A stretch of DNA of 64,000 nt from Halococcus qingdaonensis. GTDB lineage: Archaea > Halobacteriota > Halobacteria > Halobacteriales > Halococcaceae. The stretch spans positions 248,001-312,000 of the forward strand of contig NZ_CP101943.1 of the NCBI RefSeq assembly GCF_024508235.1, written 5' to 3'. A program made the position numbers and the translations under genes. Below, piece by piece: positions 1-64,000 of this stretch (positions are counted from its first letter, which is position 1; every line of letters begins with the position of its first letter). The notes under the pieces are model-generated. The model made no database searches. It saw only the letters and a list, made by a program, of their open reading frames with translations, and was not told where the DNA came from.

Positions 1-113
1 AGTTCCGTGAATATCGACCGGGCCTCCTCGGACGGGGTTGTGGTAACAGTCCCCATTGGCAGAGAGGTACGCATGCCGACATCATAAACGTTCGTGCCAA
101 ACAATATCGTTGT

Positions 114-150
114 TTTGACATTCCCTCCCACTAGAAGGGCGAGTTCCCCT
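114..150 (-). repeat. Relic of an IS200/IS605 (IS1341-type) right end
   Basis: Reading the minus strand, this stretch resembles the right end of the intact TnpB element near 9.36-9.39 kb: a TTGACAT-like tip, a C-rich block and an AGGGCGAG...TTCCCC core. No tnpB reading frame is attached. I read it as a solo or decayed right end. The match is imperfect, so chance similarity is possible. Confidence 0.4.
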
Positions 151-160
151 CATCGGATCG

Positions 161-187
161 CCCGACAGGAGTTTTCGTACTGTCGGG
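161..187. other. Perfect 8-bp inverted repeat
   Basis: CCCGACAG and CTGTCGGG form a perfect 8-bp stem around an 11-nt loop. It lies between the IS relic and the HTH-10 gene. It could be a regulator binding site, a terminator for a gene left of the window, or part of the decayed element. The rest of the first 250 bases shows no convincing gene. Confidence 0.4.
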
Positions 188-298
188 TGAGAGACCGTCG
201 ACGGCGCGTTCCGTGAGGCATATACCGCGGTTGATGATGAGGGTGGTACGGAGTGATCAGCGATCCTTCGCGTCGAATTCCGCACCGTCCCGACCGGT

Positions 299-952
299 GT
301 GATGGAAAAGCTCGGCTCTCGCGTCGACGGCGTCCGTAGCATCGAGCTCGACAACGCCTTCTACATCGAGGACGGGAAGTGGATCGAATCGCTCACCATA
401 TCCTCGACGACTGATTTCGATCCCCACGACGCCATCGCGGACATCTGGGGCGTGCGGATGTTCTACACGCACGAAATTCCGACCGGGCCGTCCGATATCG
501 TCGTCCGTCGGCTCACGCTCGTCGCCAACGAGTCGTATCCGTTCATCCTCGGACTGGTGCTGCGCCGCGAGGCGATCCCGAACCGGATCGTTCTCCAGGG
601 GAACGAGTTCGAGGCCGTCGTGACCGCGCGGAACTGGGAGTCGTTTCGGGCGCTCGCCGACGATCTCGAAGAATCACTGGGTGCGTTCGAGCTGCAGAGC
701 GTGAGTCAAATAGAGAACCCCGGCGAGCCGCTGGACGGTGGCCGAATAACCGAGTTCGTCACGACGAAGCTCGCGGACGAACAGCTCGCGGTGCTCGAAA
801 CCGCCTACGAACTGGGCTATTTCGACGTTCCGCGAACGGCGTCGACGAACGAGATCGCCGAGGCGCTGGACGTCTCCCAGTCGACAGCCAGCGAGCGACT
901 GCGGGTCGCAGAACGAAACCTCCTCGCGCTGCTCTACGGCTCACGCGAGTAG
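299..952 (+). CDS. HTH-10 (bacterio-opsin activator type) transcriptional regulator
   Basis: The C-terminal ~60 residues (about 155-215) carry the helix-turn-helix typical of the haloarchaeal Bat/HTH-10 family, with a TNEIAEALDVSQSTASERL recognition region. The N-terminal part is the usual family-specific sensor-like domain. The protein should be a cytoplasmic DNA-binding regulator of unknown target. The start is uncertain. GTG 299 and ATG 302 open the frame, but family-like sequence (ILRVEFRTVPTG) continues upstream in frame to a TGA at 254-256 with no start codon. A GTG at 253 sits in another frame, so two bases may have been lost near 260. The gene may be full length with an odd start, or 5'-damaged. 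Confidence 0.75.
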   Translation: MMEKLGSRVDGVRSIELDNAFYIEDGKWIESLTISSTTDFDPHDAIADIWGVRMFYTHEIPTGPSDIVVRRLTLVANESYPFILGLVLRREAIPNRIVLQGNEFEAVVTARNWESFRALADDLEESLGAFELQSVSQIENPGEPLDGGRITEFVTTKLADEQLAVLETAYELGYFDVPRTASTNEIAEALDVSQSTASERLRVAERNLLALLYGSRE

Positions 953-990
953 TAGCACGATCAGCAGATGCTGGCCGGTGCAAAGTACTG

Positions 991-1000
991 GTATATAAAG
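991..1000 (+). promoter_or_regulatory. TATA box of the ABC transporter operon
   Basis: GTATATAAAG lies about 70 bases upstream of the binding-protein start codon and matches archaeal box A. Transcription would begin near 1020-1025. This is the only strong promoter-like element before the five domains of the transporter, so the whole operon is probably read from here. Confidence 0.6.
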
Positions 1001-1067
1001 ATCGGTCGTGACCGACGGGTATCGGGAGTAGTTTCAATGAGACACCTTCCATTCGCCAGTTCGTAGC

Positions 1068-3041
1068 ATGGTACCGAACGACCACCACGAACCGACCGAT
1101 GCCACCAGCACGCGGCGGATCAGCCGTCGACGATGGCTCGCCGCCGCGGCCGGCACCGCCGGCCTGTCGATGCTCGCGGGCTGTAGCTCGGCTCTCGGCG
1201 GGCGCGACGCCGGGAACACCCTCGACGCCGACGTTCCGAAAGGAACGCCCGCGAGCGTCGAGACGAAATACTGGCACGACTGGCCGACACTCGACGACGC
1301 GACACAGGCCGAGGGTCCCCCGCTCGACTACACCGCACGTGCGGGAGCAGCGCTCGAAACGCTGACGATGGAGTTTTCGAGCGACGACGACCCGTGGAGC
1401 AAACAGCACGCGCTGATGATGAAGAGCAGCGTCAACGCGTTGGGCGCTCCCGCTCGCATCGTCGACCGGCCGCTGAACCAACTGTACGCACAGAGCTGGG
1501 ACACGCCGGGACTCGAACACGTGTTCTCGATGAGCACCCACGGCCCGGACCCGGTCCGCGGGATCGGACCGAATGCACTGTTGACGCGGCGCTCAAAGGA
1601 CAGTCCGTTCAACTACGACAACTACTGGCACCCGCGGATCAACGAACTCCTCGACGAACAGGACGAAATCACCGAGGACGAGCAACGACGGGCCGAACTC
1701 GTGCGGGAGATCCAGGCGATCTTCGCCGAGGACGTCGGCGCGATCATCAGCCTCTTTCCGGACGTGATCACCGCGGCGAACACGCGTAATTTCAACGGAT
1801 ACGTTCCGACGCCCGGTCCCGGCCCGACCCGGGACACCTTCCAGTGGACGGAGGTCAACCTCCAACCGCGGACGGGTGATCGGAGCTACGTCAAGGGGAC
1901 GACCACGTCGATGAACTCGCTCAATCAGCCGTGGTCGGCCGGCGGTGCCGAGGAGTACCGCCTCAAATACATCTACGACGGGCTGTTCGACGCCTCGCCG
2001 GACCTCGACGTGATCCCCGCGCTCGCGACCGGCGGCGGGTTCGTCGACGACACTACCGTCGAGGTCGATCTCCGTGACGGGGTGAAATGGCATGATGGCA
2101 AGCCGTTTACACCCGAGGACGTCACGTTCTCGCTCGATTTCTTCGAACAGCACAGCGCGACCAGCGTCGTCCCGTTCTACGAACCGGTCGAGAGCACCGA
2201 GATCCTCTCGCGGACGGACGGCGGACGGGTTCGATTCAATCTCACCGGCCCCGACGCGACGTTCATGACGCAGGGGGTGGTTCAGAGCACCGTCATCCCG
2301 AAACATCGCTGGAAGGACGTCAGCTCGCCCACCCAGTACAACCCCGACAACCCCGTCGGCACCGGTCCGTTCAAGTTCGTCGACTGGAGTCAGGGGACCC
2401 GGTTCCGGGTCGAACGTTGGGACAACAACTGGATGTGGAACGACGAGTTCCGGTCGAAGGCGCTCGGCGATTACTTCGAGGGCGGCCCCGGTATCGAGAG
2501 CGTGCTCTGGGTCAACGTCGCAAACAGCACGGCGATGATCGGCGCGCTCCAGAGCGGCGAGATCGACGCTGTCGGCGGCGTGCTCTCGAACACGCAGGCC
2601 GATCGGGCGAGCCAGCCCGCGGCGATCTCGAAGATGTCCGCCAAGAACTTCGCCCCACTCGATACGAAGCTGATGTTTTCGGTGCCGCTCATCCGCGACA
2701 AGGAGTTCCGTGTCGCGCTGGCGAAGGCGATCGACAAGCAGGGGTTCGTCGACACGTTCCTCAACGGCCGGGCGACGGTCCAGGGCGAGAACCCGATCTC
2801 GCCGCTGCTCGATACGTGGCACAACCCGAACGCAAAGCGTTACGGCTACGACCGCTCGGCGGCGCGAGCCATCCTGCGAAAGGCGGGCTACACGTGGAGC
2901 GACGAGGGCACCCTTCAATTCCCCGAGGGACAGGCGTGGGCGGCGTTCGTCGAGCGCATTCAGAACGGGAACACGCACAAACGGCGCACTGAACTCGGGC
3001 AACCGGATTTCTCGAACACACAAGGGACGGAGTCACAATGA
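1068..3041 (+). CDS. Peptide-type ABC transporter substrate-binding lipoprotein, apparently circularly permuted
   Basis: Extracytoplasmic solute receptor of the SBP_bac_5 (DppA/OppA) family, 657 residues. The N terminus has a twin-arginine motif (RRISRRRW) and a lipobox LAGC with Cys39, so it is exported folded by Tat and probably lipid-anchored. The domain order is unusual. Residues ~97-250 look like the C-terminal part of the family fold (...NYWHPRINELLDEQ... AEDVGAIISLFP). Residues ~275-610 then give the normal N-terminal part (VDLRDGVKWHDGKPFTPEDV, NPVGTGPFKF) and end with the YGYDRSAARAILRKAGY segment that normally precedes the C-terminal part. The gene leads an operon with two permeases and a fused ATPase. 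The ligand is unknown; a peptide or nickel-type ligand is only the family default. Confidence 0.85.
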   Translation: MVPNDHHEPTDATSTRRISRRRWLAAAAGTAGLSMLAGCSSALGGRDAGNTLDADVPKGTPASVETKYWHDWPTLDDATQAEGPPLDYTARAGAALETLTMEFSSDDDPWSKQHALMMKSSVNALGAPARIVDRPLNQLYAQSWDTPGLEHVFSMSTHGPDPVRGIGPNALLTRRSKDSPFNYDNYWHPRINELLDEQDEITEDEQRRAELVREIQAIFAEDVGAIISLFPDVITAANTRNFNGYVPTPGPGPTRDTFQWTEVNLQPRTGDRSYVKGTTTSMNSLNQPWSAGGAEEYRLKYIYDGLFDASPDLDVIPALATGGGFVDDTTVEVDLRDGVKWHDGKPFTPEDVTFSLDFFEQHSATSVVPFYEPVESTEILSRTDGGRVRFNLTGPDATFMTQGVVQSTVIPKHRWKDVSSPTQYNPDNPVGTGPFKFVDWSQGTRFRVERWDNNWMWNDEFRSKALGDYFEGGPGIESVLWVNVANSTAMIGALQSGEIDAVGGVLSNTQADRASQPAAISKMSAKNFAPLDTKLMFSVPLIRDKEFRVALAKAIDKQGFVDTFLNGRATVQGENPISPLLDTWHNPNAKRYGYDRSAARAILRKAGYTWSDEGTLQFPEGQAWAAFVERIQNGNTHKRRTELGQPDFSNTQGTESQ

Positions 3042-3105
3042 CGATACCGACAGCGACACGACAGGCACGGTGGACGGAGCCGAATCGCGGCCACGGTGGT
3101 CGCCG

Positions 3106-4098
3106 ATGAGTGATTTCCAGCGGTTCCTGGTCAAACGGACCGCGATCGCGGCGGTGTTGACCCTCGTCGCCATCTCGGTGATCTTCGTGATCCTCCGACT
3201 GTTGCCGGGTTCGCCGTTCGAGACGCTGATCACGACCGGCAATCTCACGCCCGAGCAGGCACAGGAGATCATCGCGGCCTACGGGCTAAACGAGCCGATT
3301 CTCCAGCAGTACATCAAATACGTCGAGAACCTGTTGACCTTCCAGTTCGGCTACTCCATACGCCGGAGCCAGCCGGTCTGGGCGATCCTCGGGCCGCGAC
3401 TGTTGAACACGCTACTGTTGCTCATCCCGGCGCTGATCACGACCGCCGTTCTGAGCAGCCTGCTCGGGATGTACGCCGGCTGGAACCGCGGCTCGATAAC
3501 CGAGAAGCTCAGCATCGTCGTGACGACGTTCCTCCGGTCGACGCCGGTGTTCATCACGGCGATCTTCCTGCTGATCGTCTTCGGCTATCAGCTCGGGCTC
3601 GTCCCGACGTTCGGGATGCGGAGCCTGACGGCCTCGCCCGACGGACTGATCGAGACCTACCTCTCGGTCGATTTCCTGCATCACTACGTCCTGCCGTTCA
3701 CCGTGGCAGTCCTGTTCTACAGCGGTGATTTCCTGTTGCTCGCGCGCAACGGCGTCGTCGAGAAGAAGGGATCGGCGTTCCTCAAACTCCACGAGGCGAA
3801 GGGTCTCACCGAAGTTGAGCAGCTTCTCCGTGCCGGCCGGAACTCGCTGCTGCCCATCATCACCTACTTCGCGCTCAGACTGGGGATGGTGTTCCAGGGG
3901 CTCATCCTGCTCGAAGTCGTCTTCGCGTGGCCCGGCATCGGCCGGCTGCTCGTCGTCGCCATCCGCCAACAGGACTACCCGCTGATCCAGGCGGCCGTGT
4001 TCATCATGGCGCTCGCGGTCATCGTGATGAACCTCGTCGCCGATAGCCTCTACGAGTATCTCGATCCGACCGTCTCGACGACCGGGGGTGGTACATGA
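3106..4098 (+). CDS. ABC transporter permease, DppB/OppB type
   Basis: Integral membrane subunit of the peptide/nickel-type importer, 330 residues with about six hydrophobic segments. The cytoplasmic EAA loop that docks on the ATPase is visible around residues 225-250 (HEAKGLTEVEQLLRAGRNSLLP). I chose ATG 3106 because the protein then begins MSDFQRFLVKR just before the first membrane helix, as in homologues; the frame is open far upstream only as a shadow of the previous gene. It lies 64 bases after the binding protein and overlaps the next permease by four bases. Confidence 0.9.
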   Translation: MSDFQRFLVKRTAIAAVLTLVAISVIFVILRLLPGSPFETLITTGNLTPEQAQEIIAAYGLNEPILQQYIKYVENLLTFQFGYSIRRSQPVWAILGPRLLNTLLLLIPALITTAVLSSLLGMYAGWNRGSITEKLSIVVTTFLRSTPVFITAIFLLIVFGYQLGLVPTFGMRSLTASPDGLIETYLSVDFLHHYVLPFTVAVLFYSGDFLLLARNGVVEKKGSAFLKLHEAKGLTEVEQLLRAGRNSLLPIITYFALRLGMVFQGLILLEVVFAWPGIGRLLVVAIRQQDYPLIQAAVFIMALAVIVMNLVADSLYEYLDPTVSTTGGGT

Positions 4099-5005
4099 TG
4101 AGCACCGGCTCGGCCTCCGTTCGCGAGCGTCTCGTGGGTCGGTACGGCTGGATCGTCGATCAGCTCCGCTTTCTCGCCGGCGACCGGCTCGCCCTCGGTG
4201 GTGCGGTCGTCATCGCGCTGTTCGGCTTTCTCGGACTGTTCGGCCCGCTGCTCGCGCCACACGATCCCGTCGCGTACAGCGCCCGGACGGCAAGCGGTTC
4301 GATCGCGGTGCTCGACGCCCCGAATCTCGACTCCTGGTTCGGCACCACCGCCTTCGGCAAGGACGTGTTCAGCCAGTTCCTCGCGGGGGCGCGGCCGACG
4401 CTCATCGTCGGACTGGTCGGTGGCATCGGCACCGGCGTCATCGGCTTCCTCGTCGGGCTGACGAGCGGCTACTTCGGCGGCTACGTCGACGAGCTGCTGA
4501 TGCGGCTGACGGATCTGACGTTCTCGCTGCCGTTGACGCCGATGGCGCTGCTGTTGCTGACGTTCGTCAGGCCGAACGTCTGGCTCATCGCGCTCATCAT
4601 CATGCTGTTCCTCTGGAAGATGCCCGCGCGGGTCGTCCGATCGGAGGTGCTCGCGGTCAAAAATCGGACGTTCGTCAGATCGGCGCGCGCGAGCGGGGCC
4701 GGCCACCTGCGGACGATGTTCTACCACATCGCTCCGAACGTGCTCGCCACGGGCTTCCTGTATACGGCCTACGGGATCGCGTGGTCGATCTCGCTCCAGG
4801 CCAGCCTCGCGTTTCTCGGCTTCGGCGATCCGACCGCGACGAGCTGGGGGCGGATGCTTCGGCAGGTGTTCGCTTCCGGCGCGATCCGGGTCGCGTGGTG
4901 GTGGGTGCTGCCGCCCGCCATCGGTATCGCCGCCGTCACGACATCGGTGTTCCTCATCGGCCGACGGTACGAGGAACGAATCAACCCCGAAATTCAATCC
5001 AGCCA

Positions 5006-5009
<4 letters not shown>
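4095..5009 (+). CDS. ABC transporter permease, DppC/OppC type
   Basis: Second membrane subunit of the importer, 304 residues. It has an N-terminal membrane helix (residues ~32-50), a periplasmic-facing loop and a five-helix core. The EAA loop is seen as SARASGAGHLRTMFYHIAPN. The start ATG overlaps the stop of the DppB-type gene, and its own stop overlaps the ATPase start (ATGA), a strong sign of translational coupling. A second in-frame ATG follows at 4098. Confidence 0.9.
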
Positions 5010-7093
<2,084 letters not shown>

Positions 7094-7381
7094 GCCTCGA
7101 TACCCCGTCTTCTCTACGTGCCTCCGTGACGAGCCATCGTCGATTGTACCGTCCTCCGTTCGTGGATCGGACGTTCGAACCGCAGCGGACGCCGATCGGC
7201 TGTACGGGAACGATGGCAACGAGGGTTGTCTCGATCCACAATGGAGCCAACGGGGCGAATGTGTCACTGATCACCGCCACAGCACCACTACCGAGTGATT
7301 TCGACCGTTTCAATCGTGGTGACTTCACTTCCAGTATGCTGTTAACGACGTCTTATCCCAGTGGAGTACCTTCAATGATAT

Positions 7382-7480
7382 ATGACAGTGACCGCAGACC
7401 GAGAGAACCGTCGCGACGACGAGGCGGTGATGCGAGTCGCGAACGCGGGGCTGATCACCGAATCGGATATTCAGTCATGA
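7382..7480 (+). CDS. Possible small ORF preceding the SWIM protein
   Basis: A 32-codon frame (MTVTADREN...ITESDIQS) ends with a TGA overlapping the ATG of the next gene, the pattern used by coupled genes in this genome. Composition is acidic and compatible with haloarchaeal coding. No family is recognised. It could instead be a leader or chance frame. The ~290 bases before it (7094-7381) show no gene I can support. Confidence 0.3.
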   Translation: MTVTADRENRRDDEAVMRVANAGLITESDIQS

Positions 7481-7860
7481 GCACGTCCCCGTCCTACGAC
7501 GAAGCACTCGCAACGCAACCGTTCAAGCACGAGATCGACAAGCGCGATCGACGGGCGCTCTCGGAGCGCCTGACCGTCATCGAGCATGGACCCGACGTCT
7601 ATCAGGTCTACAGCGAGGAGGGTGTCGAGTATCTCGTCGACATCCGGAAGCCGTCCTGTACCTGTCCCGATTTCATCTATCGGGAAGCCGACTGCAAGCA
7701 CATCCGTCGCGCCCGCATCGAGGCCGGCAGTCGCGATCTCGACGCGATCGGTAAGGAGGTTCAGAGTGCACTCGACGCGCTCGACGACCACATCGCCAAC
7801 CTCGCGGCCCAGCGCGCCGAGCTCGTGAGCCTCCAGCGTGATCTCGATCAGTTCCGATAG
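7477..7860 (+). CDS. SWIM zinc-finger domain protein
   Basis: A 127-residue protein with a SWIM motif, CxCx(n)CxH (CTCPDFIYREADCKH, residues ~66-80), predicted to bind one zinc ion. A C-terminal stretch of ~40 residues (IGKEVQSALDALDDHIANLAAQR) is likely coiled coil. Such small SWIM proteins are common in haloarchaea. The domain is associated with DNA or protein binding, but the role here is unknown. ATG 7477 was chosen because conservation-like sequence begins there; a longer in-frame extension upstream lacks support. A TnpB element begins ~30 bases after its stop. Confidence 0.8.
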   Translation: MSTSPSYDEALATQPFKHEIDKRDRRALSERLTVIEHGPDVYQVYSEEGVEYLVDIRKPSCTCPDFIYREADCKHIRRARIEAGSRDLDAIGKEVQSALDALDDHIANLAAQRAELVSLQRDLDQFR

Positions 7861-7889
7861 CGCTGGTTTCGCTACAGAAAAGACGGCGA

Positions 7890-9390
7890 GAGTGCCGCGG
7901 GGTTTGACCTCCCGGGTGAATCGCGTAAGCTGTGTCGGGTTACGTGAAAGACAGGCGCAAAGCCTCGCCGTTCACGGCGGGGATACGCGCCGTAAGCTGA
8001 TTCTGTGACTATGCAACCGCCGGTTTCGTGTGTCGTGCGACCGGATATTGGTCGTAGCGTTCAAGTATCTCCATCTCTAATTACATATGTAATGGCCGTG
8101 ACCGCCACCGTGACGACGAAGTTTTCGCATCCGACGCGAAAGCGCCGCCGCGAGTGGCAACAGGCCATACACGAGTATCGTGATGTGAAGCAGTTTCTCA
8201 TCGACGGGTGGGAATCCAACGAGTTCGGCAAATCCATCACGACCGGAAGCATCGACTCGCCACTCTACTCCGCCATCCAGAATCAGGCCATCCGTGAGGC
8301 GAAAGCCGACCACAACCGCGACGGTGCGCTCACCTACACGGCGGCGCAACCGTTCGCCACGAACAACCAGAACTGGGAGATTGACCGCACCGATAACGGT
8401 TCGGTCGTCGTCGGATTCCCCTGCATCAACCAGTGGTGGTACACGCCTATCGAGGTACATGACCACATCCGCGAACCCGTCGAACACCTCGTGAACGGTG
8501 AAGCCGAGCGGTCGCGGCTACAAGTGTACCGCCGTGGCGACGACTGGTTCTGTTCGTTCACCGTCGAGTACGACGCCGAAGCGGACGGTGAGACGCCTAT
8601 CGGCGTGGACATCGGCGAGCGTCACATCCTTGCTGTTCACGAACCGCATTCCGATGAGTCGATGCTGGTTTCAGGTAAAGAAGCACGGTACGTCCGGCGA
8701 ACGTTTCGTTCCCTACGCGATTCGCTTGCGGAAGCGGGAGCACTTCGTGCTCGCAACCGCGTGGGTGACAAAGAACATCGCCGTATCCGTGACCTGAATC
8801 ACACCCTCTCGAAACGACTCGTGGAGTTCGCCGCACAGTTCGACAATCCGCTGATTCGCCTCGAAGACCTCGAAGGTATCCGCGACCGGACTGGATGGTC
8901 GGGCGTCCATTCGTGGTACTTCGACCAGCTTCGCCGGTTCATCACCTACAAGGCCGAACGCGAGGGTATCCGCGTCGAAAGCGTGGACCCTGCGTACACG
9001 AGCCAGACCTGTTCTCGGTGTGGTGAACGCGGCGACCGCAACGGCGACCACTTCGTGTGTCCGTCGTGCGGGTACGAGCGTCACGCGGATTTGAACGCGG
9101 CGGCGAACATCGCCGTCAGAGAGGGGGAACCATGCACGGGCTAACAGTTCGGCTGAGTCGAACCGTGCTCCCCAGCAGGCTGAACAACCTGCCGTCGTTG
9201 ACGCCCGCCGTGTGCGGGTGGGAAGGCCGCTTTGACACGGCTGCACGCGCTGGAACGCACGCCCTCGGTCACAATTGGGCGGCAACCGCTGAAGCACCTC
9301 CCGAACGGGAACTTGAGTGCCGAGGAAACGCGCAACCCCAATATCCCCTTCGGGGAATCCTCGCCCTTTAGGGCGGGGAGGATGTCAACG
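7890..9390 (+). mobile_element. IS200/IS605 family element, IS1341 type (tnpB only), copy 1
   Basis: The left end carries GTGAATCGCGTAAGCT (7916-7931), also found at the left ends of the other two TnpB elements here. The right end (about 9340-9388) has a hairpin CCTCGCCC-TTTA-GGGCGGGGAGG followed by ATGTCAA. No tnpA transposase is present, so movement would need a Y1 transposase in trans. By analogy with characterised TnpB systems, the right-end transcript downstream of tnpB (about 9145-9390) probably supplies a guide (omega) RNA; this is inference. Exact ends are uncertain by a few tens of bases. Confidence 0.75.
8092..9144 (+). CDS. tnpB: TnpB RNA-guided nuclease homologue, copy 1
   Basis: A 350-residue IS605 OrfB/TnpB protein. 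RuvC-like acidic residues are present: Asp173 in GVDIGERHI, Glu258 in [11 protein letters not shown] and Asp333 in [12 protein letters not shown] four-Cys zinc ribbon lies between the last two (CSRCG...CPSCG). All catalytic positions appear intact, so it may be an active guide-RNA-directed DNA nuclease that promotes retention of the element. ATG 8092 gives the usual N terminus; the frame is open further upstream in the left end. Confidence 0.9.
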
Positions 9391-9445
9391 TGCTTGCAAA
9401 CGAGCGCCCCGATGTTTTGATCGCCGAGCAACGATTTTCGGTGTA

Positions 9446-9796
9446 ATGATCGGACTCGCACTCGGCAAGAAGGCGGTCAAGCATGGCTACAAACGCGCCG
9501 GCATCCCCGGTGCGATCGCGACCGGTGGTGCAGCGGCCGTGGGATACGTGGTCGTCAAGCGGGCGCTCAAATCGCGAACGAGCGAGGAGAACGTCGATTC
9601 GGCGATCGACACCGATCAGATCAAATCGGCCGTCGAGGAGCAGGGGATCGGCGCGGTGACCGATCGCGAGACGCTCGAATCGGCCGTCGACGAGGAGCAA
9701 CTCGACACGGACGTCGATATGGAGAGCGTCCAGTCCGAGGCGGAGGACGAAGCTGATGAGATAGAGAAAGGTTCTGAAAACGATAATTCGAAATAA
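9446..9796 (+). CDS. Small acidic protein with one hydrophobic segment
   Basis: 116 residues. Residues ~18-38 (RAGIPGAIATGGAAAVGYVV) are hydrophobic and may span or contact the membrane. The C-terminal two thirds are strongly acidic and probably disordered. No known domain is recognised. It starts at ATG 9446, ~55 bases after the right end of TnpB copy 1, and could have been truncated or separated from its promoter by that element. The function is unknown. Confidence 0.65.
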   Translation: MIGLALGKKAVKHGYKRAGIPGAIATGGAAAVGYVVVKRALKSRTSEENVDSAIDTDQIKSAVEEQGIGAVTDRETLESAVDEEQLDTDVDMESVQSEAEDEADEIEKGSENDNSK

Positions 9797-9925
9797 ACCA
9801 ACAATCCGGCACGGAACATCTTCTGCATGGACATCTGTGGCCGACTGACACAGTCAAGCAATCGGCGACCAAATAACTCTCACATCAAAGCCCATCTCTC
9901 AAGGAGCGAGCCGTCAGGCGAGCGG

Positions 9926-9945
9926 TAGGGCGGGGAGGATGACAC
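9926..9945 (+). repeat. Solo right-end relic of a TnpB element
   Basis: TAGGGCGGGGAGGATGACAC matches the tip of the right end of TnpB copy 1 (TAGGGCGGGGAGGATGTCAA) at 17 of 20 positions. No left end or tnpB frame accompanies it. It sits in the otherwise empty 9797-10036 stretch and looks like the leftover of an earlier insertion or deletion. Confidence 0.6.
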
Positions 9946-10036
9946 TTGGGTGCACCGTCCTCGATCCAGACGACGTATGAGATGACGACGAGCGTTACCC
10001 TGACGACTGCTCGAAACAGACGGTGCGTGGACCGTG

Positions 10037-10753
10037 CTACCGTCCGCGAGCGAACAACTGGCCTGAACCGGCAGTATCGACATCGACCGTCCGGAGCGCA
10101 TCCCACAGCGTCGCCGCGTTGCTGGTGACGACCGGCAGCCCGAAATCGGCTTCGAGGGTCTCGACGACCGGCAATGACGGGTAGTTCGTACACGAGACGA
10201 AGACGCCGTCGGGATCGTCGGCGTCGGCCAGAAGCGTGTCGACCTGTTGGTAGGCGTCTTTGGGCGTGAGTGCGCCGATGTCGGTGTTCGCCGTGATTTC
10301 GAGTCCGTCGACGGCGACGACCTCGCGGCCGCTTTCTTCGAGGTAGGCCACCTCCCGTTGGGTGAGATCGTCCACGTACGGTGTGGCGAGAGCGATACGC
10401 CGGCAGTCGAGCGCATCGAGAGCCCGCTCGACCGAGAGCGCGGTCGCCACGGCCGGGCAGTCCGCCGTCGTCGCGATCTCCGCTTCCAGCTCGGCGTCGA
10501 AGCCGTGTCCGTGCAGGAGACTGCCGGTCGTACAGTCGTAGGCCACGACATCGACGCCGGCGTGAGCCAGCAGCTCCGCACACTCGATCGCGCGGTCGGC
10601 CATCGCGTCGAGATCGTCCGCGGTGACGTCTTCGAGAGGCATCCGGGCGGCGTGGACGCTCGTCCCCGCCGGGCAAGCGGTCGTCAGCTCCGGTTCGGCG
10701 GTCGTGTTCGAGGAGGGAACGATGAGCCCAAGCCGGGCGCGCCAACCAGTCAT
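10037..10753 (-). CDS. Maleate isomerase / Asp-Glu-hydantoin racemase family protein
   Basis: 238 residues of the arylmalonate decarboxylase/maleate cis-trans isomerase superfamily. These enzymes use a pair of cysteines. Both are seen, in VVAYDCTTGSLLHG (residues ~80-93) and FVSCTNYPSLP (~190-200). The N-terminal LGLIVPSSNTT is the usual substrate-binding loop. It is the third gene of the hyuA-hyuB operon, overlapping hyuB by four bases. In that context it may racemise a hydantoin or related amide or acid; maleate isomerisation is the alternative. The substrate cannot be told from sequence. Confidence 0.75.
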   Translation of the reverse strand: MTGWRARLGLIVPSSNTTAEPELTTACPAGTSVHAARMPLEDVTADDLDAMADRAIECAELLAHAGVDVVAYDCTTGSLLHGHGFDAELEAEIATTADCPAVATALSVERALDALDCRRIALATPYVDDLTQREVAYLEESGREVVAVDGLEITANTDIGALTPKDAYQQVDTLLADADDPDGVFVSCTNYPSLPVVETLEADFGLPVVTSNAATLWDALRTVDVDTAGSGQLFARGR

Positions 10754-12393
10754 GGCTCGTCGACCCCCGTCTTTTCGTCCGCACGATCGCGGGCTTCGAG
10801 TTCCGGATCACGCTCGGCGGGTTCGCCGTGACCGCCACCGCCAGGCGTGCGGACGGTAACCGTGGTGCCGGCCGCCACCTCACGGGTCGTCTTCGCCGGG
10901 ACGGGCTCCCCGTCGATGCGGTTCTCGCCGGTCGCGCCGTCCTCGCCGCCGGCGATGCCACGGGGTGCGATGCGGCGTCGTTCGGTGAGTAGCGACACCG
11001 TCGCGCTGGTTTCGAGTCTGACAGAGCGCTCGATCCCCAGTCCGCCGCGATAGCGTCCCGCGCCGCCGCTGTTCGAGCGGAGCGCGTAGCGCTCGACGGT
11101 GAGCGGATAGGCCGCTTCGAGCGCCTCCACGGGCGTGTTCAGGGTGTTCGTCATGCCGACCTGGACGCCGTCCATCCCGTCCTTGTCGGGCCGGGCACCG
11201 AAACCGCCGCCGATCGTCTCGTAGTACGAGAACTCCTCGTTCCCGCCGTCGGTCCGCCCGCCGATCGTGAGGTTGTTCATCGTTCCCTGACCGCCTGCGG
11301 GCACCACCTCGGGTGCGGCGTCGGCGAGCGCGGCGAAGGTGACGTCGGTCACGCGCTGGCTCGTCTCGACGTTGCCGCCGACGACAGCCGCTGGCGGCTC
11401 GGGATTCAGTAGCGTTCCCTCGGGGACGGTGACGGTGATCGGTTCGTAACAGCCCTGGTTCGGCGGGATCTCGGGATCGGTCACACAGCGAAACACGAAG
11501 TAGACGGCGCTCTTGGCCACCGCGAGCGGCGCGTTCAGGTTGCCCGCGACCTGGTCGGCCGTGCCCGTGAAATCGACCTTCGCCTTGCCGCCGTCGAGCG
11601 TGACGTGCACCTCGACAGGGATCTCGGCGTCGGTCACGCCATCGCCTTCGAGGGCATCGCTCGCACTCCAGGTGCCGTCGGGCAGGGCGGCGAGTTCGCT
11701 CGTGATCCGCTCGCGCGAGTAGTCGATCACCGCATCGAACGCGGCGAGCAGTTGTTCGCGGCCGTGCTCGTCGAGCAGCGATCGCAGGCGCTCGCCGCCG
11801 CGCTCGTTGGCCGCGAGCTGGGCGCGCAGATCCGCCCAGCGCTCTCGGGCGTTGCGAACGTTCGCGAGGATCAGCTCGCGAACATCCGTGTCGATCTCGC
11901 CACCCTCGACGAGTCGCGTCGGCGGGAGGCGCAGCCCTTCCTGGTGGATCTCGCGCGCACCGGCCGGCATGCTCCCGGGCGTCATCCCGCCGACGTCGGC
12001 GTGGTGAGCGCGCGAGACGGCGTAGCCGACGATCTCGTCGTCGGCAGCGTCCTCCCCGAGAGTGATCGGCGAGACCATCGTGATGTCCGGGAGATGCGTT
12101 CCGCCGGCGAAGGGATCGTTGAGCACGAACACGTCGCCCGGACGTGGATCGTGGTCGAGAACCGCGGCGACCGCCTCGGGCATCGCACCGAGATGCACAG
12201 GAATGTGTTCGGCTTGGGCGACGAGCCGCCCGTCGGCGTCGAACAGCGCGGTCGAGCAGTCCCGACGTTCCTTGATGTTCGGCGAGTACGCGCTCGTGAT
12301 GAGCACTTCGCCCATCTCCTCGGCGATGCCTTCGAGCTGGTTCCGGATGATTTCGAGCGTGACCGCATCGAGTGCCGGCTCGTCACTGCTCAT
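10750..12393 (-). CDS. hyuB: Hydantoinase B / oxoprolinase beta-subunit family protein
   Basis: 547 residues of the HyuB/acetone carboxylase alpha family, partner of HyuA. Typical segments are visible: TLEIIRNQLEGIAEEMGEVL at the start, NDPFAGGTHLPD, FTGTADQVAGNLNAP and NSGGAGRYRGGLG. With HyuA it should perform ATP-dependent opening or carboxylation of a cyclic or ketone substrate in the cytoplasm. The start is set at ATG 12393, which overlaps the hyuA stop (ATGA), instead of an in-frame upstream codon inside hyuA. The stop overlaps the racemase-like gene. Confidence 0.85.
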   Translation of the reverse strand: MSSDEPALDAVTLEIIRNQLEGIAEEMGEVLITSAYSPNIKERRDCSTALFDADGRLVAQAEHIPVHLGAMPEAVAAVLDHDPRPGDVFVLNDPFAGGTHLPDITMVSPITLGEDAADDEIVGYAVSRAHHADVGGMTPGSMPAGAREIHQEGLRLPPTRLVEGGEIDTDVRELILANVRNARERWADLRAQLAANERGGERLRSLLDEHGREQLLAAFDAVIDYSRERITSELAALPDGTWSASDALEGDGVTDAEIPVEVHVTLDGGKAKVDFTGTADQVAGNLNAPLAVAKSAVYFVFRCVTDPEIPPNQGCYEPITVTVPEGTLLNPEPPAAVVGGNVETSQRVTDVTFAALADAAPEVVPAGGQGTMNNLTIGGRTDGGNEEFSYYETIGGGFGARPDKDGMDGVQVGMTNTLNTPVEALEAAYPLTVERYALRSNSGGAGRYRGGLGIERSVRLETSATVSLLTERRRIAPRGIAGGEDGATGENRIDGEPVPAKTTREVAAGTTVTVRTPGGGGHGEPAERDPELEARDRADEKTGVDEP

Positions 12394-14420
12394 CGACTCA
12401 CCTCCCGTTCGAGGACGAGCGTGCCGTCCGTACTGATCGTCCCGCTCCATAACGGTGGCACGACGACGGTGCTCTCGCCACCTTCAAGAATCACCGGGCC
12501 GGTCAGTTCGTGGTCGGTGGCGAGGGCTTCGCGAGCGTAGACCGGCGTCTCGTAGCGTTCATCACCGAAAATCACCGTTCGGCTGTCTTTTCGTGGTTCG
12601 CCGTCGCCGACGTACGTGGGTGTCGTCGGTTCGCGCTCGATGGTGGCCGTCGTCCGGAGCGTGACGAGTTCGACCGCATCGTCCATCCGATAGCCGTAGA
12701 CGGTCTCGTGGGCTTGCTGGAACCGTTCGGCGAGCCCGTCCGGATCGATCGGCTCCTCGACAGGGATCGTGAGTTCGAAACTCTGGCCGGCGTATCGACA
12801 GTCGGCCGCCCGCTTGATGCGGGCCGCGTCCGGATCCGACGAATCCGTGCTGACGCGTGCGGCGATCTCGTCGTAGGTGGTCTCGACGGCATCGGTATTG
12901 AGATCGGCGAGCGATGTCCGGTGAGTACGAACGGCGTCGTGTTTCTCGTCGGCCGCCAGGAGCCCGTAGGCCGACAGCACGCCACAGGCACGCGGGACGA
13001 CGACCCGTTCGATATCGAGGGCGTCGGTCAGCGCAGTCGCGTGCATCGGTCCCGCGCCGCCGAAGGCCACGAGGCCGAACCGGCGGGGGTCGTGACCACG
13101 CTCGACGGTAATCGAGCGGATCGCGCGGGTCATCGTCGCGTTCGCCACGCGGTAGACCCCACGGGCGGCTTCGACCGGCCCGTCGAGGTCGGCTTCGTCG
13201 GCGAGAGCGGCGAGCGCGTCGTGGGCCGCCTCCTCGTCGAGTTCGAGTTCGCCGCCGAGCGCGGAGCTCCCGCCGATATAGCCGAGGACGACGTTCGCGT
13301 CCGTGACCGTCGGCGTGGTGCCGCCGCGGCCGTAGCAGGCAGGCCCTGGATTCGCCCCCGCGCTTTCGGGGCCGACGCGCAGCGCGCCGCCCGTATCGAC
13401 CCACGCGACCGAACCGCCGCCAGCACCCACGGTCGTGAGATCGACCATCGGCACGCCGATCGGACGGCCATCGATCGTGGCGTCGGTCGTGCGTTCGACA
13501 TCGCCGTCGCGGACGAGGCTCACGTCCGAGGAGGTCCCGCCCATATCGAAGGTGATGAGCCCCTCCAGATCGTCGGCCTGGCCGGTAGCCGTCGTTTCGG
13601 CACCGACGACGCCCGCCGCCGGTCCTGACAGGACGGTGGTGATGGCGTTCTCGCGGACGGTCGTCGGGTCGGCGATGCCGCCGTTGGACTGCATTACGCG
13701 CGGTGCGGGAACGCCCAACTCCTCGGCACGGGTTTCGAGCCGACGGATGTAGCTGTCGATCGCCGGGGTGACGTACGCGTCGGCGACTGTCGTGGCGGTG
13801 CGTTCGTACTCGCGGAACTCCGCCAGTACCTCGTGGGAGACCGAGACGTGGGCGTCACACTCCTCGCGGAGGAGTTCGGCGACACGGCGCTCGTTGTCGG
13901 GATGGGCGTACGCGTGGAGCAGACAGACCGCGATGGATTCGACATCCTCGTCGAGTTCGGCAGCGAGTGCCCGCACCTCGTCCTCGTCGATCGGCGTCTC
14001 GATGCCGTCGACGGTCGCGCGTTCGGTGAGTTCGTACCGTCGCCGACGGGGGACCAGTGGCGTCGGCTTCTCGGCGTCGAGGTCGTACAGCGCGGGCCGG
14101 TCCTGGCGGCCGATCTCGAGGACGTCCCTGAATCCGGCGGTCGTGACCAGCGCCGTCGTCGCGCCAGCCTCTTCGAGGAGGGCGTTGACCGAGACGGTCA
14201 TCCCGTGGGCGAACGAGTCGATCTCTTCGGGGGCGACGGCGGCCTCGGCGCAGGCTTTCTCGATGCCCTCGATCACGCCCTCACTCTGGTCCGCGGTGCT
14301 CGGCACCTTCGCGGTCGTGAGGTCGTCGCCACCGAGGAGGACGACATCAGTGAACGTCCCGCCGACGTCGACACTGAGGCGAATGTCGTGAGCCTCGATG
14401 TCTGGATTCGCATCGCTCAT
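12390..14420 (-). CDS. hyuA: Hydantoinase A / oxoprolinase alpha-subunit family protein
   Basis: 676 residues of the HyuA family with an ASKHA-type ATP-binding fold. The first phosphate loop reads LSVDVGGTFTDVVLL (residues ~13-28), the central region has GLITFDMGGTSSDVSLV, and FGGAGPMHA lies near the middle. It hydrolyses ATP to drive the reaction of the HyuB subunit. Candidate substrates are N-methylhydantoin, 5-oxoproline, acetone or an acetophenone-type compound; sequence does not separate them. ATG 14420 gives MSDANPDIEAH and then the conserved start of the fold. It is first in a three-gene operon; 14421-14597 upstream holds its promoter region. Confidence 0.85.
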   Translation of the reverse strand: MSDANPDIEAHDIRLSVDVGGTFTDVVLLGGDDLTTAKVPSTADQSEGVIEGIEKACAEAAVAPEEIDSFAHGMTVSVNALLEEAGATTALVTTAGFRDVLEIGRQDRPALYDLDAEKPTPLVPRRRRYELTERATVDGIETPIDEDEVRALAAELDEDVESIAVCLLHAYAHPDNERRVAELLREECDAHVSVSHEVLAEFREYERTATTVADAYVTPAIDSYIRRLETRAEELGVPAPRVMQSNGGIADPTTVRENAITTVLSGPAAGVVGAETTATGQADDLEGLITFDMGGTSSDVSLVRDGDVERTTDATIDGRPIGVPMVDLTTVGAGGGSVAWVDTGGALRVGPESAGANPGPACYGRGGTTPTVTDANVVLGYIGGSSALGGELELDEEAAHDALAALADEADLDGPVEAARGVYRVANATMTRAIRSITVERGHDPRRFGLVAFGGAGPMHATALTDALDIERVVVPRACGVLSAYGLLAADEKHDAVRTHRTSLADLNTDAVETTYDEIAARVSTDSSDPDAARIKRAADCRYAGQSFELTIPVEEPIDPDGLAERFQQAHETVYGYRMDDAVELVTLRTTATIEREPTTPTYVGDGEPRKDSRTVIFGDERYETPVYAREALATDHELTGPVILEGGESTVVVPPLWSGTISTDGTLVLEREVSR

Positions 14421-14597
14421 CGATGGTCTCCAGCGTAGGGGAGTGGTTCCCGGCATCGACTACGACACTTGCGCGGTGAACGTTTGCGTGTCTTCTCGCT
14501 CATTATGGATTCCAAGAGCCACGCGAATCACACTCTTTCGCCGATGTGCGGACTCGATCGATCGGATCGATGGAGACCCATCGGAGTCCGTCGCCGT

Positions 14598-15125
14598 TCA
14601 ACGACCGGAACCGTTCGAGGATTCGTCCAGAACGGCTCTCCGCTCGCGCTCAGCACGGACGTCGTCGACCGATTCGTTAGCAACGAGGCGGTCGAGCTTT
14701 CGCTCGAACGCTGCCTCGTCGAGTTCGCCGGCGACGTACCGTCGCTTCAGGTCCGCGAGCGCGTCCTCGGTCGTCGGTTCGGGCGGCGAGACGAACTCGG
14801 AGATCCCCAATCCATCGATGGCGGGATAGCGTTGCTCGATCCGTTCGGCCGCGGTGCCGAACCGCTCGCTTCTCGGGATCGACAGCCGGCGCAGCGCGCT
14901 CCACGTCGCGACGGTCCCGGAGACGACGACGAGCACCAGCAGCAATGCCACGATCGGGAGATAGGGGACGGCGAGCTCCGTGAGCACGCTGGCGAGCGCT
15001 GTACCCGCCGCGAGTCCCGAGTAGGCGACCAACCCCGCGTAGCCGAGCACGACGGCCAACAGGACGCTAGAGACCAGCAACACGATCGACGAGATCGCGA
15101 GCGAGTGTCTGCGCAACCAGCCCAT
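14598..15125 (-). CDS. Two-helix membrane protein with C-terminal SHOCT-like domain
   Basis: 175 residues. Two hydrophobic segments (~8-45 and ~53-75) are followed by a cytoplasmic tail ending in a SHOCT-type motif, EDALADLKRRYVAGELDEAAFERKLDRL (two short helices separated by the GELD turn). SHOCT tails are common on small haloarchaeal membrane proteins and probably mediate oligomerisation. The biochemical role is unknown. It stands alone, downstream of the amidohydrolase on the same strand. Confidence 0.8.
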   Translation of the reverse strand: MGWLRRHSLAISSIVLLVSSVLLAVVLGYAGLVAYSGLAAGTALASVLTELAVPYLPIVALLLVLVVVSGTVATWSALRRLSIPRSERFGTAAERIEQRYPAIDGLGISEFVSPPEPTTEDALADLKRRYVAGELDEAAFERKLDRLVANESVDDVRAERERRAVLDESSNGSGR

Positions 15126-15169
15126 GCGAGCCGCTATGGCTGCCGATCACTTATCTTTATCAGCGGGAA

Positions 15170-15220
15170 TTCCGACCTGAAATCGGAAAGCGACGGCAGG
15201 CGTGAATCGCGTAACTGTGT
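15170..15220 (+). repeat. Solo left-end relic of a TnpB element, with hairpin
   Basis: GTGAATCGCGTAACTGTGT (15202-15220) equals the left-end core of the two plus-strand TnpB elements except for one deleted G. Just before it, TTCCGA-CCTGAAA-TCGGAA forms a perfect 6-bp hairpin (15170-15188). There is no tnpB frame nearby. The region lies between the amidohydrolase stop and the SHOCT gene start, so it may now also serve as a terminator or promoter region. Confidence 0.6.
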
Positions 15221-15230
15221 CGGTGGCCGC

Positions 15231-16385
15231 TCACCGAACGACAGTGCCATCCGCGACGACCGCCTGCGGGTCGCAGTATGCGCTTTCGTCCTCGCGAGGA
15301 TCGCTGTCGAGCACGACACAGTCGGCACGGGAGCCCGGTTCGAGCGTTCCGACGTCTTCGAGCCTGAGGAGGTCGGCGGCGTTCACCGTCGCCGCCGCGA
15401 AGGCCCGTTCGGGATCCAGTCCGTACTCGACCATCAGTTCGAGCTCGTGGGCGGCGTCGGCGTGATCGTTGAACGGCGTGCCGGCGTCGGTGCCCATCGC
15501 GATCGGGACGTCGTGGTCGAGCGCGTGCGTCCATGCGTCCTCGAAAGCGTCGGTCGCTTCCCGAGCCTTCGTGACCGCCCAGTCGGGGATTCCGGCGTCG
15601 GTGCCGTGATCGACGATCCCGTGGAGGGCCGAGGCCGTCGGCACCCAGTACGTTCCCGCGTCGGCCATCGCCGCCGCCGTCGCGTCGTCCATGAAGGTGC
15701 CGTGTTCGATGCTGTCGATGCCGGCGGCCGTCGCGTTGGCGATGCTCTCGGTGCTGTGACAGTGCGCCGCGGTCGGGCGGTCCTTCGCGTTCGCCGTGGC
15801 GACGAGCGTTTCGAGTTCGTCGGGCGACATCTCATGACCGCCGATGTCGGCACCCTCGGTGAGCACGCCACCGCTCGCCATCGTCTTGATCACCTCGGCC
15901 CCGTTCTTCAACTGCTCCCTGACTGCTTTTCGCACCTCGGCCGGCCCGTCGGCTTCCCGTCCGAACCAGTGGCCGTGACCGCCGGTGATGACGACTGGCG
16001 AACCGCAGGGGATCACGCGCGGGCCGTCGATGATCCCCTCGGCGATCGCATCGCGCGTGTCCGGCCCGAGAGTCCCCGGCGAGCCGAGATCGCGAACCGT
16101 CGTCACGCCCGCACGGACCGTCCGTTCGAGGTTCGCGGCGGCATGGTAGGCGAGCGTCGATGGTGATTGCCCAGTCAGCGACGCGGTATCGGCTCGGCCA
16201 TCCATCGAGACGTGGACGTGCGAGTCGATCAGCCCCGGGGCGATCACGCCGCCACCGCCGTCGATGACGTCGTCGGGGTCGTCCGGAGCTTTCCCGATGT
16301 GTTCGATCCGGCCGTTCTCGATCGTCAGTGGCCCCTCTCGGGCACCGGTCGCGTCGACGACGGTCGCGTTCTCGATGACGAGCAC
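15231..16385 (-). CDS. Amidohydrolase family (imidazolonepropionase/prolidase-like) enzyme
   Basis: 384 residues of the metal-dependent amidohydrolase superfamily. The first metal motif is GLIDSHVHVS (residues ~53-62). Later His ligands occur in AAHCHSTESI and SIEHGTF. The final Asp is in MGTDAGTPFNDH. The protein also has the terminal beta-sandwich seen in urease-like members (DVGTLEPGSRADCVVLD). It should hydrolyse a C-N bond in a small cyclic amide, peptide or similar compound in the cytoplasm. I prefer GTG 16385 (MLVIENATVVDATG); a TTG at 16403 is also in frame. It stands near the hyu operon but has its own promoter region (16386-16622, no gene seen). Confidence 0.85.
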   Translation of the reverse strand: MLVIENATVVDATGAREGPLTIENGRIEHIGKAPDDPDDVIDGGGGVIAPGLIDSHVHVSMDGRADTASLTGQSPSTLAYHAAANLERTVRAGVTTVRDLGSPGTLGPDTRDAIAEGIIDGPRVIPCGSPVVITGGHGHWFGREADGPAEVRKAVREQLKNGAEVIKTMASGGVLTEGADIGGHEMSPDELETLVATANAKDRPTAAHCHSTESIANATAAGIDSIEHGTFMDDATAAAMADAGTYWVPTASALHGIVDHGTDAGIPDWAVTKAREATDAFEDAWTHALDHDVPIAMGTDAGTPFNDHADAAHELELMVEYGLDPERAFAAATVNAADLLRLEDVGTLEPGSRADCVVLDSDPREDESAYCDPQAVVADGTVVR

Positions 16386-16622
16386 GGCGACGCTCGTAGC
16401 CAAGGCGGCAAAAAGGAGTGGGTCGCATACCAGGCGATCCGGACGGTCGGAAGTGGCGAACTACATGGCACACGAATCGGAAAGGACAACGCGCCGAACG
16501 GAGGTAATCCAAATATCGCTGTCGGACCGCTCTCGAACCGGAGTCCAGACGGATCGAGACGGGAGTTCGGAATAAACCGAATCGTCTCAACTTATTTCTG
16601 CATGGGATGACTAGACGAAGTC

Positions 16623-17141
16623 ATGAGCGACGAGCCGAATCGAAACTGGACCGAGAGTCTGTCGGCGGCCGAGCGTGTCGAGGCGGTTGCGCTCACGGTC
16701 GGTCAGCCCCGAACGGCCAACTGGATCGCCGGAGAGGCAGAGGTCGCCCACGAGACGGCAACGAAGTATCTCGAACGGCTCGTCGACGACGGAAAACTAC
16801 GCACGGACTCGCGAGGTCGGCAAACGACCTACGAGCCCGATCCGGTCGGTCAGTATCTCGTCGAGATGCGTGAGCTCTACGACTCACACTCACCCGACGA
16901 ACTTGCCGCCAGTCTCGAAGACATGAACGAGCAAATCGCCGGCTGGAAGGACAAATACGACGTCAAAACACCGAATCAGCTGCGAGCGAGTCTCGCGAGT
17001 GGAGACGACAGTAGGGACGGCGGCGAGCGTCGTCGTACCGCTCGTGAATGGGAACATCTCGCGGCGCGTCGTCGGCTCGTCGAGGACGCCCTTCGCCTTC
17101 ACGATCGGTTTCCCAGCGATCCGCGTTCGGCATCTGTATGA
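16623..17141 (+). CDS. Winged-helix domain protein, haloarchaeal type
   Basis: 172 residues. Residues ~20-75 form a winged HTH (VGQPRTANWIAGEAEVAHETATKYLERLVDDGKL). A charged helical region follows (~85-160). This arrangement is common in haloarchaea, where the gene typically precedes a short partner gene; here it overlaps a broken gene by four bases (ATGA). The arrangement suggests a regulator/partner or antitoxin-like pair, but that is inference from layout only. Confidence 0.75.
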   Translation: MSDEPNRNWTESLSAAERVEAVALTVGQPRTANWIAGEAEVAHETATKYLERLVDDGKLRTDSRGRQTTYEPDPVGQYLVEMRELYDSHSPDELAASLEDMNEQIAGWKDKYDVKTPNQLRASLASGDDSRDGGERRRTAREWEHLAARRRLVEDALRLHDRFPSDPRSASV

Positions 17142-17580
17142 ACGGGCCGGGAGCGGAAAATCCGGCGCTCTACCAAACGCTCAAAGACATCCTGAAACGG
17201 CAAGCGGAGATAACTGCCGTCCGGTTCGAACCGGACGCGATCCAAAAACGATATCTCGTCGCTACAATCGATCCACACCGTGTCGTTCCGCCGAGCGGTC
17301 CCGCATCGCCGACGATCGAAGTCCACTGGAAGCTCGTCCCACCACACGACGAGTTCAGGATCGACTACTCCGATCCGAACACGGAGTTTCATTGTGGCTG
17401 ACACCAAGACGAAGGCCACAGCAATCTCGGCACAGCACATTTTCAGTATCGAACGGCCGCGATGGACCACATCGGGAAGCCGTCGCGTTCGACGCGGAAT
17501 CGCCTCCAAGACTCCTCTGGGAGTATTGTGAGAGGCTCTTCGAGGAGGTGATTCCAGAACACACGGAAGTCCGCCGGTGA
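17138..17580 (+). pseudogene. Broken partner gene of the winged-helix protein
   Basis: The frame starts at ATG 17138 (MNGPGAENPALYQTLKDIL) and is open to ...NTEFHCG, where a TGA (17399-17401) sits at a position that reads as Trp in the remembered family pattern (HCGWH). Coding-like sequence then continues in frame (HQDEGHSNLGTAHFQYRTA). It shifts by one base near 17460 to end as EAVAFDAESPPRLLWEYCER...HTEVRR at 17580. So there are two lesions, one nonsense and one single-base deletion. The function of the intact gene is unknown. Confidence 0.7.
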
Positions 17581-17638
17581 TGGAGTTCGGTTCGAACGAA
17601 CGCGGTCGGTACTGCACGCCGGCCGACACCGACGATCC

Positions 17639-18094
17639 TCAGTAGGCGTCGATTTCGGCGATGGCCGCCGCCGCGATGCGGTCGGGGTCGTCGCCGGGGT
17701 AGGAGACGACGAACTCCCAGTCTGCGCCGGTCGAGAGGCTCCGTTCGGCGACCCAGCCCTGCGCCAGAACTGCCTCTCCCTCGCCGAGGAATTCCACCCT
17801 GAGCCGGACCTCCTCGAGTGGCTCTTCGGAAACGTTTCGCAGTCGTCCAGCGATGGCCGTCCCACCCTCGATGTCGACGGTCAGCGACGCGCCGAAGAGG
17901 GCGACGGTGCCGTTGGCGTACAGCGAGGCTTCCAGCCCGTTGTCGAGCGTTATCGTTCCGGAGCTGGGCGGCGTGGCGACCGCGCCGTAGGCGGGACCGT
18001 CGTCGAGACGGCCGTCGCCGAGGACGGCCCCCAGACCGGCGACCAGCAGTGCCCCGCCCCCAGCACCGACGGCGACGAACTCCCTGCGGTTCAT
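17639..18094 (-). CDS. Tat-exported protein with an FxLYD-like beta domain
   Basis: 151 residues. The N terminus MNRREFVAVGAGGGALLVAG is a twin-arginine signal (RREF) with a hydrophobic core. The mature part (~45-150) is a compact beta-rich domain resembling the FxLYD fold used in archaeal exported proteins (IAGRLRNVSEEPLEEVRLRVEF). It is probably anchored at or outside the membrane. The function is unknown. The start codon overlaps the stop of a decayed upstream frame (ATGA), so it was once the second gene of an operon. Confidence 0.7.
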   Translation of the reverse strand: MNRREFVAVGAGGGALLVAGLGAVLGDGRLDDGPAYGAVATPPSSGTITLDNGLEASLYANGTVALFGASLTVDIEGGTAIAGRLRNVSEEPLEEVRLRVEFLGEGEAVLAQGWVAERSLSTGADWEFVVSYPGDDPDRIAAAAIAEIDAY

Positions 18095-18324
18095 GGGCCG
18101 TCCAGACACTCCAGGAACGATAGCACTTCGAAACGTGGATGTGGGGGAACGGATTCGTCCGTAACCCACGCGTATCGATCGCGCTCAGAAATCGATTCCC
18201 GATCGATCGCGGGAAGGGCTTCGTGCAGTCGATACAGCCAAAACGAAATACAGACAAAAACGACGATTCCGGCACGAGCGTCGCGAACTCGTCCGATCGG
18301 GCCGGTCGGGCCGGTCGGCTGTTC
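18091..18324 (-). pseudogene. 3' remnant of an ORF cut next to TnpB copy 3
   Basis: The minus strand is open from just after a TGA (18325-18327) to a TGA at 18091-18093, which overlaps the next gene's ATG. Its translation includes a hydrophobic stretch (AGIVVFVCISFWLYRLHEAL) and ends ...FEVLSFLECLDGP. No start codon exists, and the right end of a TnpB element lies ~80 bases upstream. It looks like the surviving 3' part of a coupled gene. No family is recognised. Confidence 0.4.
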
Positions 18325-18425
18325 TCAGGCCACCGGTCGGTCGTCGACCGCGCTGTTGTCGCGCGTCGCGATCGGCTGGAGGTCGGCCCACGTCCGACCG
18401 ATGATGTGGTGAACGGACCCCGCGG

Positions 18426-19652
18426 TCAAGCCGCGGGGCTTCCCGCTTCGACGACGCGCTTTGCATCCACTCGAACGCGAGTGAACGCAGGGAGCGCAGT
18501 CTGCACGGGCGTTGATTCGGAGCATCCCGCCCCTATCTGTTCGAGACCTCTGTCAAGAATATTCTTCGCCGCGTTCAGGTCACGGTCTTCCTCGTGGCCG
18601 CAGGCCGGACACGAGTGTTCGCGCACCCACAGCGGCTTGTCGGTCTTCACGCCGCATCGGTTGCACTCCTTCGTCGTATTCCGAGGATCGACCGACACGA
18701 TGTGTGTTCCATGCAGATCGGCCTTGTATTCAAGGAGCGAGAGGAACTGCGACCATGCCGCGTCCTGTTTGTTCTTCGCCGACTGTGAAGTTTCGAGCAT
18801 CGGCTTCACATCGAGGTCTTCCACGCACACCACTTCGTACTCGGTCACGAGCCACGAGCTCAGCTTGTGCTGAAAGTCGAGGACTTTCCGTTTGATGTGG
18901 CGTCTCGCCGTCGCCACCGCCCGCCGCTGTTTCTCCCAGTTGGCCGACCCGTGTTCCTTTCGGTCGAGCGACCGCTGTTCGCGCGCATAGCGGTCGTATT
19001 CGTCGGAGAGGGCGAGCGGCTCGACCGAGCAGTCATCGGACGTATGGATGTACGAGAGGATGCCGAGATCCACGCCCACGCAGTCGTTACGGTCGATCTC
19101 CTTCGGGTCGGGCTTCTCGGGTTCGTCGGCCTCGATGACGAACGTGGCGAACCACTCGCCGGTGGTCTCCTTCTTGAGAGCGACCCGTTTGATATCATCC
19201 GTTTCCGGCAGGTTCCGATGGGTGCGAATGGGCATATCGCCGATCTTCGAGAGGTGAAGGGTTGCATATCCGTCCCGGCCCGTGTTGTGATCCACGTTGT
19301 AGCCCTCGGACTGATACGCAACCGAACGAAAGTCACCCGCGCCCTGCCACTTGAGCCGTCCGACCTTCCGCCCGTTCTGCCGATGTTCCTTGAGGACGGT
19401 CAGGTCGCGGTGGATCTGCGAGACGGTCTGTTGGGCGGCGTGCGCCGAAACTTCCGCGAAGGTCGGCCACTCGCGCTTCCAATCGGTGAGTTTCGAGTGC
19501 TGGTCGTAGGCACTCGGTCGGTCGTTCCACTCGGCGTGATAGTAGTCACGCACCGCGTGATTCCGTATCTGGCGGTGGATGTCGATGTGCCGCCACGCCT
19601 CGCTCTCCGTGGGATCGTCGGGATATGCACGGAAACGAAGCGTGAGGTCCAT
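18426..19652 (-). CDS. tnpB: TnpB RNA-guided nuclease homologue, copy 3
   Basis: 408 residues, TnpB/IS605 OrfB family. The RuvC-like motifs are CVGVDLGILSYIH (Asp), VVCVEDLDVKPM (Glu) and DRDLNAAKNIL (Asp), all intact. The zinc ribbon is CNRCG...CPACG. The C terminus extends into the right-end hairpin, where the guide-RNA scaffold would be encoded by analogy with studied systems. ATG 19652 lies three bases after the stop of the small RHH-like gene, so both are probably translated from one transcript. Confidence 0.9.
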   Translation of the reverse strand: MDLTLRFRAYPDDPTESEAWRHIDIHRQIRNHAVRDYYHAEWNDRPSAYDQHSKLTDWKREWPTFAEVSAHAAQQTVSQIHRDLTVLKEHRQNGRKVGRLKWQGAGDFRSVAYQSEGYNVDHNTGRDGYATLHLSKIGDMPIRTHRNLPETDDIKRVALKKETTGEWFATFVIEADEPEKPDPKEIDRNDCVGVDLGILSYIHTSDDCSVEPLALSDEYDRYAREQRSLDRKEHGSANWEKQRRAVATARRHIKRKVLDFQHKLSSWLVTEYEVVCVEDLDVKPMLETSQSAKNKQDAAWSQFLSLLEYKADLHGTHIVSVDPRNTTKECNRCGVKTDKPLWVREHSCPACGHEEDRDLNAAKNILDRGLEQIGAGCSESTPVQTALPAFTRVRVDAKRVVEAGSPAA

Positions 19653-19655
19653 CGA

Positions 19656-19784
19656 CTAGTCCAGGCCTTCACGGATGAGGTCGCCGTAGGCACGTGGCAT
19701 CCGAAGCCCGTGTTCCTCGGCGTACTCGGTCGCTCGCTCGATGTCTTCGTCGGTGAGGTCGACGCGAAGGTGTCGCTGTTCCAT
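19656..19784 (-). CDS. 42-residue ribbon-helix-helix-like protein carried by the TnpB element
   Basis: The frame encodes MEQRHLRVDLTDEDIERAT and ends ...PRAYGDLIREGLD. A short beta strand (HLRVDLT) followed by two helices is the layout of CopG/MetJ-type RHH dimers. It lies inside the element, between its left end and tnpB, with only three bases before tnpB. The other two TnpB copies in this window lack it. It may repress the tnpB promoter or bind the element's ends; that is inference. It is also similar in size to VapB-type antitoxins. Confidence 0.6.
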   Translation of the reverse strand: MEQRHLRVDLTDEDIERATEYAEEHGLRMPRAYGDLIREGLD

Positions 19785-19912
19785 ATCCGTTACAGATCCA
19801 GTTGGCAATTTCGCACACATAAATGCGTCGGGTGTCCGTTGAGCTTACGCGATTCACCCGCGGATCAAGCCCCGCGGCACTCTCGCTGCACTACCTGTAG
19901 ACTCCGGTGGGA

Positions 19913-20383
19913 TTACGATTCGACGGCGTCGAGGATCGCGTCGTACTCCGGCTCGTTCGTCGGATCGTCGGCGACCCAGTCGTAGATCACGGTGCCGTCT
20001 TCGTCGAGCACGTAGACCGCGCGGTTCGCGATGCCGTAGAGACCCAGATCCTCGATGTCGATCTCCAGATCGTACGCTTCGATCGCCTCACGACTCATGT
20101 CGCTCACGAGATCGAACTCGATGTCGTACTCATCGCGGAATGCACCGAGCGAGAACGCTGAATCGGCGCTCACGCCGAGCAGGGTCGCGCCGGCGTCCTG
20201 GAACTCTTCTCGGTGGTCCTGCAGGGCGACCATCTCGTTCGTGCACGGGGGCGTGAACGCACCCGGGAAGAACGCGAGAACGACCGGTCCGTCGCCGAGA
20301 TGCTCGTCGAGTTCGAACGGTTCGTGGTCGCTCGTGCCGACCGTCGCGGAAAATGTGGGTGCAGTATCGCCGTTGGAAATCAT
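19913..20383 (-). CDS. Peroxiredoxin (AhpC/TSA, BCP-like)
   Basis: 156 residues. It reduces peroxides through a peroxidatic Cys in PGAFTPPCTNEM (residues ~45-56), with the Thr and Pro of the PxxxTxxC motif present. The cytoplasmic electron donor is probably thioredoxin or a related protein. There is no obvious nearby resolving Cys, suggesting a 1-Cys or atypical mechanism. ATG 20383 is preferred over the adjacent GTG. A second member of the same family lies at 63.0 kb. Confidence 0.9.
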   Translation of the reverse strand: MISNGDTAPTFSATVGTSDHEPFELDEHLGDGPVVLAFFPGAFTPPCTNEMVALQDHREEFQDAGATLLGVSADSAFSLGAFRDEYDIEFDLVSDMSREAIEAYDLEIDIEDLGLYGIANRAVYVLDEDGTVIYDWVADDPTNEPEYDAILDAVES

Positions 20384-20456
20384 CACATCATACTATGAGC
20401 GGGGTAGTCTTAACTACTGCTACGAACATGTTCGTGGTTCGCTGAGCAAATATCCT

Positions 20457-21422
20457 CTACCCCCAAAGCGCGTACATCCCATCCTGAACCATCTCCGTTC
20501 GCCGCTGGCCGTCACGAACGACCGCCGGTGCATTCCCTGAAACCATCCCGACGTGCCCGATATCGGTCGCGGCGATACCTTCTTCCTCAAGCGCATCGAG
20601 AGTCCCTGCGGCCTCGTCAGCCGGCACTGTCGCGAGCAACGCACCCGATCCTAGCACGCGCAGCGGATCGACGTCCATCGCGGCACAGAACTCGCGGGTC
20701 GTCGGGCGGACCGGCACCGCATCGCCATCGAGAACGAGATCGACGTCACTCGCGCGGGCGATCTCGACGAGCCCACCGAGGACGCCACCCTCGGTCGGGT
20801 CGTGCATCGCGGTCGCGACGGGCGTACAAACCGCTGCTTCGGCCATGACGCTCAGTTCGTCGAAAAACGAGAGCGCCCGCTCGAACGTGTCCTCGTCGGT
20901 GTCGATCCGCTCCTGGAAATCGGACGCCAACACCGCCGTCGCCTCGATCCCGGCCCCTTTCGTGAGGAGCACGCGATCGCCCGGCGTGGCCGTCGTGGTC
21001 GAGACGAACCGATCGGTGTATCCCAGACAGGTTAGCGACAGCAACGGCCGTTCGAGACCGGCGACCGATTCGGTGTGGCCGCCGACGATCGTCAGCCCGA
21101 GTCGTTCGCACGTCGCGTGCAACTGGCGGGTGATCGTATCGAGCACGTCCTCGTCAAGCTCCGGCAGCAGAATCGTCGACACGACGTATTCCGGCACGCC
21201 ACCCGATGCAGCGACGTCGTTGGAGGCGACCGCGACGCCGATCCGTCCGATGCGCTCGACGGCCAGCGAGACCGGGTCGGTGCTGACGACGAGGGTTCCG
21301 GCCCCCGTCTCGATCGCGGCGGCGTCCTCGGCCTCGCGGGGACCGACGAGCAGGTTCTCGTTCGCATCGCCGGTCCGTGAGAACACGTACTGCTCCAGCT
21401 CCGCCGGTGAGAGCTTGCTCAT
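20457..21422 (-). CDS. AIR synthase / HypE-related protein
   Basis: 321 residues with the AIR-synthase fold shared by PurM, ThiL, SelD and HypE. The ATP-binding core is seen in AIETGAGTLVVSTDPVSL, VASNDVAASGGVPEYV, TIVGGHTESV and TAMHDPTEGGVLGGL. The archaeal HypE-like subgroup is the closest impression, but no hydrogenase genes are nearby and the C terminus lacks the HypE-type PRIC Cys tail. The true reaction is therefore unknown. ATG 21422 (MSKLSPAELEQYVF) matches where the family normally begins; earlier Met codons are in frame. Confidence 0.75.
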   Translation of the reverse strand: MSKLSPAELEQYVFSRTGDANENLLVGPREAEDAAAIETGAGTLVVSTDPVSLAVERIGRIGVAVASNDVAASGGVPEYVVSTILLPELDEDVLDTITRQLHATCERLGLTIVGGHTESVAGLERPLLSLTCLGYTDRFVSTTTATPGDRVLLTKGAGIEATAVLASDFQERIDTDEDTFERALSFFDELSVMAEAAVCTPVATAMHDPTEGGVLGGLVEIARASDVDLVLDGDAVPVRPTTREFCAAMDVDPLRVLGSGALLATVPADEAAGTLDALEEEGIAATDIGHVGMVSGNAPAVVRDGQRRTEMVQDGMYALWG

Positions 21423-21516
21423 GGGTCCCCGTTTGGCGAACGATCCCATTCGCCTTTCCATTGCGAACGCCCGTGCCTCCAGAAGGCTCAATGTGCTGTG
21501 AGACGACGAACGGCAG

Positions 21517-22449
21517 ATGAGAGCTGCCTGTATCCACGAGTTCGGTTCGCCTGACGTCCTCAGCTACGAGCGTACGCCCCGTCCGGAGCCCCACGACGAC
21601 GAGGTCCTGGTTCGTGTTCGTGCCGCGGGCGTCAACCCGGTCGATTGCCGGCTTCGGCAGGGGCTGATGACGCAGATGCTCGCCGACGATCCCTTTCCGC
21701 TCGTTCTCGGGATGGATATCGCGGGTGTCGTCGAAGCAACCGGTACGGCCGTCACCGACTTCGAGCGCGGCGACGCGGTGTTCGGCGTCAACGGCTTCCC
21801 CGACTTCGGTGGCTACGCGGAGTACGCGACGACGAGTACCGACCAGCTCGCTCCGATGCCCGACGCGCTCACGTTCGTTGAGGCCGCCGGCGTACCGGTC
21901 GTCGCACGGACCGCCTGGCAGGCCCTGTTCGAGTACGCCGACTGCACTGCCGGCGATCGAGTGCTGATCCACGGGGCGGCCGGTGGTGTCGGCCACATGG
22001 CCGTCCAAATGGCCACAGCAAAGGGAGCCGACGTGATCGCTACCGCCTCGGGATACAGCGAGCGCTATCTCCGCGAGCTAGGGGTCGACGAGTTCGTGAA
22101 CTACCGCGAGGAGGAATTCGAATCGGTCGTCGATCCCGTCGACATCGTGGTCGATACCGTCGGCGGCGAGACTCAACGTCGCTCGGTCGACGTGCTCAAT
22201 GAGGGTGGCGTGCTCGTCTCGGTCGTCGGTGCTCCCGCCGATCCGATCGCCGAGGGCCGCGATATCGCCGTGCGAGCGGTGAGCGGCCGCTCGGAACAGC
22301 CCGCGCTCCTCGCCACGATCGGCGAGGCGATCGACGATGGAACGCTGCGCCCGACGGTCAGCACCGAACTCCCGCTCGCGGAGGTGACGCGTGCCCACGA
22401 GATTGTCGAAACGGAGCACGTCCGTGGCAAGCTCGTTCTCGACGTCTGA
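21517..22449 (+). CDS. Zinc-independent MDR oxidoreductase (NADPH:quinone reductase-like)
   Basis: 310 residues of the medium-chain dehydrogenase/reductase superfamily. The N-terminal GroES-like part begins MRAACIHEFGSPDVLSYE. The Rossmann motif is VLIHGAAGGVGHMAVQMA (residues ~150-167), followed by TATASGYSER-like cofactor contacts. The zinc-binding cysteines of alcohol dehydrogenases are absent, pointing to a quinone or enone reductase. It is divergently oriented from the AIR-synthase-like gene, and the two may share the short intergenic region. Confidence 0.85.
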   Translation: MRAACIHEFGSPDVLSYERTPRPEPHDDEVLVRVRAAGVNPVDCRLRQGLMTQMLADDPFPLVLGMDIAGVVEATGTAVTDFERGDAVFGVNGFPDFGGYAEYATTSTDQLAPMPDALTFVEAAGVPVVARTAWQALFEYADCTAGDRVLIHGAAGGVGHMAVQMATAKGADVIATASGYSERYLRELGVDEFVNYREEEFESVVDPVDIVVDTVGGETQRRSVDVLNEGGVLVSVVGAPADPIAEGRDIAVRAVSGRSEQPALLATIGEAIDDGTLRPTVSTELPLAEVTRAHEIVETEHVRGKLVLDV

Positions 22450-22485
22450 TACAGACATGCCGACTTGTTGCAGTTTTGATAGTGA

Positions 22486-23859
22486 TTATAGATACTCGAA
22501 CTCGGAACTGTCGCCGGATTCGAAACCGAGGCGCTCGTGAGCCCAATCGAAGACCCGATCGGTATTGCGCGTTGTGAGGAACTCGACGATGCGCTCACCC
22601 ACGTCGTTGCCATAAAGATGCTGCCCTGAGCGCATGCGCTCACGGATTGAATCGGTCTCGACGACGTGAGTGATCATGTCGGCAATAAATTCGCCGTCGG
22701 TCGGTGGGACAAGGAGATTCGTATTCGCCTCGAAAACCGTCTCAGGGCGATCGGTGTTGAAGCGAGCGGTGAGACAAAGCGCCTCGTCGATATGGTTGAG
22801 TTCCTCCTGCATGCTCCCGGAGTCGGTGAACTCGGCAAGGCATTGCCCGGAAGCGAGGAACTCGTAGACATGGGCGTGTTTCTTCCAGAGTCCGGTGAAC
22901 AAGAAGTTCTCGCGCTCGTCGGCCAACTGCTGGAGACGCTCGCGATAGCCGTAGTTACGAAGGGCCTGCTCGGTAGCGGTCAATTCGACGAAGTTGACGT
23001 TGTACCCACGATTAACGAGTTCGATCACGCCCTCAATGATGGCGGTGAACCGCTCGGGGAGGAGGTTTGCCCTCCGGTGGATGTCGACGCGGATCCAGTT
23101 GTCGCGCGCCTCCAGGATGGGATACACATCGAAGACGCTCTCACCGTCGTGAGCGCGTTTCATCTCGATGGCGTCGACCACCGAGTTGCCGACCACCGGG
23201 ATACGCTCCTGACCGTCAACACCGCGAGGATAGCCCTCACGTTCGAGATGCTCGCGATTCAATTTGACAGGCGCGAACTGATATATCGAAGCCGCAGAGC
23301 CGATGAAGGTATCGTACTGCTCGGGAAACGGCTCAGTCCGCTCAATGTGCCACTCGCCGTCCCATTGCTCGCTGACGACCGCTGTGGGGTCGGCGGTCGT
23401 ATCGTAAGCCGGTGCCATCCCACGGAGACCCGCCTCATTGTGGACGACCTGCTGATTCGTAGCGAACATCCACGCTTGCGGGAAGATGGCCGCAGCATGG
23501 GTATCACCGTGGACCATGGGGAGGACGGTCGTATCGGGCCATTCGTCGAGTTTCGCCGCCAGTTCCTTGACGGCGAGCATCATCTCGGCGGTCTTCTGGC
23601 TCAGATCACCGCGAATCCCGAGATCAGCTCCGATATGCGTTTCGAGACCGTACTCTTCGAGCCCGTGACCGAGCACGTCGTCGTAGTGCTGGCCGGTGTG
23701 GATCACGAAACAGGGGAGGCCATTGGCGTCGGCGGCGGCAACGACCGGCGCCTGTTTGTAGAAGTCCGGCTTCGTTGCTGTCACAACTGCGAGGACGAGA
23801 TTGCCACGATCCATCTGAGCGGCGAGGCGATCCTCGTAGACCGTTGGAGACGCATTCAT
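22486..23859 (-). CDS. UDP-N-acetylglucosamine 2-epimerase family protein
   Basis: 457 residues of the WecB/GT-B-like epimerase family. It should interconvert UDP-GlcNAc and UDP-ManNAc in the cytoplasm. Family features include FVIHTGQHYDDVLGHG near the N terminus, MVHGDTHAAA, IGSAASIYQFAP, WIRVDIHRRANLLPERF and EFTDSGSMQEE in the C-terminal UDP-binding half. It is longer than typical WecB (about 370-380 residues). It sits alone, 6 kb before the glycan locus, to which it could feed ManNAc-type sugars. Confidence 0.85.
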   Translation of the reverse strand: MNASPTVYEDRLAAQMDRGNLVLAVVTATKPDFYKQAPVVAAADANGLPCFVIHTGQHYDDVLGHGLEEYGLETHIGADLGIRGDLSQKTAEMMLAVKELAAKLDEWPDTTVLPMVHGDTHAAAIFPQAWMFATNQQVVHNEAGLRGMAPAYDTTADPTAVVSEQWDGEWHIERTEPFPEQYDTFIGSAASIYQFAPVKLNREHLEREGYPRGVDGQERIPVVGNSVVDAIEMKRAHDGESVFDVYPILEARDNWIRVDIHRRANLLPERFTAIIEGVIELVNRGYNVNFVELTATEQALRNYGYRERLQQLADERENFLFTGLWKKHAHVYEFLASGQCLAEFTDSGSMQEELNHIDEALCLTARFNTDRPETVFEANTNLLVPPTDGEFIADMITHVVETDSIRERMRSGQHLYGNDVGERIVEFLTTRNTDRVFDWAHERLGFESGDSSEFEYL

Positions 23860-23919
23860 GATCGTGGCTTTCGAGGACCCGGGTAATACGTTTCTCTATC
23901 TTTCAACAGCGAGAGAATC

Positions 23920-25393
23920 CCGTCCCGAGGCCGCAGGCCGAGGGGCGGGCGTGAATCGCGTAAGCTGTGTCTCGGTACTGTGCAACGACCGACTACACGG
24001 CGATAACTGACCGGATATTCTACAAGCGGAACGCTTAGGTATGTTCAGTGACATAGGCTATGTATGGCGATTCAGTCCGTTACCCGCACCCACCGCGCTT
24101 CCATACGGAACCAGCGGCAGGTGCGCGACGGGCTGGATACGCTTGGTTTCGCCGCCGCAAAACTCTGGAACGTCGCCCGGTGGACGGCAGGACGCGTTTG
24201 GGACGCTTGCGGCCAGATTCCCGACGACTCGGTACTCAAGTCCTACCTCAAGAGTCACGAACGCTACGCGGACCTCAACGCACAGTCCAGTCAGCGAGTT
24301 CTCGAAGAACTCGATGAGGCGTTCCGTGGGTGGTACGGCCACCGCGACAACGGGAACGAAAAAGCGAACCCGCCCGGCTACCGCAAGAGCGGCGACGAAC
24401 ATCCTCGTGCAACGGTCACGTTCAAAGAGGACGGCTTCAAGCACGACGAAAAGAACGGCTACATCCGTCTCTCGAAGGGCCGGAACACGAAGGAACACTG
24501 GTCTGATTTCATCCTGTGTGCCTACGACGCCAACCCGGACGTTACAATCGAGAACGTCCAAGTCGTTCGCGCCGTCTTTGAACACGGCGAGTGGCGGCTC
24601 CACATCGTTTGCCGCCACGAAATTGAGGTCGAATCACCCGGCGACCGAACGGCAGGCGTGGACCTTGGAATCAGTAACATCGCCGCTGTCTCGTTCGGGG
24701 ACGAAACCCTGCTGTTCCCCGGCGGCTGGCTCAAAGAGTCCAAGCACTACTACAAGTGCGTCGAGTACGAGTGCGAAGGCGAGAACGGGCTTTCACGCCG
24801 CGCTCGGAACGCCAAGCGCACGCTCAAAGAGCGCCGCCGACACTTCCATCACACGCTCTCGAAACGCATCATCGACGAGTGCGTCGAACGCAGCGTCGGA
24901 CGGCTCATGGTCGGCGACCTCAACGGCATCCGCTCGGAAGACGATGGGGCCGGTCGGAACTGGGGCCGTCACGGGAACAAGATGCTCCACGGATGGGCGT
25001 TTGAGCAACTCACGACGATGCTCGAATACAAGGGCAAAGCCGCCGGTATCGAGGTGGTTGTGGATTCCGAACGCGACACGTCGAAAACCTGTGCGGTTTG
25101 CGGCCACAAGAACGGTAGCCAGCGTGTCGAGCGCGGTTTGTACCACTGCGAGAACTGTGGTCGAACGGCGAACGCCGACGCGAACGGTGCGGAGAACATC
25201 AGACAAACGCTACTCCCGAATCCAGACGCTTTCGACCGGCTGGATAGGGATAACGGCTGTATGGCACAGCCAGCGACGTACTCGTTCGATGCTACGGAAG
25301 GACGGTTCCTTCCACAAGAACGGGTGCGCTGCGAACCCTAATATCCCAACTGCGGTCGGGAAACCTCGGCGTTTACGCCGAGGAGGATGTCAT
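23920..25393 (+). mobile_element. IS200/IS605 family element, IS1341 type, copy 2
   Basis: The left-end core GTGAATCGCGTAAGCT is at 23951-23966. The right end has a perfect hairpin CCTCGGCG-TTTA-CGCCGAGG (25364-25383) followed by AGGATGTCA. The element carries tnpB only. The 5' boundary is estimated from the conserved left-end block; no target duplication is expected for this family. Confidence 0.75.
24064..25341 (+). CDS. tnpB: TnpB homologue, copy 2, lacking the usual catalytic Glu
   Basis: 425 residues of the IS605 OrfB/TnpB family. The first RuvC-like Asp is Asp200 (GVDLGISNIAAVSFGD), the third is Asp372 (ANADANGAENI) and the zinc ribbon is CAVCG...CENCG. The second motif reads LMVGDLNGI: Gly284 replaces the Glu of the canonical VEDL. 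This could mean loss of cleavage, or use of the neighbouring Asp285. Similar GDL variants occur, as I recall, in other haloarchaeal IS1341-type proteins, so this may be a lineage property and not a fresh mutation. Confidence 0.85.
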   Translation: MAIQSVTRTHRASIRNQRQVRDGLDTLGFAAAKLWNVARWTAGRVWDACGQIPDDSVLKSYLKSHERYADLNAQSSQRVLEELDEAFRGWYGHRDNGNEKANPPGYRKSGDEHPRATVTFKEDGFKHDEKNGYIRLSKGRNTKEHWSDFILCAYDANPDVTIENVQVVRAVFEHGEWRLHIVCRHEIEVESPGDRTAGVDLGISNIAAVSFGDETLLFPGGWLKESKHYYKCVEYECEGENGLSRRARNAKRTLKERRRHFHHTLSKRIIDECVERSVGRLMVGDLNGIRSEDDGAGRNWGRHGNKMLHGWAFEQLTTMLEYKGKAAGIEVVVDSERDTSKTCAVCGHKNGSQRVERGLYHCENCGRTANADANGAENIRQTLLPNPDAFDRLDRDNGCMAQPATYSFDATEGRFLPQERVRCEP

Positions 25394-25487
25394 TGCAAGA
25401 TGGTAGATCATTCAGCCGTACGAACGCGTGTACGACTCTGTTCGGTTCATCTCTGTACTCCGCATGTCGAGCCCACCAGATTCTGAT

Positions 25488-25850
25488 TCACAATTCACGC
25501 CCCAGCCGGCGGGGGAGCACCTGCCCCCAGACGTACTTATCGAGGAGTTCGACCCGCAGTGGTTCCTCGATCGTGAGACAACACGAGAGGCGTGGGTAGC
25601 CGAATCGAACCGCTGCGGCGTCGTGCCAGTGTGTCGGCTCCGGTGCGGGATCGACCGCGACGGTACAGGTCGCACACAGTCCTCGCCCGCCACAGGTGGC
25701 GGATCGTCGCCGACATCGTGGTCACTCTCCGTGGTGGACTGCTCCGTCGTAGGCGAGATGATCGACGAATCCATGAGGTTCGATTCGTCCTCTGAGGGCG
25801 AATCGGTGCCTTCGGCTGTCGGATCGTGGGCCATAGCAGTGCTGCCCGTC
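25488..25850 (-). pseudogene. Decayed [2Fe-2S] ferredoxin-like gene
   Basis: On the minus strand, 25721-25488 is an uninterrupted frame without a start codon. It encodes ATCGGRGLCATCTVAVDPAP, PTHWHDAAAVRFGYPRLSCC and a VELLDKYVWGQ tail. The CxxxxxCxxC cluster plus the distal Cys is the plant-type [2Fe-2S] pattern seen in a small haloarchaeal ferredoxin-like family. A TGA at 25722-25724 precedes it; upstream sequence continues as GRIEPHGFVDHLAYDGA in the same frame but without the expected N-terminal fold. The gene is truncated or frame-disrupted. It lies between TnpB copy 2 and the MutS-like gene. Confidence 0.65.
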
Positions 25851-25903
25851 ACGTTGGGGAAGGGTATACAGCTGTTTCAGTCCGTTTTTCGGTGATTTTC
25901 CCG

Positions 25904-27661
25904 TCAGGCGGACCACTCCGCATCGAGCAGGGTCTGGTGAACGACGTCCTCGCCGACAGCCTCGGCAAGCGCCTCGAAGCCGGCGCGCTCGCTGCGATCG
26001 CTCGCGTTCGCCACCAGTCGCGAGACGATAAACTCCGGCGTCGATCGGCCGACGGTCTCGAACTGTGGTTGGTAGTCCACGTCGAGCGTCAGATCGTCGT
26101 TGAGACCTCTGGCGAAGATGCCGTCAGTGCGCGCTCGGTCGGGCAGTGGGGCGAGATCGTCGGCGAGATGAGTGACGTAGACACCGATCGCACCCGCATC
26201 GACGGCGAGACGCACGAGCCCGTAAAGGAGATCCGCAGCGCTCCCCGGTTCGGTGATCGCTTCGAACTCGTCGACGAGCATCAGCGTCCGGTCGCTGTCG
26301 GTCAGCGGCGGCACGATCGTCTGCAGCGTCGATTCGAGCACGCCCGCGTTGAAACTCGCGTGCCGGCGATGGAACACGATGGCATCGACACGACTCACCT
26401 CGGCTGCGTCGGCCGGCACGGGCAGACCCATATGTGCGAGTACGACCACCTGACAGAGCGTCTCCAGAAGCGTGGTCTTCCCGCCGCTGTTGGCCCCGGT
26501 GAGCACCGAGACCCGATCGTCGGTCGGGACCTCTGTTGCACAGTCGTGATCGCCGACAGCGTACGTGATCGGCTGGACGGCCGTCTCGGCGGTCGCCACG
26601 AGCGACAGGTTGCGTGCGTTCACGGCCCCGACACAGCCCGACTCGACGAACGTCGGACGGGTCAGATCGTACGCTGTCACGAACCGGGCAAGCGAGAGCT
26701 GGAAGGCCGTCTCGTTCACCGCACTGACGGCCGTCTCGATCGCGTCACGGCTGTCGTCGAGAGCGGCTTCGAGATCGTCCACGACCGCCTGCTCGCGTTC
26801 CTCGACCGTTTCACGGAGTGACGCGAGCAGCTCGCGAAGTCCCTGAGTCACGAAATCGGTCGCGTCGGCGGCGTCGGTGGGTGTCGCTTCGCGGACGCGC
26901 GGGGCGGGGAGTGGCGTCTCGGCGGCGACGTGGCTGACGAATGCCTCGCGGAACTCCGCGCTTGAGCGGACGCCGTCGGATTGGATGGCGTCGATGACGT
27001 CGATCCCCTGGGCATCGAGCTGTTCGACCGCCGCGAGCTGCTCGCGGGCCGTATCGAGGTCGTCGTCGACGCCCTCGCGGACGGTTGGATCACCGTTTGC
27101 AGTATCGAGCGAACCGAGCGCCCCGGCGGCATCGGCGAGCGCGTCGGCAGCGATCGCGTCGATCGCGGCGAACACGCCGGTGTCGACACCGATCTCTTGA
27201 AGGGCGAGGACGGTCTCGACGGCGGCACGCTCGCCACCACCCATCTCGTCGAAGTCAGCGAAGGCGTCGAGCACCGCCTCGCGGGTGGCATCGTCGAGAT
27301 CGCTCCACGTCTCGGTCGCGAGCGTCACCGCGTCGAGGCGCTTGGTCATCGCATCGACCGACGTGAGCGGCGTCAGCACGCGAATTCGGTCGCCGGCGTG
27401 ATTGGTGATTGCGAACTCCTGTGCCCGTTCGAGGAGGTCCTTGTAGACGCTGCGCGCATCCGGCGTCGTGAGAATCCCCATCCCCTGTTCGCCGTGGGCA
27501 TGCCGGAGGATGCGCGTCGCTCGGCCGCGCGCAAGGCCGGCATCGGCGAGCGTCCCGATATCCATCGCTTCGATCGCGCGAATCGCCCGCTCGGTGCCCA
27601 GCCCCTCGGCGAGCGTGGTGGCTGTCTTCGGGCCGATCCCCCAATAGTCCTGCAGCGACAT
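25904..27661 (-). CDS. MutS-related ATPase with helix-hairpin-helix N terminus
   Basis: 585 residues. The N-terminal ~70 residues hold an HhH-type DNA-binding segment (DYWGIGPKTATTLAEGLG). A helical core follows (~120-370). The C-terminal MutS-type ATPase has Walker A LTGANSGGKTTLLE (near residue 390) and Walker B LMLVDEFEAI (near 465), with the family HRRHASFNAG stretch between. It lacks the mismatch-recognition domain of MutS1, so a role in DNA structure handling or recombination (MutS2/MutS5-like) is more likely than canonical mismatch repair. The start at ATG 27661 (MSLQDYWG) fits the family; an ATG at 27685 is also possible. Confidence 0.8.
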   Translation of the reverse strand: MSLQDYWGIGPKTATTLAEGLGTERAIRAIEAMDIGTLADAGLARGRATRILRHAHGEQGMGILTTPDARSVYKDLLERAQEFAITNHAGDRIRVLTPLTSVDAMTKRLDAVTLATETWSDLDDATREAVLDAFADFDEMGGGERAAVETVLALQEIGVDTGVFAAIDAIAADALADAAGALGSLDTANGDPTVREGVDDDLDTAREQLAAVEQLDAQGIDVIDAIQSDGVRSSAEFREAFVSHVAAETPLPAPRVREATPTDAADATDFVTQGLRELLASLRETVEEREQAVVDDLEAALDDSRDAIETAVSAVNETAFQLSLARFVTAYDLTRPTFVESGCVGAVNARNLSLVATAETAVQPITYAVGDHDCATEVPTDDRVSVLTGANSGGKTTLLETLCQVVVLAHMGLPVPADAAEVSRVDAIVFHRRHASFNAGVLESTLQTIVPPLTDSDRTLMLVDEFEAITEPGSAADLLYGLVRLAVDAGAIGVYVTHLADDLAPLPDRARTDGIFARGLNDDLTLDVDYQPQFETVGRSTPEFIVSRLVANASDRSERAGFEALAEAVGEDVVHQTLLDAEWSA

Positions 27662-27817
27662 ACCAGCCGTTCGATCGCGAGCCATCAAGTACTGCGTGGA
27701 CGGTGTCGGTCGCCTCGGTGTGTCCTGGCGCAGCGTCTGTGCTAAGCGGTCGTGTCGAACGCGGACGACGGTTCGTGAACCGACAGACAGTACTGGCTCG
27801 TGGCCCGAATCTCTCGC

Positions 27818-28831
27818 ATGCGTGTCGCTGCATTCACCGGTATCGATGGCCCCGACGACGTCGCCGTTCGGGAACGGCCCGACCCGACGCCGGCGGTTGG
27901 CGAAGCCGTCATCGACGTCGCGGCGTGTTCGATCAACCACCACGATCTCTGGATCCTCGAGGGCGACTCGGCGATGGTCGGAACGGACGAGCTCCCGTTC
28001 GTGAGCGGCCTCGACGTCGCCGGCGAGGTCGCTGCGACGGGTCCCGACGTCGAGTCGGTTACGAGCGGTGATCGCGTCCTGTTGTGTCCCAACGAGACCT
28101 GTGGGACCTGTCGGTACTGTCGTGAAGGCCCCGAAAACCGCTGTGAACAGTACAGCCTGTATCACGGTGGTCTTGCAGAACAGGCACTCGTCGATGCCGA
28201 CCGACTCGTTGCGCTCCCGGAATCGGTGGCGTTCACGGACGCGGCGGCGCTCCCGACCGCATATATGACCGCCTACCACATGCTCCGGCGTACCGAGGTG
28301 GGGGCGAACGATCTCGTCTTCATCCCCGGCGCGACCGGCGGCGTGGGCGTCGCCGGCGTACAGCTCGTCGACGCGCTCGGTGCACGGTCGATCGGGACGA
28401 CGACCTCGGCGACAAAGGCCGACCGACTGGCCGACATCGGAGCCGACCACGTCGTCGAATCGGGGGCCACGGACGCAATTCGAGCGGCGGTCGACGAGAT
28501 CGGCGAGCCCGATGCCGTCCTCAACCACCTCGGTGGCGACTACACCGACCTGGGGCTGGAACTGCTCCGGCAGGGCGGTCGGATGGCCGTCTGTGGCCGC
28601 ACTGCGGGCGATCGATCGACGATCGAGATCCCACAGCTGTATCTCGGACACAACCAGCTCATCGGCAGCACGATGGGCACCCAGCCCGATCTCGAAACGC
28701 TCGTCGCCCTCACGGCTGACGGAGCGATCGAGCCGGTCGTCGGCGACGAGTATGCACTCGACGAGACGGGCCAGGCGTTCGCCGATATGCAGCACCGGGA
28801 TGCGTTCGGCAAGCTCGTCGTTCGGCCGTGA
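27818..28831 (+). CDS. Zinc-dependent alcohol dehydrogenase family protein
   Basis: 337 residues of the MDR superfamily. Unlike the 21.5 kb gene, it keeps structural-zinc cysteines (CPNETCGTCRYCREGPENRCE, residues ~88-108). The Rossmann motif is VFIPGATGGVGVAGVQL. It should oxidise an alcohol or reduce an aldehyde or enone with NAD(P)H. ATG 27818 is used; a GTG at 27800 is in frame. It is divergent from the MutS-like gene. Confidence 0.85.
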   Translation: MRVAAFTGIDGPDDVAVRERPDPTPAVGEAVIDVAACSINHHDLWILEGDSAMVGTDELPFVSGLDVAGEVAATGPDVESVTSGDRVLLCPNETCGTCRYCREGPENRCEQYSLYHGGLAEQALVDADRLVALPESVAFTDAAALPTAYMTAYHMLRRTEVGANDLVFIPGATGGVGVAGVQLVDALGARSIGTTTSATKADRLADIGADHVVESGATDAIRAAVDEIGEPDAVLNHLGGDYTDLGLELLRQGGRMAVCGRTAGDRSTIEIPQLYLGHNQLIGSTMGTQPDLETLVALTADGAIEPVVGDEYALDETGQAFADMQHRDAFGKLVVRP

Positions 28832-28895
28832 TCGTGGTGTGGTGAGATTGTGACATATACTCCTGTAGAGTCGCGTCGAAACCCTGATCGCGCGG

Positions 28896-29275
28896 TCAGT
28901 ACGTCTCGACGTTGAGGTCCTCGACTCGGGCAAACTCGTCGACGTTCCGGGTGAGTACACGCGCGTCTGCGCTCTCGACAGCGGTCGCCGCTGTCAATGC
29001 ATCAATGTCGCCGATCGGTTCGCCCCGGTCACCGAGTGTGCGCTGGATGGACAGCGCTCGGCGTGATTCGGTACGACCGAGGGGGAGAACGACCATCGAT
29101 GCGAGAATCTCGTCGAAACGGGTGTATTCACGCTCGTGGAGCCCGAGACCCGTTTCATACACTGTGAGCGGTGAGACGGCGACGGCGTCGCTCCCTCAAT
29201 GAGATCGGCGAGTGCGTCCTCCGCTGTGTCGAGTTGATCGAGTAGGTCAATCAGAAACGTCGTATCGAGTATCAT
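28896..29275 (-). pseudogene. vapC: Frameshifted VapC-type PIN toxin
   Basis: The N-terminal part (MILDTTFLIDLLDQLDTAEDALADLIE) carries the first PIN-domain Asp and ends in the wrong frame. The remaining domain is intact in the next frame: SDAVAVSPLTVYETGLGLHE, then GEPIGDIDALTAATAVE with acidic residues, and DARVLTRNVDEF. The shift lies in a G run (CCC on the plus strand, 29193-29195). Restoring one G would give GAG GGG AGC and a full ~125-residue RNase. Its antitoxin-like gene directly precedes it, the TAG touching the ATG. Confidence 0.8.
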
Positions 29276-29662
29276 CTACTCCTCCGCGCGGTCGGTTCGC
29301 CGAGCGTCCATCCGATCGTTGAACTCCTTGCGGAACTCCCGCGAACGCCTCTTGATGCGCTCTGTGCCCTCGTCGTCGACGAGACCGACCAGCTCGCGGA
29401 GTGGTTCTGCGGACCCTCCCCGCGACCGCTCACTGTCGGTGCGCCACCACACGACTCTCCCAGCGGTCTTTCGTCGAGAGACACGTCTCTTTTCGTGCAA
29501 CTCTGTGAGCTTTCGTCGGGCGGTCTCGCGCGAACATCCGAGCGCGTCGGCGACGTCGCCACTCGTAATGACTGGCCCCTCGACCTCGTTGAACACCTCG
29601 ACCACGGACGGGAGCGTGATCGATTCGATGAACTCGCCCGAGTCACTTCGGTTGCGGCTCAT
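29276..29662 (-). CDS. HTH antitoxin-like protein preceding the VapC remnant
   Basis: 128 residues. Residues ~20-65 form a winged HTH (GPVITSGDVADALGCSRETARRKLTELHEKRRV). The C-terminal half is charged and helical, suited to binding a toxin. In haloarchaea this protein type commonly sits directly before a PIN-domain gene, forming a toxin-antitoxin operon autoregulated by the HTH. Its toxin partner here is frameshifted, so it may now be an orphan regulator. Confidence 0.7.
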   Translation of the reverse strand: MSRNRSDSGEFIESITLPSVVEVFNEVEGPVITSGDVADALGCSRETARRKLTELHEKRRVSRRKTAGRVVWWRTDSERSRGGSAEPLRELVGLVDDEGTERIKRRSREFRKEFNDRMDARRTDRAEE

Positions 29663-30037
29663 ACCATCACTACGTAACCGATTAACATACTCCTGTTGGC
29701 GTTCGCCACGAGATGTACACCAACAGATCTGTGACAGAGACGGGCCGACTCCCCGGGTACGGTCGTGCGGACAGAACGCGCCGGTGGGTGGGGCACCGAC
29801 GCTGGCTGTCTCGTGGATCGGACAGCCATCAAACGCCGAGACCAGCGGTCAAGACTCCCGACGGTCGTACCGACATAATAGATCATCGTAGACGATCAGT
29901 ATATCAACCCCGCTACACCTGCAGGTCCTGGTAGCTACCGCTGTGATATGGACTGTTCGTTCGAGTGTGTTTTCTGTGTCGGTGGCGATGACTGTTCTGT
30001 CAAGACCACCTATCTCTATTGGAAAACATACCGTAAC
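29663..30037. other. Intergenic stretch without a supported gene
   Basis: This separates the toxin-antitoxin remnant from the glycan locus. Short frames here lack coding signals. It should contain the promoter of the antitoxin gene (minus strand) near its left side and that of the beta-helix gene at its right side. Confidence 0.4.
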
Positions 30038-30046
30038 TTTTTTTTA
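30038..30046 (+). promoter_or_regulatory. Putative T-rich box A of the beta-helix protein gene
   Basis: A run of eight T followed by A is centred ~27 bases before ATG 30070. That spacing would make ATG 30070 a leaderless start, the common arrangement in haloarchaea. The match to the TATA consensus is weak. Confidence 0.35.
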
Positions 30047-30069
30047 GTAAGGTGATGCCTAATGCAGTG

Positions 30070-32529
30070 ATGCTACGCAGCGATGGGAATCGCGAGGGGG
30101 AGACAGTAGGGGATAACACGTCGCTTTCGGTCGATCGGCGATCGTATCTGAAGCTTGCTGGCGTTGCAGCCGGCTCGGCATCGATGCTTTCGGGCGCGGC
30201 GAGCGCGGCGTTCACGCGCCGGGGGATCAGATTCAAGCACACGGTCGATATGGTGGCGGATGCAGGCTGTGATCCGTCGGGCAACGAGCCCTGCGACAGC
30301 AAGATCCGGAACGCAGCTGACGACTACACGCTGTTGAAGTTCCCGCCCGGCGAGTACAAGATCACCGAGAAAAACGTTATTCTGAATACGACGAACCTCG
30401 GCTTCCTCGGGGAGGGCGACGTTCGGTTTACGGTCCCGGAGCGATACAACGAGAAGATGTTCGTCGTCGAGGACGGGACGGGGCTGCTCTTCGAGAACAT
30501 CGACGTCGACCTGCGGGCGGCGGGGGCGACGCCGGGGCTCCATTTCGGTGTCGACGACGATCTCGAAGTCCACGACGTCGAGTATCTCGGACAGGGGATC
30601 CATCCAAACAGCGACCCACGAGGTGGCGGCAACGGCAACCCCGACGTCACCTATGCACTCTATCCGATCATTCGCTCGCCCGATGGGACGGGGACGGTCT
30701 CGAACGTCGTGGCGAAAAACGACGGGCTGATGGGTGCGTACAACCACGGCGACGGTCGCGTCGGCGTCTGGATCGGGCTCAGTCACAAGGGGACGGTCAC
30801 GCTCAAGAACTGCCAGTTCGAGGGCTTTCCCAACAACGGCCTCTACTGCAGTCGGACGGGTGGTGCCGTCCAAGTCGAGGGTGGCGTCTTCCGGAACAAC
30901 GACATCACACAGGTCCGGCTCAGCAGTAGTGACAGCTACGTGAAAAACGCGGTTATCGTGGCGGATCTCGACAACAGCGATAGCCCGAACCCCGGCGATA
31001 CGCTCAACTCCCGCGGCGTGCGCTTCGAGGCCGGGAAGTTCGGCTATCGCGGTGCATCTGTTGAAAACTGCGACATCACCATCGCCTCGACCCCGCATTC
31101 GAGCGGCGGCGTCGTGGTCGGCAGCGACGGGGCCGATCACGCGATCCGGAACACGCGTATCAAGGTCGATGTCGATTCGATTCGTGGTGTCTACTCGAAG
31201 GCACCGGTCGGCTTCGGCAACCGTGGTCCGCCCCCGAAGCCACACGCGACGACGCTCGAAAACGTGAGTGTGACCGGGTCGGCGTCCGGTGCGGATGCGG
31301 TTCGTATCGATCAGCGTGACGATTCGGTGGTGAAGGGCTGTTGTATCGATCAGAACGGTGGTAATCGCAATGGCGTGCGACTGGTCGACTCAGACGGCAG
31401 CAAAGTAGTCAACAGTACGATCGACGTCAATGGGCAGCGTGTCGTTGAGGACAACTCGTGGGTCCGGACGCGCAATATCGATGCGAGTGGCTCCTGTCCG
31501 ACGCCCGACAGCAATACAGGCGACCACGTGCTCTCGATACAGGGAACCGGATCGCGAGCCGATTATAGCTTTACAGTCACGAGCGATCTCGCGAAGAGTA
31601 CGGCCAATGGCGGCACAACTGGTTCATCGATGACCGTTTCGGGATCGAGTGCAACGGGGTACGTCTGGGGTGGCACCGACAGCTACACGTTCTCCGGTGA
31701 TCTCGAATCGTTCAATTTGGACGGTGAAGCAACGGTTACGATTGATGGCGAGCCAGCCCACGTCGGCCAGCGTCCCGATCACGTGCTCTCGATAGAAGGA
31801 ACCGGATCGCGTACCGATTACAGCTTTACTGTCACGCGTGACCTCGCAGAGAGTACGGCCAACGGTGGAACGATCGGCTCTAGTACCGATGTATCTGGAT
31901 CGAGTGCAACGGGATATGTCTGGGGTGGCACCGACAGCTACACGTTCTCCGGTGATCTCGAATCGTTCAATTTGGACGGTGAAGCAACGGTTACGATTGA
32001 TGGCGAGCCAGCCCACGTCGGCCAGCGTCCCGATCACGTGCTCTCGATAGAAGGAACCGGATCGCGTACCGATTACAGCTTTACTGTCACGCGTGACCTC
32101 GCGAAGAGTACGGCTAATGGCGGCACAACTGGTTCATCGATGACCGTTTCGGGATCGAGTGCAACGGGATACGTCTGGGGTGGCACCGACAGCTACACAT
32201 TTTCGGGTGATCTCGCTGCGTTCAATTTGGATGGAAGAGCAACGGTCACGCTCGATGGGAGGCCAGCGCATGTCGGCCGGCGTCCCGATCACGTTCTCAC
32301 GATTGAGGGGACCAGCTCACATGCCGACTACACGTTCTCCGTTACAAATAACCTCGAAAAGAGTACCGCAAACGGCGGCACCACTGGCTCGTCCGATTCC
32401 ATTTCAGGATCGAGCGCTACAGGATACGTCTGGGGCGGAACCGATTCCTACACGTTCTCAGGCGATCTCGAATCGTTCTCGCTTGACGGTAATGCGGATG
32501 TCTTCCTAAATGACGATCGGATCAGATAG
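30070..32529 (+). CDS. Tat-exported parallel beta-helix protein with four C-terminal 85-residue repeats
   Basis: 819 residues. A twin-arginine signal (DRRSYLKLAGVAAGSASMLSG) is followed by a right-handed beta-helix domain (about residues 60-480). Its many N- and G-rich turns (VKNAVIVADLDNS, GVRLVDSDGSKVVNSTID) are as in pectate-lyase-like folds. Residues ~485-819 are four tandem copies of an 85-residue unit containing STANGGTxGSS and GYVWGGTDSYTFSGDL. The same unit occurs five times in the subtilase-GH26 protein at 50.1 kb. It probably acts outside the cell on the glycan made by the neighbouring genes (lyase, epimerase or binding protein). ATG 30070 is chosen by promoter spacing; GTG 30052 and ATG 30055 are also in frame. 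Confidence 0.8.
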   Translation: MLRSDGNREGETVGDNTSLSVDRRSYLKLAGVAAGSASMLSGAASAAFTRRGIRFKHTVDMVADAGCDPSGNEPCDSKIRNAADDYTLLKFPPGEYKITEKNVILNTTNLGFLGEGDVRFTVPERYNEKMFVVEDGTGLLFENIDVDLRAAGATPGLHFGVDDDLEVHDVEYLGQGIHPNSDPRGGGNGNPDVTYALYPIIRSPDGTGTVSNVVAKNDGLMGAYNHGDGRVGVWIGLSHKGTVTLKNCQFEGFPNNGLYCSRTGGAVQVEGGVFRNNDITQVRLSSSDSYVKNAVIVADLDNSDSPNPGDTLNSRGVRFEAGKFGYRGASVENCDITIASTPHSSGGVVVGSDGADHAIRNTRIKVDVDSIRGVYSKAPVGFGNRGPPPKPHATTLENVSVTGSASGADAVRIDQRDDSVVKGCCIDQNGGNRNGVRLVDSDGSKVVNSTIDVNGQRVVEDNSWVRTRNIDASGSCPTPDSNTGDHVLSIQGTGSRADYSFTVTSDLAKSTANGGTTGSSMTVSGSSATGYVWGGTDSYTFSGDLESFNLDGEATVTIDGEPAHVGQRPDHVLSIEGTGSRTDYSFTVTRDLAESTANGGTIGSSTDVSGSSATGYVWGGTDSYTFSGDLESFNLDGEATVTIDGEPAHVGQRPDHVLSIEGTGSRTDYSFTVTRDLAKSTANGGTTGSSMTVSGSSATGYVWGGTDSYTFSGDLAAFNLDGRATVTLDGRPAHVGRRPDHVLTIEGTSSHADYTFSVTNNLEKSTANGGTTGSSDSISGSSATGYVWGGTDSYTFSGDLESFSLDGNADVFLNDDRIR
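31522..32526 (+). repeat. Four tandem 255-bp coding repeats
   Basis: Units begin at 31522, 31777, 32032 and 32287, an exact 255-bp period. Sequence from about 31700 to 31852 recurs essentially unchanged at about 31955 to 32107, indicating recent duplication or gene conversion. The fourth unit is the most diverged. Confidence 0.9.
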
Positions 32530-32589
32530 GCCAGAGGATGAGTTACGGATGGAAAAACTCATATCGGAATCGGGGTGATTGTGGGTCGA

Positions 32590-34080
32590 ATGGCTGAAAA
32601 ACCCGACTCGGGAGTGACTTCGGCGCTCCGGTCGGTCACACGCGGTGTCGGGGCACAGCTTGCCGGGAAGGGAACGACGAGAATCCTCGGATTCATCACC
32701 ACTTTTCTGTTAACCCGAACCCTTGGCACGAGCCTCTATGGCGTCTATTCGTTTGGAAAGACGTTGCTGTCTATCGCGGGGATCATCACGAATCTCGGAA
32801 CAAACTTGTCGATAGTTCGATTCATTCCACAGTACGACGACCGCGCGGACCAGAACCGCGTGATCGGGCTGGCGTCTCTCACCACGTTGGTTGCAAGCCT
32901 CGTTGTTGGAGCCATATTGTACGCCACCGCCCCGACTCTGACGAGGCTGACATTGGATCAGCCGATACTCACCGATGTCCTGCGGGTACTCGCGTTCGTC
33001 CTCCCATTCCAGACGCTGAATGGATGCGTTGCGAGCGTCTTCCGGGCTATCGAACTCCCTGGCTATCAGGTCGTGACATCGAGTATCGGACGCCAAGTGT
33101 TCCGGCTCATCACGGTTGCAATCGCAGTGGCAATCGGTGCCTCGGTTGTGGGCATGGCCGCGGCGCTGGTCACCGCGTGGATTCTCGCGTTCTTCTTCGG
33201 GGTCGGACTACTGTTCTCTCGTACCGACTTCCGGCCGGGGATCAAAGGATCCCAGCCAGGGTTACGAGAGTTCTACAATTTTTCGCTACCACTCACGCTT
33301 GGAGACGTCGGCACAATGCTTCAAAACAGAGTCGACGTACTCATGGTTGGACTGTTTCTCTCCGGGAGTGCGGTCGGCATCTACAACCTTTCAACCGTGC
33401 TCTCGCAAGCTCTCAGATTGCCGCTCATTGGGCTCAACACGATGTTCCCGCCAATCGCTGCTCGGATGTACGGCAATGGCGAACTCGCAGACCTCGAAGC
33501 GCTGTTCACCCGGGTGACTCGCTGGTCGTTCACGCTATCATTGCTGCCGTCGCTCGGACTGTTGGTGTATCCAAGCGAAGTGCTGTCGATCTTCGGCCAA
33601 GATTTCGCTGCGGGGAGTGAAGTGCTCTCGCTATTCATCATAGCTAATCTGACGAGTACTGCAGTCGGTCCGAGCGGATATGTGCTAACAATGACCAATC
33701 ATCAGTATCTCAGAATGGTCAACGAGTGGGGACTCGGAATTCTCAATGCAATCTTTAATTATATATTCATCACTCAGTTCGGTCTCATCGGCGCGGCACT
33801 CGCTACTGCTGGTACATTGACTTTTGTCAACATTGTTCGCGTAGTCGAAGTTTGGTACACAGAACAGTTGCTCCCCTATTCATCCAAATTCCTGAAACCA
33901 ATCGCTGCCGGTTTCGTCAGTGTGGTAGTAATGGAAGGCTGGCGAATAATTTCGCCTCTATCGGGAGTTCCATTGTTGATTGTTGGCGCTGTTGTTGGCA
34001 CAGTATCATTTGGAGTTGTCCTCATCATGACGGGAATCGAGGCAGAAGATAGGGAGTTCTTTCGAGAACTCATCCTCTGA
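32590..34080 (+). CDS. Wzx-type polysaccharide flippase
   Basis: 496 residues with about twelve to fourteen membrane segments, of the MATE-like oligosaccharide/polysaccharide exporter family (N-terminal GAQLAGKGTTRILGFITTFLLTRTLGTSLYGVYS). It should flip lipid-linked oligosaccharide repeat units across the membrane. ATG 32590 (MAEKPDSG) is preferred to GTG 32575. It follows the beta-helix gene by 60 bases and is the clearest marker that this locus builds an exported glycan. Confidence 0.9.
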   Translation: MAEKPDSGVTSALRSVTRGVGAQLAGKGTTRILGFITTFLLTRTLGTSLYGVYSFGKTLLSIAGIITNLGTNLSIVRFIPQYDDRADQNRVIGLASLTTLVASLVVGAILYATAPTLTRLTLDQPILTDVLRVLAFVLPFQTLNGCVASVFRAIELPGYQVVTSSIGRQVFRLITVAIAVAIGASVVGMAAALVTAWILAFFFGVGLLFSRTDFRPGIKGSQPGLREFYNFSLPLTLGDVGTMLQNRVDVLMVGLFLSGSAVGIYNLSTVLSQALRLPLIGLNTMFPPIAARMYGNGELADLEALFTRVTRWSFTLSLLPSLGLLVYPSEVLSIFGQDFAAGSEVLSLFIIANLTSTAVGPSGYVLTMTNHQYLRMVNEWGLGILNAIFNYIFITQFGLIGAALATAGTLTFVNIVRVVEVWYTEQLLPYSSKFLKPIAAGFVSVVVMEGWRIISPLSGVPLLIVGAVVGTVSFGVVLIMTGIEAEDREFFRELIL

Positions 34081-34166
34081 TCCGATGGTAGATTTGAAGA
34101 TTAGAATTTATCCGCCTGTCGGCGCTGACTGATTCTGATAGCCAGTTACATCAACGGGACTAGTGA

Positions 34167-35486
34167 TCATACGTATCCGAGTTCTTCGAGGCGGCTCTGG
34201 ACTTCATCCGAAACATCAGTGTCGTCCGCAGCCGACGTAACTTGTTGTCGATTGATGGAATTCAGCAGTTCATCGAGTCGGTGAGATGCTTCGTCGTGGG
34301 ACCACTGGCCAGTCACTTCAAGTCCGTCTTGGTGAGTTTCGTGAGCATACCCATCTGCGGAGACAATTGCGTCGAGTGGGCGATCCATCGGTTCGTATCT
34401 ATCGCCGACACCAGCAGCCTCGAACCGCTGTCGACGTCCGGGAGCGAGACCGTGATACTCGACGAGCCTGTCACGTGGTTCTATCTCCCCCAAGAGATTC
34501 TGTCCACGCGAGTCAACGTTGCTACCAGCCATGTCGGCGACTGTCCGATGAACGTCAAGAATACTGACCGGAGTATTCACCGTCTTTGATCGAACGCCTT
34601 GGCCGGAGATGACGAGCGGGACATGCGTGAGCTCGGGATTGAGTCCATAAACGTGTGCCCAGAGCCCGTGTTCACCGAGATGTTCGCCATGATCGGCAAG
34701 CGTGATGACATAGTCGAATTCGTCCATAAGGTCGGTGTACAGATGTCGGTATGCGTTGGAGATGTACTGAGCACACTTGTCGTATGCACGTTTAATCATA
34801 TCTAGATTGTCGACACGATCTGCCAGCCCGTCCTCTATTTCAGGTCCCAGGCTGTGGTCAGTCTCCCGGTATACTTTTGGTGGATTATATGGTTTATGCG
34901 CATCCATGATATTGATGAATGAAAACTCCCGATCACCGAAAGTAGTGTCCTGTACGCGATTCATAACCGCCTGTGTATCCATGAGTTCAGTAGTCTTGAT
35001 TCGATATCCTTCCCTGAGCGACGGAACGACCGGGTATCCACCACGAAGACACTGTAGCAACCCGTTTACGTACTGTTTTGCACCGGTCGCTTCAGTCGTT
35101 TCCGCGAACCCCGACCAATCGAACACTCCTTCGGGGACCGGCTGGACCTCCCTTGCGCCTGGTCCGAAGCGCTCGTCGAAGCCGCGCTCCCATCCATCCC
35201 ACACGTATATCTGCATATTGGTGGAGAACATCCGTGTCGTGTAGCCCTCGCGCTGGAGTGCTTCGGGAAGCGTTGCGCCGTCCCACTCAAGCGTCCGGGA
35301 TTTATTCGTCGTGCCGACCTCACTTGGATACCGTCCGGTGAACAGCGAGGCATGGGCCGATCCGGTCCAGTGTGACGTCGAATATGCGTTCGTAAATCGA
35401 ATCCCATCGAGCCAGGAAAAATACTTCTCGAATCGGTCGTATCGGAGCGTGTCAAGAACAACGACTGCGATGTTCGAAGAAGTCAT
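34167..35486 (-). CDS. Alkaline-phosphatase-superfamily hydrolase or phosphotransferase (sulfatase-like), Thr type
   Basis: 439 residues of the fold shared by sulfatases, phosphodiesterases and teichoic-acid synthases. The first metal Asp is Asp12 (VVLDTLRYDRF). The nucleophile region reads STSHWTGSAHASLFTG with Thr41 where sulfatases have the formylglycine Cys/Ser. Later ligands are in LADHGEHLGEHG. It ends ...LEELGYV as sulfatase-like proteins do. No signal peptide is seen, so it may act inside or be exported in an unknown way. Thr nucleophiles are typical of phospho-group enzymes, so glycan phosphate transfer or removal is more likely than sulfate removal. Confidence 0.75.
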   Translation of the reverse strand: MTSSNIAVVVLDTLRYDRFEKYFSWLDGIRFTNAYSTSHWTGSAHASLFTGRYPSEVGTTNKSRTLEWDGATLPEALQREGYTTRMFSTNMQIYVWDGWERGFDERFGPGAREVQPVPEGVFDWSGFAETTEATGAKQYVNGLLQCLRGGYPVVPSLREGYRIKTTELMDTQAVMNRVQDTTFGDREFSFINIMDAHKPYNPPKVYRETDHSLGPEIEDGLADRVDNLDMIKRAYDKCAQYISNAYRHLYTDLMDEFDYVITLADHGEHLGEHGLWAHVYGLNPELTHVPLVISGQGVRSKTVNTPVSILDVHRTVADMAGSNVDSRGQNLLGEIEPRDRLVEYHGLAPGRRQRFEAAGVGDRYEPMDRPLDAIVSADGYAHETHQDGLEVTGQWSHDEASHRLDELLNSINRQQVTSAADDTDVSDEVQSRLEELGYV

Positions 35487-35657
35487 TGCGACCGTTATTC
35501 ATAGAACGGGAAAATACGTTTCGTTAGGTGAGGCGATATAATCAGCGCAGAAAGTCAGTAGTGACTTCACTACTGTATCACCCATACCAATCACATGTCG
35601 CTGGAGGTCAAAGTAGGACTCAGGACGAATTCACGTATGAATTCGTCGAGCAGCGAT

Positions 35658-36656
35658 TCACTCTATGTAACCGAGATCGGCCAGCCGCTCTTCGACAACA
35701 TCGTCGTCCACGGATGACTCGTTTTCCCCGTCACTCCGCTGAACCTCATCGAGTGGGTTGGTTTCGCTCTCTCCGACGACCGATTCAACACGGAACCACG
35801 GCACTGTCCGGGTATATTTGGAAGACTCTTCGTGCAAGTATCTTCCACCTTCGCCGAGGTGCTCGCCGTGATCGGCGGTCACCACGATCGGGCAATCAAG
35901 CGCTCGGATCAGACGCTGGACTTCGCTAAGCACGTATTCGAGGTTCGACTTGTACGCCCGTCTGATTTCGGCGTTGGTGAGATCGCCAGATTCGACTCTC
36001 GCGATCCACTGGTCAGTCATTCGATCCCCATCTGCATCAGCGCGCTCTCTAATATGCGCGTAGCCGCCCTCCAATGCGTCTGGCCGATAGTCGCCGACGT
36101 ACGGAAAGTGCGGCTGAATGTAGTGAACGACCAGACGCGGGTGGTCGCTGTCCGCAGCCACGCGGAGTGCCGTCTCTGTAACCTCTTCGGCTGGGGTCGT
36201 TCCCAAATCATCATCCCAACCGCCCTCCCAGACGGGGATGACCTCTCTGAAGTATTGCTCTGGATTCGGGCCACTCGCCCGATTTTCGAAGTAAAAGTCC
36301 GACACCACTGGCGCAGCATTGACGTATGTCAGATCGTGGTATCTGTCCCACATATTGTGGATGTACTCGCCCGTCCAGCGGCCGCTGGACCAGACCGCCG
36401 AAAGATCGCCACCGAGAAAATCAGCATAGGCTGCTGCGAACATGTCATATCGACAGGAATCGAGGATTACGAGCGTGAATTCGTCCTGGTCGACGAACTC
36501 GGTGACTCGTGGTTTCTGGCGTGGAATCGAATATTTGCGCCGGAAGAGTTCTTCTCGTCCGCGTCGCGTCGCTGACGAGAGCTTCCGTCCGAGGTAGGAC
36601 GGGACCTTTCCTGGGTTGTGTACTCCCCGGCGTACCAACGAGAATGGCGATTTCAT
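35658..36656 (-). CDS. Sulfatase-like alkaline-phosphatase-superfamily protein, Thr type
   Basis: 332 residues. After a basic N-terminal ~50 residues, the metal-binding FTLVILDSCRYDMF (Asp66) is followed by WSSGRWTGEYIHNMW with Thr95 at the nucleophile position. It also has VHYIQPHFPY, VVTADHGEHLGEGG and a LADLGYIE tail. This subgroup (ILDSCRYD) differs from true sulfatases and is common in archaeal surface-glycan loci. It lies 27 bases after the pyruvyl transferase gene on the same strand, suggesting an operon. It is related to the 47.8 kb protein. Confidence 0.75.
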   Translation of the reverse strand: MKSPFSLVRRGVHNPGKVPSYLGRKLSSATRRGREELFRRKYSIPRQKPRVTEFVDQDEFTLVILDSCRYDMFAAAYADFLGGDLSAVWSSGRWTGEYIHNMWDRYHDLTYVNAAPVVSDFYFENRASGPNPEQYFREVIPVWEGGWDDDLGTTPAEEVTETALRVAADSDHPRLVVHYIQPHFPYVGDYRPDALEGGYAHIRERADADGDRMTDQWIARVESGDLTNAEIRRAYKSNLEYVLSEVQRLIRALDCPIVVTADHGEHLGEGGRYLHEESSKYTRTVPWFRVESVVGESETNPLDEVQRSDGENESSVDDDVVEERLADLGYIE

Positions 36657-36683
36657 CGGTGGAGAGTTCCGCCAAGACTCATT

Positions 36684-37940
36684 TCAACCCATCGTTTCAG
36701 CGATTAGTGTTGCGGTCTTCCGAGACTGCGTTTGTTGCTCGGGGAGTTGGTTCGCGATCTGCTCAGCGAGTTCATCACGATTGCTGAAGGCGTTATCAAC
36801 CATCGTCGTCAGCGAGTCAGCATCCACAGCATTGATGTCACAGAGATAGTCTTCGAGACCGAACTGTCGCATCAACCCCTTGGTTTTGAATTCATAGGCG
36901 ATAGCAACGACAGGTGTCTCGGCCAACATCGCGAGAATGTTTGAGTGCATCCGCGTACCGATGTGAAGATCCATTTGACCATACCTGTCCCGTAGTTCGT
37001 GAGTGGTGTATTCCTGAGTATCGACCGAAACCCGGTCAGAGCCACCGTGACTCATTTGATCAATGATCGACAGCGCCGGAATACGGTCGTCTGTATGGTA
37101 TCCTGCCCATCCCGTACACGTTGACAGGAACCGTACATTGGCGTCGTGTTCATCGATGAGCCAGTCGGCGGTTTCGGCTATCACCCGTTCGTAGGCGTCC
37201 TGTCCCCCCTCTCGGTCGATGTACCCCCACGTCCGAACGGAGATACTGACCGCAAGGGCATCGGACGATGCTTTATCGGGCCCATTCTCGGTTATACGCT
37301 GGATCGGCTTCGGTTCTGGAGGGTCATCAGTCATTGTGAACGCTGCATCGGCGGTGAACTCGATCGGTGTCTCGGTCACGCCGATGTCCTCAAGTAGCGA
37401 CTTCGATTCCGCATCACGTGTTGTGATGAGGTCGACGCGGTTGAGTACCCAGCACGCCCGCGAGCGCACCGTCTCGTTCTCGAATGGGCCAATCGTCTGA
37501 GCATAGAGTGCGACGGTTTTTCCGAGCGCTTTGGCGAATAGAAGCTCCCACAGGACGGCATATTTATCCGGGAAATAATTTCCAGTCAAAAACATCCCGC
37601 CAGTGCTGATCACGAGGTCGGCATCGTGGTATGGTTGTAGTTCGAGCCAGTCATCAATCGCTTCCGCTTTGGGCGGTTTCAGACCAACCCTTCGTAGCGG
37701 GGCAGTAGCGAGGAGATATGCGCCAGCAGCGTTTTTCTTGTAGGCTGTTCGACTGAATGGAGTCGTTCGCTGCTTCACAGCATCGACACCGTTGATGGTT
37801 CGCGCAGCGTGGGGGTACTCGGTCGCGACCGTGATACTTGCATCTGGAAATTGTTCTCGGAGGGCCACCAATTCGCCTTCGAGGATAGCCGCATCACCAC
37901 GGTTCGACGCGCAGTGGTAGTCCGTAATGAGAATATTCAT
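36684..37940 (-). CDS. Polysaccharide pyruvyl transferase family protein
   Basis: 418 residues of the CsaB/WcaK family (MNILITDYHCASNRGDAAILEGEL at the start; DLVISTGGMFLTGNYFPDKY; HIGTRMHSNILAML near the end). It should transfer pyruvate from phosphoenolpyruvate to a sugar to form a ketal, adding negative charge to the glycan. It begins an operon with the two Thr-type sulfatase-like genes downstream. Confidence 0.85.
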   Translation of the reverse strand: MNILITDYHCASNRGDAAILEGELVALREQFPDASITVATEYPHAARTINGVDAVKQRTTPFSRTAYKKNAAGAYLLATAPLRRVGLKPPKAEAIDDWLELQPYHDADLVISTGGMFLTGNYFPDKYAVLWELLFAKALGKTVALYAQTIGPFENETVRSRACWVLNRVDLITTRDAESKSLLEDIGVTETPIEFTADAAFTMTDDPPEPKPIQRITENGPDKASSDALAVSISVRTWGYIDREGGQDAYERVIAETADWLIDEHDANVRFLSTCTGWAGYHTDDRIPALSIIDQMSHGGSDRVSVDTQEYTTHELRDRYGQMDLHIGTRMHSNILAMLAETPVVAIAYEFKTKGLMRQFGLEDYLCDINAVDADSLTTMVDNAFSNRDELAEQIANQLPEQQTQSRKTATLIAETMG

Positions 37941-38107
37941 GTCATCAATTCATAAGTTGCGCGTAAATGAGTTTCGATACGCTATGGAATTGTATGGCTG
38001 CAATCTGCTTAATGGTCCAATCATGTTGTCCTTTTCCTTTCAATAGAATTTTTCATCCCATATTTTAGATAATATATAATATTGGGGCTTTAGACTGAGG
38101 TTGAATT

Positions 38108-39292
38108 TTATTGTATCGATTTCTGAAACGAGGAAAGCAATTTCTCGACAGCTATTTCGAGGCCAAACTTCTCGCGGATCGTCTCGCGTGCGTTGTGGCC
38201 CATCTCCATTCGAGCGTTCGCGTCCGCCAGCATGGTTGCAATCGCCTCGGCAAGTGCGTCAGCATCACGTGGTTCGACCAGCAAGCCGTTGGTTTCGTCG
38301 TCAATCATCTCGGGAATCCCGGTCACAGTCGTCGAGATGCATGGTGTTTCCATCGCCATCGCTTCTTTGATGGCGACCGGCGACCCGTCACGATCTCCGT
38401 CGGTGGCGATCACACACGGGAGGATGAACGCAGCGGCCTCGTCGTACTCCTGCCGAAGACGCTCGTCGCTCACGTTCCCGAGAAACGTCACCCGGTCCGC
38501 AACGCCCAGCTCGTCCGCACGCTGGCGAAGCATCTCCTCGCGTTCGCCGGTCCCGACGATGTGGTATTCGGTGTCCGGGTTGGTTTCGGCGAGACGAGCA
38601 ACCGCCTCGATTGCGTAGATAATGCCTTTCTTCTCGACCAAACGGGCAACGGTCAGGAGCCGGTTCGGTACCTCTCGGTCCGTGGGCTCGAATTTCGAAA
38701 CCCGTGCCGTCGCCGGAACAACATCGATCGGTCTCGTGACACCGAACTGCTTGCGGAGATACGATCGGTTGTATCGAGAGGGGACGATTACACGGTCGGT
38801 CCGGTCGAACAGTATCCCGAGTTCGTGTGGATCGGGGTCAGCGAACAGTCCATACGCGTGGGCAGTTACAGTACAGGAAACTCCAAAATGGGCAGCCGCG
38901 TAGGTCGCGGCGATTTTGTCTCGGCGAGCGAAATGGCTGTGAATATGGTCGATCGGTTTATCGAGATCGTCTACGAACTCGATATGCTGCCGAGCGAAAT
39001 TAAGAGTTCTAATGTGATCTTTTGGATGATCATAGTACAAAGACCGACCCAAAACACGACTATTGAGCAACTCGGATGTGACTAATTTGGGAGCGTCGGA
39101 TATTGTCGTTTGTTCGGCGTAGCGTACCGGTACACCAAGATGCTGATGTTCCTCGTGATGGATTTTATCATTCGGGTTGTGATAAGAGAATACAGAAACG
39201 TCGTGACCTCGCCGCGTTAGCTCATCAATCTCGTTTAGCACAAAACTCTCCGAGAGCTTCGGAAAGCTACTAAGGGAGTACAAAACGTGCAT
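38108..39292 (-). CDS. GT4 family glycosyltransferase
   Basis: 394 residues with a GT-B fold. N-terminal LYSLSSFPKLSESFVLNEIDEL matches exopolysaccharide GT4 enzymes. The C-terminal donor site has VARLVEKKGIIYAIEAVARL and the EX7E-like region EAMAMETPCISTTVTGIPEMI. It transfers a nucleotide-activated sugar to the growing lipid-linked unit at the cytoplasmic face. ATG 39292 (MHVLYSLS) is preferred to upstream codons. An AT-rich 167-base gap (37941-38107) separates it from the pyruvyl transferase. Confidence 0.85.
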   Translation of the reverse strand: MHVLYSLSSFPKLSESFVLNEIDELTRRGHDVSVFSYHNPNDKIHHEEHQHLGVPVRYAEQTTISDAPKLVTSELLNSRVLGRSLYYDHPKDHIRTLNFARQHIEFVDDLDKPIDHIHSHFARRDKIAATYAAAHFGVSCTVTAHAYGLFADPDPHELGILFDRTDRVIVPSRYNRSYLRKQFGVTRPIDVVPATARVSKFEPTDREVPNRLLTVARLVEKKGIIYAIEAVARLAETNPDTEYHIVGTGEREEMLRQRADELGVADRVTFLGNVSDERLRQEYDEAAAFILPCVIATDGDRDGSPVAIKEAMAMETPCISTTVTGIPEMIDDETNGLLVEPRDADALAEAIATMLADANARMEMGHNARETIREKFGLEIAVEKLLSSFQKSIQ

Positions 39293-39698
39293 CCGTTGAT
39301 GATATCTGCTGTGGCTATCCTCTTTAAGCAACTGATTTTCTATTTTGTGGTGGTTGGGTGCTATTTGTGGAATTTTGATACTGCCAATCAGAACCGACGG
39401 TTTTAGGCTGGCAGATGATACCCTCTACAATAGTGACCCGTCAAGACGAACACTCAACAGCGGACCCGAAATTTTCAGTCGTCATCCCGGTGTACAACGA
39501 TACCGACGGAATCCGGCTGACCTTAGAATCGGTGACCGGACAGACTTATCCGACTGACAACTATGAAGTCCTCGCTGTGGATAATGGGTCCGATGACCGG
39601 ACCCGTGATGTCATTGAAACCTATAGCGAACGCTATCCTGCTCTAGTGAGTCGTCAACTATAAACTGAAAATGCTATCTTACTGCGCATCAATACGGT

Positions 39699-40172
39699 AT
39701 GGCAATGAGCCAGTCAACGTACCCGATCGAGCTGACCGAAGAAGAACGCGACACTCTCAACGCGATCACATCCCACGGCGTTCACCGAGCACAGAAGATT
39801 ACTCGTGCGCGCATCCTACTCCAAGCAGACGACGGCAAGAGTGACTCGGATATCGCCGAGTCACTCGGCTGTAGCCCAGCTACAGCGTGGCGAACCCGGA
39901 AAAAGTTCCACGAACGCGACCGGCTTGATGCCATCGAACGCAAAAATCCTGACCGCACCTACGAACGCAAACTCGACGGTGAGGACGAAGCTCATCTCAT
40001 TGCCCTTGCTACCAGCGAGCCGCCCGACGGGCGCGCTCGCTGGACGCTCCGTCTTCTCTCCGACAAACTTGTTGTCCTCGACGAGATCGATCACGAATCA
40101 GTCTCTCACGAAACCGTGCGTCAAGTCCTCAAAAAAACGAGCTACAGCCTCACCGATCCAAGCAATGGGTGA
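39699..40172 (+). CDS. IS630 transposase, upstream frame (HTH part)
   Basis: 157 residues with a helix-turn-helix (KSDSDIAESLGCSPATAWRTRKKF) that binds the terminal repeats, followed by a winged-helix linker. The natural product is probably a fusion with the next frame. A run of seven A (40131-40137) allows a -1 slip, after which the second frame continues NELQPHRSKQWVIPPE, matching the expected family sequence. Without slippage the short protein may act as an inhibitor. Confidence 0.8.
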   Translation: MAMSQSTYPIELTEEERDTLNAITSHGVHRAQKITRARILLQADDGKSDSDIAESLGCSPATAWRTRKKFHERDRLDAIERKNPDRTYERKLDGEDEAHLIALATSEPPDGRARWTLRLLSDKLVVLDEIDHESVSHETVRQVLKKTSYSLTDPSNG

Positions 40173-40834
40173 TCCCGCCAGAGCAAGACACCGAGTTCAT
40201 CTACCACATGGAGGACGTCCTCTCACTCTACCGCGAACCATACGACCCAGACCGGCCTCTCGTTTGTTTCGACGAGCATCCCAAACAGCTACTCAAGCAG
40301 GTCGAGCAACCGCGCCCGGCTCAGCCGGGCACGGTTGCCCGCGAAGACTACCAGTACGAGCGTAACGGCACCAAGAACCTGTTTCTGGCCTCCGAACCGC
40401 TTGCCGGCTGGCGAGCGGTGAGGGTCAAAGATCGCCGAACCACTGAAGACTGGGTTCACTTCATGCAGCACCTCGTTGATCAGCACTACCCGGATGCGGA
40501 CTGCATCCGGGTGGTGCTGGACAACCTCAACACGCACAAGCCGGCAGCCTTCTACGAGTATTTCGATCCAGCTGAAGCACGGCGGATACTCGACAAGCTC
40601 GAATTTCACTTCACGCCAGTACACGGTAGCTGGCTCAATATGGCGGAAATCGAGTTCAATACGCTCCAGCAGCAGTGTCTCGACAGACGCATCCCCGACG
40701 CGGCGACGCTCCGTCAGGAGGTCGCCGCGTGGAAGAAGGAACGAAACAGCGATGATACCGACATTGACTGGCGGTTCACGACCGACGATGCCCGAATCAA
40801 ACTGAAGCGGCTATATCCTTCAATTGACGACTGA
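40169..40834 (+). CDS. IS630 transposase, downstream frame (DDE catalytic part)
   Basis: 221 residues as an isolated frame from GTG 40169, but better read as the second half of a frameshift fusion. Catalytic DDE features are VCFDEHPKQ (Asp), VVLDNLNTHKP (Asp) and LNMAEIEFNTL (Glu). The domain looks intact, so the element may be active. The stop lies inside the right inverted repeat. Confidence 0.85.
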   Translation: MIPPEQDTEFIYHMEDVLSLYREPYDPDRPLVCFDEHPKQLLKQVEQPRPAQPGTVAREDYQYERNGTKNLFLASEPLAGWRAVRVKDRRTTEDWVHFMQHLVDQHYPDADCIRVVLDNLNTHKPAAFYEYFDPAEARRILDKLEFHFTPVHGSWLNMAEIEFNTLQQQCLDRRIPDAATLRQEVAAWKKERNSDDTDIDWRFTTDDARIKLKRLYPSIDD

Positions 40835-41667
40835 CAGCACACTAGTTACGCTGCTCGTTGAGGATGAGATCCAAGGGTCCTATGCCGCTCGTAACAAGGG
40901 GGTGCGACAGGCAAAGGGCTCACTGATCGCGTTTATCGATGCCGATATGACCGTTCGCGCGGACTGGCTCGAATCGCTTGCTCTCTCACATCGCAAACAT
41001 GGATGGGACTACGCCGGCTGTGAGATGGCCGTATACACTGAGTGTGACACCTGGACTGCCAGGTATGATAAGACTCTCTATGGATTTCCCGTCGAGAAGT
41101 ATCTAAAAGAGCGTAATTTCGTCCACACCGGCTGTTTGACGACAACACAAGATGTATTCAACACCGTAGGGCTGTTTGACACCCAGATGACCTCGCAGGG
41201 AGACCACGAGTTCGGGGAGCGTGTATCTGATGCCGGATTTAATCAACAATTCATCTCTGAAGCAGTGATGTATCATCCGGCACGTACAAACCTACATACG
41301 TGGCTCAAGAAACAATCTCGTATTGGGCGTGGGGCCACAGAGAAGCGCCGACTGCATCCGGAGATTGTATGGGGATCTACATTATCGAATCCCCGCCGCT
41401 TTCTCCCGCCTCACCCTGGTCGTTTCCACGAACGACTTACGGATGCAGTTGACGATCCCACGCTGGCTGAAAGTATTGCATTCTACGCACTCGACACCGC
41501 TAGCAAGTATGCCCGGACTGTAGGTAGTCTCCGTGAACAATATCGAGCGAAATTCGAGAAACATACCAAAGGAACAGATGGCACAAGGTGAAGCGAGCTC
41601 AACTGAATTCGTTGGCCGGTTATTCTGAAACCGTCCAATTCATGTATCCGGCTCATGCAGGTGGCCT

Positions 41668-42369
41668 ATGAACGGTCGACGCCAAGCTATCGTCCTTGCA
41701 GCCGGACAGGGCAAACGACTCCGTCCGCTTACTGACGAGACACCGAAAACGCTACTGAATGTCGGCGAACACGCGATCCTCGAACACATCCTTCAAGCGC
41801 TCGAAACGACGGGCTACGAGCGAGTAGTGGTGGTCACGGGCTTCGGTAACGAACAAATCGAGACCCACTGCCAGCCGCGTGAAGAGCTCGATGTCGAGTT
41901 CGTTCACAACGACCAGTTCGCTTCGACCAACAACATCTACTCGCTCTGGCTCGCGAAGGAATACGCTCTTGACGGGTTCACTCTTATCAATTCAGATACC
42001 ATCTTCTCAGCAGCCAGCCTCTCCGAACTACAGGACACATCGGGGAGCGCGCTGCTCGTCGACACAGAAAAGGAACTCGACGACGAAGAGATGCAGGTCG
42101 CGTTCGGATTGGACACAATTAGCGACATCAGCAAGGAGATCGATGGCGACGGCGAGTACATCGGTGTTGCAAAGTTCACCGCCGAGCACGCAACGACGTT
42201 GTTCGAACACATTGAGGAGTTCATCGAGCGTGATGCCGTCAACGACTGGTACGAGGCAGCGTTCGATCGCCTGTTCGACGATGCGGATGTCGGGTTCGTT
42301 CGTATCGACGAGTCGTGGGCCGAGATCGACACCCCCGACGATCTGGAACACGCCAGAGAACAGTGGTAA
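41668..42369 (+). CDS. Nucleotidyltransferase, sugar-phosphate or LicC-like
   Basis: 233 residues. The N-terminal [25 protein letters not shown] is the signature loop of sugar-1-phosphate and choline/alcohol-phosphate nucleotidyltransferases. [11 protein letters not shown] carries the metal Asp. The small size and the [11 protein letters not shown] stretch are like LicC-type cytidylyltransferases, so it may make a CDP-activated alcohol or sugar. It overlaps the CDP-glycerol transferase-like gene by a few bases, which fits a donor-making role for that enzyme. Confidence 0.75.
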
Positions 42370-43562
42370 CGCTACGAGGAGTGATCGAGCGCCTGTTCGA
42401 CGGCGTGAAATACGCGCTGCTTGGCGGGCTGTTCGTACTTTCGTATCTCTGGCCGAGAGACGAGTCGCTGTGGGTGTTCGGTGCGAAAGGCGGGACAGCG
42501 TTCGTCGACAACTCGAAATATCTGTACCTCTACACGGCTGCGGAGCGCGAACACATTCGCCCAGTCTGGCTTTCGAAAAACGAGACCGTTATCGAGGAGC
42601 TGCAAGCAGCAGGATACGAGGCGTACCACACGGATTCCCTGCGTGGAATTTACCTCAATCTCAGGGCAGGGTTTGTCTTCGTCAGCGACGGCGTGGCGGA
42701 CACGAACCGATGGTGTTTCGGTGGTGCAACGGTTGTCAACTTGTGGCATGGGGTCGGCTTGAAGAAAGTCCGATGGGATAGTAACACCACGACCGGTCCA
42801 CTATTCGGGAAACTGTTTGACTGGCCCATATACAGACTATTCAAACGGTGCGATTGGTTCGTGGTGACGAGTGAGGCGATGGTTGAACCGTTTGCAGCGG
42901 GTCGCCGACAGCCTACAGATCGGATTCTCACGACTGGCTATCCGAGAAATGATTTTCTGGAAGACATCGTTCCAGGCCACAGTCTCGCGGCCGAAACCAA
43001 GGTGTACGAGCAGTGCCGACAACTATCGGAAGACGGAACAATGTTCCTCTATGTTCCTACCTATCACACTGAAACCGGCGAACGTATCGAAGACCATCTT
43101 AGTCTGCTGGAGCTCAACGCACTGCTGGCCGAAATCGACGCATATCTGATCGTCAAGCTACATCCTCACGATGAATTCGACGTCGATAGTACGAAGCTAT
43201 CGAGAATCACCACGCTCCCGTCGACAATCGATATCTATCCGCTGTTGAAATACACTGACGCACTGCTCACAGACTATTCATCGATCTATTTCGATTATCT
43301 TCTGCTCGATAAGCCGATCGTGTTCTATCCGTTCGATCTCGAAGAATATCGGCAAGAGCGTGATTTTTTCCTTGATTACGAGCGAGTCACGCCCGGTCCA
43401 GTGGCCACTGATTTCGATGAATTGTTAGAGCATCTGAACGAAGTGGCTGAAGTGGATACGTTTGCGACGGAACGTCAAGTAGTGCGTGACGAATATCTCC
43501 AGCAGCCGATCGAAAGCCGCTGCAAAACCATTTGTGATCGGTTCGATGCGACATGCGACTGA
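42363..43562 (+). CDS. CDP-glycerol glycerophosphotransferase family protein
   Basis: 399 residues of the TagF/TagB-type family, which polymerises or transfers polyol-phosphate from CDP-glycerol or CDP-ribitol in bacterial teichoic acid synthesis. Characteristic segments are [37 protein letters not shown] and [20 protein letters not shown]. One hydrophobic N-terminal stretch (~12-28) may dock it to the membrane. GTG 42363 or GTG 42381 could be the start. Its presence suggests phosphodiester-linked units in the glycan of this archaeon. Confidence 0.85.
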
Positions 43563-43579
43563 GCTGCGAGCGCGGAGAG

Positions 43580-43589
43580 TTATAAAAAT
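43580..43589 (+). promoter_or_regulatory. TATA box before the 43.7 kb glycosyltransferase
   Basis: TTATAAAAAT is a good archaeal box A in the short gap after the CDP-glycerol transferase-like gene. It lies ~80 bases before ATG 43665. It suggests a separate transcript for the following GT4 gene. Confidence 0.55.
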
Positions 43590-43664
43590 CCGCTCAACGT
43601 TGGGGACCGAAACGATATCCTTTTGGACGCGATTCGAGCAGATACGCCCGTGTCGCACTCACCA

Positions 43665-44816
43665 ATGAAAGTGTGCTTTCTGATCAACGGACTCGGGCCA
43701 GCTGGTGCAGAAACGCTACTGCTTGATATCGTTACCCATACCGATGCTGACGCTGATATCGATTACACTGTTTGCTTCCTTGAAGGAGAGGACACGCTTG
43801 TTCCGGAGTTCGAGAACACGGGTGCCCGCGTCGTCGACTTCGAGGCGAAATTCAAGTTCGATCCACGAGCGATGTGGCGACTGGCTCGCTTCTTTCAGCG
43901 CGAGGAATTCGACATATTGCATACTCACCTTCCCTATTCACAGACTCTTGGACGAATATTCGGACGGCTTGGTGGTCAGACAACAGTAGTAAGCACTCAG
44001 CATGACTTTCGTAATAAGTACCATCCTGTTACACGTACCCTTGAACGAGTGACGCGACCTCTTGATACGATGACTGTAGCTGTTTCTCGCAGCGTTGAAC
44101 GAGATTTCACCGGGGAATCGCATCTCTACCCGGATCATGGCGATGGTTGGTGTACGATTCACAATGGGATTGGTGTGGACAATTTCTCAGAATATTTAGA
44201 ACAATCTAACAATACGTTAGTATACGATGAGTGGGAGATTGGCCAAGGGCCAATATTCATGACTGCTGGGAGATATGTTTCCCCAAAACGTCAGGACGTT
44301 CTTATTCGAGCGATGAAACGCGTCACTGAAAAAATCCCTGACGCTACATTGCTCGTAATTGGCTGGGGACCGCTTGAAGACGAACTTCGGGAACTCGTAC
44401 GCAGGTGCGGTCTAGAAGGAAGCGTGCATATAACTGGTCGAGTCCCGAGCGTGGAACCGTATTATGCCGCAGCAGATGTGTTTGTTTTCCCGTCAGAGCG
44501 CGAATCATTTGGTATTGTTCTATTAGAGGCAATGGCTGCTAAACTTCCTATCGTTGCCACCAATATCCCTGGCCCGCGTGAAGTGGTCGATAATAATGAG
44601 ACTGGTTTGCTTGTTCCGGCTGGTTCGCCGGAAGATCTTGCTGAGGCGATGATTGAATTTCGATCAGAATCGAAGCGATCTGCGTTTGGACGCCAAGGTT
44701 ACGACCATGTTCTCAACAATTTCGACATCGGACAAACTGTATCATCTTATCTACAACTCTATGAAAAATTACTACAATCTTATGAGAATAGTGAGAAAAA
44801 CCAATATACTAATTAA
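43665..44816 (+). CDS. GT4 family glycosyltransferase
   Basis: 383 residues, GT-B fold. The N terminus MKVCFLINGLGPAGAETLLLDI is typical of exopolysaccharide GT4 enzymes. The donor site shows GRYVSPKRQDVLIRAMKRV and FPSERESFGIVLLEAMAAKLP (EX7E motif). Codon use is distinctly more AT-rich than the genome core, as for other genes from 43.6 to 50 kb, hinting at horizontal acquisition. ATG 43665 is preferred over upstream in-frame codons because it lies just before the first strand. Confidence 0.85.
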   Translation: MKVCFLINGLGPAGAETLLLDIVTHTDADADIDYTVCFLEGEDTLVPEFENTGARVVDFEAKFKFDPRAMWRLARFFQREEFDILHTHLPYSQTLGRIFGRLGGQTTVVSTQHDFRNKYHPVTRTLERVTRPLDTMTVAVSRSVERDFTGESHLYPDHGDGWCTIHNGIGVDNFSEYLEQSNNTLVYDEWEIGQGPIFMTAGRYVSPKRQDVLIRAMKRVTEKIPDATLLVIGWGPLEDELRELVRRCGLEGSVHITGRVPSVEPYYAAADVFVFPSERESFGIVLLEAMAAKLPIVATNIPGPREVVDNNETGLLVPAGSPEDLAEAMIEFRSESKRSAFGRQGYDHVLNNFDIGQTVSSYLQLYEKLLQSYENSEKNQYTN

Positions 44817-44871
44817 AACTCAGGTAGTGAAATGGTGATAGTCGCTGTATTGCTGAATGCATACGCATTCG

Positions 44872-46068
44872 TTAATATAAAACTTTCGAATCGAGTAAAT
44901 ATGAAGAGAACCATTCCACAATGCCAACAGCACCGAACAGATAGACTACCCAAATGAACATCTGGCGATGACGTACAGCTGTTCCGACATTTGCAGTACC
45001 AAGGCCAAATAGGATGCTTCCGGTAATCACCCAGACTCCGAGTGCTACCCAGCCTGTAGATACCCGCCAATCCAATTGGTGAGCGAGTAGTGAGCGGATA
45101 CCACGCACAGCGGCGACGGTGAATGCAACATTTCCGAGAGCTTCGGCTGCAACCACTACATCGGCGGCTGTACCAACCATCCATGGGAATGGAGTAAACA
45201 GAAAGTAGACCACTGCGACAGGTGCGAATGCGAACATCCGGAGTGGTTGCCGAAACGTCACGCTAGCGAGGTAAGCGGTTCGACCAACTGCACGTTCGGA
45301 ATGGAGGAATGACAAATAGCGGGCAGCCCGTTTGGACACCTGCCATATTCCATAGAGGAAAGCTATAGAAAGAGCACTTGTTCCGACCCAATGAGTGTGG
45401 AGCCGATCACGTACATCCCCGTCCGTCCTTGCATCGAGATAGACTACCGCGGCAGCGCTGATCGCGAGTGCCTCAAGTATCCATAGTTCCCATCGCAGGA
45501 GTGGCAACATGATAAGTCCTGCCCCACAGAGGGCGATACGGCGCGCTTGCGAGAGTGACGAAGGACCGATGGCAAGACGGACGACGCTCGTCAGCAGAAA
45601 TAACACTGCACTTTCACGCAAAACCGTTGATTCGACGAGGACGAAACTCGGGTATACAGCTATTGGGACCGCGGCAAGAAGCCCTACCCACCGAGAACGA
45701 AGGAACCGACCCAGAGTAAAAACGTTCCAAACAGCAAGGACACCGAGAGCCGCGAGGCTGATGCGGGCATAGACATCACTTGGCCCCCACAACAGATAGG
45801 CCGGTGAGAGTACTAGCCCCCAAAAGTTATACACATTAACGATGCCGCCGAGAATATCCAGCGGCGGTGAGAACAACAGCCCTGTTTGTGGATTACCTGC
45901 CAGAATTGTCATCGCAGTGTGGCTGGCGTGGCTAGCTATTCTCGGAGCATCGTTCAGTGCATAGGGGTTGATATCGAAAGTCGCGAGACCAACGCCAAGG
46001 AGCCGGGCGAGCGCCGCGACTGCAAGGAGAACAAACTCTGGAAGAGGGCCTGATCGAGTGGATTGCAT
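44872..46068 (-). CDS. Multi-spanning membrane protein, probable lipid-linked glycosyltransferase
   Basis: 398 residues with about nine to eleven hydrophobic segments. The early FDINPYALNDAPRIASHAS loop and the later RHRQMFIWVVYLFG segment resemble membrane proteins of archaeal surface-polysaccharide loci, including distant dolichyl-phosphate-mannose-transferase (GT39/GT-C) relatives. It could be a GT-C transferase or a polymerase; no catalytic motif is certain. It is in the same orientation as the ligase-like gene, separated by 260 bases in which I see no gene (46069-46328). Confidence 0.55.
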   Translation of the reverse strand: MQSTRSGPLPEFVLLAVAALARLLGVGLATFDINPYALNDAPRIASHASHTAMTILAGNPQTGLLFSPPLDILGGIVNVYNFWGLVLSPAYLLWGPSDVYARISLAALGVLAVWNVFTLGRFLRSRWVGLLAAVPIAVYPSFVLVESTVLRESAVLFLLTSVVRLAIGPSSLSQARRIALCGAGLIMLPLLRWELWILEALAISAAAVVYLDARTDGDVRDRLHTHWVGTSALSIAFLYGIWQVSKRAARYLSFLHSERAVGRTAYLASVTFRQPLRMFAFAPVAVVYFLFTPFPWMVGTAADVVVAAEALGNVAFTVAAVRGIRSLLAHQLDWRVSTGWVALGVWVITGSILFGLGTANVGTAVRHRQMFIWVVYLFGAVGIVEWFSSYLLDSKVLY

Positions 46069-46328
46069 GGATGTGATTGTGTTTTTTCTGATGGTGGAAT
46101 ATAGTCTTTGAACTATCTATACAATCCGTGGCTGGACTTCTATCACGATTTGGGTTAGTGTATACTGGTGCCAGAAACCACTGCCTTTGGAACAGCAGTA
46201 AGAGTACAGTGAGATTGTAGCGATCACCTCACAGAGACGGTGCAGACACCAGGCATTGGGAGAACACACGAGATGCCTGAGTTTGAGTGTACTGTGTCTA
46301 ACCAATACGGGATTCATTGTTGAAATGG

Positions 46329-47570
46329 TCAGGTAAATATTCGTATGATACCCCATCGCCACGCTTCGGATGATCTAAACCGCAATATAATCGCATTTTC
46401 ATCCTGTTGCGCGTATCCAATCGCGAGTGCACTGGCAAACGATATCGGTGCAAGACCAAATATTGTCCCCGTTTCAAATACAAAGAACACGAGCGCCGCG
46501 ACTACGAGGGCGAGAGTTGTTGGATCGGATGCCCTCAGTGCAACACGTAGCGCACTCATACTCAAGAAGAGGTAGCCGACACCCCCGACAATTCCTCCCA
46601 TGAAAAACATCCGGATATAGCTGTTGTGGGTACTGAAGCCAGAATATTGTGATTCGGGCGACAGAAACGACTTGAGAACGTCTGCACTAGCACCTGGCCC
46701 CCATCCAAATGCCGGGCGTTCGATGGTGGCTCTGAGGGCCGCCGCCCAGAGTTCAAACCGACCACTAAAATCAACATTGATGGTGGCTGCAACAACAATA
46801 ACTGCTACGATAGCAACTAACCCGCCGAGTGTAGCAATTGCCGTTATCTGTGGATTGGTTCTATGTGCAACAACAAGCACTCCACCACCTGCTAACAGTG
46901 CGAGAAGCGCTGCTCGTGATCCCGAGATGACGACCACGATAGCACAAATAATTCCGAGAATGGCGGCTGCACCACGATTTGATGCTGTATTCTCCGATTG
47001 ATGATTGAATACGATCCCGCCAGCTGCAAGTGTTCCAAGAAGGGCAACATTTGCGAGTATATTTGGATTCTTGAACAATGAGAGTGGGACACCATAACTG
47101 ATGTCGATAATCGATACTCGGCGATAAATTCCTAGTGGACCAACAGGACCGATGATTGCTGTGATAATACCAAACGCTCCAAATCCAGCTGCAATTACCA
47201 CTAGCGAGCGGTAAGCAGTCCGTCGTGGAATTATCGATGGGAGAACGAACATCGTAGCACCACTGAAAACAATGAACGCACCAACACGTAATATTCCGCC
47301 GACCGTCGGTGAGCGGACGAGTCCAACGAAGAGTGCAAACCATACCGTGGCAGTTCCGATAAGGATTCCCGGTCGAGCCGTTATCGCGAGATTGCTGCGA
47401 GTCCACAGAGCATACACGAATACAATAATAAATACGAGTGAAAATATAATATATGACGTTGTTTGAGGTATCTCCGGAATGACCGTTATTGAGGAGGTCA
47501 GGATGAGTGCAGAGGCAGCCGCAAGCGAATGGCGCACGCAACTGCCTTGTTCCACTCCGTCAAAAAACAT
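46329..47570 (-). CDS. O-antigen ligase/polymerase family membrane protein
   Basis: 413 residues with about eleven membrane helices. The Wzy_C/WaaL region is visible around residues 215-330 (VVISGSRAALLALLAGG, then the extracellular FGWGPGASADVLKSF and THNSYIRMFFMGGIVGG). In bacteria such proteins polymerise flipped repeat units or attach the chain to its anchor. With the Wzx-type flippase it implies a Wzx/Wzy-like route. The 272-base gap upstream (47571-47842) is a divergent promoter region. Confidence 0.75.
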   Translation of the reverse strand: MFFDGVEQGSCVRHSLAAASALILTSSITVIPEIPQTTSYIIFSLVFIIVFVYALWTRSNLAITARPGILIGTATVWFALFVGLVRSPTVGGILRVGAFIVFSGATMFVLPSIIPRRTAYRSLVVIAAGFGAFGIITAIIGPVGPLGIYRRVSIIDISYGVPLSLFKNPNILANVALLGTLAAGGIVFNHQSENTASNRGAAAILGIICAIVVVISGSRAALLALLAGGGVLVVAHRTNPQITAIATLGGLVAIVAVIVVAATINVDFSGRFELWAAALRATIERPAFGWGPGASADVLKSFLSPESQYSGFSTHNSYIRMFFMGGIVGGVGYLFLSMSALRVALRASDPTTLALVVAALVFFVFETGTIFGLAPISFASALAIGYAQQDENAIILRFRSSEAWRWGIIRIFT

Positions 47571-47842
47571 TCTGATCGGCTGTTCCGGATCCTGAATCGA
47601 TAGGCAGCAAAAAATACGAACCGAACATACAACACAGTGACTATCCTTTTTACAGAGCTGAACATATCTTCACCTGTCGCTGGATTCCGTGATTTCGTTC
47701 GCTACTCACAGCACATAATGACCGTATTGCGACAAAGATGACTTAACTAAATAGCGCCGTCTGTTGCTACACAATTCCTTGAGAATACGTTCAGCAACTC
47801 TTATAGGTAGAACCGGTGTACCGACCGGAACGATAACCGACA

Positions 47843-48790
47843 ATGAGCGTCTCCAAAGCGATTGCTGGTCTCCGGAAAAGATTTCCTTACAGATTCGATG
47901 ATCTCGTCCATGGCCTCCAACATCCTCGTGAAGTTGCATCCGAGCTGAACCAGCTGTACAACCATTGGCGAGCAGGACAAGCCTACAATCCCGCGGGAAC
48001 TGACGTCTTTGAGGAGGACTGGGATAACCTCCTCATCCTCGACGCCTGCCGCTACGACGAATTCACTCGCCGTTCGAATCTTCCCGGTACCACTGAGCAC
48101 CGCATATCGCGCGGAAGTACGAGCCCGGAGTTTGTCCGAGGAAACTTTGGCGGAAAGCGTCTGCACGATGTCGTCTACGTGACCGCCAACGATTGGTATG
48201 CGAAGACCAAAGACGACATCGACGCGGAGATCCATGCCCTCGATTTCGTTGACCGCGACTTGTTCGACGGACGAACATCACACCCAGAGACAGTCGCCGA
48301 TGCTGCACGTAAGGCTGCGGAAGAATATCCTGACAAACGCCTCGTCGTCCATTTCATGCAGCCGCATCACCCGTTTCTCGGCCCGACCGCGGAGCGGTTC
48401 GACCACACTGCGAAGCATTTCATCGACGGACGCTTCGGTGATACGATCCGAGAAACCGATGTGACCCACGCGGACGTGATGCAAGCCTACCGCGAAAACC
48501 TCGATATCGTTCTGGAAGAAATCGAACCACTCCTCGATGATCTTCTCGGGAAAACCGTTGTGACCGCTGATCACGGCGAGCTCCTCGGCGACCGCGAGCG
48601 ACCGATCCCGGTGACACTCTATCGCCATCCCGAAGGCGTCTATGTTGACAGCTTGGTCAAAGTCCCCTGGCATATCTATCAGAACGGCGAACGGAGGGAC
48701 ATCATCGCCGAACAACCGACGGAGACGACGGACGATTTCGATATCGAACAGATCGAGCAGAACCTTCGAGATTTGGGCTACAGAACATAG
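47843..48790 (+). CDS. Sulfatase-like alkaline-phosphatase-superfamily protein, Thr type
   Basis: 315 residues, related to the 35.7 kb protein: NLLILDACRYDEF (Asp67), then SRGSTSPEFVRGNF with Thr93 at the nucleophile position, VHFMQPHHPFLGP, VVTADHGELLGD and a NLRDLGYRT tail. It has no signal peptide. It is likely an enzyme acting on a phosphate group of a glycan intermediate, as argued for the other two. Its stop is two bases before the next glycosyltransferase start, so the two form an operon. Confidence 0.75.
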   Translation: MSVSKAIAGLRKRFPYRFDDLVHGLQHPREVASELNQLYNHWRAGQAYNPAGTDVFEEDWDNLLILDACRYDEFTRRSNLPGTTEHRISRGSTSPEFVRGNFGGKRLHDVVYVTANDWYAKTKDDIDAEIHALDFVDRDLFDGRTSHPETVADAARKAAEEYPDKRLVVHFMQPHHPFLGPTAERFDHTAKHFIDGRFGDTIRETDVTHADVMQAYRENLDIVLEEIEPLLDDLLGKTVVTADHGELLGDRERPIPVTLYRHPEGVYVDSLVKVPWHIYQNGERRDIIAEQPTETTDDFDIEQIEQNLRDLGYRT

Positions 48791-48791
48791 C

Positions 48792-49937
48792 ATGTCTGAT
48801 AGCCACAGCTCATCTCTCGCGGATGCGAATATTCTCCAAGTTATCACCCGCTCCGATTGGGGTGGTGCGCCGCTCGTCGTCAAACTTCTCGCAACCCGCA
48901 CCGAGGCAAATACGGCAGTCGCTTGCGGTACCGGTGGCAGATTGATCGACGAACTCCAACAGGAGAACGTTCCCGTGTTTGAGCAGCCGTCACTGCAAAG
49001 CCCACCAGATCCAGTGGCCGACACACGTGCGTTCGCCGATCTGTACCGTCTGTTCCGGCGCGAATCGTTCGATCTCGTTCACTGTCACAGTACGAAGGCT
49101 GGATTGCTGGGACGGCTCGCCGCGAGACTCACAGGGACACCAACCATTTTCACCGTTCATGGCTGGGGATTCTACAACACGGGCTACGATCGCGCCGCGC
49201 CAGTCATCGCGTACGGCGAACGTGCGCTCGCACGAATCACGGATGCTGTCGTCTGTGTTGCGGAAAACGATCTCGTCGAAGGACGAAGTCGTGGCATCGT
49301 AGAACATACAGAAACGACCGTCATTCACAACGGAATTCCATCGCTTTCGAGTCCACAGAACCGTCTAACTCTCTCCGAAGAGGCTGATATCGAACCGGAT
49401 TCGCTCGTTATCGGTGCGATAGCGAGGCTTGATCCAGCGAAAAACCCGATCGAAATACTTCGAATCGGTAGCGAACTCCAGCAACGAGGTCACGAGATAG
49501 AACTCGTCATGATCGGCGATGGACCACTTGCTGAGAAATGCGAACGATACGCTGATGAGCATAATATCGACGTTCATTTTCTCGGATTTTATATGCGCGC
49601 ACGCGAACTCCTCGAAGATTTCGATGTATTTCTCATGCCATCTCGGTTTGAGGGATTCCCGATCACCGTGCTCGAATGCCTCCACGCCGGTGTTCCGGTC
49701 GTCGCCTACGACGTTGGCGGAATAGCGGAAGCAGTTACCGACGGCGAAACCGGGTTTGTGATTCCATCTGGCAACCAGGAGGCGTTCGTTGATCGAGTTG
49801 AGAAACTTGTCGCTGATCCCAAACGTCGCAAGGCAATGAGTGCACACGCTGAGACGGTCGCACAGTCTCACTATACAGCCAAGCGAATGGTAGCTGACTA
49901 CGAACGTGTTTATAATAGTGTGATTGGCACTACGTAA
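48792..49937 (+). CDS. GT4 family glycosyltransferase
   Basis: 381 residues, GT-B fold. N-terminal ILQVITRSDWGGAPLVVKLLA and FDLVHCHSTKAGLLGRLAA resemble capsule enzymes of the WcaL/EpsD type. The donor site reads IGAIARLDPAKNPIEILRIG and MPSRFEGFPITVLECLHAGVPVV. ATG 48792 directly follows the sulfatase-like stop; longer upstream frames overlap that gene and are not supported. Confidence 0.9.
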   Translation: MSDSHSSSLADANILQVITRSDWGGAPLVVKLLATRTEANTAVACGTGGRLIDELQQENVPVFEQPSLQSPPDPVADTRAFADLYRLFRRESFDLVHCHSTKAGLLGRLAARLTGTPTIFTVHGWGFYNTGYDRAAPVIAYGERALARITDAVVCVAENDLVEGRSRGIVEHTETTVIHNGIPSLSSPQNRLTLSEEADIEPDSLVIGAIARLDPAKNPIEILRIGSELQQRGHEIELVMIGDGPLAEKCERYADEHNIDVHFLGFYMRARELLEDFDVFLMPSRFEGFPITVLECLHAGVPVVAYDVGGIAEAVTDGETGFVIPSGNQEAFVDRVEKLVADPKRRKAMSAHAETVAQSHYTAKRMVADYERVYNSVIGTT

Positions 49938-50078
49938 AATACACACGATAAGTGTTCGTCTACCCAAGCACCAACAACATTGACATTCGAAATGCCATAT
50001 GAATACATAATATATCACATCTGAAAAGATAACACTATCAACATAAAGATTTATTCCATTATATGCTCAGTACCACTT

Positions 50079-53000
50079 ATGGATGATGATCTGTCTTTCG
50101 ATAGACGGCGATTCTTGAAGACAGCAGGTTTCTTTGGTTTGCTTGGCGGGGCGTCAACGATCAAAGCTACCGCTTTGCCGTCAAACGGTAAACAGAATGA
50201 ATTGCTTATCGGAATCAACCCGACGGCGAACTCCGCTCGGACAGCCAAACGCGCGCTACCAACCGGGGCTCGAATCATCAGCCAAAACACCACTCTTGGC
50301 TATGTGCGGGCTGAACTACCGGAACAGGCATCTGTGGCCTCAAAGTCCCGAACCACTAGCAGAGTTGCTAGTCGGCCAGGCGTTGAGTACGCCGAACCAA
50401 ACGTGATTTACGAGGCGGCCCTTGTTCCGAACGATCCTCGCTTCGGTGATCAGTACGCATCAAAGACAGTAAATGCACCTGATGCGTGGGACACAACCCT
50501 CGGCGATGCTGACGTCACAATTGCTGTCGTTGATCAAGGAGTTAAGTACGACCACCCGGATCTTGAGGATAACATTGCGAGCAACGTTGGCCGGGATTTC
50601 GTCAATAATAGCGGTGATCCGTATCCCGAGGTACTTGCGGACGAACATCACGGCACCCACGTTGCGGGTATTGCGGCCGCTGGGACCGACAACGCTACTG
50701 GCATCGCGGGCGTCAGTAACGCGACGTTGCTCAGTGTTCGTGCACTCAATGAAACTGGATCAGGATACTCCTCCGATATTGCCGACGGAATCCAGTGGGC
50801 TGCGGACAACGGTGCGGACATCATTAACCTCTCACTCAGTGGTAGTGGAAATTCTGCGACGCTGCAAAAGGCTGTTACCTATGCCCACGAGAAAGGCGTG
50901 CTGCTCGTCGCTGCCGCGGGTAACGACTACAGAGGTCCAGTTAGCTATCCAGCGGCCTACGACGAATGTATCGCTGTCTCAGCACTTGATCCTGATGGTA
51001 GCCTTGCGTCCTACTCGAATACAGGCTCTCAAGTTGAACTCGCTGCGCCGGGAACGAACCTCCTTTCGACGTGGACTGATAACGACTATGCGACGCTCTC
51101 TGGCACATCGATGGCAACACCGGTTGTCGCAGGAATTTCAGCGTTAGTGCTGTCCCAACGTGATTACTCAACTGGACAGCTCCGTACCTATCTCAAGGAC
51201 AACGCAGTCGACAGCGGCCTGGCTAGTAATGAGCAGGGTGCTGGTCGAGCAGATGTGGGTGGACTTTCACATTCATCGGAGAATATCATAAGCATCGACG
51301 GGTCCGGACGGCATACAGACTACAGTATTACTGTCTCAGGGGATCTCGCAAAGAGCACTGCGAACGGTGGGACGATCGGCTCTAGTTCCGAAATATCGGG
51401 ATCGACCGCCACGGGGTATGTCTGGGGTGGCACCGACAGCTATGCCTTCTCCGGCGAAATCATTAACCTCGATATCGGTACCGGTGCCGATGTCTTTATT
51501 AACGGCGAACGGACCGATCCCAATCAGTACGCCGGTAACATCCTCTCGATCGAGGGTCAGGATTCACGTGCTGACTATACGTTCTCCATTTCAGGTAAAA
51601 TCACAAAGAGTACTGCGAATGGCGGAACGATCGGCTCCAGTTCCGATGTGTCGGGATCGACCGCCACGGGCTACGTCTGGGGTGGCACCGATAGCTACGC
51701 CTTTTCCGGTGATATTGAATCATTCAATCTCGATGGAAAAGCTAACGTCACCCTCAACAACGAACCGGCTCATGTCGGTCGACGACCTGACCATATTTTC
51801 TCGATCGAAGGTCAAGGCTCACGTGCCGACTACACACTCTCTGTCACAGAAGACCTCTCGAAGAGCACTGCGAACAACGGAACGATCGGCTCCAGTTCCG
51901 AAGTGTCGGGATCAACCGCCACGGGCTACGTCTGGGGTGGCACCGACAGTTACGCATTCTCCGGGAAGATCGCCTCTCTCAGCCTTGACGGTGATGCGTC
52001 GATATATCTTGACGGTCAAAAGATCAATCCCACGCAGTTCTCCGATAATATCCTCTCGATCGAGGGTCAGGATTCACGTGCCGACTATACGTTCTCTGTC
52101 TCAGGTAAACTCACAAAGAGTACTGCGAACGATGGAACGATCGGCTCCAGTACCAAGGTATTGGAATCGACCGCGACTGGTTACGTCTGGGGTGGAACCG
52201 ATAGCTATGCCTTCTCTGGCAATATTGAATCATTCAATCTCGGTGGCGACGCTGAAGTCTTCCTCAACGGCAAAAGAATAGATCCTGCCGAATATCTTGA
52301 TAACATCCTCTCGATAGAAGGTCATGGTTCCCGCGCTGACTATACATTCTCTGTCTCAGGAGACCTCGCAAAAAGCACGGCCAACGGTGGAACGACCGGT
52401 TCCAGTTCCGAAATATCGGGATCGACTGCTACGGGCTACGTCTGGGGTGGCACCGACAGCTATGCCTTTTCCGGCGAGTTGCGTAAGATTAATATCGATA
52501 ACGATAGCACGATTCACCTTAATGGTGAAGAACTGAATACTGAGTCGCCGTCTGTCGCTATCTACAGCGGCCTCTCCGACGCGGATTTTAGCACCGTCGA
52601 TCAGATGGAAACGTGGCAGAACACCGGCTACGATGTCCAGAACTTGTTCGTTCCGTGGAATCCCAACAAAGGGCATATGAACTGGCTATTTGATCATATT
52701 CTTCCGAGGATCTGGAACGCCGGACGAACACCACTGATCACGTGGGAACCGTACACGCCCGGCGCACGAACTGCCTCAGTCGATACCCAGTCACTCGTTG
52801 AGCAAAACGAATATGACACCTACATCGAGAGTCTTGCCGACACCACACCGAACAATATCGAAGTTCGCATCGGCAACGGTGACTACGACCGATACATCGA
52901 CCGCTGGGCAGGCCGACTGCGAGATTCCCTCTCGAAATCTAGCGGCCGACGAGCGTATCTCCGACTCGCTCACGAAATGAACGGCGACTGGTATCCATGG

Positions 53001-53609
53001 TCACCGACCGTCGGCAATTCTAGCCCTCGGAGCTACGTCAAGATGTGGCGACACGTCCACAACCGATTCGACCGGCAGGGCATCGGCGACGACCTCCAGT
53101 GGATGTGGTGTGTGAATGCCGAGGACGTTGGCTCCCACAGTGCCGAACAACTGTTCCCAGGCAACCGATACGTCGACTGGCTTGGTCTCGACGGCTACAA
53201 CTGGGGTCGTAGCAAGAGTTGGTCGAGCTGGGATTCGCCCGAGAGCATCTACGGCGGCATGCTCGATCGGCTTTCTGGTCTCTCGAACAAGCCGGTCTGT
53301 GTCGCGGAATTCGCCTCTTCCTCGAAGGTGAACGGTGGCCACGATCCGCGGCGCAAAGGAGAGTGGATTCGCGACGCGCTCGCATACTTCGAGAATCGCG
53401 GCGTCGATATGTGGTGTTGGTTTAACGAGGACAAAGAGACCGACTGGGCAGTCTTCAACGGGGAGCGTGGTACTGAGCGACTTAGTCACAACGGTAGGCA
53501 GGTCAATGCATACAGTGCCTATCGCGAAGCGATCGATACGTACGCGACTATCGGCGGTGCGGCGACAGCGGAAGCAAATGCTGCAGAACAGGCCGTCAGT
53601 GACGATTGA
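50079..53609 (+). CDS. Tat-exported subtilase fused to five 85-residue repeats and a GH26-like glycosidase
   Basis: 1176 residues. Residues 1-33 form a Tat signal (DRRRFLKTAGFFGLLGG), ~38-112 a propeptide-like segment and ~115-395 an S8 protease domain. The triad is complete: Asp152 (VVDQGVKYDHPD), His191 (HHGTHVAG) and Ser344 (SGTSMATP). Residues ~402-821 are five copies of the repeat shared with the 30 kb beta-helix protein. Residues ~825-1150 form a TIM-barrel glycosidase of GH26 type, with acid/base Glu966 in LRLAHEMNGDWYPW and nucleophile Glu1077 in VCVAEFAS. It should act outside the cell on the glycan (GH26 enzymes cut mannans and related beta-glucans) and on proteins, possibly itself. 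It ends the glycan locus on this side. Confidence 0.85.
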   Translation: MDDDLSFDRRRFLKTAGFFGLLGGASTIKATALPSNGKQNELLIGINPTANSARTAKRALPTGARIISQNTTLGYVRAELPEQASVASKSRTTSRVASRPGVEYAEPNVIYEAALVPNDPRFGDQYASKTVNAPDAWDTTLGDADVTIAVVDQGVKYDHPDLEDNIASNVGRDFVNNSGDPYPEVLADEHHGTHVAGIAAAGTDNATGIAGVSNATLLSVRALNETGSGYSSDIADGIQWAADNGADIINLSLSGSGNSATLQKAVTYAHEKGVLLVAAAGNDYRGPVSYPAAYDECIAVSALDPDGSLASYSNTGSQVELAAPGTNLLSTWTDNDYATLSGTSMATPVVAGISALVLSQRDYSTGQLRTYLKDNAVDSGLASNEQGAGRADVGGLSHSSENIISIDGSGRHTDYSITVSGDLAKSTANGGTIGSSSEISGSTATGYVWGGTDSYAFSGEIINLDIGTGADVFINGERTDPNQYAGNILSIEGQDSRADYTFSISGKITKSTANGGTIGSSSDVSGSTATGYVWGGTDSYAFSGDIESFNLDGKANVTLNNEPAHVGRRPDHIFSIEGQGSRADYTLSVTEDLSKSTANNGTIGSSSEVSGSTATGYVWGGTDSYAFSGKIASLSLDGDASIYLDGQKINPTQFSDNILSIEGQDSRADYTFSVSGKLTKSTANDGTIGSSTKVLESTATGYVWGGTDSYAFSGNIESFNLGGDAEVFLNGKRIDPAEYLDNILSIEGHGSRADYTFSVSGDLAKSTANGGTTGSSSEISGSTATGYVWGGTDSYAFSGELRKINIDNDSTIHLNGEELNTESPSVAIYSGLSDADFSTVDQMETWQNTGYDVQNLFVPWNPNKGHMNWLFDHILPRIWNAGRTPLITWEPYTPGARTASVDTQSLVEQNEYDTYIESLADTTPNNIEVRIGNGDYDRYIDRWAGRLRDSLSKSSGRRAYLRLAHEMNGDWYPWSPTVGNSSPRSYVKMWRHVHNRFDRQGIGDDLQWMWCVNAEDVGSHSAEQLFPGNRYVDWLGLDGYNWGRSKSWSSWDSPESIYGGMLDRLSGLSNKPVCVAEFASSSKVNGGHDPRRKGEWIRDALAYFENRGVDMWCWFNEDKETDWAVFNGERGTERLSHNGRQVNAYSAYREAIDTYATIGGAATAEANAAEQAVSDD
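51282..52541 (+). repeat. Five tandem 255-bp coding repeats
   Basis: Units begin at 51282, 51537, 51792, 52047 and 52302, again an exact 255-bp period, homologous to the repeats at 31.5-32.5 kb. Each includes STAN(G/N/D)GT and GYVWGGTDSYAFSG. Divergence among the five is greater than among the first three at 31.5 kb. Confidence 0.9.
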
Positions 53610-53655
53610 ACCGACCGCAGACGGGCTAAATCTGCCATTCTGGAGCCACAGACGC

Positions 53656-53865
53656 TCAACTGATTCGAGTGGCTTGCCAATTATCGTTCTCACGGAACGT
53701 TTCTAGTTGTGCCGCCGTCGTCTGTGCCACCGTATCGTTCCATGTACGCTTATAACGACCAACTCCCGTTCACGCTCGCCGTACGCTTCGCGATGTTCCA
53801 GTGACGAGGCCAGTTTATCGAGTGTGTTAGGGACTTTTCTAGTCTCCAACGAGGATGATAATTTC
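53656..53865 (-). pseudogene. 3' remnant of a GT4 glycosyltransferase
   Basis: On the minus strand the translation contains VPNTLDKLASSLEHREAYGE followed, after a one-base shift near 53735, by RTWNDTVAQTTAAQLETFRE and a stop at 53656-53658. This is the usual C-terminal end of GT4 proteins (a helix listing residues per position, then YTWDxVA...LE). The N-terminal and donor regions are missing. The remainder of the 53610-54081 gap contains no gene I can support. The locus has evidently lost a glycosyltransferase here. Confidence 0.5.
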
Positions 53866-54081
53866 TGCCTTCTCAAACACCAGGATTAATTGTGGAAAAG
53901 TGTCCCTATCCATCCGTAGCGGCGTTGAGAGTTCATTGACTGGTATCAAAAGAAATGTGAGTGGTACGAACCGTTCGTTCGATCTTCGTAGAATTACTGT
54001 CACATCGTAGGACGCAAATACAATCCACTATCACCAGATGTGACTGATATTCGATTATATCGTTGGAAGCATGTATATATC

Positions 54082-54309
54082 CTATTCATCAAGTGTATTG
54101 CGCCCTTTCTCAGTAATATCATAGAGATTCGGCGCGACCTCAGTCAGAAAGCCATGTTCGCGCATTCGGGTAATTCGATCTGAGACGTAAGGACGTGAAA
54201 CATCTACTACGTTTGCGACCAGTGTCGTTGTCGCTCGACCGTTGTCACGTATCTCACGAATGATCGCGCGATCCGTCTCGTTCAGCCGCGGTTCCATTGT
54301 AGAAGCCAT
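54082..54309 (-). CDS. Small winged-helix regulator, phage-repressor-like
   Basis: 75 residues that are essentially one winged HTH (NETDRAIIREIRDNGRATTTLVANVVDVSRPYVSDRITRMREHGFL). This type resembles the PhiH1-like repressors common on haloarchaeal viruses and plasmids. ATG 54309 is preferred over an upstream Met. It is divergent from the following block of plasmid/virus-type genes and may control it. Confidence 0.7.
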   Translation of the reverse strand: MASTMEPRLNETDRAIIREIRDNGRATTTLVANVVDVSRPYVSDRITRMREHGFLTEVAPNLYDITEKGRNTLDE

Positions 54310-54511
54310 AGCTAGTGCACCTACAAGAACATATGGTGTGCGTTGTTTTATACTCTTCACAAGAAATACTCTATATCAGTCTCTATGTTTTGTAAACTCT
54401 TAAGTAGGCGGCTCTCGCAGACACTACTAGGACACCCACGACGCCACAGAATCTGTGGCCGGTGTTCAGAGCACCGACCACGTGGGCAGTCCGTACCGAA
54501 TCGACCAGCCC

Positions 54512-54883
54512 ATGTCCATAGAGACACACGGCAGTCTTGAAACTGCCGACCGACGAGTTGCATCGACCGCCGACCAACAACCCAAGCGAACGCTCACGCT
54601 CGATACTGCGACGCCAGTCGCCTGTACCGGCGCGACGGTAATCTTCTGTGAGTGCTATGAAGAGACCCCGCACGGCAAGCGCTACGACGGCGATATTCCG
54701 CTGTTCGTCCTCAATGTCTCCAACGAGGACGCTGTTCGCTCACAGCTCGCCGCCGCGAACTACCGGGACGTCGATATCGAGCGCGCGTTCGAGAACGGTC
54801 GCTGGCTCCATCACAACAGTCCGGAGCGTGCGCTGACAGCCGTCTCGTATGCTGAATCTCACGAGCAGGAGGAGCGACGATGA
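54512..54883 (+). CDS. Conserved haloarchaeal hypothetical protein
   Basis: 123 residues. The central part (TLTLDTATPVACTGATVIFCECYEE, then GDIPLFVLNVSNEDAVRSQL) appears as a compact alpha/beta domain that I recall from haloarchaeal plasmids and integrated elements. Its function is unknown. ATG 54512 is chosen over a longer frame start. It overlaps the next gene by four bases (ATGA). Confidence 0.65.
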   Translation: MSIETHGSLETADRRVASTADQQPKRTLTLDTATPVACTGATVIFCECYEETPHGKRYDGDIPLFVLNVSNEDAVRSQLAAANYRDVDIERAFENGRWLHHNSPERALTAVSYAESHEQEERR

Positions 54884-55062
54884 CCCTTCTGTGTACGTGT
54901 GGGTCGTACGCCCTCACGATCACCACTCAATCTCACCCTGAGAACGGCACGGCCTACGAGAGCTACGAGTGTGAGGACTGCGGGCGGACCGGATCACTCA
55001 CCCATACCAGCACAACCGCTCGAACCACGCTTTCCGGTTCAATCAGGAGCGATGACGAATGA
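54880..55062 (+). CDS. Small zinc-ribbon protein
   Basis: 60 residues. Two Cys pairs (CTCG near residue 5 and CEDCG near 31) are spaced as in a zinc ribbon. The start and stop overlap the neighbouring genes by four bases on both sides, so it belongs to a coupled operon. The role is unknown; similar tiny Zn proteins are frequent on haloarchaeal mobile elements. Confidence 0.65.
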   Translation: MTLLCTCGSYALTITTQSHPENGTAYESYECEDCGRTGSLTHTSTTARTTLSGSIRSDDE

Positions 55063-55406
55063 CTGTCGCTGGGATCGAGACGGTCGAACTGATCCTCACC
55101 GGATGGTGCGTCGGCGTCGGTGAAACGGCGCTCTGTCAGCGTTGTAAGACCACCCTCGGTGAAGGGAGTGCGATCACTGTCTATGCCTACCGCCGCGCCG
55201 GTGAGCAGCTCGTGTCCGTCCCGCGCCTCTACTGTCGAGACTGTGACCGTCGTTCGATCGAACACCCCACCTGTGGCTGTTCTGAATGGCTAGCCGAAGC
55301 GCGGCTCGCACTCACTGCCGATGTTGCTCAGCAGTCGCACAATCTCACGCTGTGTAACGTCGAAATACTCGTCGAACACGGTCCCGAGGCAGGTGTCAGT
55401 CGATGA
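55059..55406 (+). CDS. Cys-rich hypothetical protein
   Basis: 115 residues with CQRC (near residue 26), CRDC (near 59) and CGC (near 72), which could hold one or two zinc ions. No known family is recognised. It is coupled by ATGA overlaps to the zinc-ribbon gene before it and to a short frame after it. Confidence 0.6.
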   Translation: MTVAGIETVELILTGWCVGVGETALCQRCKTTLGEGSAITVYAYRRAGEQLVSVPRLYCRDCDRRSIEHPTCGCSEWLAEARLALTADVAQQSHNLTLCNVEILVEHGPEAGVSR

Positions 55407-55546
55407 CTGCTGTGTTCGATGCCACGGCGATGAGTGCCAGATCTCGCCGCTTGCGATATCCAGTAGTCCGGCTTGCCGGAGCGATGACCGTACTGTCGCC
55501 GTGCCGGAGCCACGACGGACACTCGCGTGCGATCCCTCGCGGCTGA
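55403..55546 (+). CDS. Possible short ORF after the Cys-rich gene
   Basis: A 47-codon frame (MTAVFDATAMSARSRRLRYP...) begins at an ATG overlapping the preceding stop, as its upstream neighbours do. Its later part is Arg/Ser-rich and unlike the acidic proteins around it, so it may be a decayed gene. No family is recognised. Confidence 0.3.
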   Translation: MTAVFDATAMSARSRRLRYPVVRLAGAMTVLSPCRSHDGHSRAIPRG

Positions 55547-55652
55547 GCCCGTCTCGCCTCCGTCGTTTCATACCACTAAGCATCGCTCGCTGAACCACCG
55601 CCAAGACTGGGAGTGACGATCTCACTCCCGACATCGCGACTCCAGTTCGCTC

Positions 55653-56354
55653 ATGACATCAGACAGAGCTTTCGGTACCGCCCCAACCGACCCGACTGAA
55701 CACGCATCGTCCGAGCTGATCGCCCAACTGATCGACCGCGTCGAGACACTCGAAGCCGAGAACGAACGGCTTCACGACGAACTCGACGAGCTTCACGATC
55801 GACAGCGTGAGGACTGCCATGCTCTCGCCCGCGAAAATCACGAGCTTCGCAACAGACAGGACCGACTGCAAGAGCGCGTCGGGAACGCCGAGGACAAAGA
55901 CGGCTATCTCCTCGAGGATATCGTCGACCTCGAAGAGCAACTCTCCGAGCTGGAGGAGCGATCCGCCCCGCAAGGCGAACGCACCGACGGCGACAGCACG
56001 CCCCAGCGTCCTGCACTCACTCCGATCGAGCGCGTTGCCCGGCTAGAAACCGAGGAGGTGAGCATCAACGTGACCCCATCCATCGAGCGGGCGGTCGTCA
56101 TCTTTGACCACTGGCACGAGTGGTCGACAAAGACACCGAATGGGCGTGTGCTGAAAGACGGCCTCAAGGAACTCCTATGTACTGCAACCGACGAACGACT
56201 CGCGTGGCGGCAGGTCTATCGTGCCGCCAACGCCCTTGAGGAACTCTCCAAAGGCAACATCGAGCTCACCGACCACTCCCGTCATGGAAAGATGCTAGTC
56301 GAATCCCAATCGACGAACCGTGACTGTCGGGCGTCGTCAGCGGCCACACCATGA
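55653..56354 (+). CDS. Coiled-coil protein of haloarchaeal plasmid/provirus type
   Basis: 233 residues. Residues ~20-110 form a long coiled coil (LIDRVETLEAENERLHDEL... LEDIVDLEEQLSELEER). Residues ~135-205 form a conserved helical domain (IERAVVIFDHWHEWSTKTPNGRVLKDGLKELL, DERLAWRQVYRAAN). Such proteins recur on haloarchaeal plasmids and integrated elements. A DNA-partition or regulatory role is possible but unproved. Confidence 0.65.
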   Translation: MTSDRAFGTAPTDPTEHASSELIAQLIDRVETLEAENERLHDELDELHDRQREDCHALARENHELRNRQDRLQERVGNAEDKDGYLLEDIVDLEEQLSELEERSAPQGERTDGDSTPQRPALTPIERVARLETEEVSINVTPSIERAVVIFDHWHEWSTKTPNGRVLKDGLKELLCTATDERLAWRQVYRAANALEELSKGNIELTDHSRHGKMLVESQSTNRDCRASSAATP

Positions 56355-56753
56355 GCCACGTCAGAGACCCGCCTGCCACCCACTAGATCGCTAACAGGAA
56401 CAATACTCTCACACACGAATGCAGTGTATGCATCGGTCGTCTACCGCCGGGTATACCGCCTCAGACAGCCTCATAGCTGAAATAGAGACAACCCGGCTGA
56501 ATCGAGTGCTGACGACAGTCGTCAGTGGATCCCGCCTCAGCAGAGAGCAGTCCGAGTCGAATCCCAAGAGCTCGACCAGATGTTGCTTGCAGATATTGTG
56601 ATTACATCGGCGTGAACACTTCAAACCGGAATCGGCGATAGCTTCTCGGCTGTCGATGTCTCTGTACTGCCTGCGATTGGCATCGACATCTCTCGGTTGC
56701 TGTTTCTCCGATTTGTCGGGGCAGTGTGTCTGAATCCTTCGCCCAAGATATCT

Positions 56754-56838
56754 CTCCAGCGGAACTACGAGTGTGTATGTGCTTGTGGATTCCTCAGGTA
56801 TAGCGATCGATCTCCAGCGGAACTACGTGTGTGTATGT
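56754..56838 (+). repeat. Two 27-bp direct repeats resembling origin recognition boxes
   Basis: CTCCAGCGGAACTACG followed by A/T and GTGTGTATGT occurs at 56754-56780 and 56812-56838: one mismatch, same orientation, 58-bp period. The CTCCAGxGGAA core plus a G/T-rich side resembles archaeal Orc1/Cdc6 origin recognition boxes. No orc1/cdc6 gene is in the window. The surrounding gap (56355-56970) holds no gene I can support. It may be an origin remnant of the adjacent mobile block, or an unrelated regulatory repeat. Confidence 0.55.
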
Positions 56839-56970
56839 CTCTGTCTGGAACTACTGCTTCGGCCGAGTTCTCTCAGGGCCGCCGACAACATGGACCACTC
56901 GCCTTCATCCGAACACTGCCATCCAGCCCGAGATCGACGGGATTTACCCACCCTGACTCCTACCGTCCCC

Positions 56971-57750
56971 ATGCCCTCTCGTGGCGCGATCGTCGATCTC
57001 GACGGCACCGTCTATCGTGGCGACGCGCCGATCCCGGGTGCTCACCAGGGCATCCAAGCGCTTCGCACTGCCGAGTACGACCTCTGTTTTTTCTCGAACA
57101 ATCCCACGAACTCCCAGGGCGAGTTCGCCGACCGCCTTGCCGCAATGGACCTCACCGTCCGCCCCGACGAAATCCAGTCCGCGGGCACCGTCACCGTCGA
57201 CTATCTCGCAACCGAACACGCCACCGACCGGATCTTCCTCGTCGGCGCACCGGGATTGCGCAGCCAGCTCGACGACGCCGACCTCACGCTGACCGACAAG
57301 CCCACGACCGCCGACGTCCTCGTCGCCTCCTACGCTCGCGATTTCGAGTACGACGACATGACCGACGGCCTGCGCGCACTCGACGCGGGGGCGGCCTTCG
57401 TCGGTACCGATCCCGACGTAACGATCCCGACCGCAAACGGAGCCGTTCCTGGCTCGGGAGCGATTATCCGTGCCATCGCGGGCGTCGCCGAACGTGAACC
57501 CGATATCATCGTGGGCAAACCATCCGACCATGCCCTCTCCGCTGCGTGCTCGGGCCTTGCCGCCGCCCCCGAGGACTGTCTCGTCGTTGGCGACCGTCTC
57601 GACACCGATATCGCGATGGGCGCACGCGGTGGCTTCGAGACCGTCCTCGTTCGTACCGGCACGACCGATGACGATACGCTCGCCACGAGCGACATCACGC
57701 CCGATCACGTTCTCGATTCGTTGGGCGAGATCGAACGAATACTCCAGTGA
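56971..57750 (+). CDS. HAD-superfamily IIA phosphatase (NagD-like)
   Basis: 259 residues. The nucleophile motif is IVDLDGTVYRGDAPIPGA (Asp10 and Asp12 region). FFSNNPTNS is motif II, and IVGKPS with VVGDRLDTDIAMG are motifs III and IV. The cap is of the C2a type. It should dephosphorylate a small phosphorylated metabolite such as a sugar, nucleotide or glycerol phosphate. ATG 56971 gives the canonical start; longer frames run through the repeat region and are not supported. Confidence 0.9.
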   Translation: MPSRGAIVDLDGTVYRGDAPIPGAHQGIQALRTAEYDLCFFSNNPTNSQGEFADRLAAMDLTVRPDEIQSAGTVTVDYLATEHATDRIFLVGAPGLRSQLDDADLTLTDKPTTADVLVASYARDFEYDDMTDGLRALDAGAAFVGTDPDVTIPTANGAVPGSGAIIRAIAGVAEREPDIIVGKPSDHALSAACSGLAAAPEDCLVVGDRLDTDIAMGARGGFETVLVRTGTTDDDTLATSDITPDHVLDSLGEIERILQ

Positions 57751-57826
57751 GTCGGCCGACAATCCTGCCAAACACAGTAGACGTTCCCGAACGCTTTTAC
57801 TGACAGTCGCTGAACAATCGGTGGCT

Positions 57827-58078
57827 ATGGCAGACGAAGACGAACTCAGAAGCCAGATGATCGACGCGTTCGAAGAGGCCGACTACCCGATTTCGAGTCC
57901 GATGGATCTCGTGCCGGCCCTGCCCAACGGGCCGTCGACGACGTTCGAATCGGGCGACTTCTCGATGACGGCGATGGAGCTCAACACGAAGCTCTCGGGG
58001 GGCGATTTCCCCTACGAGAGCCCCGAGAGCTTCGTCGACGACGTCATCGAACAGCTCAACGAGCAAGACGAGATCTGA
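57827..58078 (+). CDS. MTH865-like family protein
   Basis: 83 residues. The whole protein matches the small MTH865-like fold (DELRSQMIDAFEEADYPISSPMDLVPALPNGPSTTFESGDFSMTAMEL). Archaeal members form a helical, EF-hand-resembling structure of unknown function. It is an isolated gene with its own start at ATG 57827. Confidence 0.8.
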   Translation: MADEDELRSQMIDAFEEADYPISSPMDLVPALPNGPSTTFESGDFSMTAMELNTKLSGGDFPYESPESFVDDVIEQLNEQDEI

Positions 58079-58134
58079 GTCGGCACTCTCACCAAAAGGG
58101 GCGAAGTTAACTCGCCGGCGGTCGAACGCCGCAC

Positions 58135-58275
58135 ATGGATGGGGTGGCGGCGCTCGTCGAAGCGTTGGTGCGGACGTTCGGCCCGTTCGTCATCCCTGCG
58201 ACGGTGTTCGTCATCGGCCTCGCCGGCTACGCACTCCTCTTCGTGCTCAACCGCTGGCTCGACACTTGGTCGTAG
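58135..58275 (+). CDS. Single-pass small membrane protein
   Basis: 46 residues (MDGVAALVEALVRTFGPFVI... NRWLDTWS) with one hydrophobic helix, residues ~15-40. It has haloarchaeal base composition and a start codon ~55 bases after the previous gene. No domain is recognised. It is immediately followed by a 9-bp tandem repeat. Confidence 0.55.
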   Translation: MDGVAALVEALVRTFGPFVIPATVFVIGLAGYALLFVLNRWLDTWS

Positions 58276-58289
58276 CCCGCCCCTCCACA

Positions 58290-58325
58290 ATCGCCACGAT
58301 CGCCACAATCGCCACGATCGCCACA
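58290..58325 (+). repeat. Short tandem repeat, four units of 9 bp
   Basis: ATCGCCACG and ATCGCCACA alternate twice (36 bp). It lies between the small membrane protein and the CMD-family gene, ~33 bases before the latter's start codon, so copy-number change would alter promoter or leader spacing. Confidence 0.85.
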
Positions 58326-58358
58326 ACACCTAAGCGCACACCTCTCGCCCAATCAATC

Positions 58359-58922
58359 ATGAGCGACGCGATGGGCGAGTTCCCGGTGCCCGATGTCGAA
58401 GATCTCCCAGAAGACGTGCGCGAACGCATCGAAGCCGAAACTGAGGACGCGGGCTTTACGCCGAACGTCTTTTCGGCCTTTGCCTACCGTCCCGCACAGT
58501 TCCGGGCGTTTTTCGCCTACCACGACGCCCTCGTCGAGCAGTCGGCTCTCGAACGCGAGGAAATCGAGATGCTCATCGTCACCGTCAGTGGCGTCAACGA
58601 CTGTTACTACTGTACGGTCGCCCACGGTGCGTTGCTTCGCATCTACGCCGACGATCCGTATCTCGCCGATCAGCTCGCCGCCAACCATCGCGCGGCCGAC
58701 CTTTCCGAACCCCACCGAACGATGCTCGACATCGCGGTCACACTCACCGAATCGCCCGGCGAGGTCGATTCCGCAGACATCGAGCGCCTGCGCGAGGTCG
58801 GCTTTTCCGAGAAGGCAGCGTGGGATATCGCCAGCGTCACCGCCTACTACAACCTCTCGAACCGGCTGGCGAACTTCGCCGATATGCGTCCCAACGAGGA
58901 GTTCCACACGCTCGGGCGCTGA
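58359..58922 (+). CDS. Carboxymuconolactone decarboxylase / AhpD-like peroxidase-related protein
   Basis: 187 residues, all-helical AhpD-like fold. The redox motif is DCYYCTVAHGA (CxxC, residues ~86-95), giving possible thiol peroxidase or disulfide reductase activity. EMLIVTVSGVND precedes it as in the uncharacterised peroxidase-related subfamily. ATG 58359 is used; ATG 58371 is an alternative. Confidence 0.85.
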   Translation: MSDAMGEFPVPDVEDLPEDVRERIEAETEDAGFTPNVFSAFAYRPAQFRAFFAYHDALVEQSALEREEIEMLIVTVSGVNDCYYCTVAHGALLRIYADDPYLADQLAANHRAADLSEPHRTMLDIAVTLTESPGEVDSADIERLREVGFSEKAAWDIASVTAYYNLSNRLANFADMRPNEEFHTLGR

Positions 58923-58965
58923 TCGCTGCCGACCCGATCTCGAACGCATCGAACCAATACAGCAC

Positions 58966-59913
58966 TCAGACCGTCGGCGCGGGGTCGTACTCCGGGCCGA
59001 CACAGACCGACAGCGCCGCCGGTTGCACGGTGAGCGTGAGGCGCTCACGGCGATAGATCTCGCCGTCGAGGCTGAAATCCACCGCGTCGGCCCGGCTCTC
59101 GATTTCGATGCGTTCGGCGTCGAGGCGTGTCACGTGCTCGGTGTCGCGGCCCAACAGCTGCTGGGCGATGGCTTCCGCGACCGCCTCGCTCGGGGGCATC
59201 TGCTCGATGAGCGTCACGTCGAACAGTCCGTCCTCGACGTTCGCCTGGCCGAGCTCCTTCGCGAATCGGCGGGCGTTGCCGATGAGCACCGAGAGCGCCT
59301 CGCCCGACCAGGTGTGCTCGCCCTCGTCGGTGACGGCATCGATATCGAGCGCGAGCCCCTCGAACGTCGTCGCCTGCTGGACGCCCGTGATGACGAACGC
59401 GAGCGGCCCGAACCGCTCTTTCATGTCCGAGGTGGTCGCCGCGCTCGTGTCGGCGGTCAGGCCGGCGATGCAGGATTTGACGAACGGCGTGTCGTCGGCG
59501 AACCCGATGTCGATCTCGCGCGCCTCACCCTCTTCGAGCAGTTCGAAACCGTGCTCGATGCTCCGAACGCCGATATCGCCGGCGAAGATGTTCGCCGTGC
59601 CGGCGGGGAGCACTCCGAACCGCACCGTATCGAGCGCGTCGGCGTCGGCGAGCCCCTGGACGATCTCCTGGACGGTGCCGTCGCCACCACACGCTCCCAG
59701 CACCGTCACGCCGTCGGCGATGGCCTCGCGTGCGAGCGCCGCCCCGTCGCCCTGCGCCGTGGTTTCGACGACCGAGTAGCCGTGGCGGTCGGCCAGTCGC
59801 CGGACCGACGGGCCGTGCTCGCCGTCACCGCTCGTCGGGTTCACGATGATGCGGCGCGTCGCCCCGTCGGGCGGTCCCGCGCCAGTCACTGTCCGTTCCG
59901 GGTCCCGAGCCAT
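58966..59913 (-). CDS. Diacylglycerol kinase catalytic-domain (YegS/DagK-type) lipid kinase
   Basis: 315 residues. The N-terminal ATP-binding core is RIIVNPTSGDGEHG and LGACGGDGTVQEIVQGL (GGDGT motif, residues ~78-82). A C-terminal beta-domain follows. It should phosphorylate a lipid or isoprenoid alcohol at the membrane. ATG 59913 is preferred; a longer frame start overlaps the divergent flavoprotein promoter. Confidence 0.85.
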   Translation of the reverse strand: MARDPERTVTGAGPPDGATRRIIVNPTSGDGEHGPSVRRLADRHGYSVVETTAQGDGAALAREAIADGVTVLGACGGDGTVQEIVQGLADADALDTVRFGVLPAGTANIFAGDIGVRSIEHGFELLEEGEAREIDIGFADDTPFVKSCIAGLTADTSAATTSDMKERFGPLAFVITGVQQATTFEGLALDIDAVTDEGEHTWSGEALSVLIGNARRFAKELGQANVEDGLFDVTLIEQMPPSEAVAEAIAQQLLGRDTEHVTRLDAERIEIESRADAVDFSLDGEIYRRERLTLTVQPAALSVCVGPEYDPAPTV

Positions 59914-60046
59914 CGTTTCATCGCGGATTGCACGCCGAGACGGATAGGCCATCGGACTGCTCACCGCGCTGGCGCGGTCGTTTCCGGGTAGTGTTGTGCG
60001 CGTCGACCACATTCGTTATGAGTCTCGCGGCCCTACCACTAGGTAT

Positions 60047-61069
60047 ATGGACGACAGCGCAGGCTACGACGTCGCAGTTATCGGCGGTGGGCCGGCGGGT
60101 CTGACCGCAGCACTGTATACGACGCGGCTCGGCCACGATACGGTCGTGCTCAATCGAGGTGGCGGTCGTGCCGCGATGATGCGCGATACGCACAACGTCA
60201 TCGGTGTCACCGAGGAAACCAGCGGCAACGAGTTCCTCCAGGCCGCGATCGAACAGCTCGAAGGCTACGGCACGGACTACCGCCAGACGTTCGTGACGGA
60301 TGCCGAGCGGGTCGACGACGAACGGGCGTTCCGGCTCGCGACGAACGACGCCGAGCTGTTCGCCGATCGCGTGGTGCTCGCGACCGGCTTTTCGGACGCC
60401 CATCCCGATCCGCCGCTCCCCCGTACTGGACGCGGCCTGCACTACTGTCTGCACTGTGATGCCTACATGTTCGTCGACGAGCCGGTCTACGTGATGGGCC
60501 ACGGCGAGTCGGCCGCCCACGTCGCGATGATCATGCTCAACTTCACCGACGATGTGGATCTCCTGTTGCGCGGGCACGATCCAGAGTGGTCCGAGGAGAC
60601 CGACCGCCAGCTGCGCGCCCATCCGGTCGACATCGTCGACAGCGACGTCGAGAGCAAGTTCGCCGACGAGGACGATCCGGAGTGGCTCGGCGGCTTCGAA
60701 TTTGAGAACGGCGAGCGCCGCGAGTACATGGGCGGGTTCGGAATGTACGGCTCCGAGTACAACAACGATCTCGCGCGCGAACTCGGTTGCGAGATCAACG
60801 ACGACGGCACCGTCGCAGTCGACGACCACGGCAACACCTCCGCCGACGGTGTCTACGCCGTGGGCGATCTCGTCCCCGGTCACAACCAGATCCCCGTCGC
60901 GATGGGTCAGGGAGCCAAGGCCGGCATCGATATCCACTACGACCTCCGACGATTCCCAATGAGCCTCGACGAGCTCGAAGCGGAGGGCGAGATCGCGGCC
61001 GACGACGTCCCCGCGATCTCCGACGAGCTGCGCGAGCGCTCGGCCGCCCGTGCCACGGGCGACGACTGA
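60047..61069 (+). CDS. Thioredoxin-reductase-like FAD/NAD(P) oxidoreductase
   Basis: 340 residues. The FAD-binding motif is VAVIGGGPAGLTAALYTTRLG. A central redox pair appears as HYCLHCDAYMF (CxxC, residues ~143-146, in place of the CATCDG of classical enzymes). VYVMGHGESAAHVAMI is the NAD(P) half and VYAVGDLVPGHNQ the final FAD contact. It probably reduces a thioredoxin-like or redox protein. ATG 60047 sits just before the first strand. Confidence 0.85.
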   Translation: MDDSAGYDVAVIGGGPAGLTAALYTTRLGHDTVVLNRGGGRAAMMRDTHNVIGVTEETSGNEFLQAAIEQLEGYGTDYRQTFVTDAERVDDERAFRLATNDAELFADRVVLATGFSDAHPDPPLPRTGRGLHYCLHCDAYMFVDEPVYVMGHGESAAHVAMIMLNFTDDVDLLLRGHDPEWSEETDRQLRAHPVDIVDSDVESKFADEDDPEWLGGFEFENGERREYMGGFGMYGSEYNNDLARELGCEINDDGTVAVDDHGNTSADGVYAVGDLVPGHNQIPVAMGQGAKAGIDIHYDLRRFPMSLDELEAEGEIAADDVPAISDELRERSAARATGDD

Positions 61070-61172
61070 GATCGGTTTTTCTTGCACACGATCGACAGGT
61101 GCGCGTTCGCCGACCGCGAGTGGTATGTATCGTCAGCCCGCTGGTCGTGGTATGTACGGTGAGTACCGGTAG

Positions 61173-62153
61173 ATGGAGCGCATCACGCTCGAAAACACCG
61201 TCTTCGAGGGATTGAACAACGTCTACGTCCTCGGTGCGGGGTCGGACGCGCCGACGCTGATCGATACCGGCGTGGCGACAGTCGAGACGCGCGCGCAGTT
61301 GGACGAAGGGCTCGCCGACGCGGGCGTGGCGATCGCGGATATCGAGCAGATCCTGCTCACCCACTGGCACGGCGATCACGCGGGGCTGGCGGGCGAACTC
61401 CAAGACGAGAGCGGCGCGACGGTTCGTGCCCACGCCGCCGACGCACCGCTCATCGGCGGCGAGGAGAGCGCGTGGGACGCGATGGACGATCGCCAGCGGA
61501 CATTACTGGACGAGTGGGGACTGCCCGCCGAGCCACGAGAGGAACTGCTCGGCTTTCTCGACGGGAGTCTGCAGGGAACGCCGCCGACCGTCGAGCCGTT
61601 CGAGGACGGCGCGCGCTTCGACACACCCGAGGGACCCCTCGAAGCGCTGCATCTGCCGGGCCACGCCGCCGGGCTCGCGGGCTTTGCCTTCGACGGCACC
61701 GACGGTCGTGAACTGTTCTCTGGGGATGCGTTGCTCCCCCATTACACGCCGAACGTCGGCGGGGCCGACGTGCGCGTCGAGCGCCCGCTTGCGCAGTATC
61801 TCGACACGCTTTCCAGCATCGTCGACGCGGGGTTCGCCCGCGCGTGGCCCGGCCATCGCGATCCCATCGACGATCCCGCCGGTCGCGCTCGCGAGATCAT
61901 CGTCCACCATCGTGAGCGAACCAGCAACGTCCTCGACGTACTGCGCGAGCACGGACCGGCATCCGCATGGACCGTGAGCGCACACCTGTTCGGCGATCTC
62001 TCGGCGATCCATATCCTCCACGGGCCGGGCGAAGCCTACGCCCATCTGGAACATCTCAGCGCCCACGATGTGACCGAGCCGACCGACGACGGCTACCGGC
62101 TGCTCGACAGCGAGCCCGACCTCGACGAGCTGTTCCCTGCAGTCGCCGAGTGA
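61173..62153 (+). CDS. MBL-fold metallo-hydrolase
   Basis: 326 residues. The metal-binding motif is THWHGDHAGLAG (HxHxDH, residues ~70-75). The later His and Asp occur in HLPGHAAGLAGFAF and LFSGDALLP, and the final His in WPGHRDPI. The ~60-residue C-terminal winged-helix-like tail (SNVLDVLREHGPASAWTVSAHLFG) is typical of the glyoxalase-II/LACTB2-like group. It should hydrolyse a thioester or other ester. Confidence 0.9.
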   Translation: MERITLENTVFEGLNNVYVLGAGSDAPTLIDTGVATVETRAQLDEGLADAGVAIADIEQILLTHWHGDHAGLAGELQDESGATVRAHAADAPLIGGEESAWDAMDDRQRTLLDEWGLPAEPREELLGFLDGSLQGTPPTVEPFEDGARFDTPEGPLEALHLPGHAAGLAGFAFDGTDGRELFSGDALLPHYTPNVGGADVRVERPLAQYLDTLSSIVDAGFARAWPGHRDPIDDPAGRAREIIVHHRERTSNVLDVLREHGPASAWTVSAHLFGDLSAIHILHGPGEAYAHLEHLSAHDVTEPTDDGYRLLDSEPDLDELFPAVAE

Positions 62154-62289
62154 CCTACGACGGCGGTGCGGTCGCAGTCGCGGCGGCTGCGGTGCGGTCC
62201 TGGTGGATGAAGGGCGAGCATCCCGATGGGATGCGAGGGCTTCTGCGGTGCTGTGGCGTGAGAGTATCCGCGCGAGTGGAACGAGCGCG

Positions 62290-62400
62290 GTTCACCGTGA
62301 GCGAGGCCGGAGGCCGAGCGAGCGGGGAGTTTTTAGCGTAGCTTTTTGCAAGGAGTGGTGCGCGAGCCGTAGGCGAGCGCACCCGACGCAGTAAAAAGGT
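62290..62400. other. Structured intergenic element before tRNA-Arg
   Basis: The stretch has two self-complementary blocks, GAGGCCGGAGGCCGAGCGAG and GTGCGCGAGCCGTAGGCGAG, flanked by TTTTT and AAAAA runs. I recall similar blocks between genes in other haloarchaea. It may be a non-autonomous repeat or a structured RNA. The remaining 62154-62289 shows no gene. Confidence 0.4.
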
Positions 62401-62406
62401 ACTATT

Positions 62407-62479
62407 CGGGCGTGACGGGATTCGAACCCGCGGTCTAGAGGTTAGGAACCTCTCGCCCTATCCGCTAGGCCACACGCCC
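62407..62479 (-). tRNA. tRNA-Arg (anticodon CCT)
   Basis: The minus strand folds as a 73-nt tRNA. The acceptor stem is GGGCGTG/CACGCCC with discriminator G, a D arm containing AGCGGAT follows, and the anticodon stem GAGAGG/CCTCT bears loop TTCCTAA (anticodon CCT, reading AGG). The T arm is GGGTTCGAATCCC. There is no intron and CCA is not encoded. Confidence 0.95.
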
Positions 62480-62517
62480 CGGCGAGGTCTGGGGCGGCGG
62501 ATCGAAAAACCGTTGCG

Positions 62518-62847
62518 TTATTGGTTACTTTCGACTTCGGTGTTGCGCTCTTCGACTTCGGGCGGGTTGTGATCGACGGTGTCGGTCTGTGTGTCGGTCG
62601 CGTCGGCGTCGGTCGTGGTGGTCGTTTCACTAGCGCCCGAGCCGCCCTCGGCGTCGCCCTCCTGCATCTCGTCGAGTTCCTCCTCGATTTCCTGCCGTCC
62701 CTTGTCGAACTCGCCGCGGGCCTGACCGAGCGCGCCAGCGAGCTGGGGAATCTTGTTCGCGCCGAACAGGAGGACGATGATCACGAGGATGATCAACACC
62801 TCCGGTCCGCCGGGAATACCCGGGATCTGCAGCAGCGATAATCCCAT
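62518..62847 (-). CDS. tatA: Twin-arginine translocase subunit TatA
   Basis: 109 residues. One membrane helix (~12-30, PEVLIILVIIVLLFGANKIPQLA) runs into the amphipathic helix (LAGALGQARGEFDKGRQEIEEEL) and an acidic Thr-rich disordered tail, the standard TatA layout with the FGxxKxP hinge. It forms the pore-like component of Tat export, on which the exported proteins in this window depend. ATG 62847 (MGLSLLQIPG) is preferred to the Met before it. Confidence 0.95.
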   Translation of the reverse strand: MGLSLLQIPGIPGGPEVLIILVIIVLLFGANKIPQLAGALGQARGEFDKGRQEIEEELDEMQEGDAEGGSGASETTTTTDADATDTQTDTVDHNPPEVEERNTEVESNQ

Positions 62848-63014
62848 CATTGTGGCTGTAGCTTACGAACTATCCATTATAGGCCTTTTGCTCACCGAAA
62901 TGACCGCTGTGGGCGAGCAGGCATGCGTTCGCCGACCGCCCGACTGTCCGGCCGTCCGGTCTCCCCGAATCGGGCACAACAGTCTTGCGCGGGCGGCACC
63001 GACCGGTGGGTACG

Positions 63015-63494
63015 ATGCTCTCCGATGGCGACTCGGCACCGGCGTTCACCGCACCGCTCGCGAACGGCGATCTCGGCGAGACGTTCACGCTCTCGGAACG
63101 CCTCGACGACGCGCCGCTCGTGCTCGCCTTTTTCCCCGGCGCGTTTTCGAGCGTCTGCACCGGCGAGATGCGCACGTTTCAGGAACGTCTCGGCGACTTC
63201 GCAGACGCCGGCGCGCGGATCTACGGTATCAGCGTCGATTCGCCGTTCGCGCTCAATGCCTTCCGTGAGGAGAACGATCTGGAATACGATCTCATCAGCG
63301 ACGCGAACCACGAGATCGTCGACGCCTACGACGCGACGATGAGCTTCGACGAACTGGGCATCGACGAGGTCGCCCAGCGCGCGGTGTTCGTCGTCGACGG
63401 TGACGGCGAGATCACCTACGCGTGGCGCTCCGACGATCCCGGCGTCGAACCGGACTACGACGAAGTCGTGAGCGCAGCCCGCAACGCAGCCTGA
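63015..63494 (+). CDS. Peroxiredoxin (AhpC/TSA, BCP-like)
   Basis: 159 residues with peroxidatic Cys in PGAFSSVCTGEM. It is a paralogue of the 19.9-20.4 kb protein, aligning over the full length (IYGISVDSPFALNAFREENDLEYDLISD). It has the same one-Cys appearance and likely role in peroxide removal. ATG 63015 is chosen; the frame extends upstream without family sequence. Confidence 0.9.
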   Translation: MLSDGDSAPAFTAPLANGDLGETFTLSERLDDAPLVLAFFPGAFSSVCTGEMRTFQERLGDFADAGARIYGISVDSPFALNAFREENDLEYDLISDANHEIVDAYDATMSFDELGIDEVAQRAVFVVDGDGEITYAWRSDDPGVEPDYDEVVSAARNAA

Positions 63495-63540
63495 ACTGAG
63501 CGAACCCAATCGGTTTTCCCGGCGGCCACCTAGTCCGTTC

Positions 63541-64000
63541 CATGAGCGACACCGATAGCGTCCGCAAGGACCGAGTGTACGATCCCGATATCGAACACGC
63601 GTTTCCCGACGAACGACTCAACGAAGTGCTCGAAACGGTCGAGAACGACGCCGAGATTCAGGCCTATCTCGACGCCCAGAACGTGAACCCGGTCACGAGA
63701 AAGCGCTACAACGATCACGGGTCGAAACACATCTCGATCGTCCGCAACCGCGCGCTCTGTCTCTACGACCTACTGAAAGCCGGCGGCGTCACGTTCAACG
63801 GTGCGGGCGATCAGGGACTCGCCGAGGCCGACGAGTCGGTGATCATCGCGCTGGCTGCGACGCTACACGACATCGGCCACGTCGTCCACCGGACCGATCA
63901 CCCCTACTACTCGATCCCGCTCGCCGCCGACGTGCTCGACCGCCTCCTCCCCGAGTTCGGATGGTACGACGTCGAGGAACGCGTCCGACTCAAAGGTGAG
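63541..64000 (+). CDS. HD-domain phosphohydrolase (5' part; runs off the window)
   Basis: The first 153 codons are present (MSDTDSVRKDRVYDPDIEHAFPDERL...). HD-superfamily metal motifs appear as NDHGSKHISIV and LHDIGHVVHRTDHP. It is probably a phosphohydrolase of nucleotides or a related signalling compound. No stop is reached before base 64000. Confidence 0.85.

Follow-up and report, generated by a model that had tools for sequence, protein, structure and literature searches.

A predicted secreted protease-repeat-glycosidase fusion, with repeats matched across a variable glycan island, in Halococcus

Results

A two-enzyme chain at the edge of a glycan island

We analysed a stretch of 64,000 nucleotides from Halococcus qingdaonensis (contig NZ_CP101943.1; hereafter the window). 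The locus comprises a gene for a protease-repeat-glycosidase fusion, a glycan-biosynthesis island to its left, and a second repeat-bearing gene at the far end of that island (Table 1).

Table 1. Coordinates of the fusion gene, its parts and the adjoining island, as positions in the window
Feature	Position	Strand	Remarks
Left island end: putative Tat-exported beta-helix-like protein	30052..32529	+	four repeats at about 31513/31521-32526
Variable glycan-biosynthesis interior	32575..49937	.	Pfam hits; low GC; poorly conserved between genomes
S8-repeat-GH26 fusion gene	50079..53609	+	open frame; same layout in 7/10 Halococcus genomes
Twin-arginine (Tat) export signal, predicted	50079..50177	+	FDRRRFLKTAG motif at residues 7-17; lipobox not seen
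Fervidolysin-type propeptide of subtilase	50193..50402	+	PF22148, residues 39-108, 21.2 bits vs cut-off 21
Peptidase S8 catalytic domain	50511..51245	+	PF00082, residues 145-389, E=8.3e-58
Five tandem 85-aa all-beta repeats	about 51267/51282..52535/52556	+	exact 255-nt spacing; HMM boundaries
GH26 (beta/alpha)8 barrel	52554..53546	+	PF02156 E=1.7e-10; phmmer and Foldseek to CtLic26A
Acid/base E966; nucleophile E1077 of the GH26 barrel	52974-52976; 53307-53309	+	

The fusion frame starts with ATG and encodes 1176 residues with zero internal stops. A first-pass annotation of the sequence had read it as a Tat-exported chain with a complete S8 triad, five repeats of 85 residues and a GH26-type catalytic pair, and our analysis recovered these features at the same residues. 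Pfam Peptidase_S8 confirmed the protease (PF00082, 196.4 bits against a cut-off of 21.8); D152, H191 and S344, together with the oxyanion-type N282, were invariant across all seven fusions found in Halococcus. The repeat period was exactly 85 residues, and the twin-arginine motif of the predicted export signal was conserved as RR in 7/7 fusions. Glyco_hydro_26 (PF02156) matched residues 959-1042 with 41.2 bits (cut-off 20.2), a match that covers only profile positions 153-232 of 311; both catalytic Glu columns, E966 and E1077, were invariant among 45 relatives. Only about 12 and 8 residues make up the junctions between the parts of the protein, lengths that speak neither for nor against self-release of the glycosidase.

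The barrel is closest to a lichenase

A phmmer search of solved structures gave the lichenase CtLic26A as the best match (E=1.3e-31), followed by mannanases with E values of 4.5e-8 and worse. The structure prediction that the first-pass annotation had proposed gave an AlphaFold2 model of the barrel with pLDDT 88.4, whose best Foldseek match was again CtLic26A (E=7.9e-23, TM 0.87 by target length). GH26 enzymes topped the list, and the lichenase stood ahead of the mannanases by fold too. H965-E966 (HEMNGDW) and E1077 (VAEFAS) aligned with the acid/base and nucleophile of CtLic26A. Pfam, phmmer and Foldseek all agreed on a GH26-like barrel, the opposite of the HMM outcome that the first-pass annotation had named as refuting its view, and by sequence and predicted fold this barrel is closest to CtLic26A, not to the mannanases. 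With a lichenase as the nearest solved structure, mannans, which had been suggested for activity tests alongside beta-glucans, are not the leading substrate candidate. The nearest bacterial GH26 relatives were those of two cyanobacteria, beside cellulose-synthase-family glycosyltransferases. A 2024 study describes more than 100 haloarchaeal and other archaeal GH26 proteins ("clade I") that are very dissimilar to proven mannanases (PMC10963439); the fusion barrel plausibly belongs to this clade.

The fusion arose once and is under selection

The S8-repeats-GH26 layout was present on one chain in seven of 10 Halococcus genomes, with 1092-1334 residues, 4-8 repeats and both catalytic sites intact. 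An assembly artefact or artificial fusion, the possibility against which the first-pass annotation had warned, was ruled out by the occurrence of the same chain in seven independent species genomes; the window genome itself is a single contig of 2.70 Mb. Two further genomes (G005 and G006) encode repeats-GH26 without S8, and in G007 a repeats-GH26 gene (L126:8493-11302) is broken into several frames. The split could reflect pseudogene formation, phase-type variation or misassembly of the repeats.

The seven fusions formed one group in the tree of S8 domains (support 100) and one group in the tree of GH26 domains (support 99), the latter adjoining the protease-less versions. Since the remaining three of the 10 Halococcus genomes have protease-less repeats-GH26, the fusion evidently had a single origin, inside Halococcus. 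One genome from a neighbouring genus encodes S8 with three repeats and without GH26, and the window genome also has a standalone subtilase of halolysin type (50% identity) and two adjacent standalone GH26 genes; the layout therefore seems to combine modules that occur separately as well. Between species, dN/dS was 0.07-0.21 for S8 and 0.08-0.19 for GH26, rough values with synonymous sites near saturation. These ratios indicate purifying selection on both catalytic domains in all seven fusions. One and the same clade excluded the window copy in the S8 tree and included it in the GH26 tree (AU test p=0.08), which is suggestive of intragenic recombination at the repeats; we do not claim it.

Besides the fusion, two GH26-like genes lie tail to tail, with a four-base overlap, at L159:5140-7454 (G000:C1:2265139-2267453). 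One has a Tat-like signal and a cysteine, maybe a lipobox, and the other is without an evident signal. H. morrhuae and H. thailandensis have retained both genes as a pair (L012, L013).

Outside Halococcus, an S8-GH26 chain was not found in 118 relatives or among the best 80 relatives of the GH26 domain. The longest-frame GH26 matches outside the genus in a 393-genome sample of the phylum (G625, G553, G348) were without S8. Two candidates, the GH26 frames of 1048 aa in G004 and 722 aa in G007, were rejected because they are open frames extended too far upstream of standalone GH26 genes. The search for S8 plus GH26 architectures thus gave seven Halococcus chains and none outside the genus in the genomes searched. 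The accessible part of a 2008 survey of prokaryotic S8 domain architectures contains no chain of S8 and a glycosyl hydrolase (PMC2605481), and neither GH26 with a subtilase nor a protease-glycosidase chain of such layout was found in the open-access literature, in keeping with the first-pass annotation, which knew of no described enzyme with such a layout. The two-enzyme chain is real, conserved and apparently undescribed: its families are known, and we know of no precedent for their combination.

A widespread repeat module

The repeats of the fusion had zero matches to Pfam and NCBIfam models, marginal matches to PHROGs and no sequence match to known CBM families. A single unit was modelled as an all-beta domain (pLDDT 89.6). 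Foldseek returned no significant match to it, the best being a cellulose-binding domain (CBM2) of C. fimi with E=0.018 and TM 0.40; we regard this match as a lead, no more. The repeat was present in 207 of 292 sampled Halobacteria genomes, with most matches in Halococcus. When 10 repeat proteins were scanned with Pfam, most of those with a match had a right-handed beta-helix or pectate-lyase-like domain, and one had GH16. The ~85-aa repeat is a widespread module of haloarchaeal secreted proteins, which accompanies beta-helix, GH16, GH26 and S8 domains.

The island and its left-end gene

The GC content of the island was 0.49-0.55, versus 0.60-0.69 in the flanks, and the fusion gene forms its right end. 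Pfam identified in the interior a flippase, two sulfatase-fold proteins and a relative, a pyruvyl transferase, glycosyltransferases, a CDP-glycerol phosphotransferase and a Wzy_C polymerase/ligase. The left-end protein had no Pfam match, and its assignment as beta-helix-like draws on homologues of like layout; the repeat HMM hit its residues 491-824. Copies of this repeat family (D1) numbered four in the left-end gene and five in the fusion gene. The window, H. thailandensis (G009) and G004 share the order and orientation of the two genes, which are separated by 16.6-17.5 kb. Between these genomes the interior genes were mostly unrelated or 25-60% identical, versus 75-95% for the outer flank genes. 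Judged by gene content and conservation, the island has the layout of a switchable surface-glycan locus.

Two adjacent frames in the interior (39699-40834 and 40824-41591) resemble an IS630-type transposase and abut a family 2 glycosyltransferase. The latter begins inside its conserved domain and has 255 aa, versus 378 aa for a relative in L121; insertion of the IS630-type element may therefore have truncated it. Elsewhere in the window (24064-25341), a 425-aa frame resembles, by eye only, a TnpB/OrfB-type protein of an IS605-family element.

Repeats match across the island within a genome

Arrays were homogeneous within each gene. When left and right arrays came from the same genome, they were on average 0.64 identical in the window, 0.67 in G004 and 0.59 in H. 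thailandensis, equal to the level within single arrays; for arrays from different genomes the value was mostly 0.40-0.52. We added three genomes with the left gene on another contig. G002 agreed (0.48), G008 showed no match (0.42), and G003 gave 0.58 with a left gene that was picked after the match was seen. Left-right identity was 0.56 within the same genome versus 0.41 across genomes. The true pairing was the best of 120 permutations with five genomes (without G003), the best of 720 with six (G003 included, either candidate), and the best of 6 for the three linked loci alone. As a control, the repeats of an off-island beta-helix paralogue matched those of their orthologues (0.59) and not those of the fusion in the same genome (0.39).

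The degree of DNA similarity differed among pairs. One G003 pair (L187 vs L123, two contigs) had 97% DNA identity and 99% at third positions, which suggests recent copying between the two end genes. The best G004 pair had 98% protein identity but 72% at third positions. In the window, protein identity was 0.64 versus 0.41 across genomes, and third-position identity was 0.40 versus a background of 0.36. The latter two cases suggest old copying with retained protein similarity.

The envelope of the host

Halococcus is reported to have a sulfated heteropolysaccharide envelope, versus the proteinaceous S-layer of most haloarchaea (PMC13321033). The S-layer signal family TIGR04207 was absent from the window genome, with a positive control in Haloferax volcanii; one 651-aa protein with the general halo_surf_dom was present. 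Given the reported envelope and the absence of TIGR04207, the turnover at an S-layer that the first-pass annotation had considered fits poorly and is unlikely. Its two-enzyme chain and GH26-like assignment stand; the annotation had missed both the glycan island and the presence of matching repeats in the left-end gene. A search of the genome with PF13469, this family only, found no sulfotransferase.

Discussion

Proposed function

On the basis of the layout, its single origin, the preserved catalytic sites under selection, the island-edge position and the repeat matching described above, we give an even chance to the reading that the fusion acts as a bifunctional enzyme, secreted and tethered to glycan, and remodels the polymer of its own island. 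The chain would be exported through Tat, and the subtilase would probably mature by propeptide removal. The repeat rod would tether the protein to extracellular polysaccharide from the adjacent island, and the GH26 barrel might cut beta-linked stretches of this polymer in trimming, remodelling or chain release. The subtilase may have its targets among the proteins of that wall or matrix, perhaps including the fusion itself or its neighbours. The repeats would serve in polymer recognition, like their counterparts on the left-end beta-helix protein, with both arrays kept matched to the local polymer; their presence at both island ends suggests a common target for the two enzymes, the polymer of this island.

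This reading is supported by the purifying selection on both catalytic domains in seven fusions, by the fusion forming the right-hand boundary of a glycan island in three linked genomes, and by an interior that varies between conserved flanks while same-genome repeats match and the off-island control does not. It is also supported by the company of the repeat in other haloarchaea (pectate-lyase-like beta-helices and GH16), by the cellulose-synthase-family glycosyltransferases adjoining the cyanobacterial relatives of the barrel, and by the reported polysaccharide wall of Halococcus (PMC13321033). Against it stand the repeat fold, which has no significant structural match and a weak one to CBM2, the lack of a left-right match in G008, and the failure to find a PF13469 sulfotransferase; the island polymer could be wall, capsule or another glycan. 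Because three of the 10 Halococcus genomes are without the protease part, the protease is not essential to the glycosidase role. Tentatively, and with less than even confidence, we would go further: the locus may be switchable, the interchangeable repeats of the end enzymes changing with it and both enzymes staying addressed to the strain's own wall polymer. In short, it may be a cassette in which maker and remodeller of an archaeal polysaccharide envelope are matched, a summary that we hold equally tentatively.

Alternative explanations

The chief competing account of the repeat pattern is neutral gene conversion; for the function it is scavenging. Conversion could match neighbouring arrays ~17 kb apart, and the repeats would then be spacers or generic anchors, uninformative on the glycan. 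The near-identity of the G003 pair (97% of DNA, 99% of third positions) and the homogeneity of arrays within each gene are consistent with it. However, the G004 pair combines 98% protein identity with 72% at third positions, the window pair retains protein identity of 0.64 with third positions near background, and the flank-side catalytic domains have remained conserved alongside changing repeats; we consider this explanation somewhat unlikely. As a scavenger, the enzyme would take external protein and beta-glucan or glucomannan for food, its repeats binding insoluble substrate like cellulose-binding modules. The nearest characterised relative is indeed a lichenase, and in halolysins, which are secreted proteases, a C-terminal extension serves in substrate binding (PMC3158780). 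But the neighbouring genes are biosynthetic, the repeats vary with the island, and haloarchaeal mannan-degraders have a different GH26 clade in catabolic clusters (PMC10963439), so that scavenging appears unlikely.

The subtilase might instead be a built-in processing enzyme that cuts itself off and frees the repeat-GH26 part, as in zymogen-like enzymes. A propeptide and a full triad are present, and the three relatives with repeats-GH26 and no protease indicate that this part can work alone; however, the junctions are short, a conserved linker with an obvious cleavage site was not found in them, and conservation of the protease equals that of the glycosidase. We regard such self-processing as quite unlikely. 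Two predicted lytic activities on one exported chain with strain-variable repeats could also serve as a weapon against competing halococci, stripping them of protein and glycan. This is very improbable: the repeats track the carrier's own glycan island and are not independently diversified, and no immunity gene was recognised.

Significance

The chemistry of the Halococcus wall was established decades ago; a report of genes that build or remodel it was not found in the open-access literature. The locus gives named candidates, namely a variable biosynthesis island and two predicted secreted enzymes with a common repeat at its ends. If the repeats bind the island polymer, the module would be an addressable handle for archaeal surface glycans, and the repeats would reveal the glycan of a given strain. 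We know of no precedent for the single-chain protease-glycosidase layout or for the paired repeat arrays, and the layout was confined to one genus in the genomes searched.

Comparison with known systems

Halolysins, the haloarchaeal S8 proteases such as SptA, have in common with the fusion a signal, a propeptide, an S8 core and a C-terminal extension; the extension of SptA aids substrate binding (PMC3158780), whereas the fusion has repeats and a second enzyme in its place. The S8-plus-repeats architecture is not mentioned in the accessible part of the study on haloarchaeal GH26 clade I (PMC10963439). The closest solved relative of the barrel by sequence and fold, CtLic26A (the GH26 module of Endoglucanase H from Acetivibrio thermocellus; PDB 2bv9/2vi0), is about 28-29% identical to it. 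CtLic26A is a cellulosomal plant-glucan enzyme, without a protease fusion and without such repeats.

BcsZ is a secreted glycanase encoded with bacterial cellulose synthase. BcsZ-type loci resemble the present one in placing the gene of a secreted glycanase next to those for synthesis of the polymer that it presumably cuts, and the likeness extends to the cyanobacterial relatives of the barrel, which adjoin a cellulose-synthase-family gene. We know of no protease in BcsZ-type loci, nor of repeat modules common to both ends of such a locus. Bacterial capsule loci have a variable interior of sugar genes between conserved flanks, as does the Halococcus island; unlike them, this island is flanked by predicted secreted enzymes with common repeat arrays.
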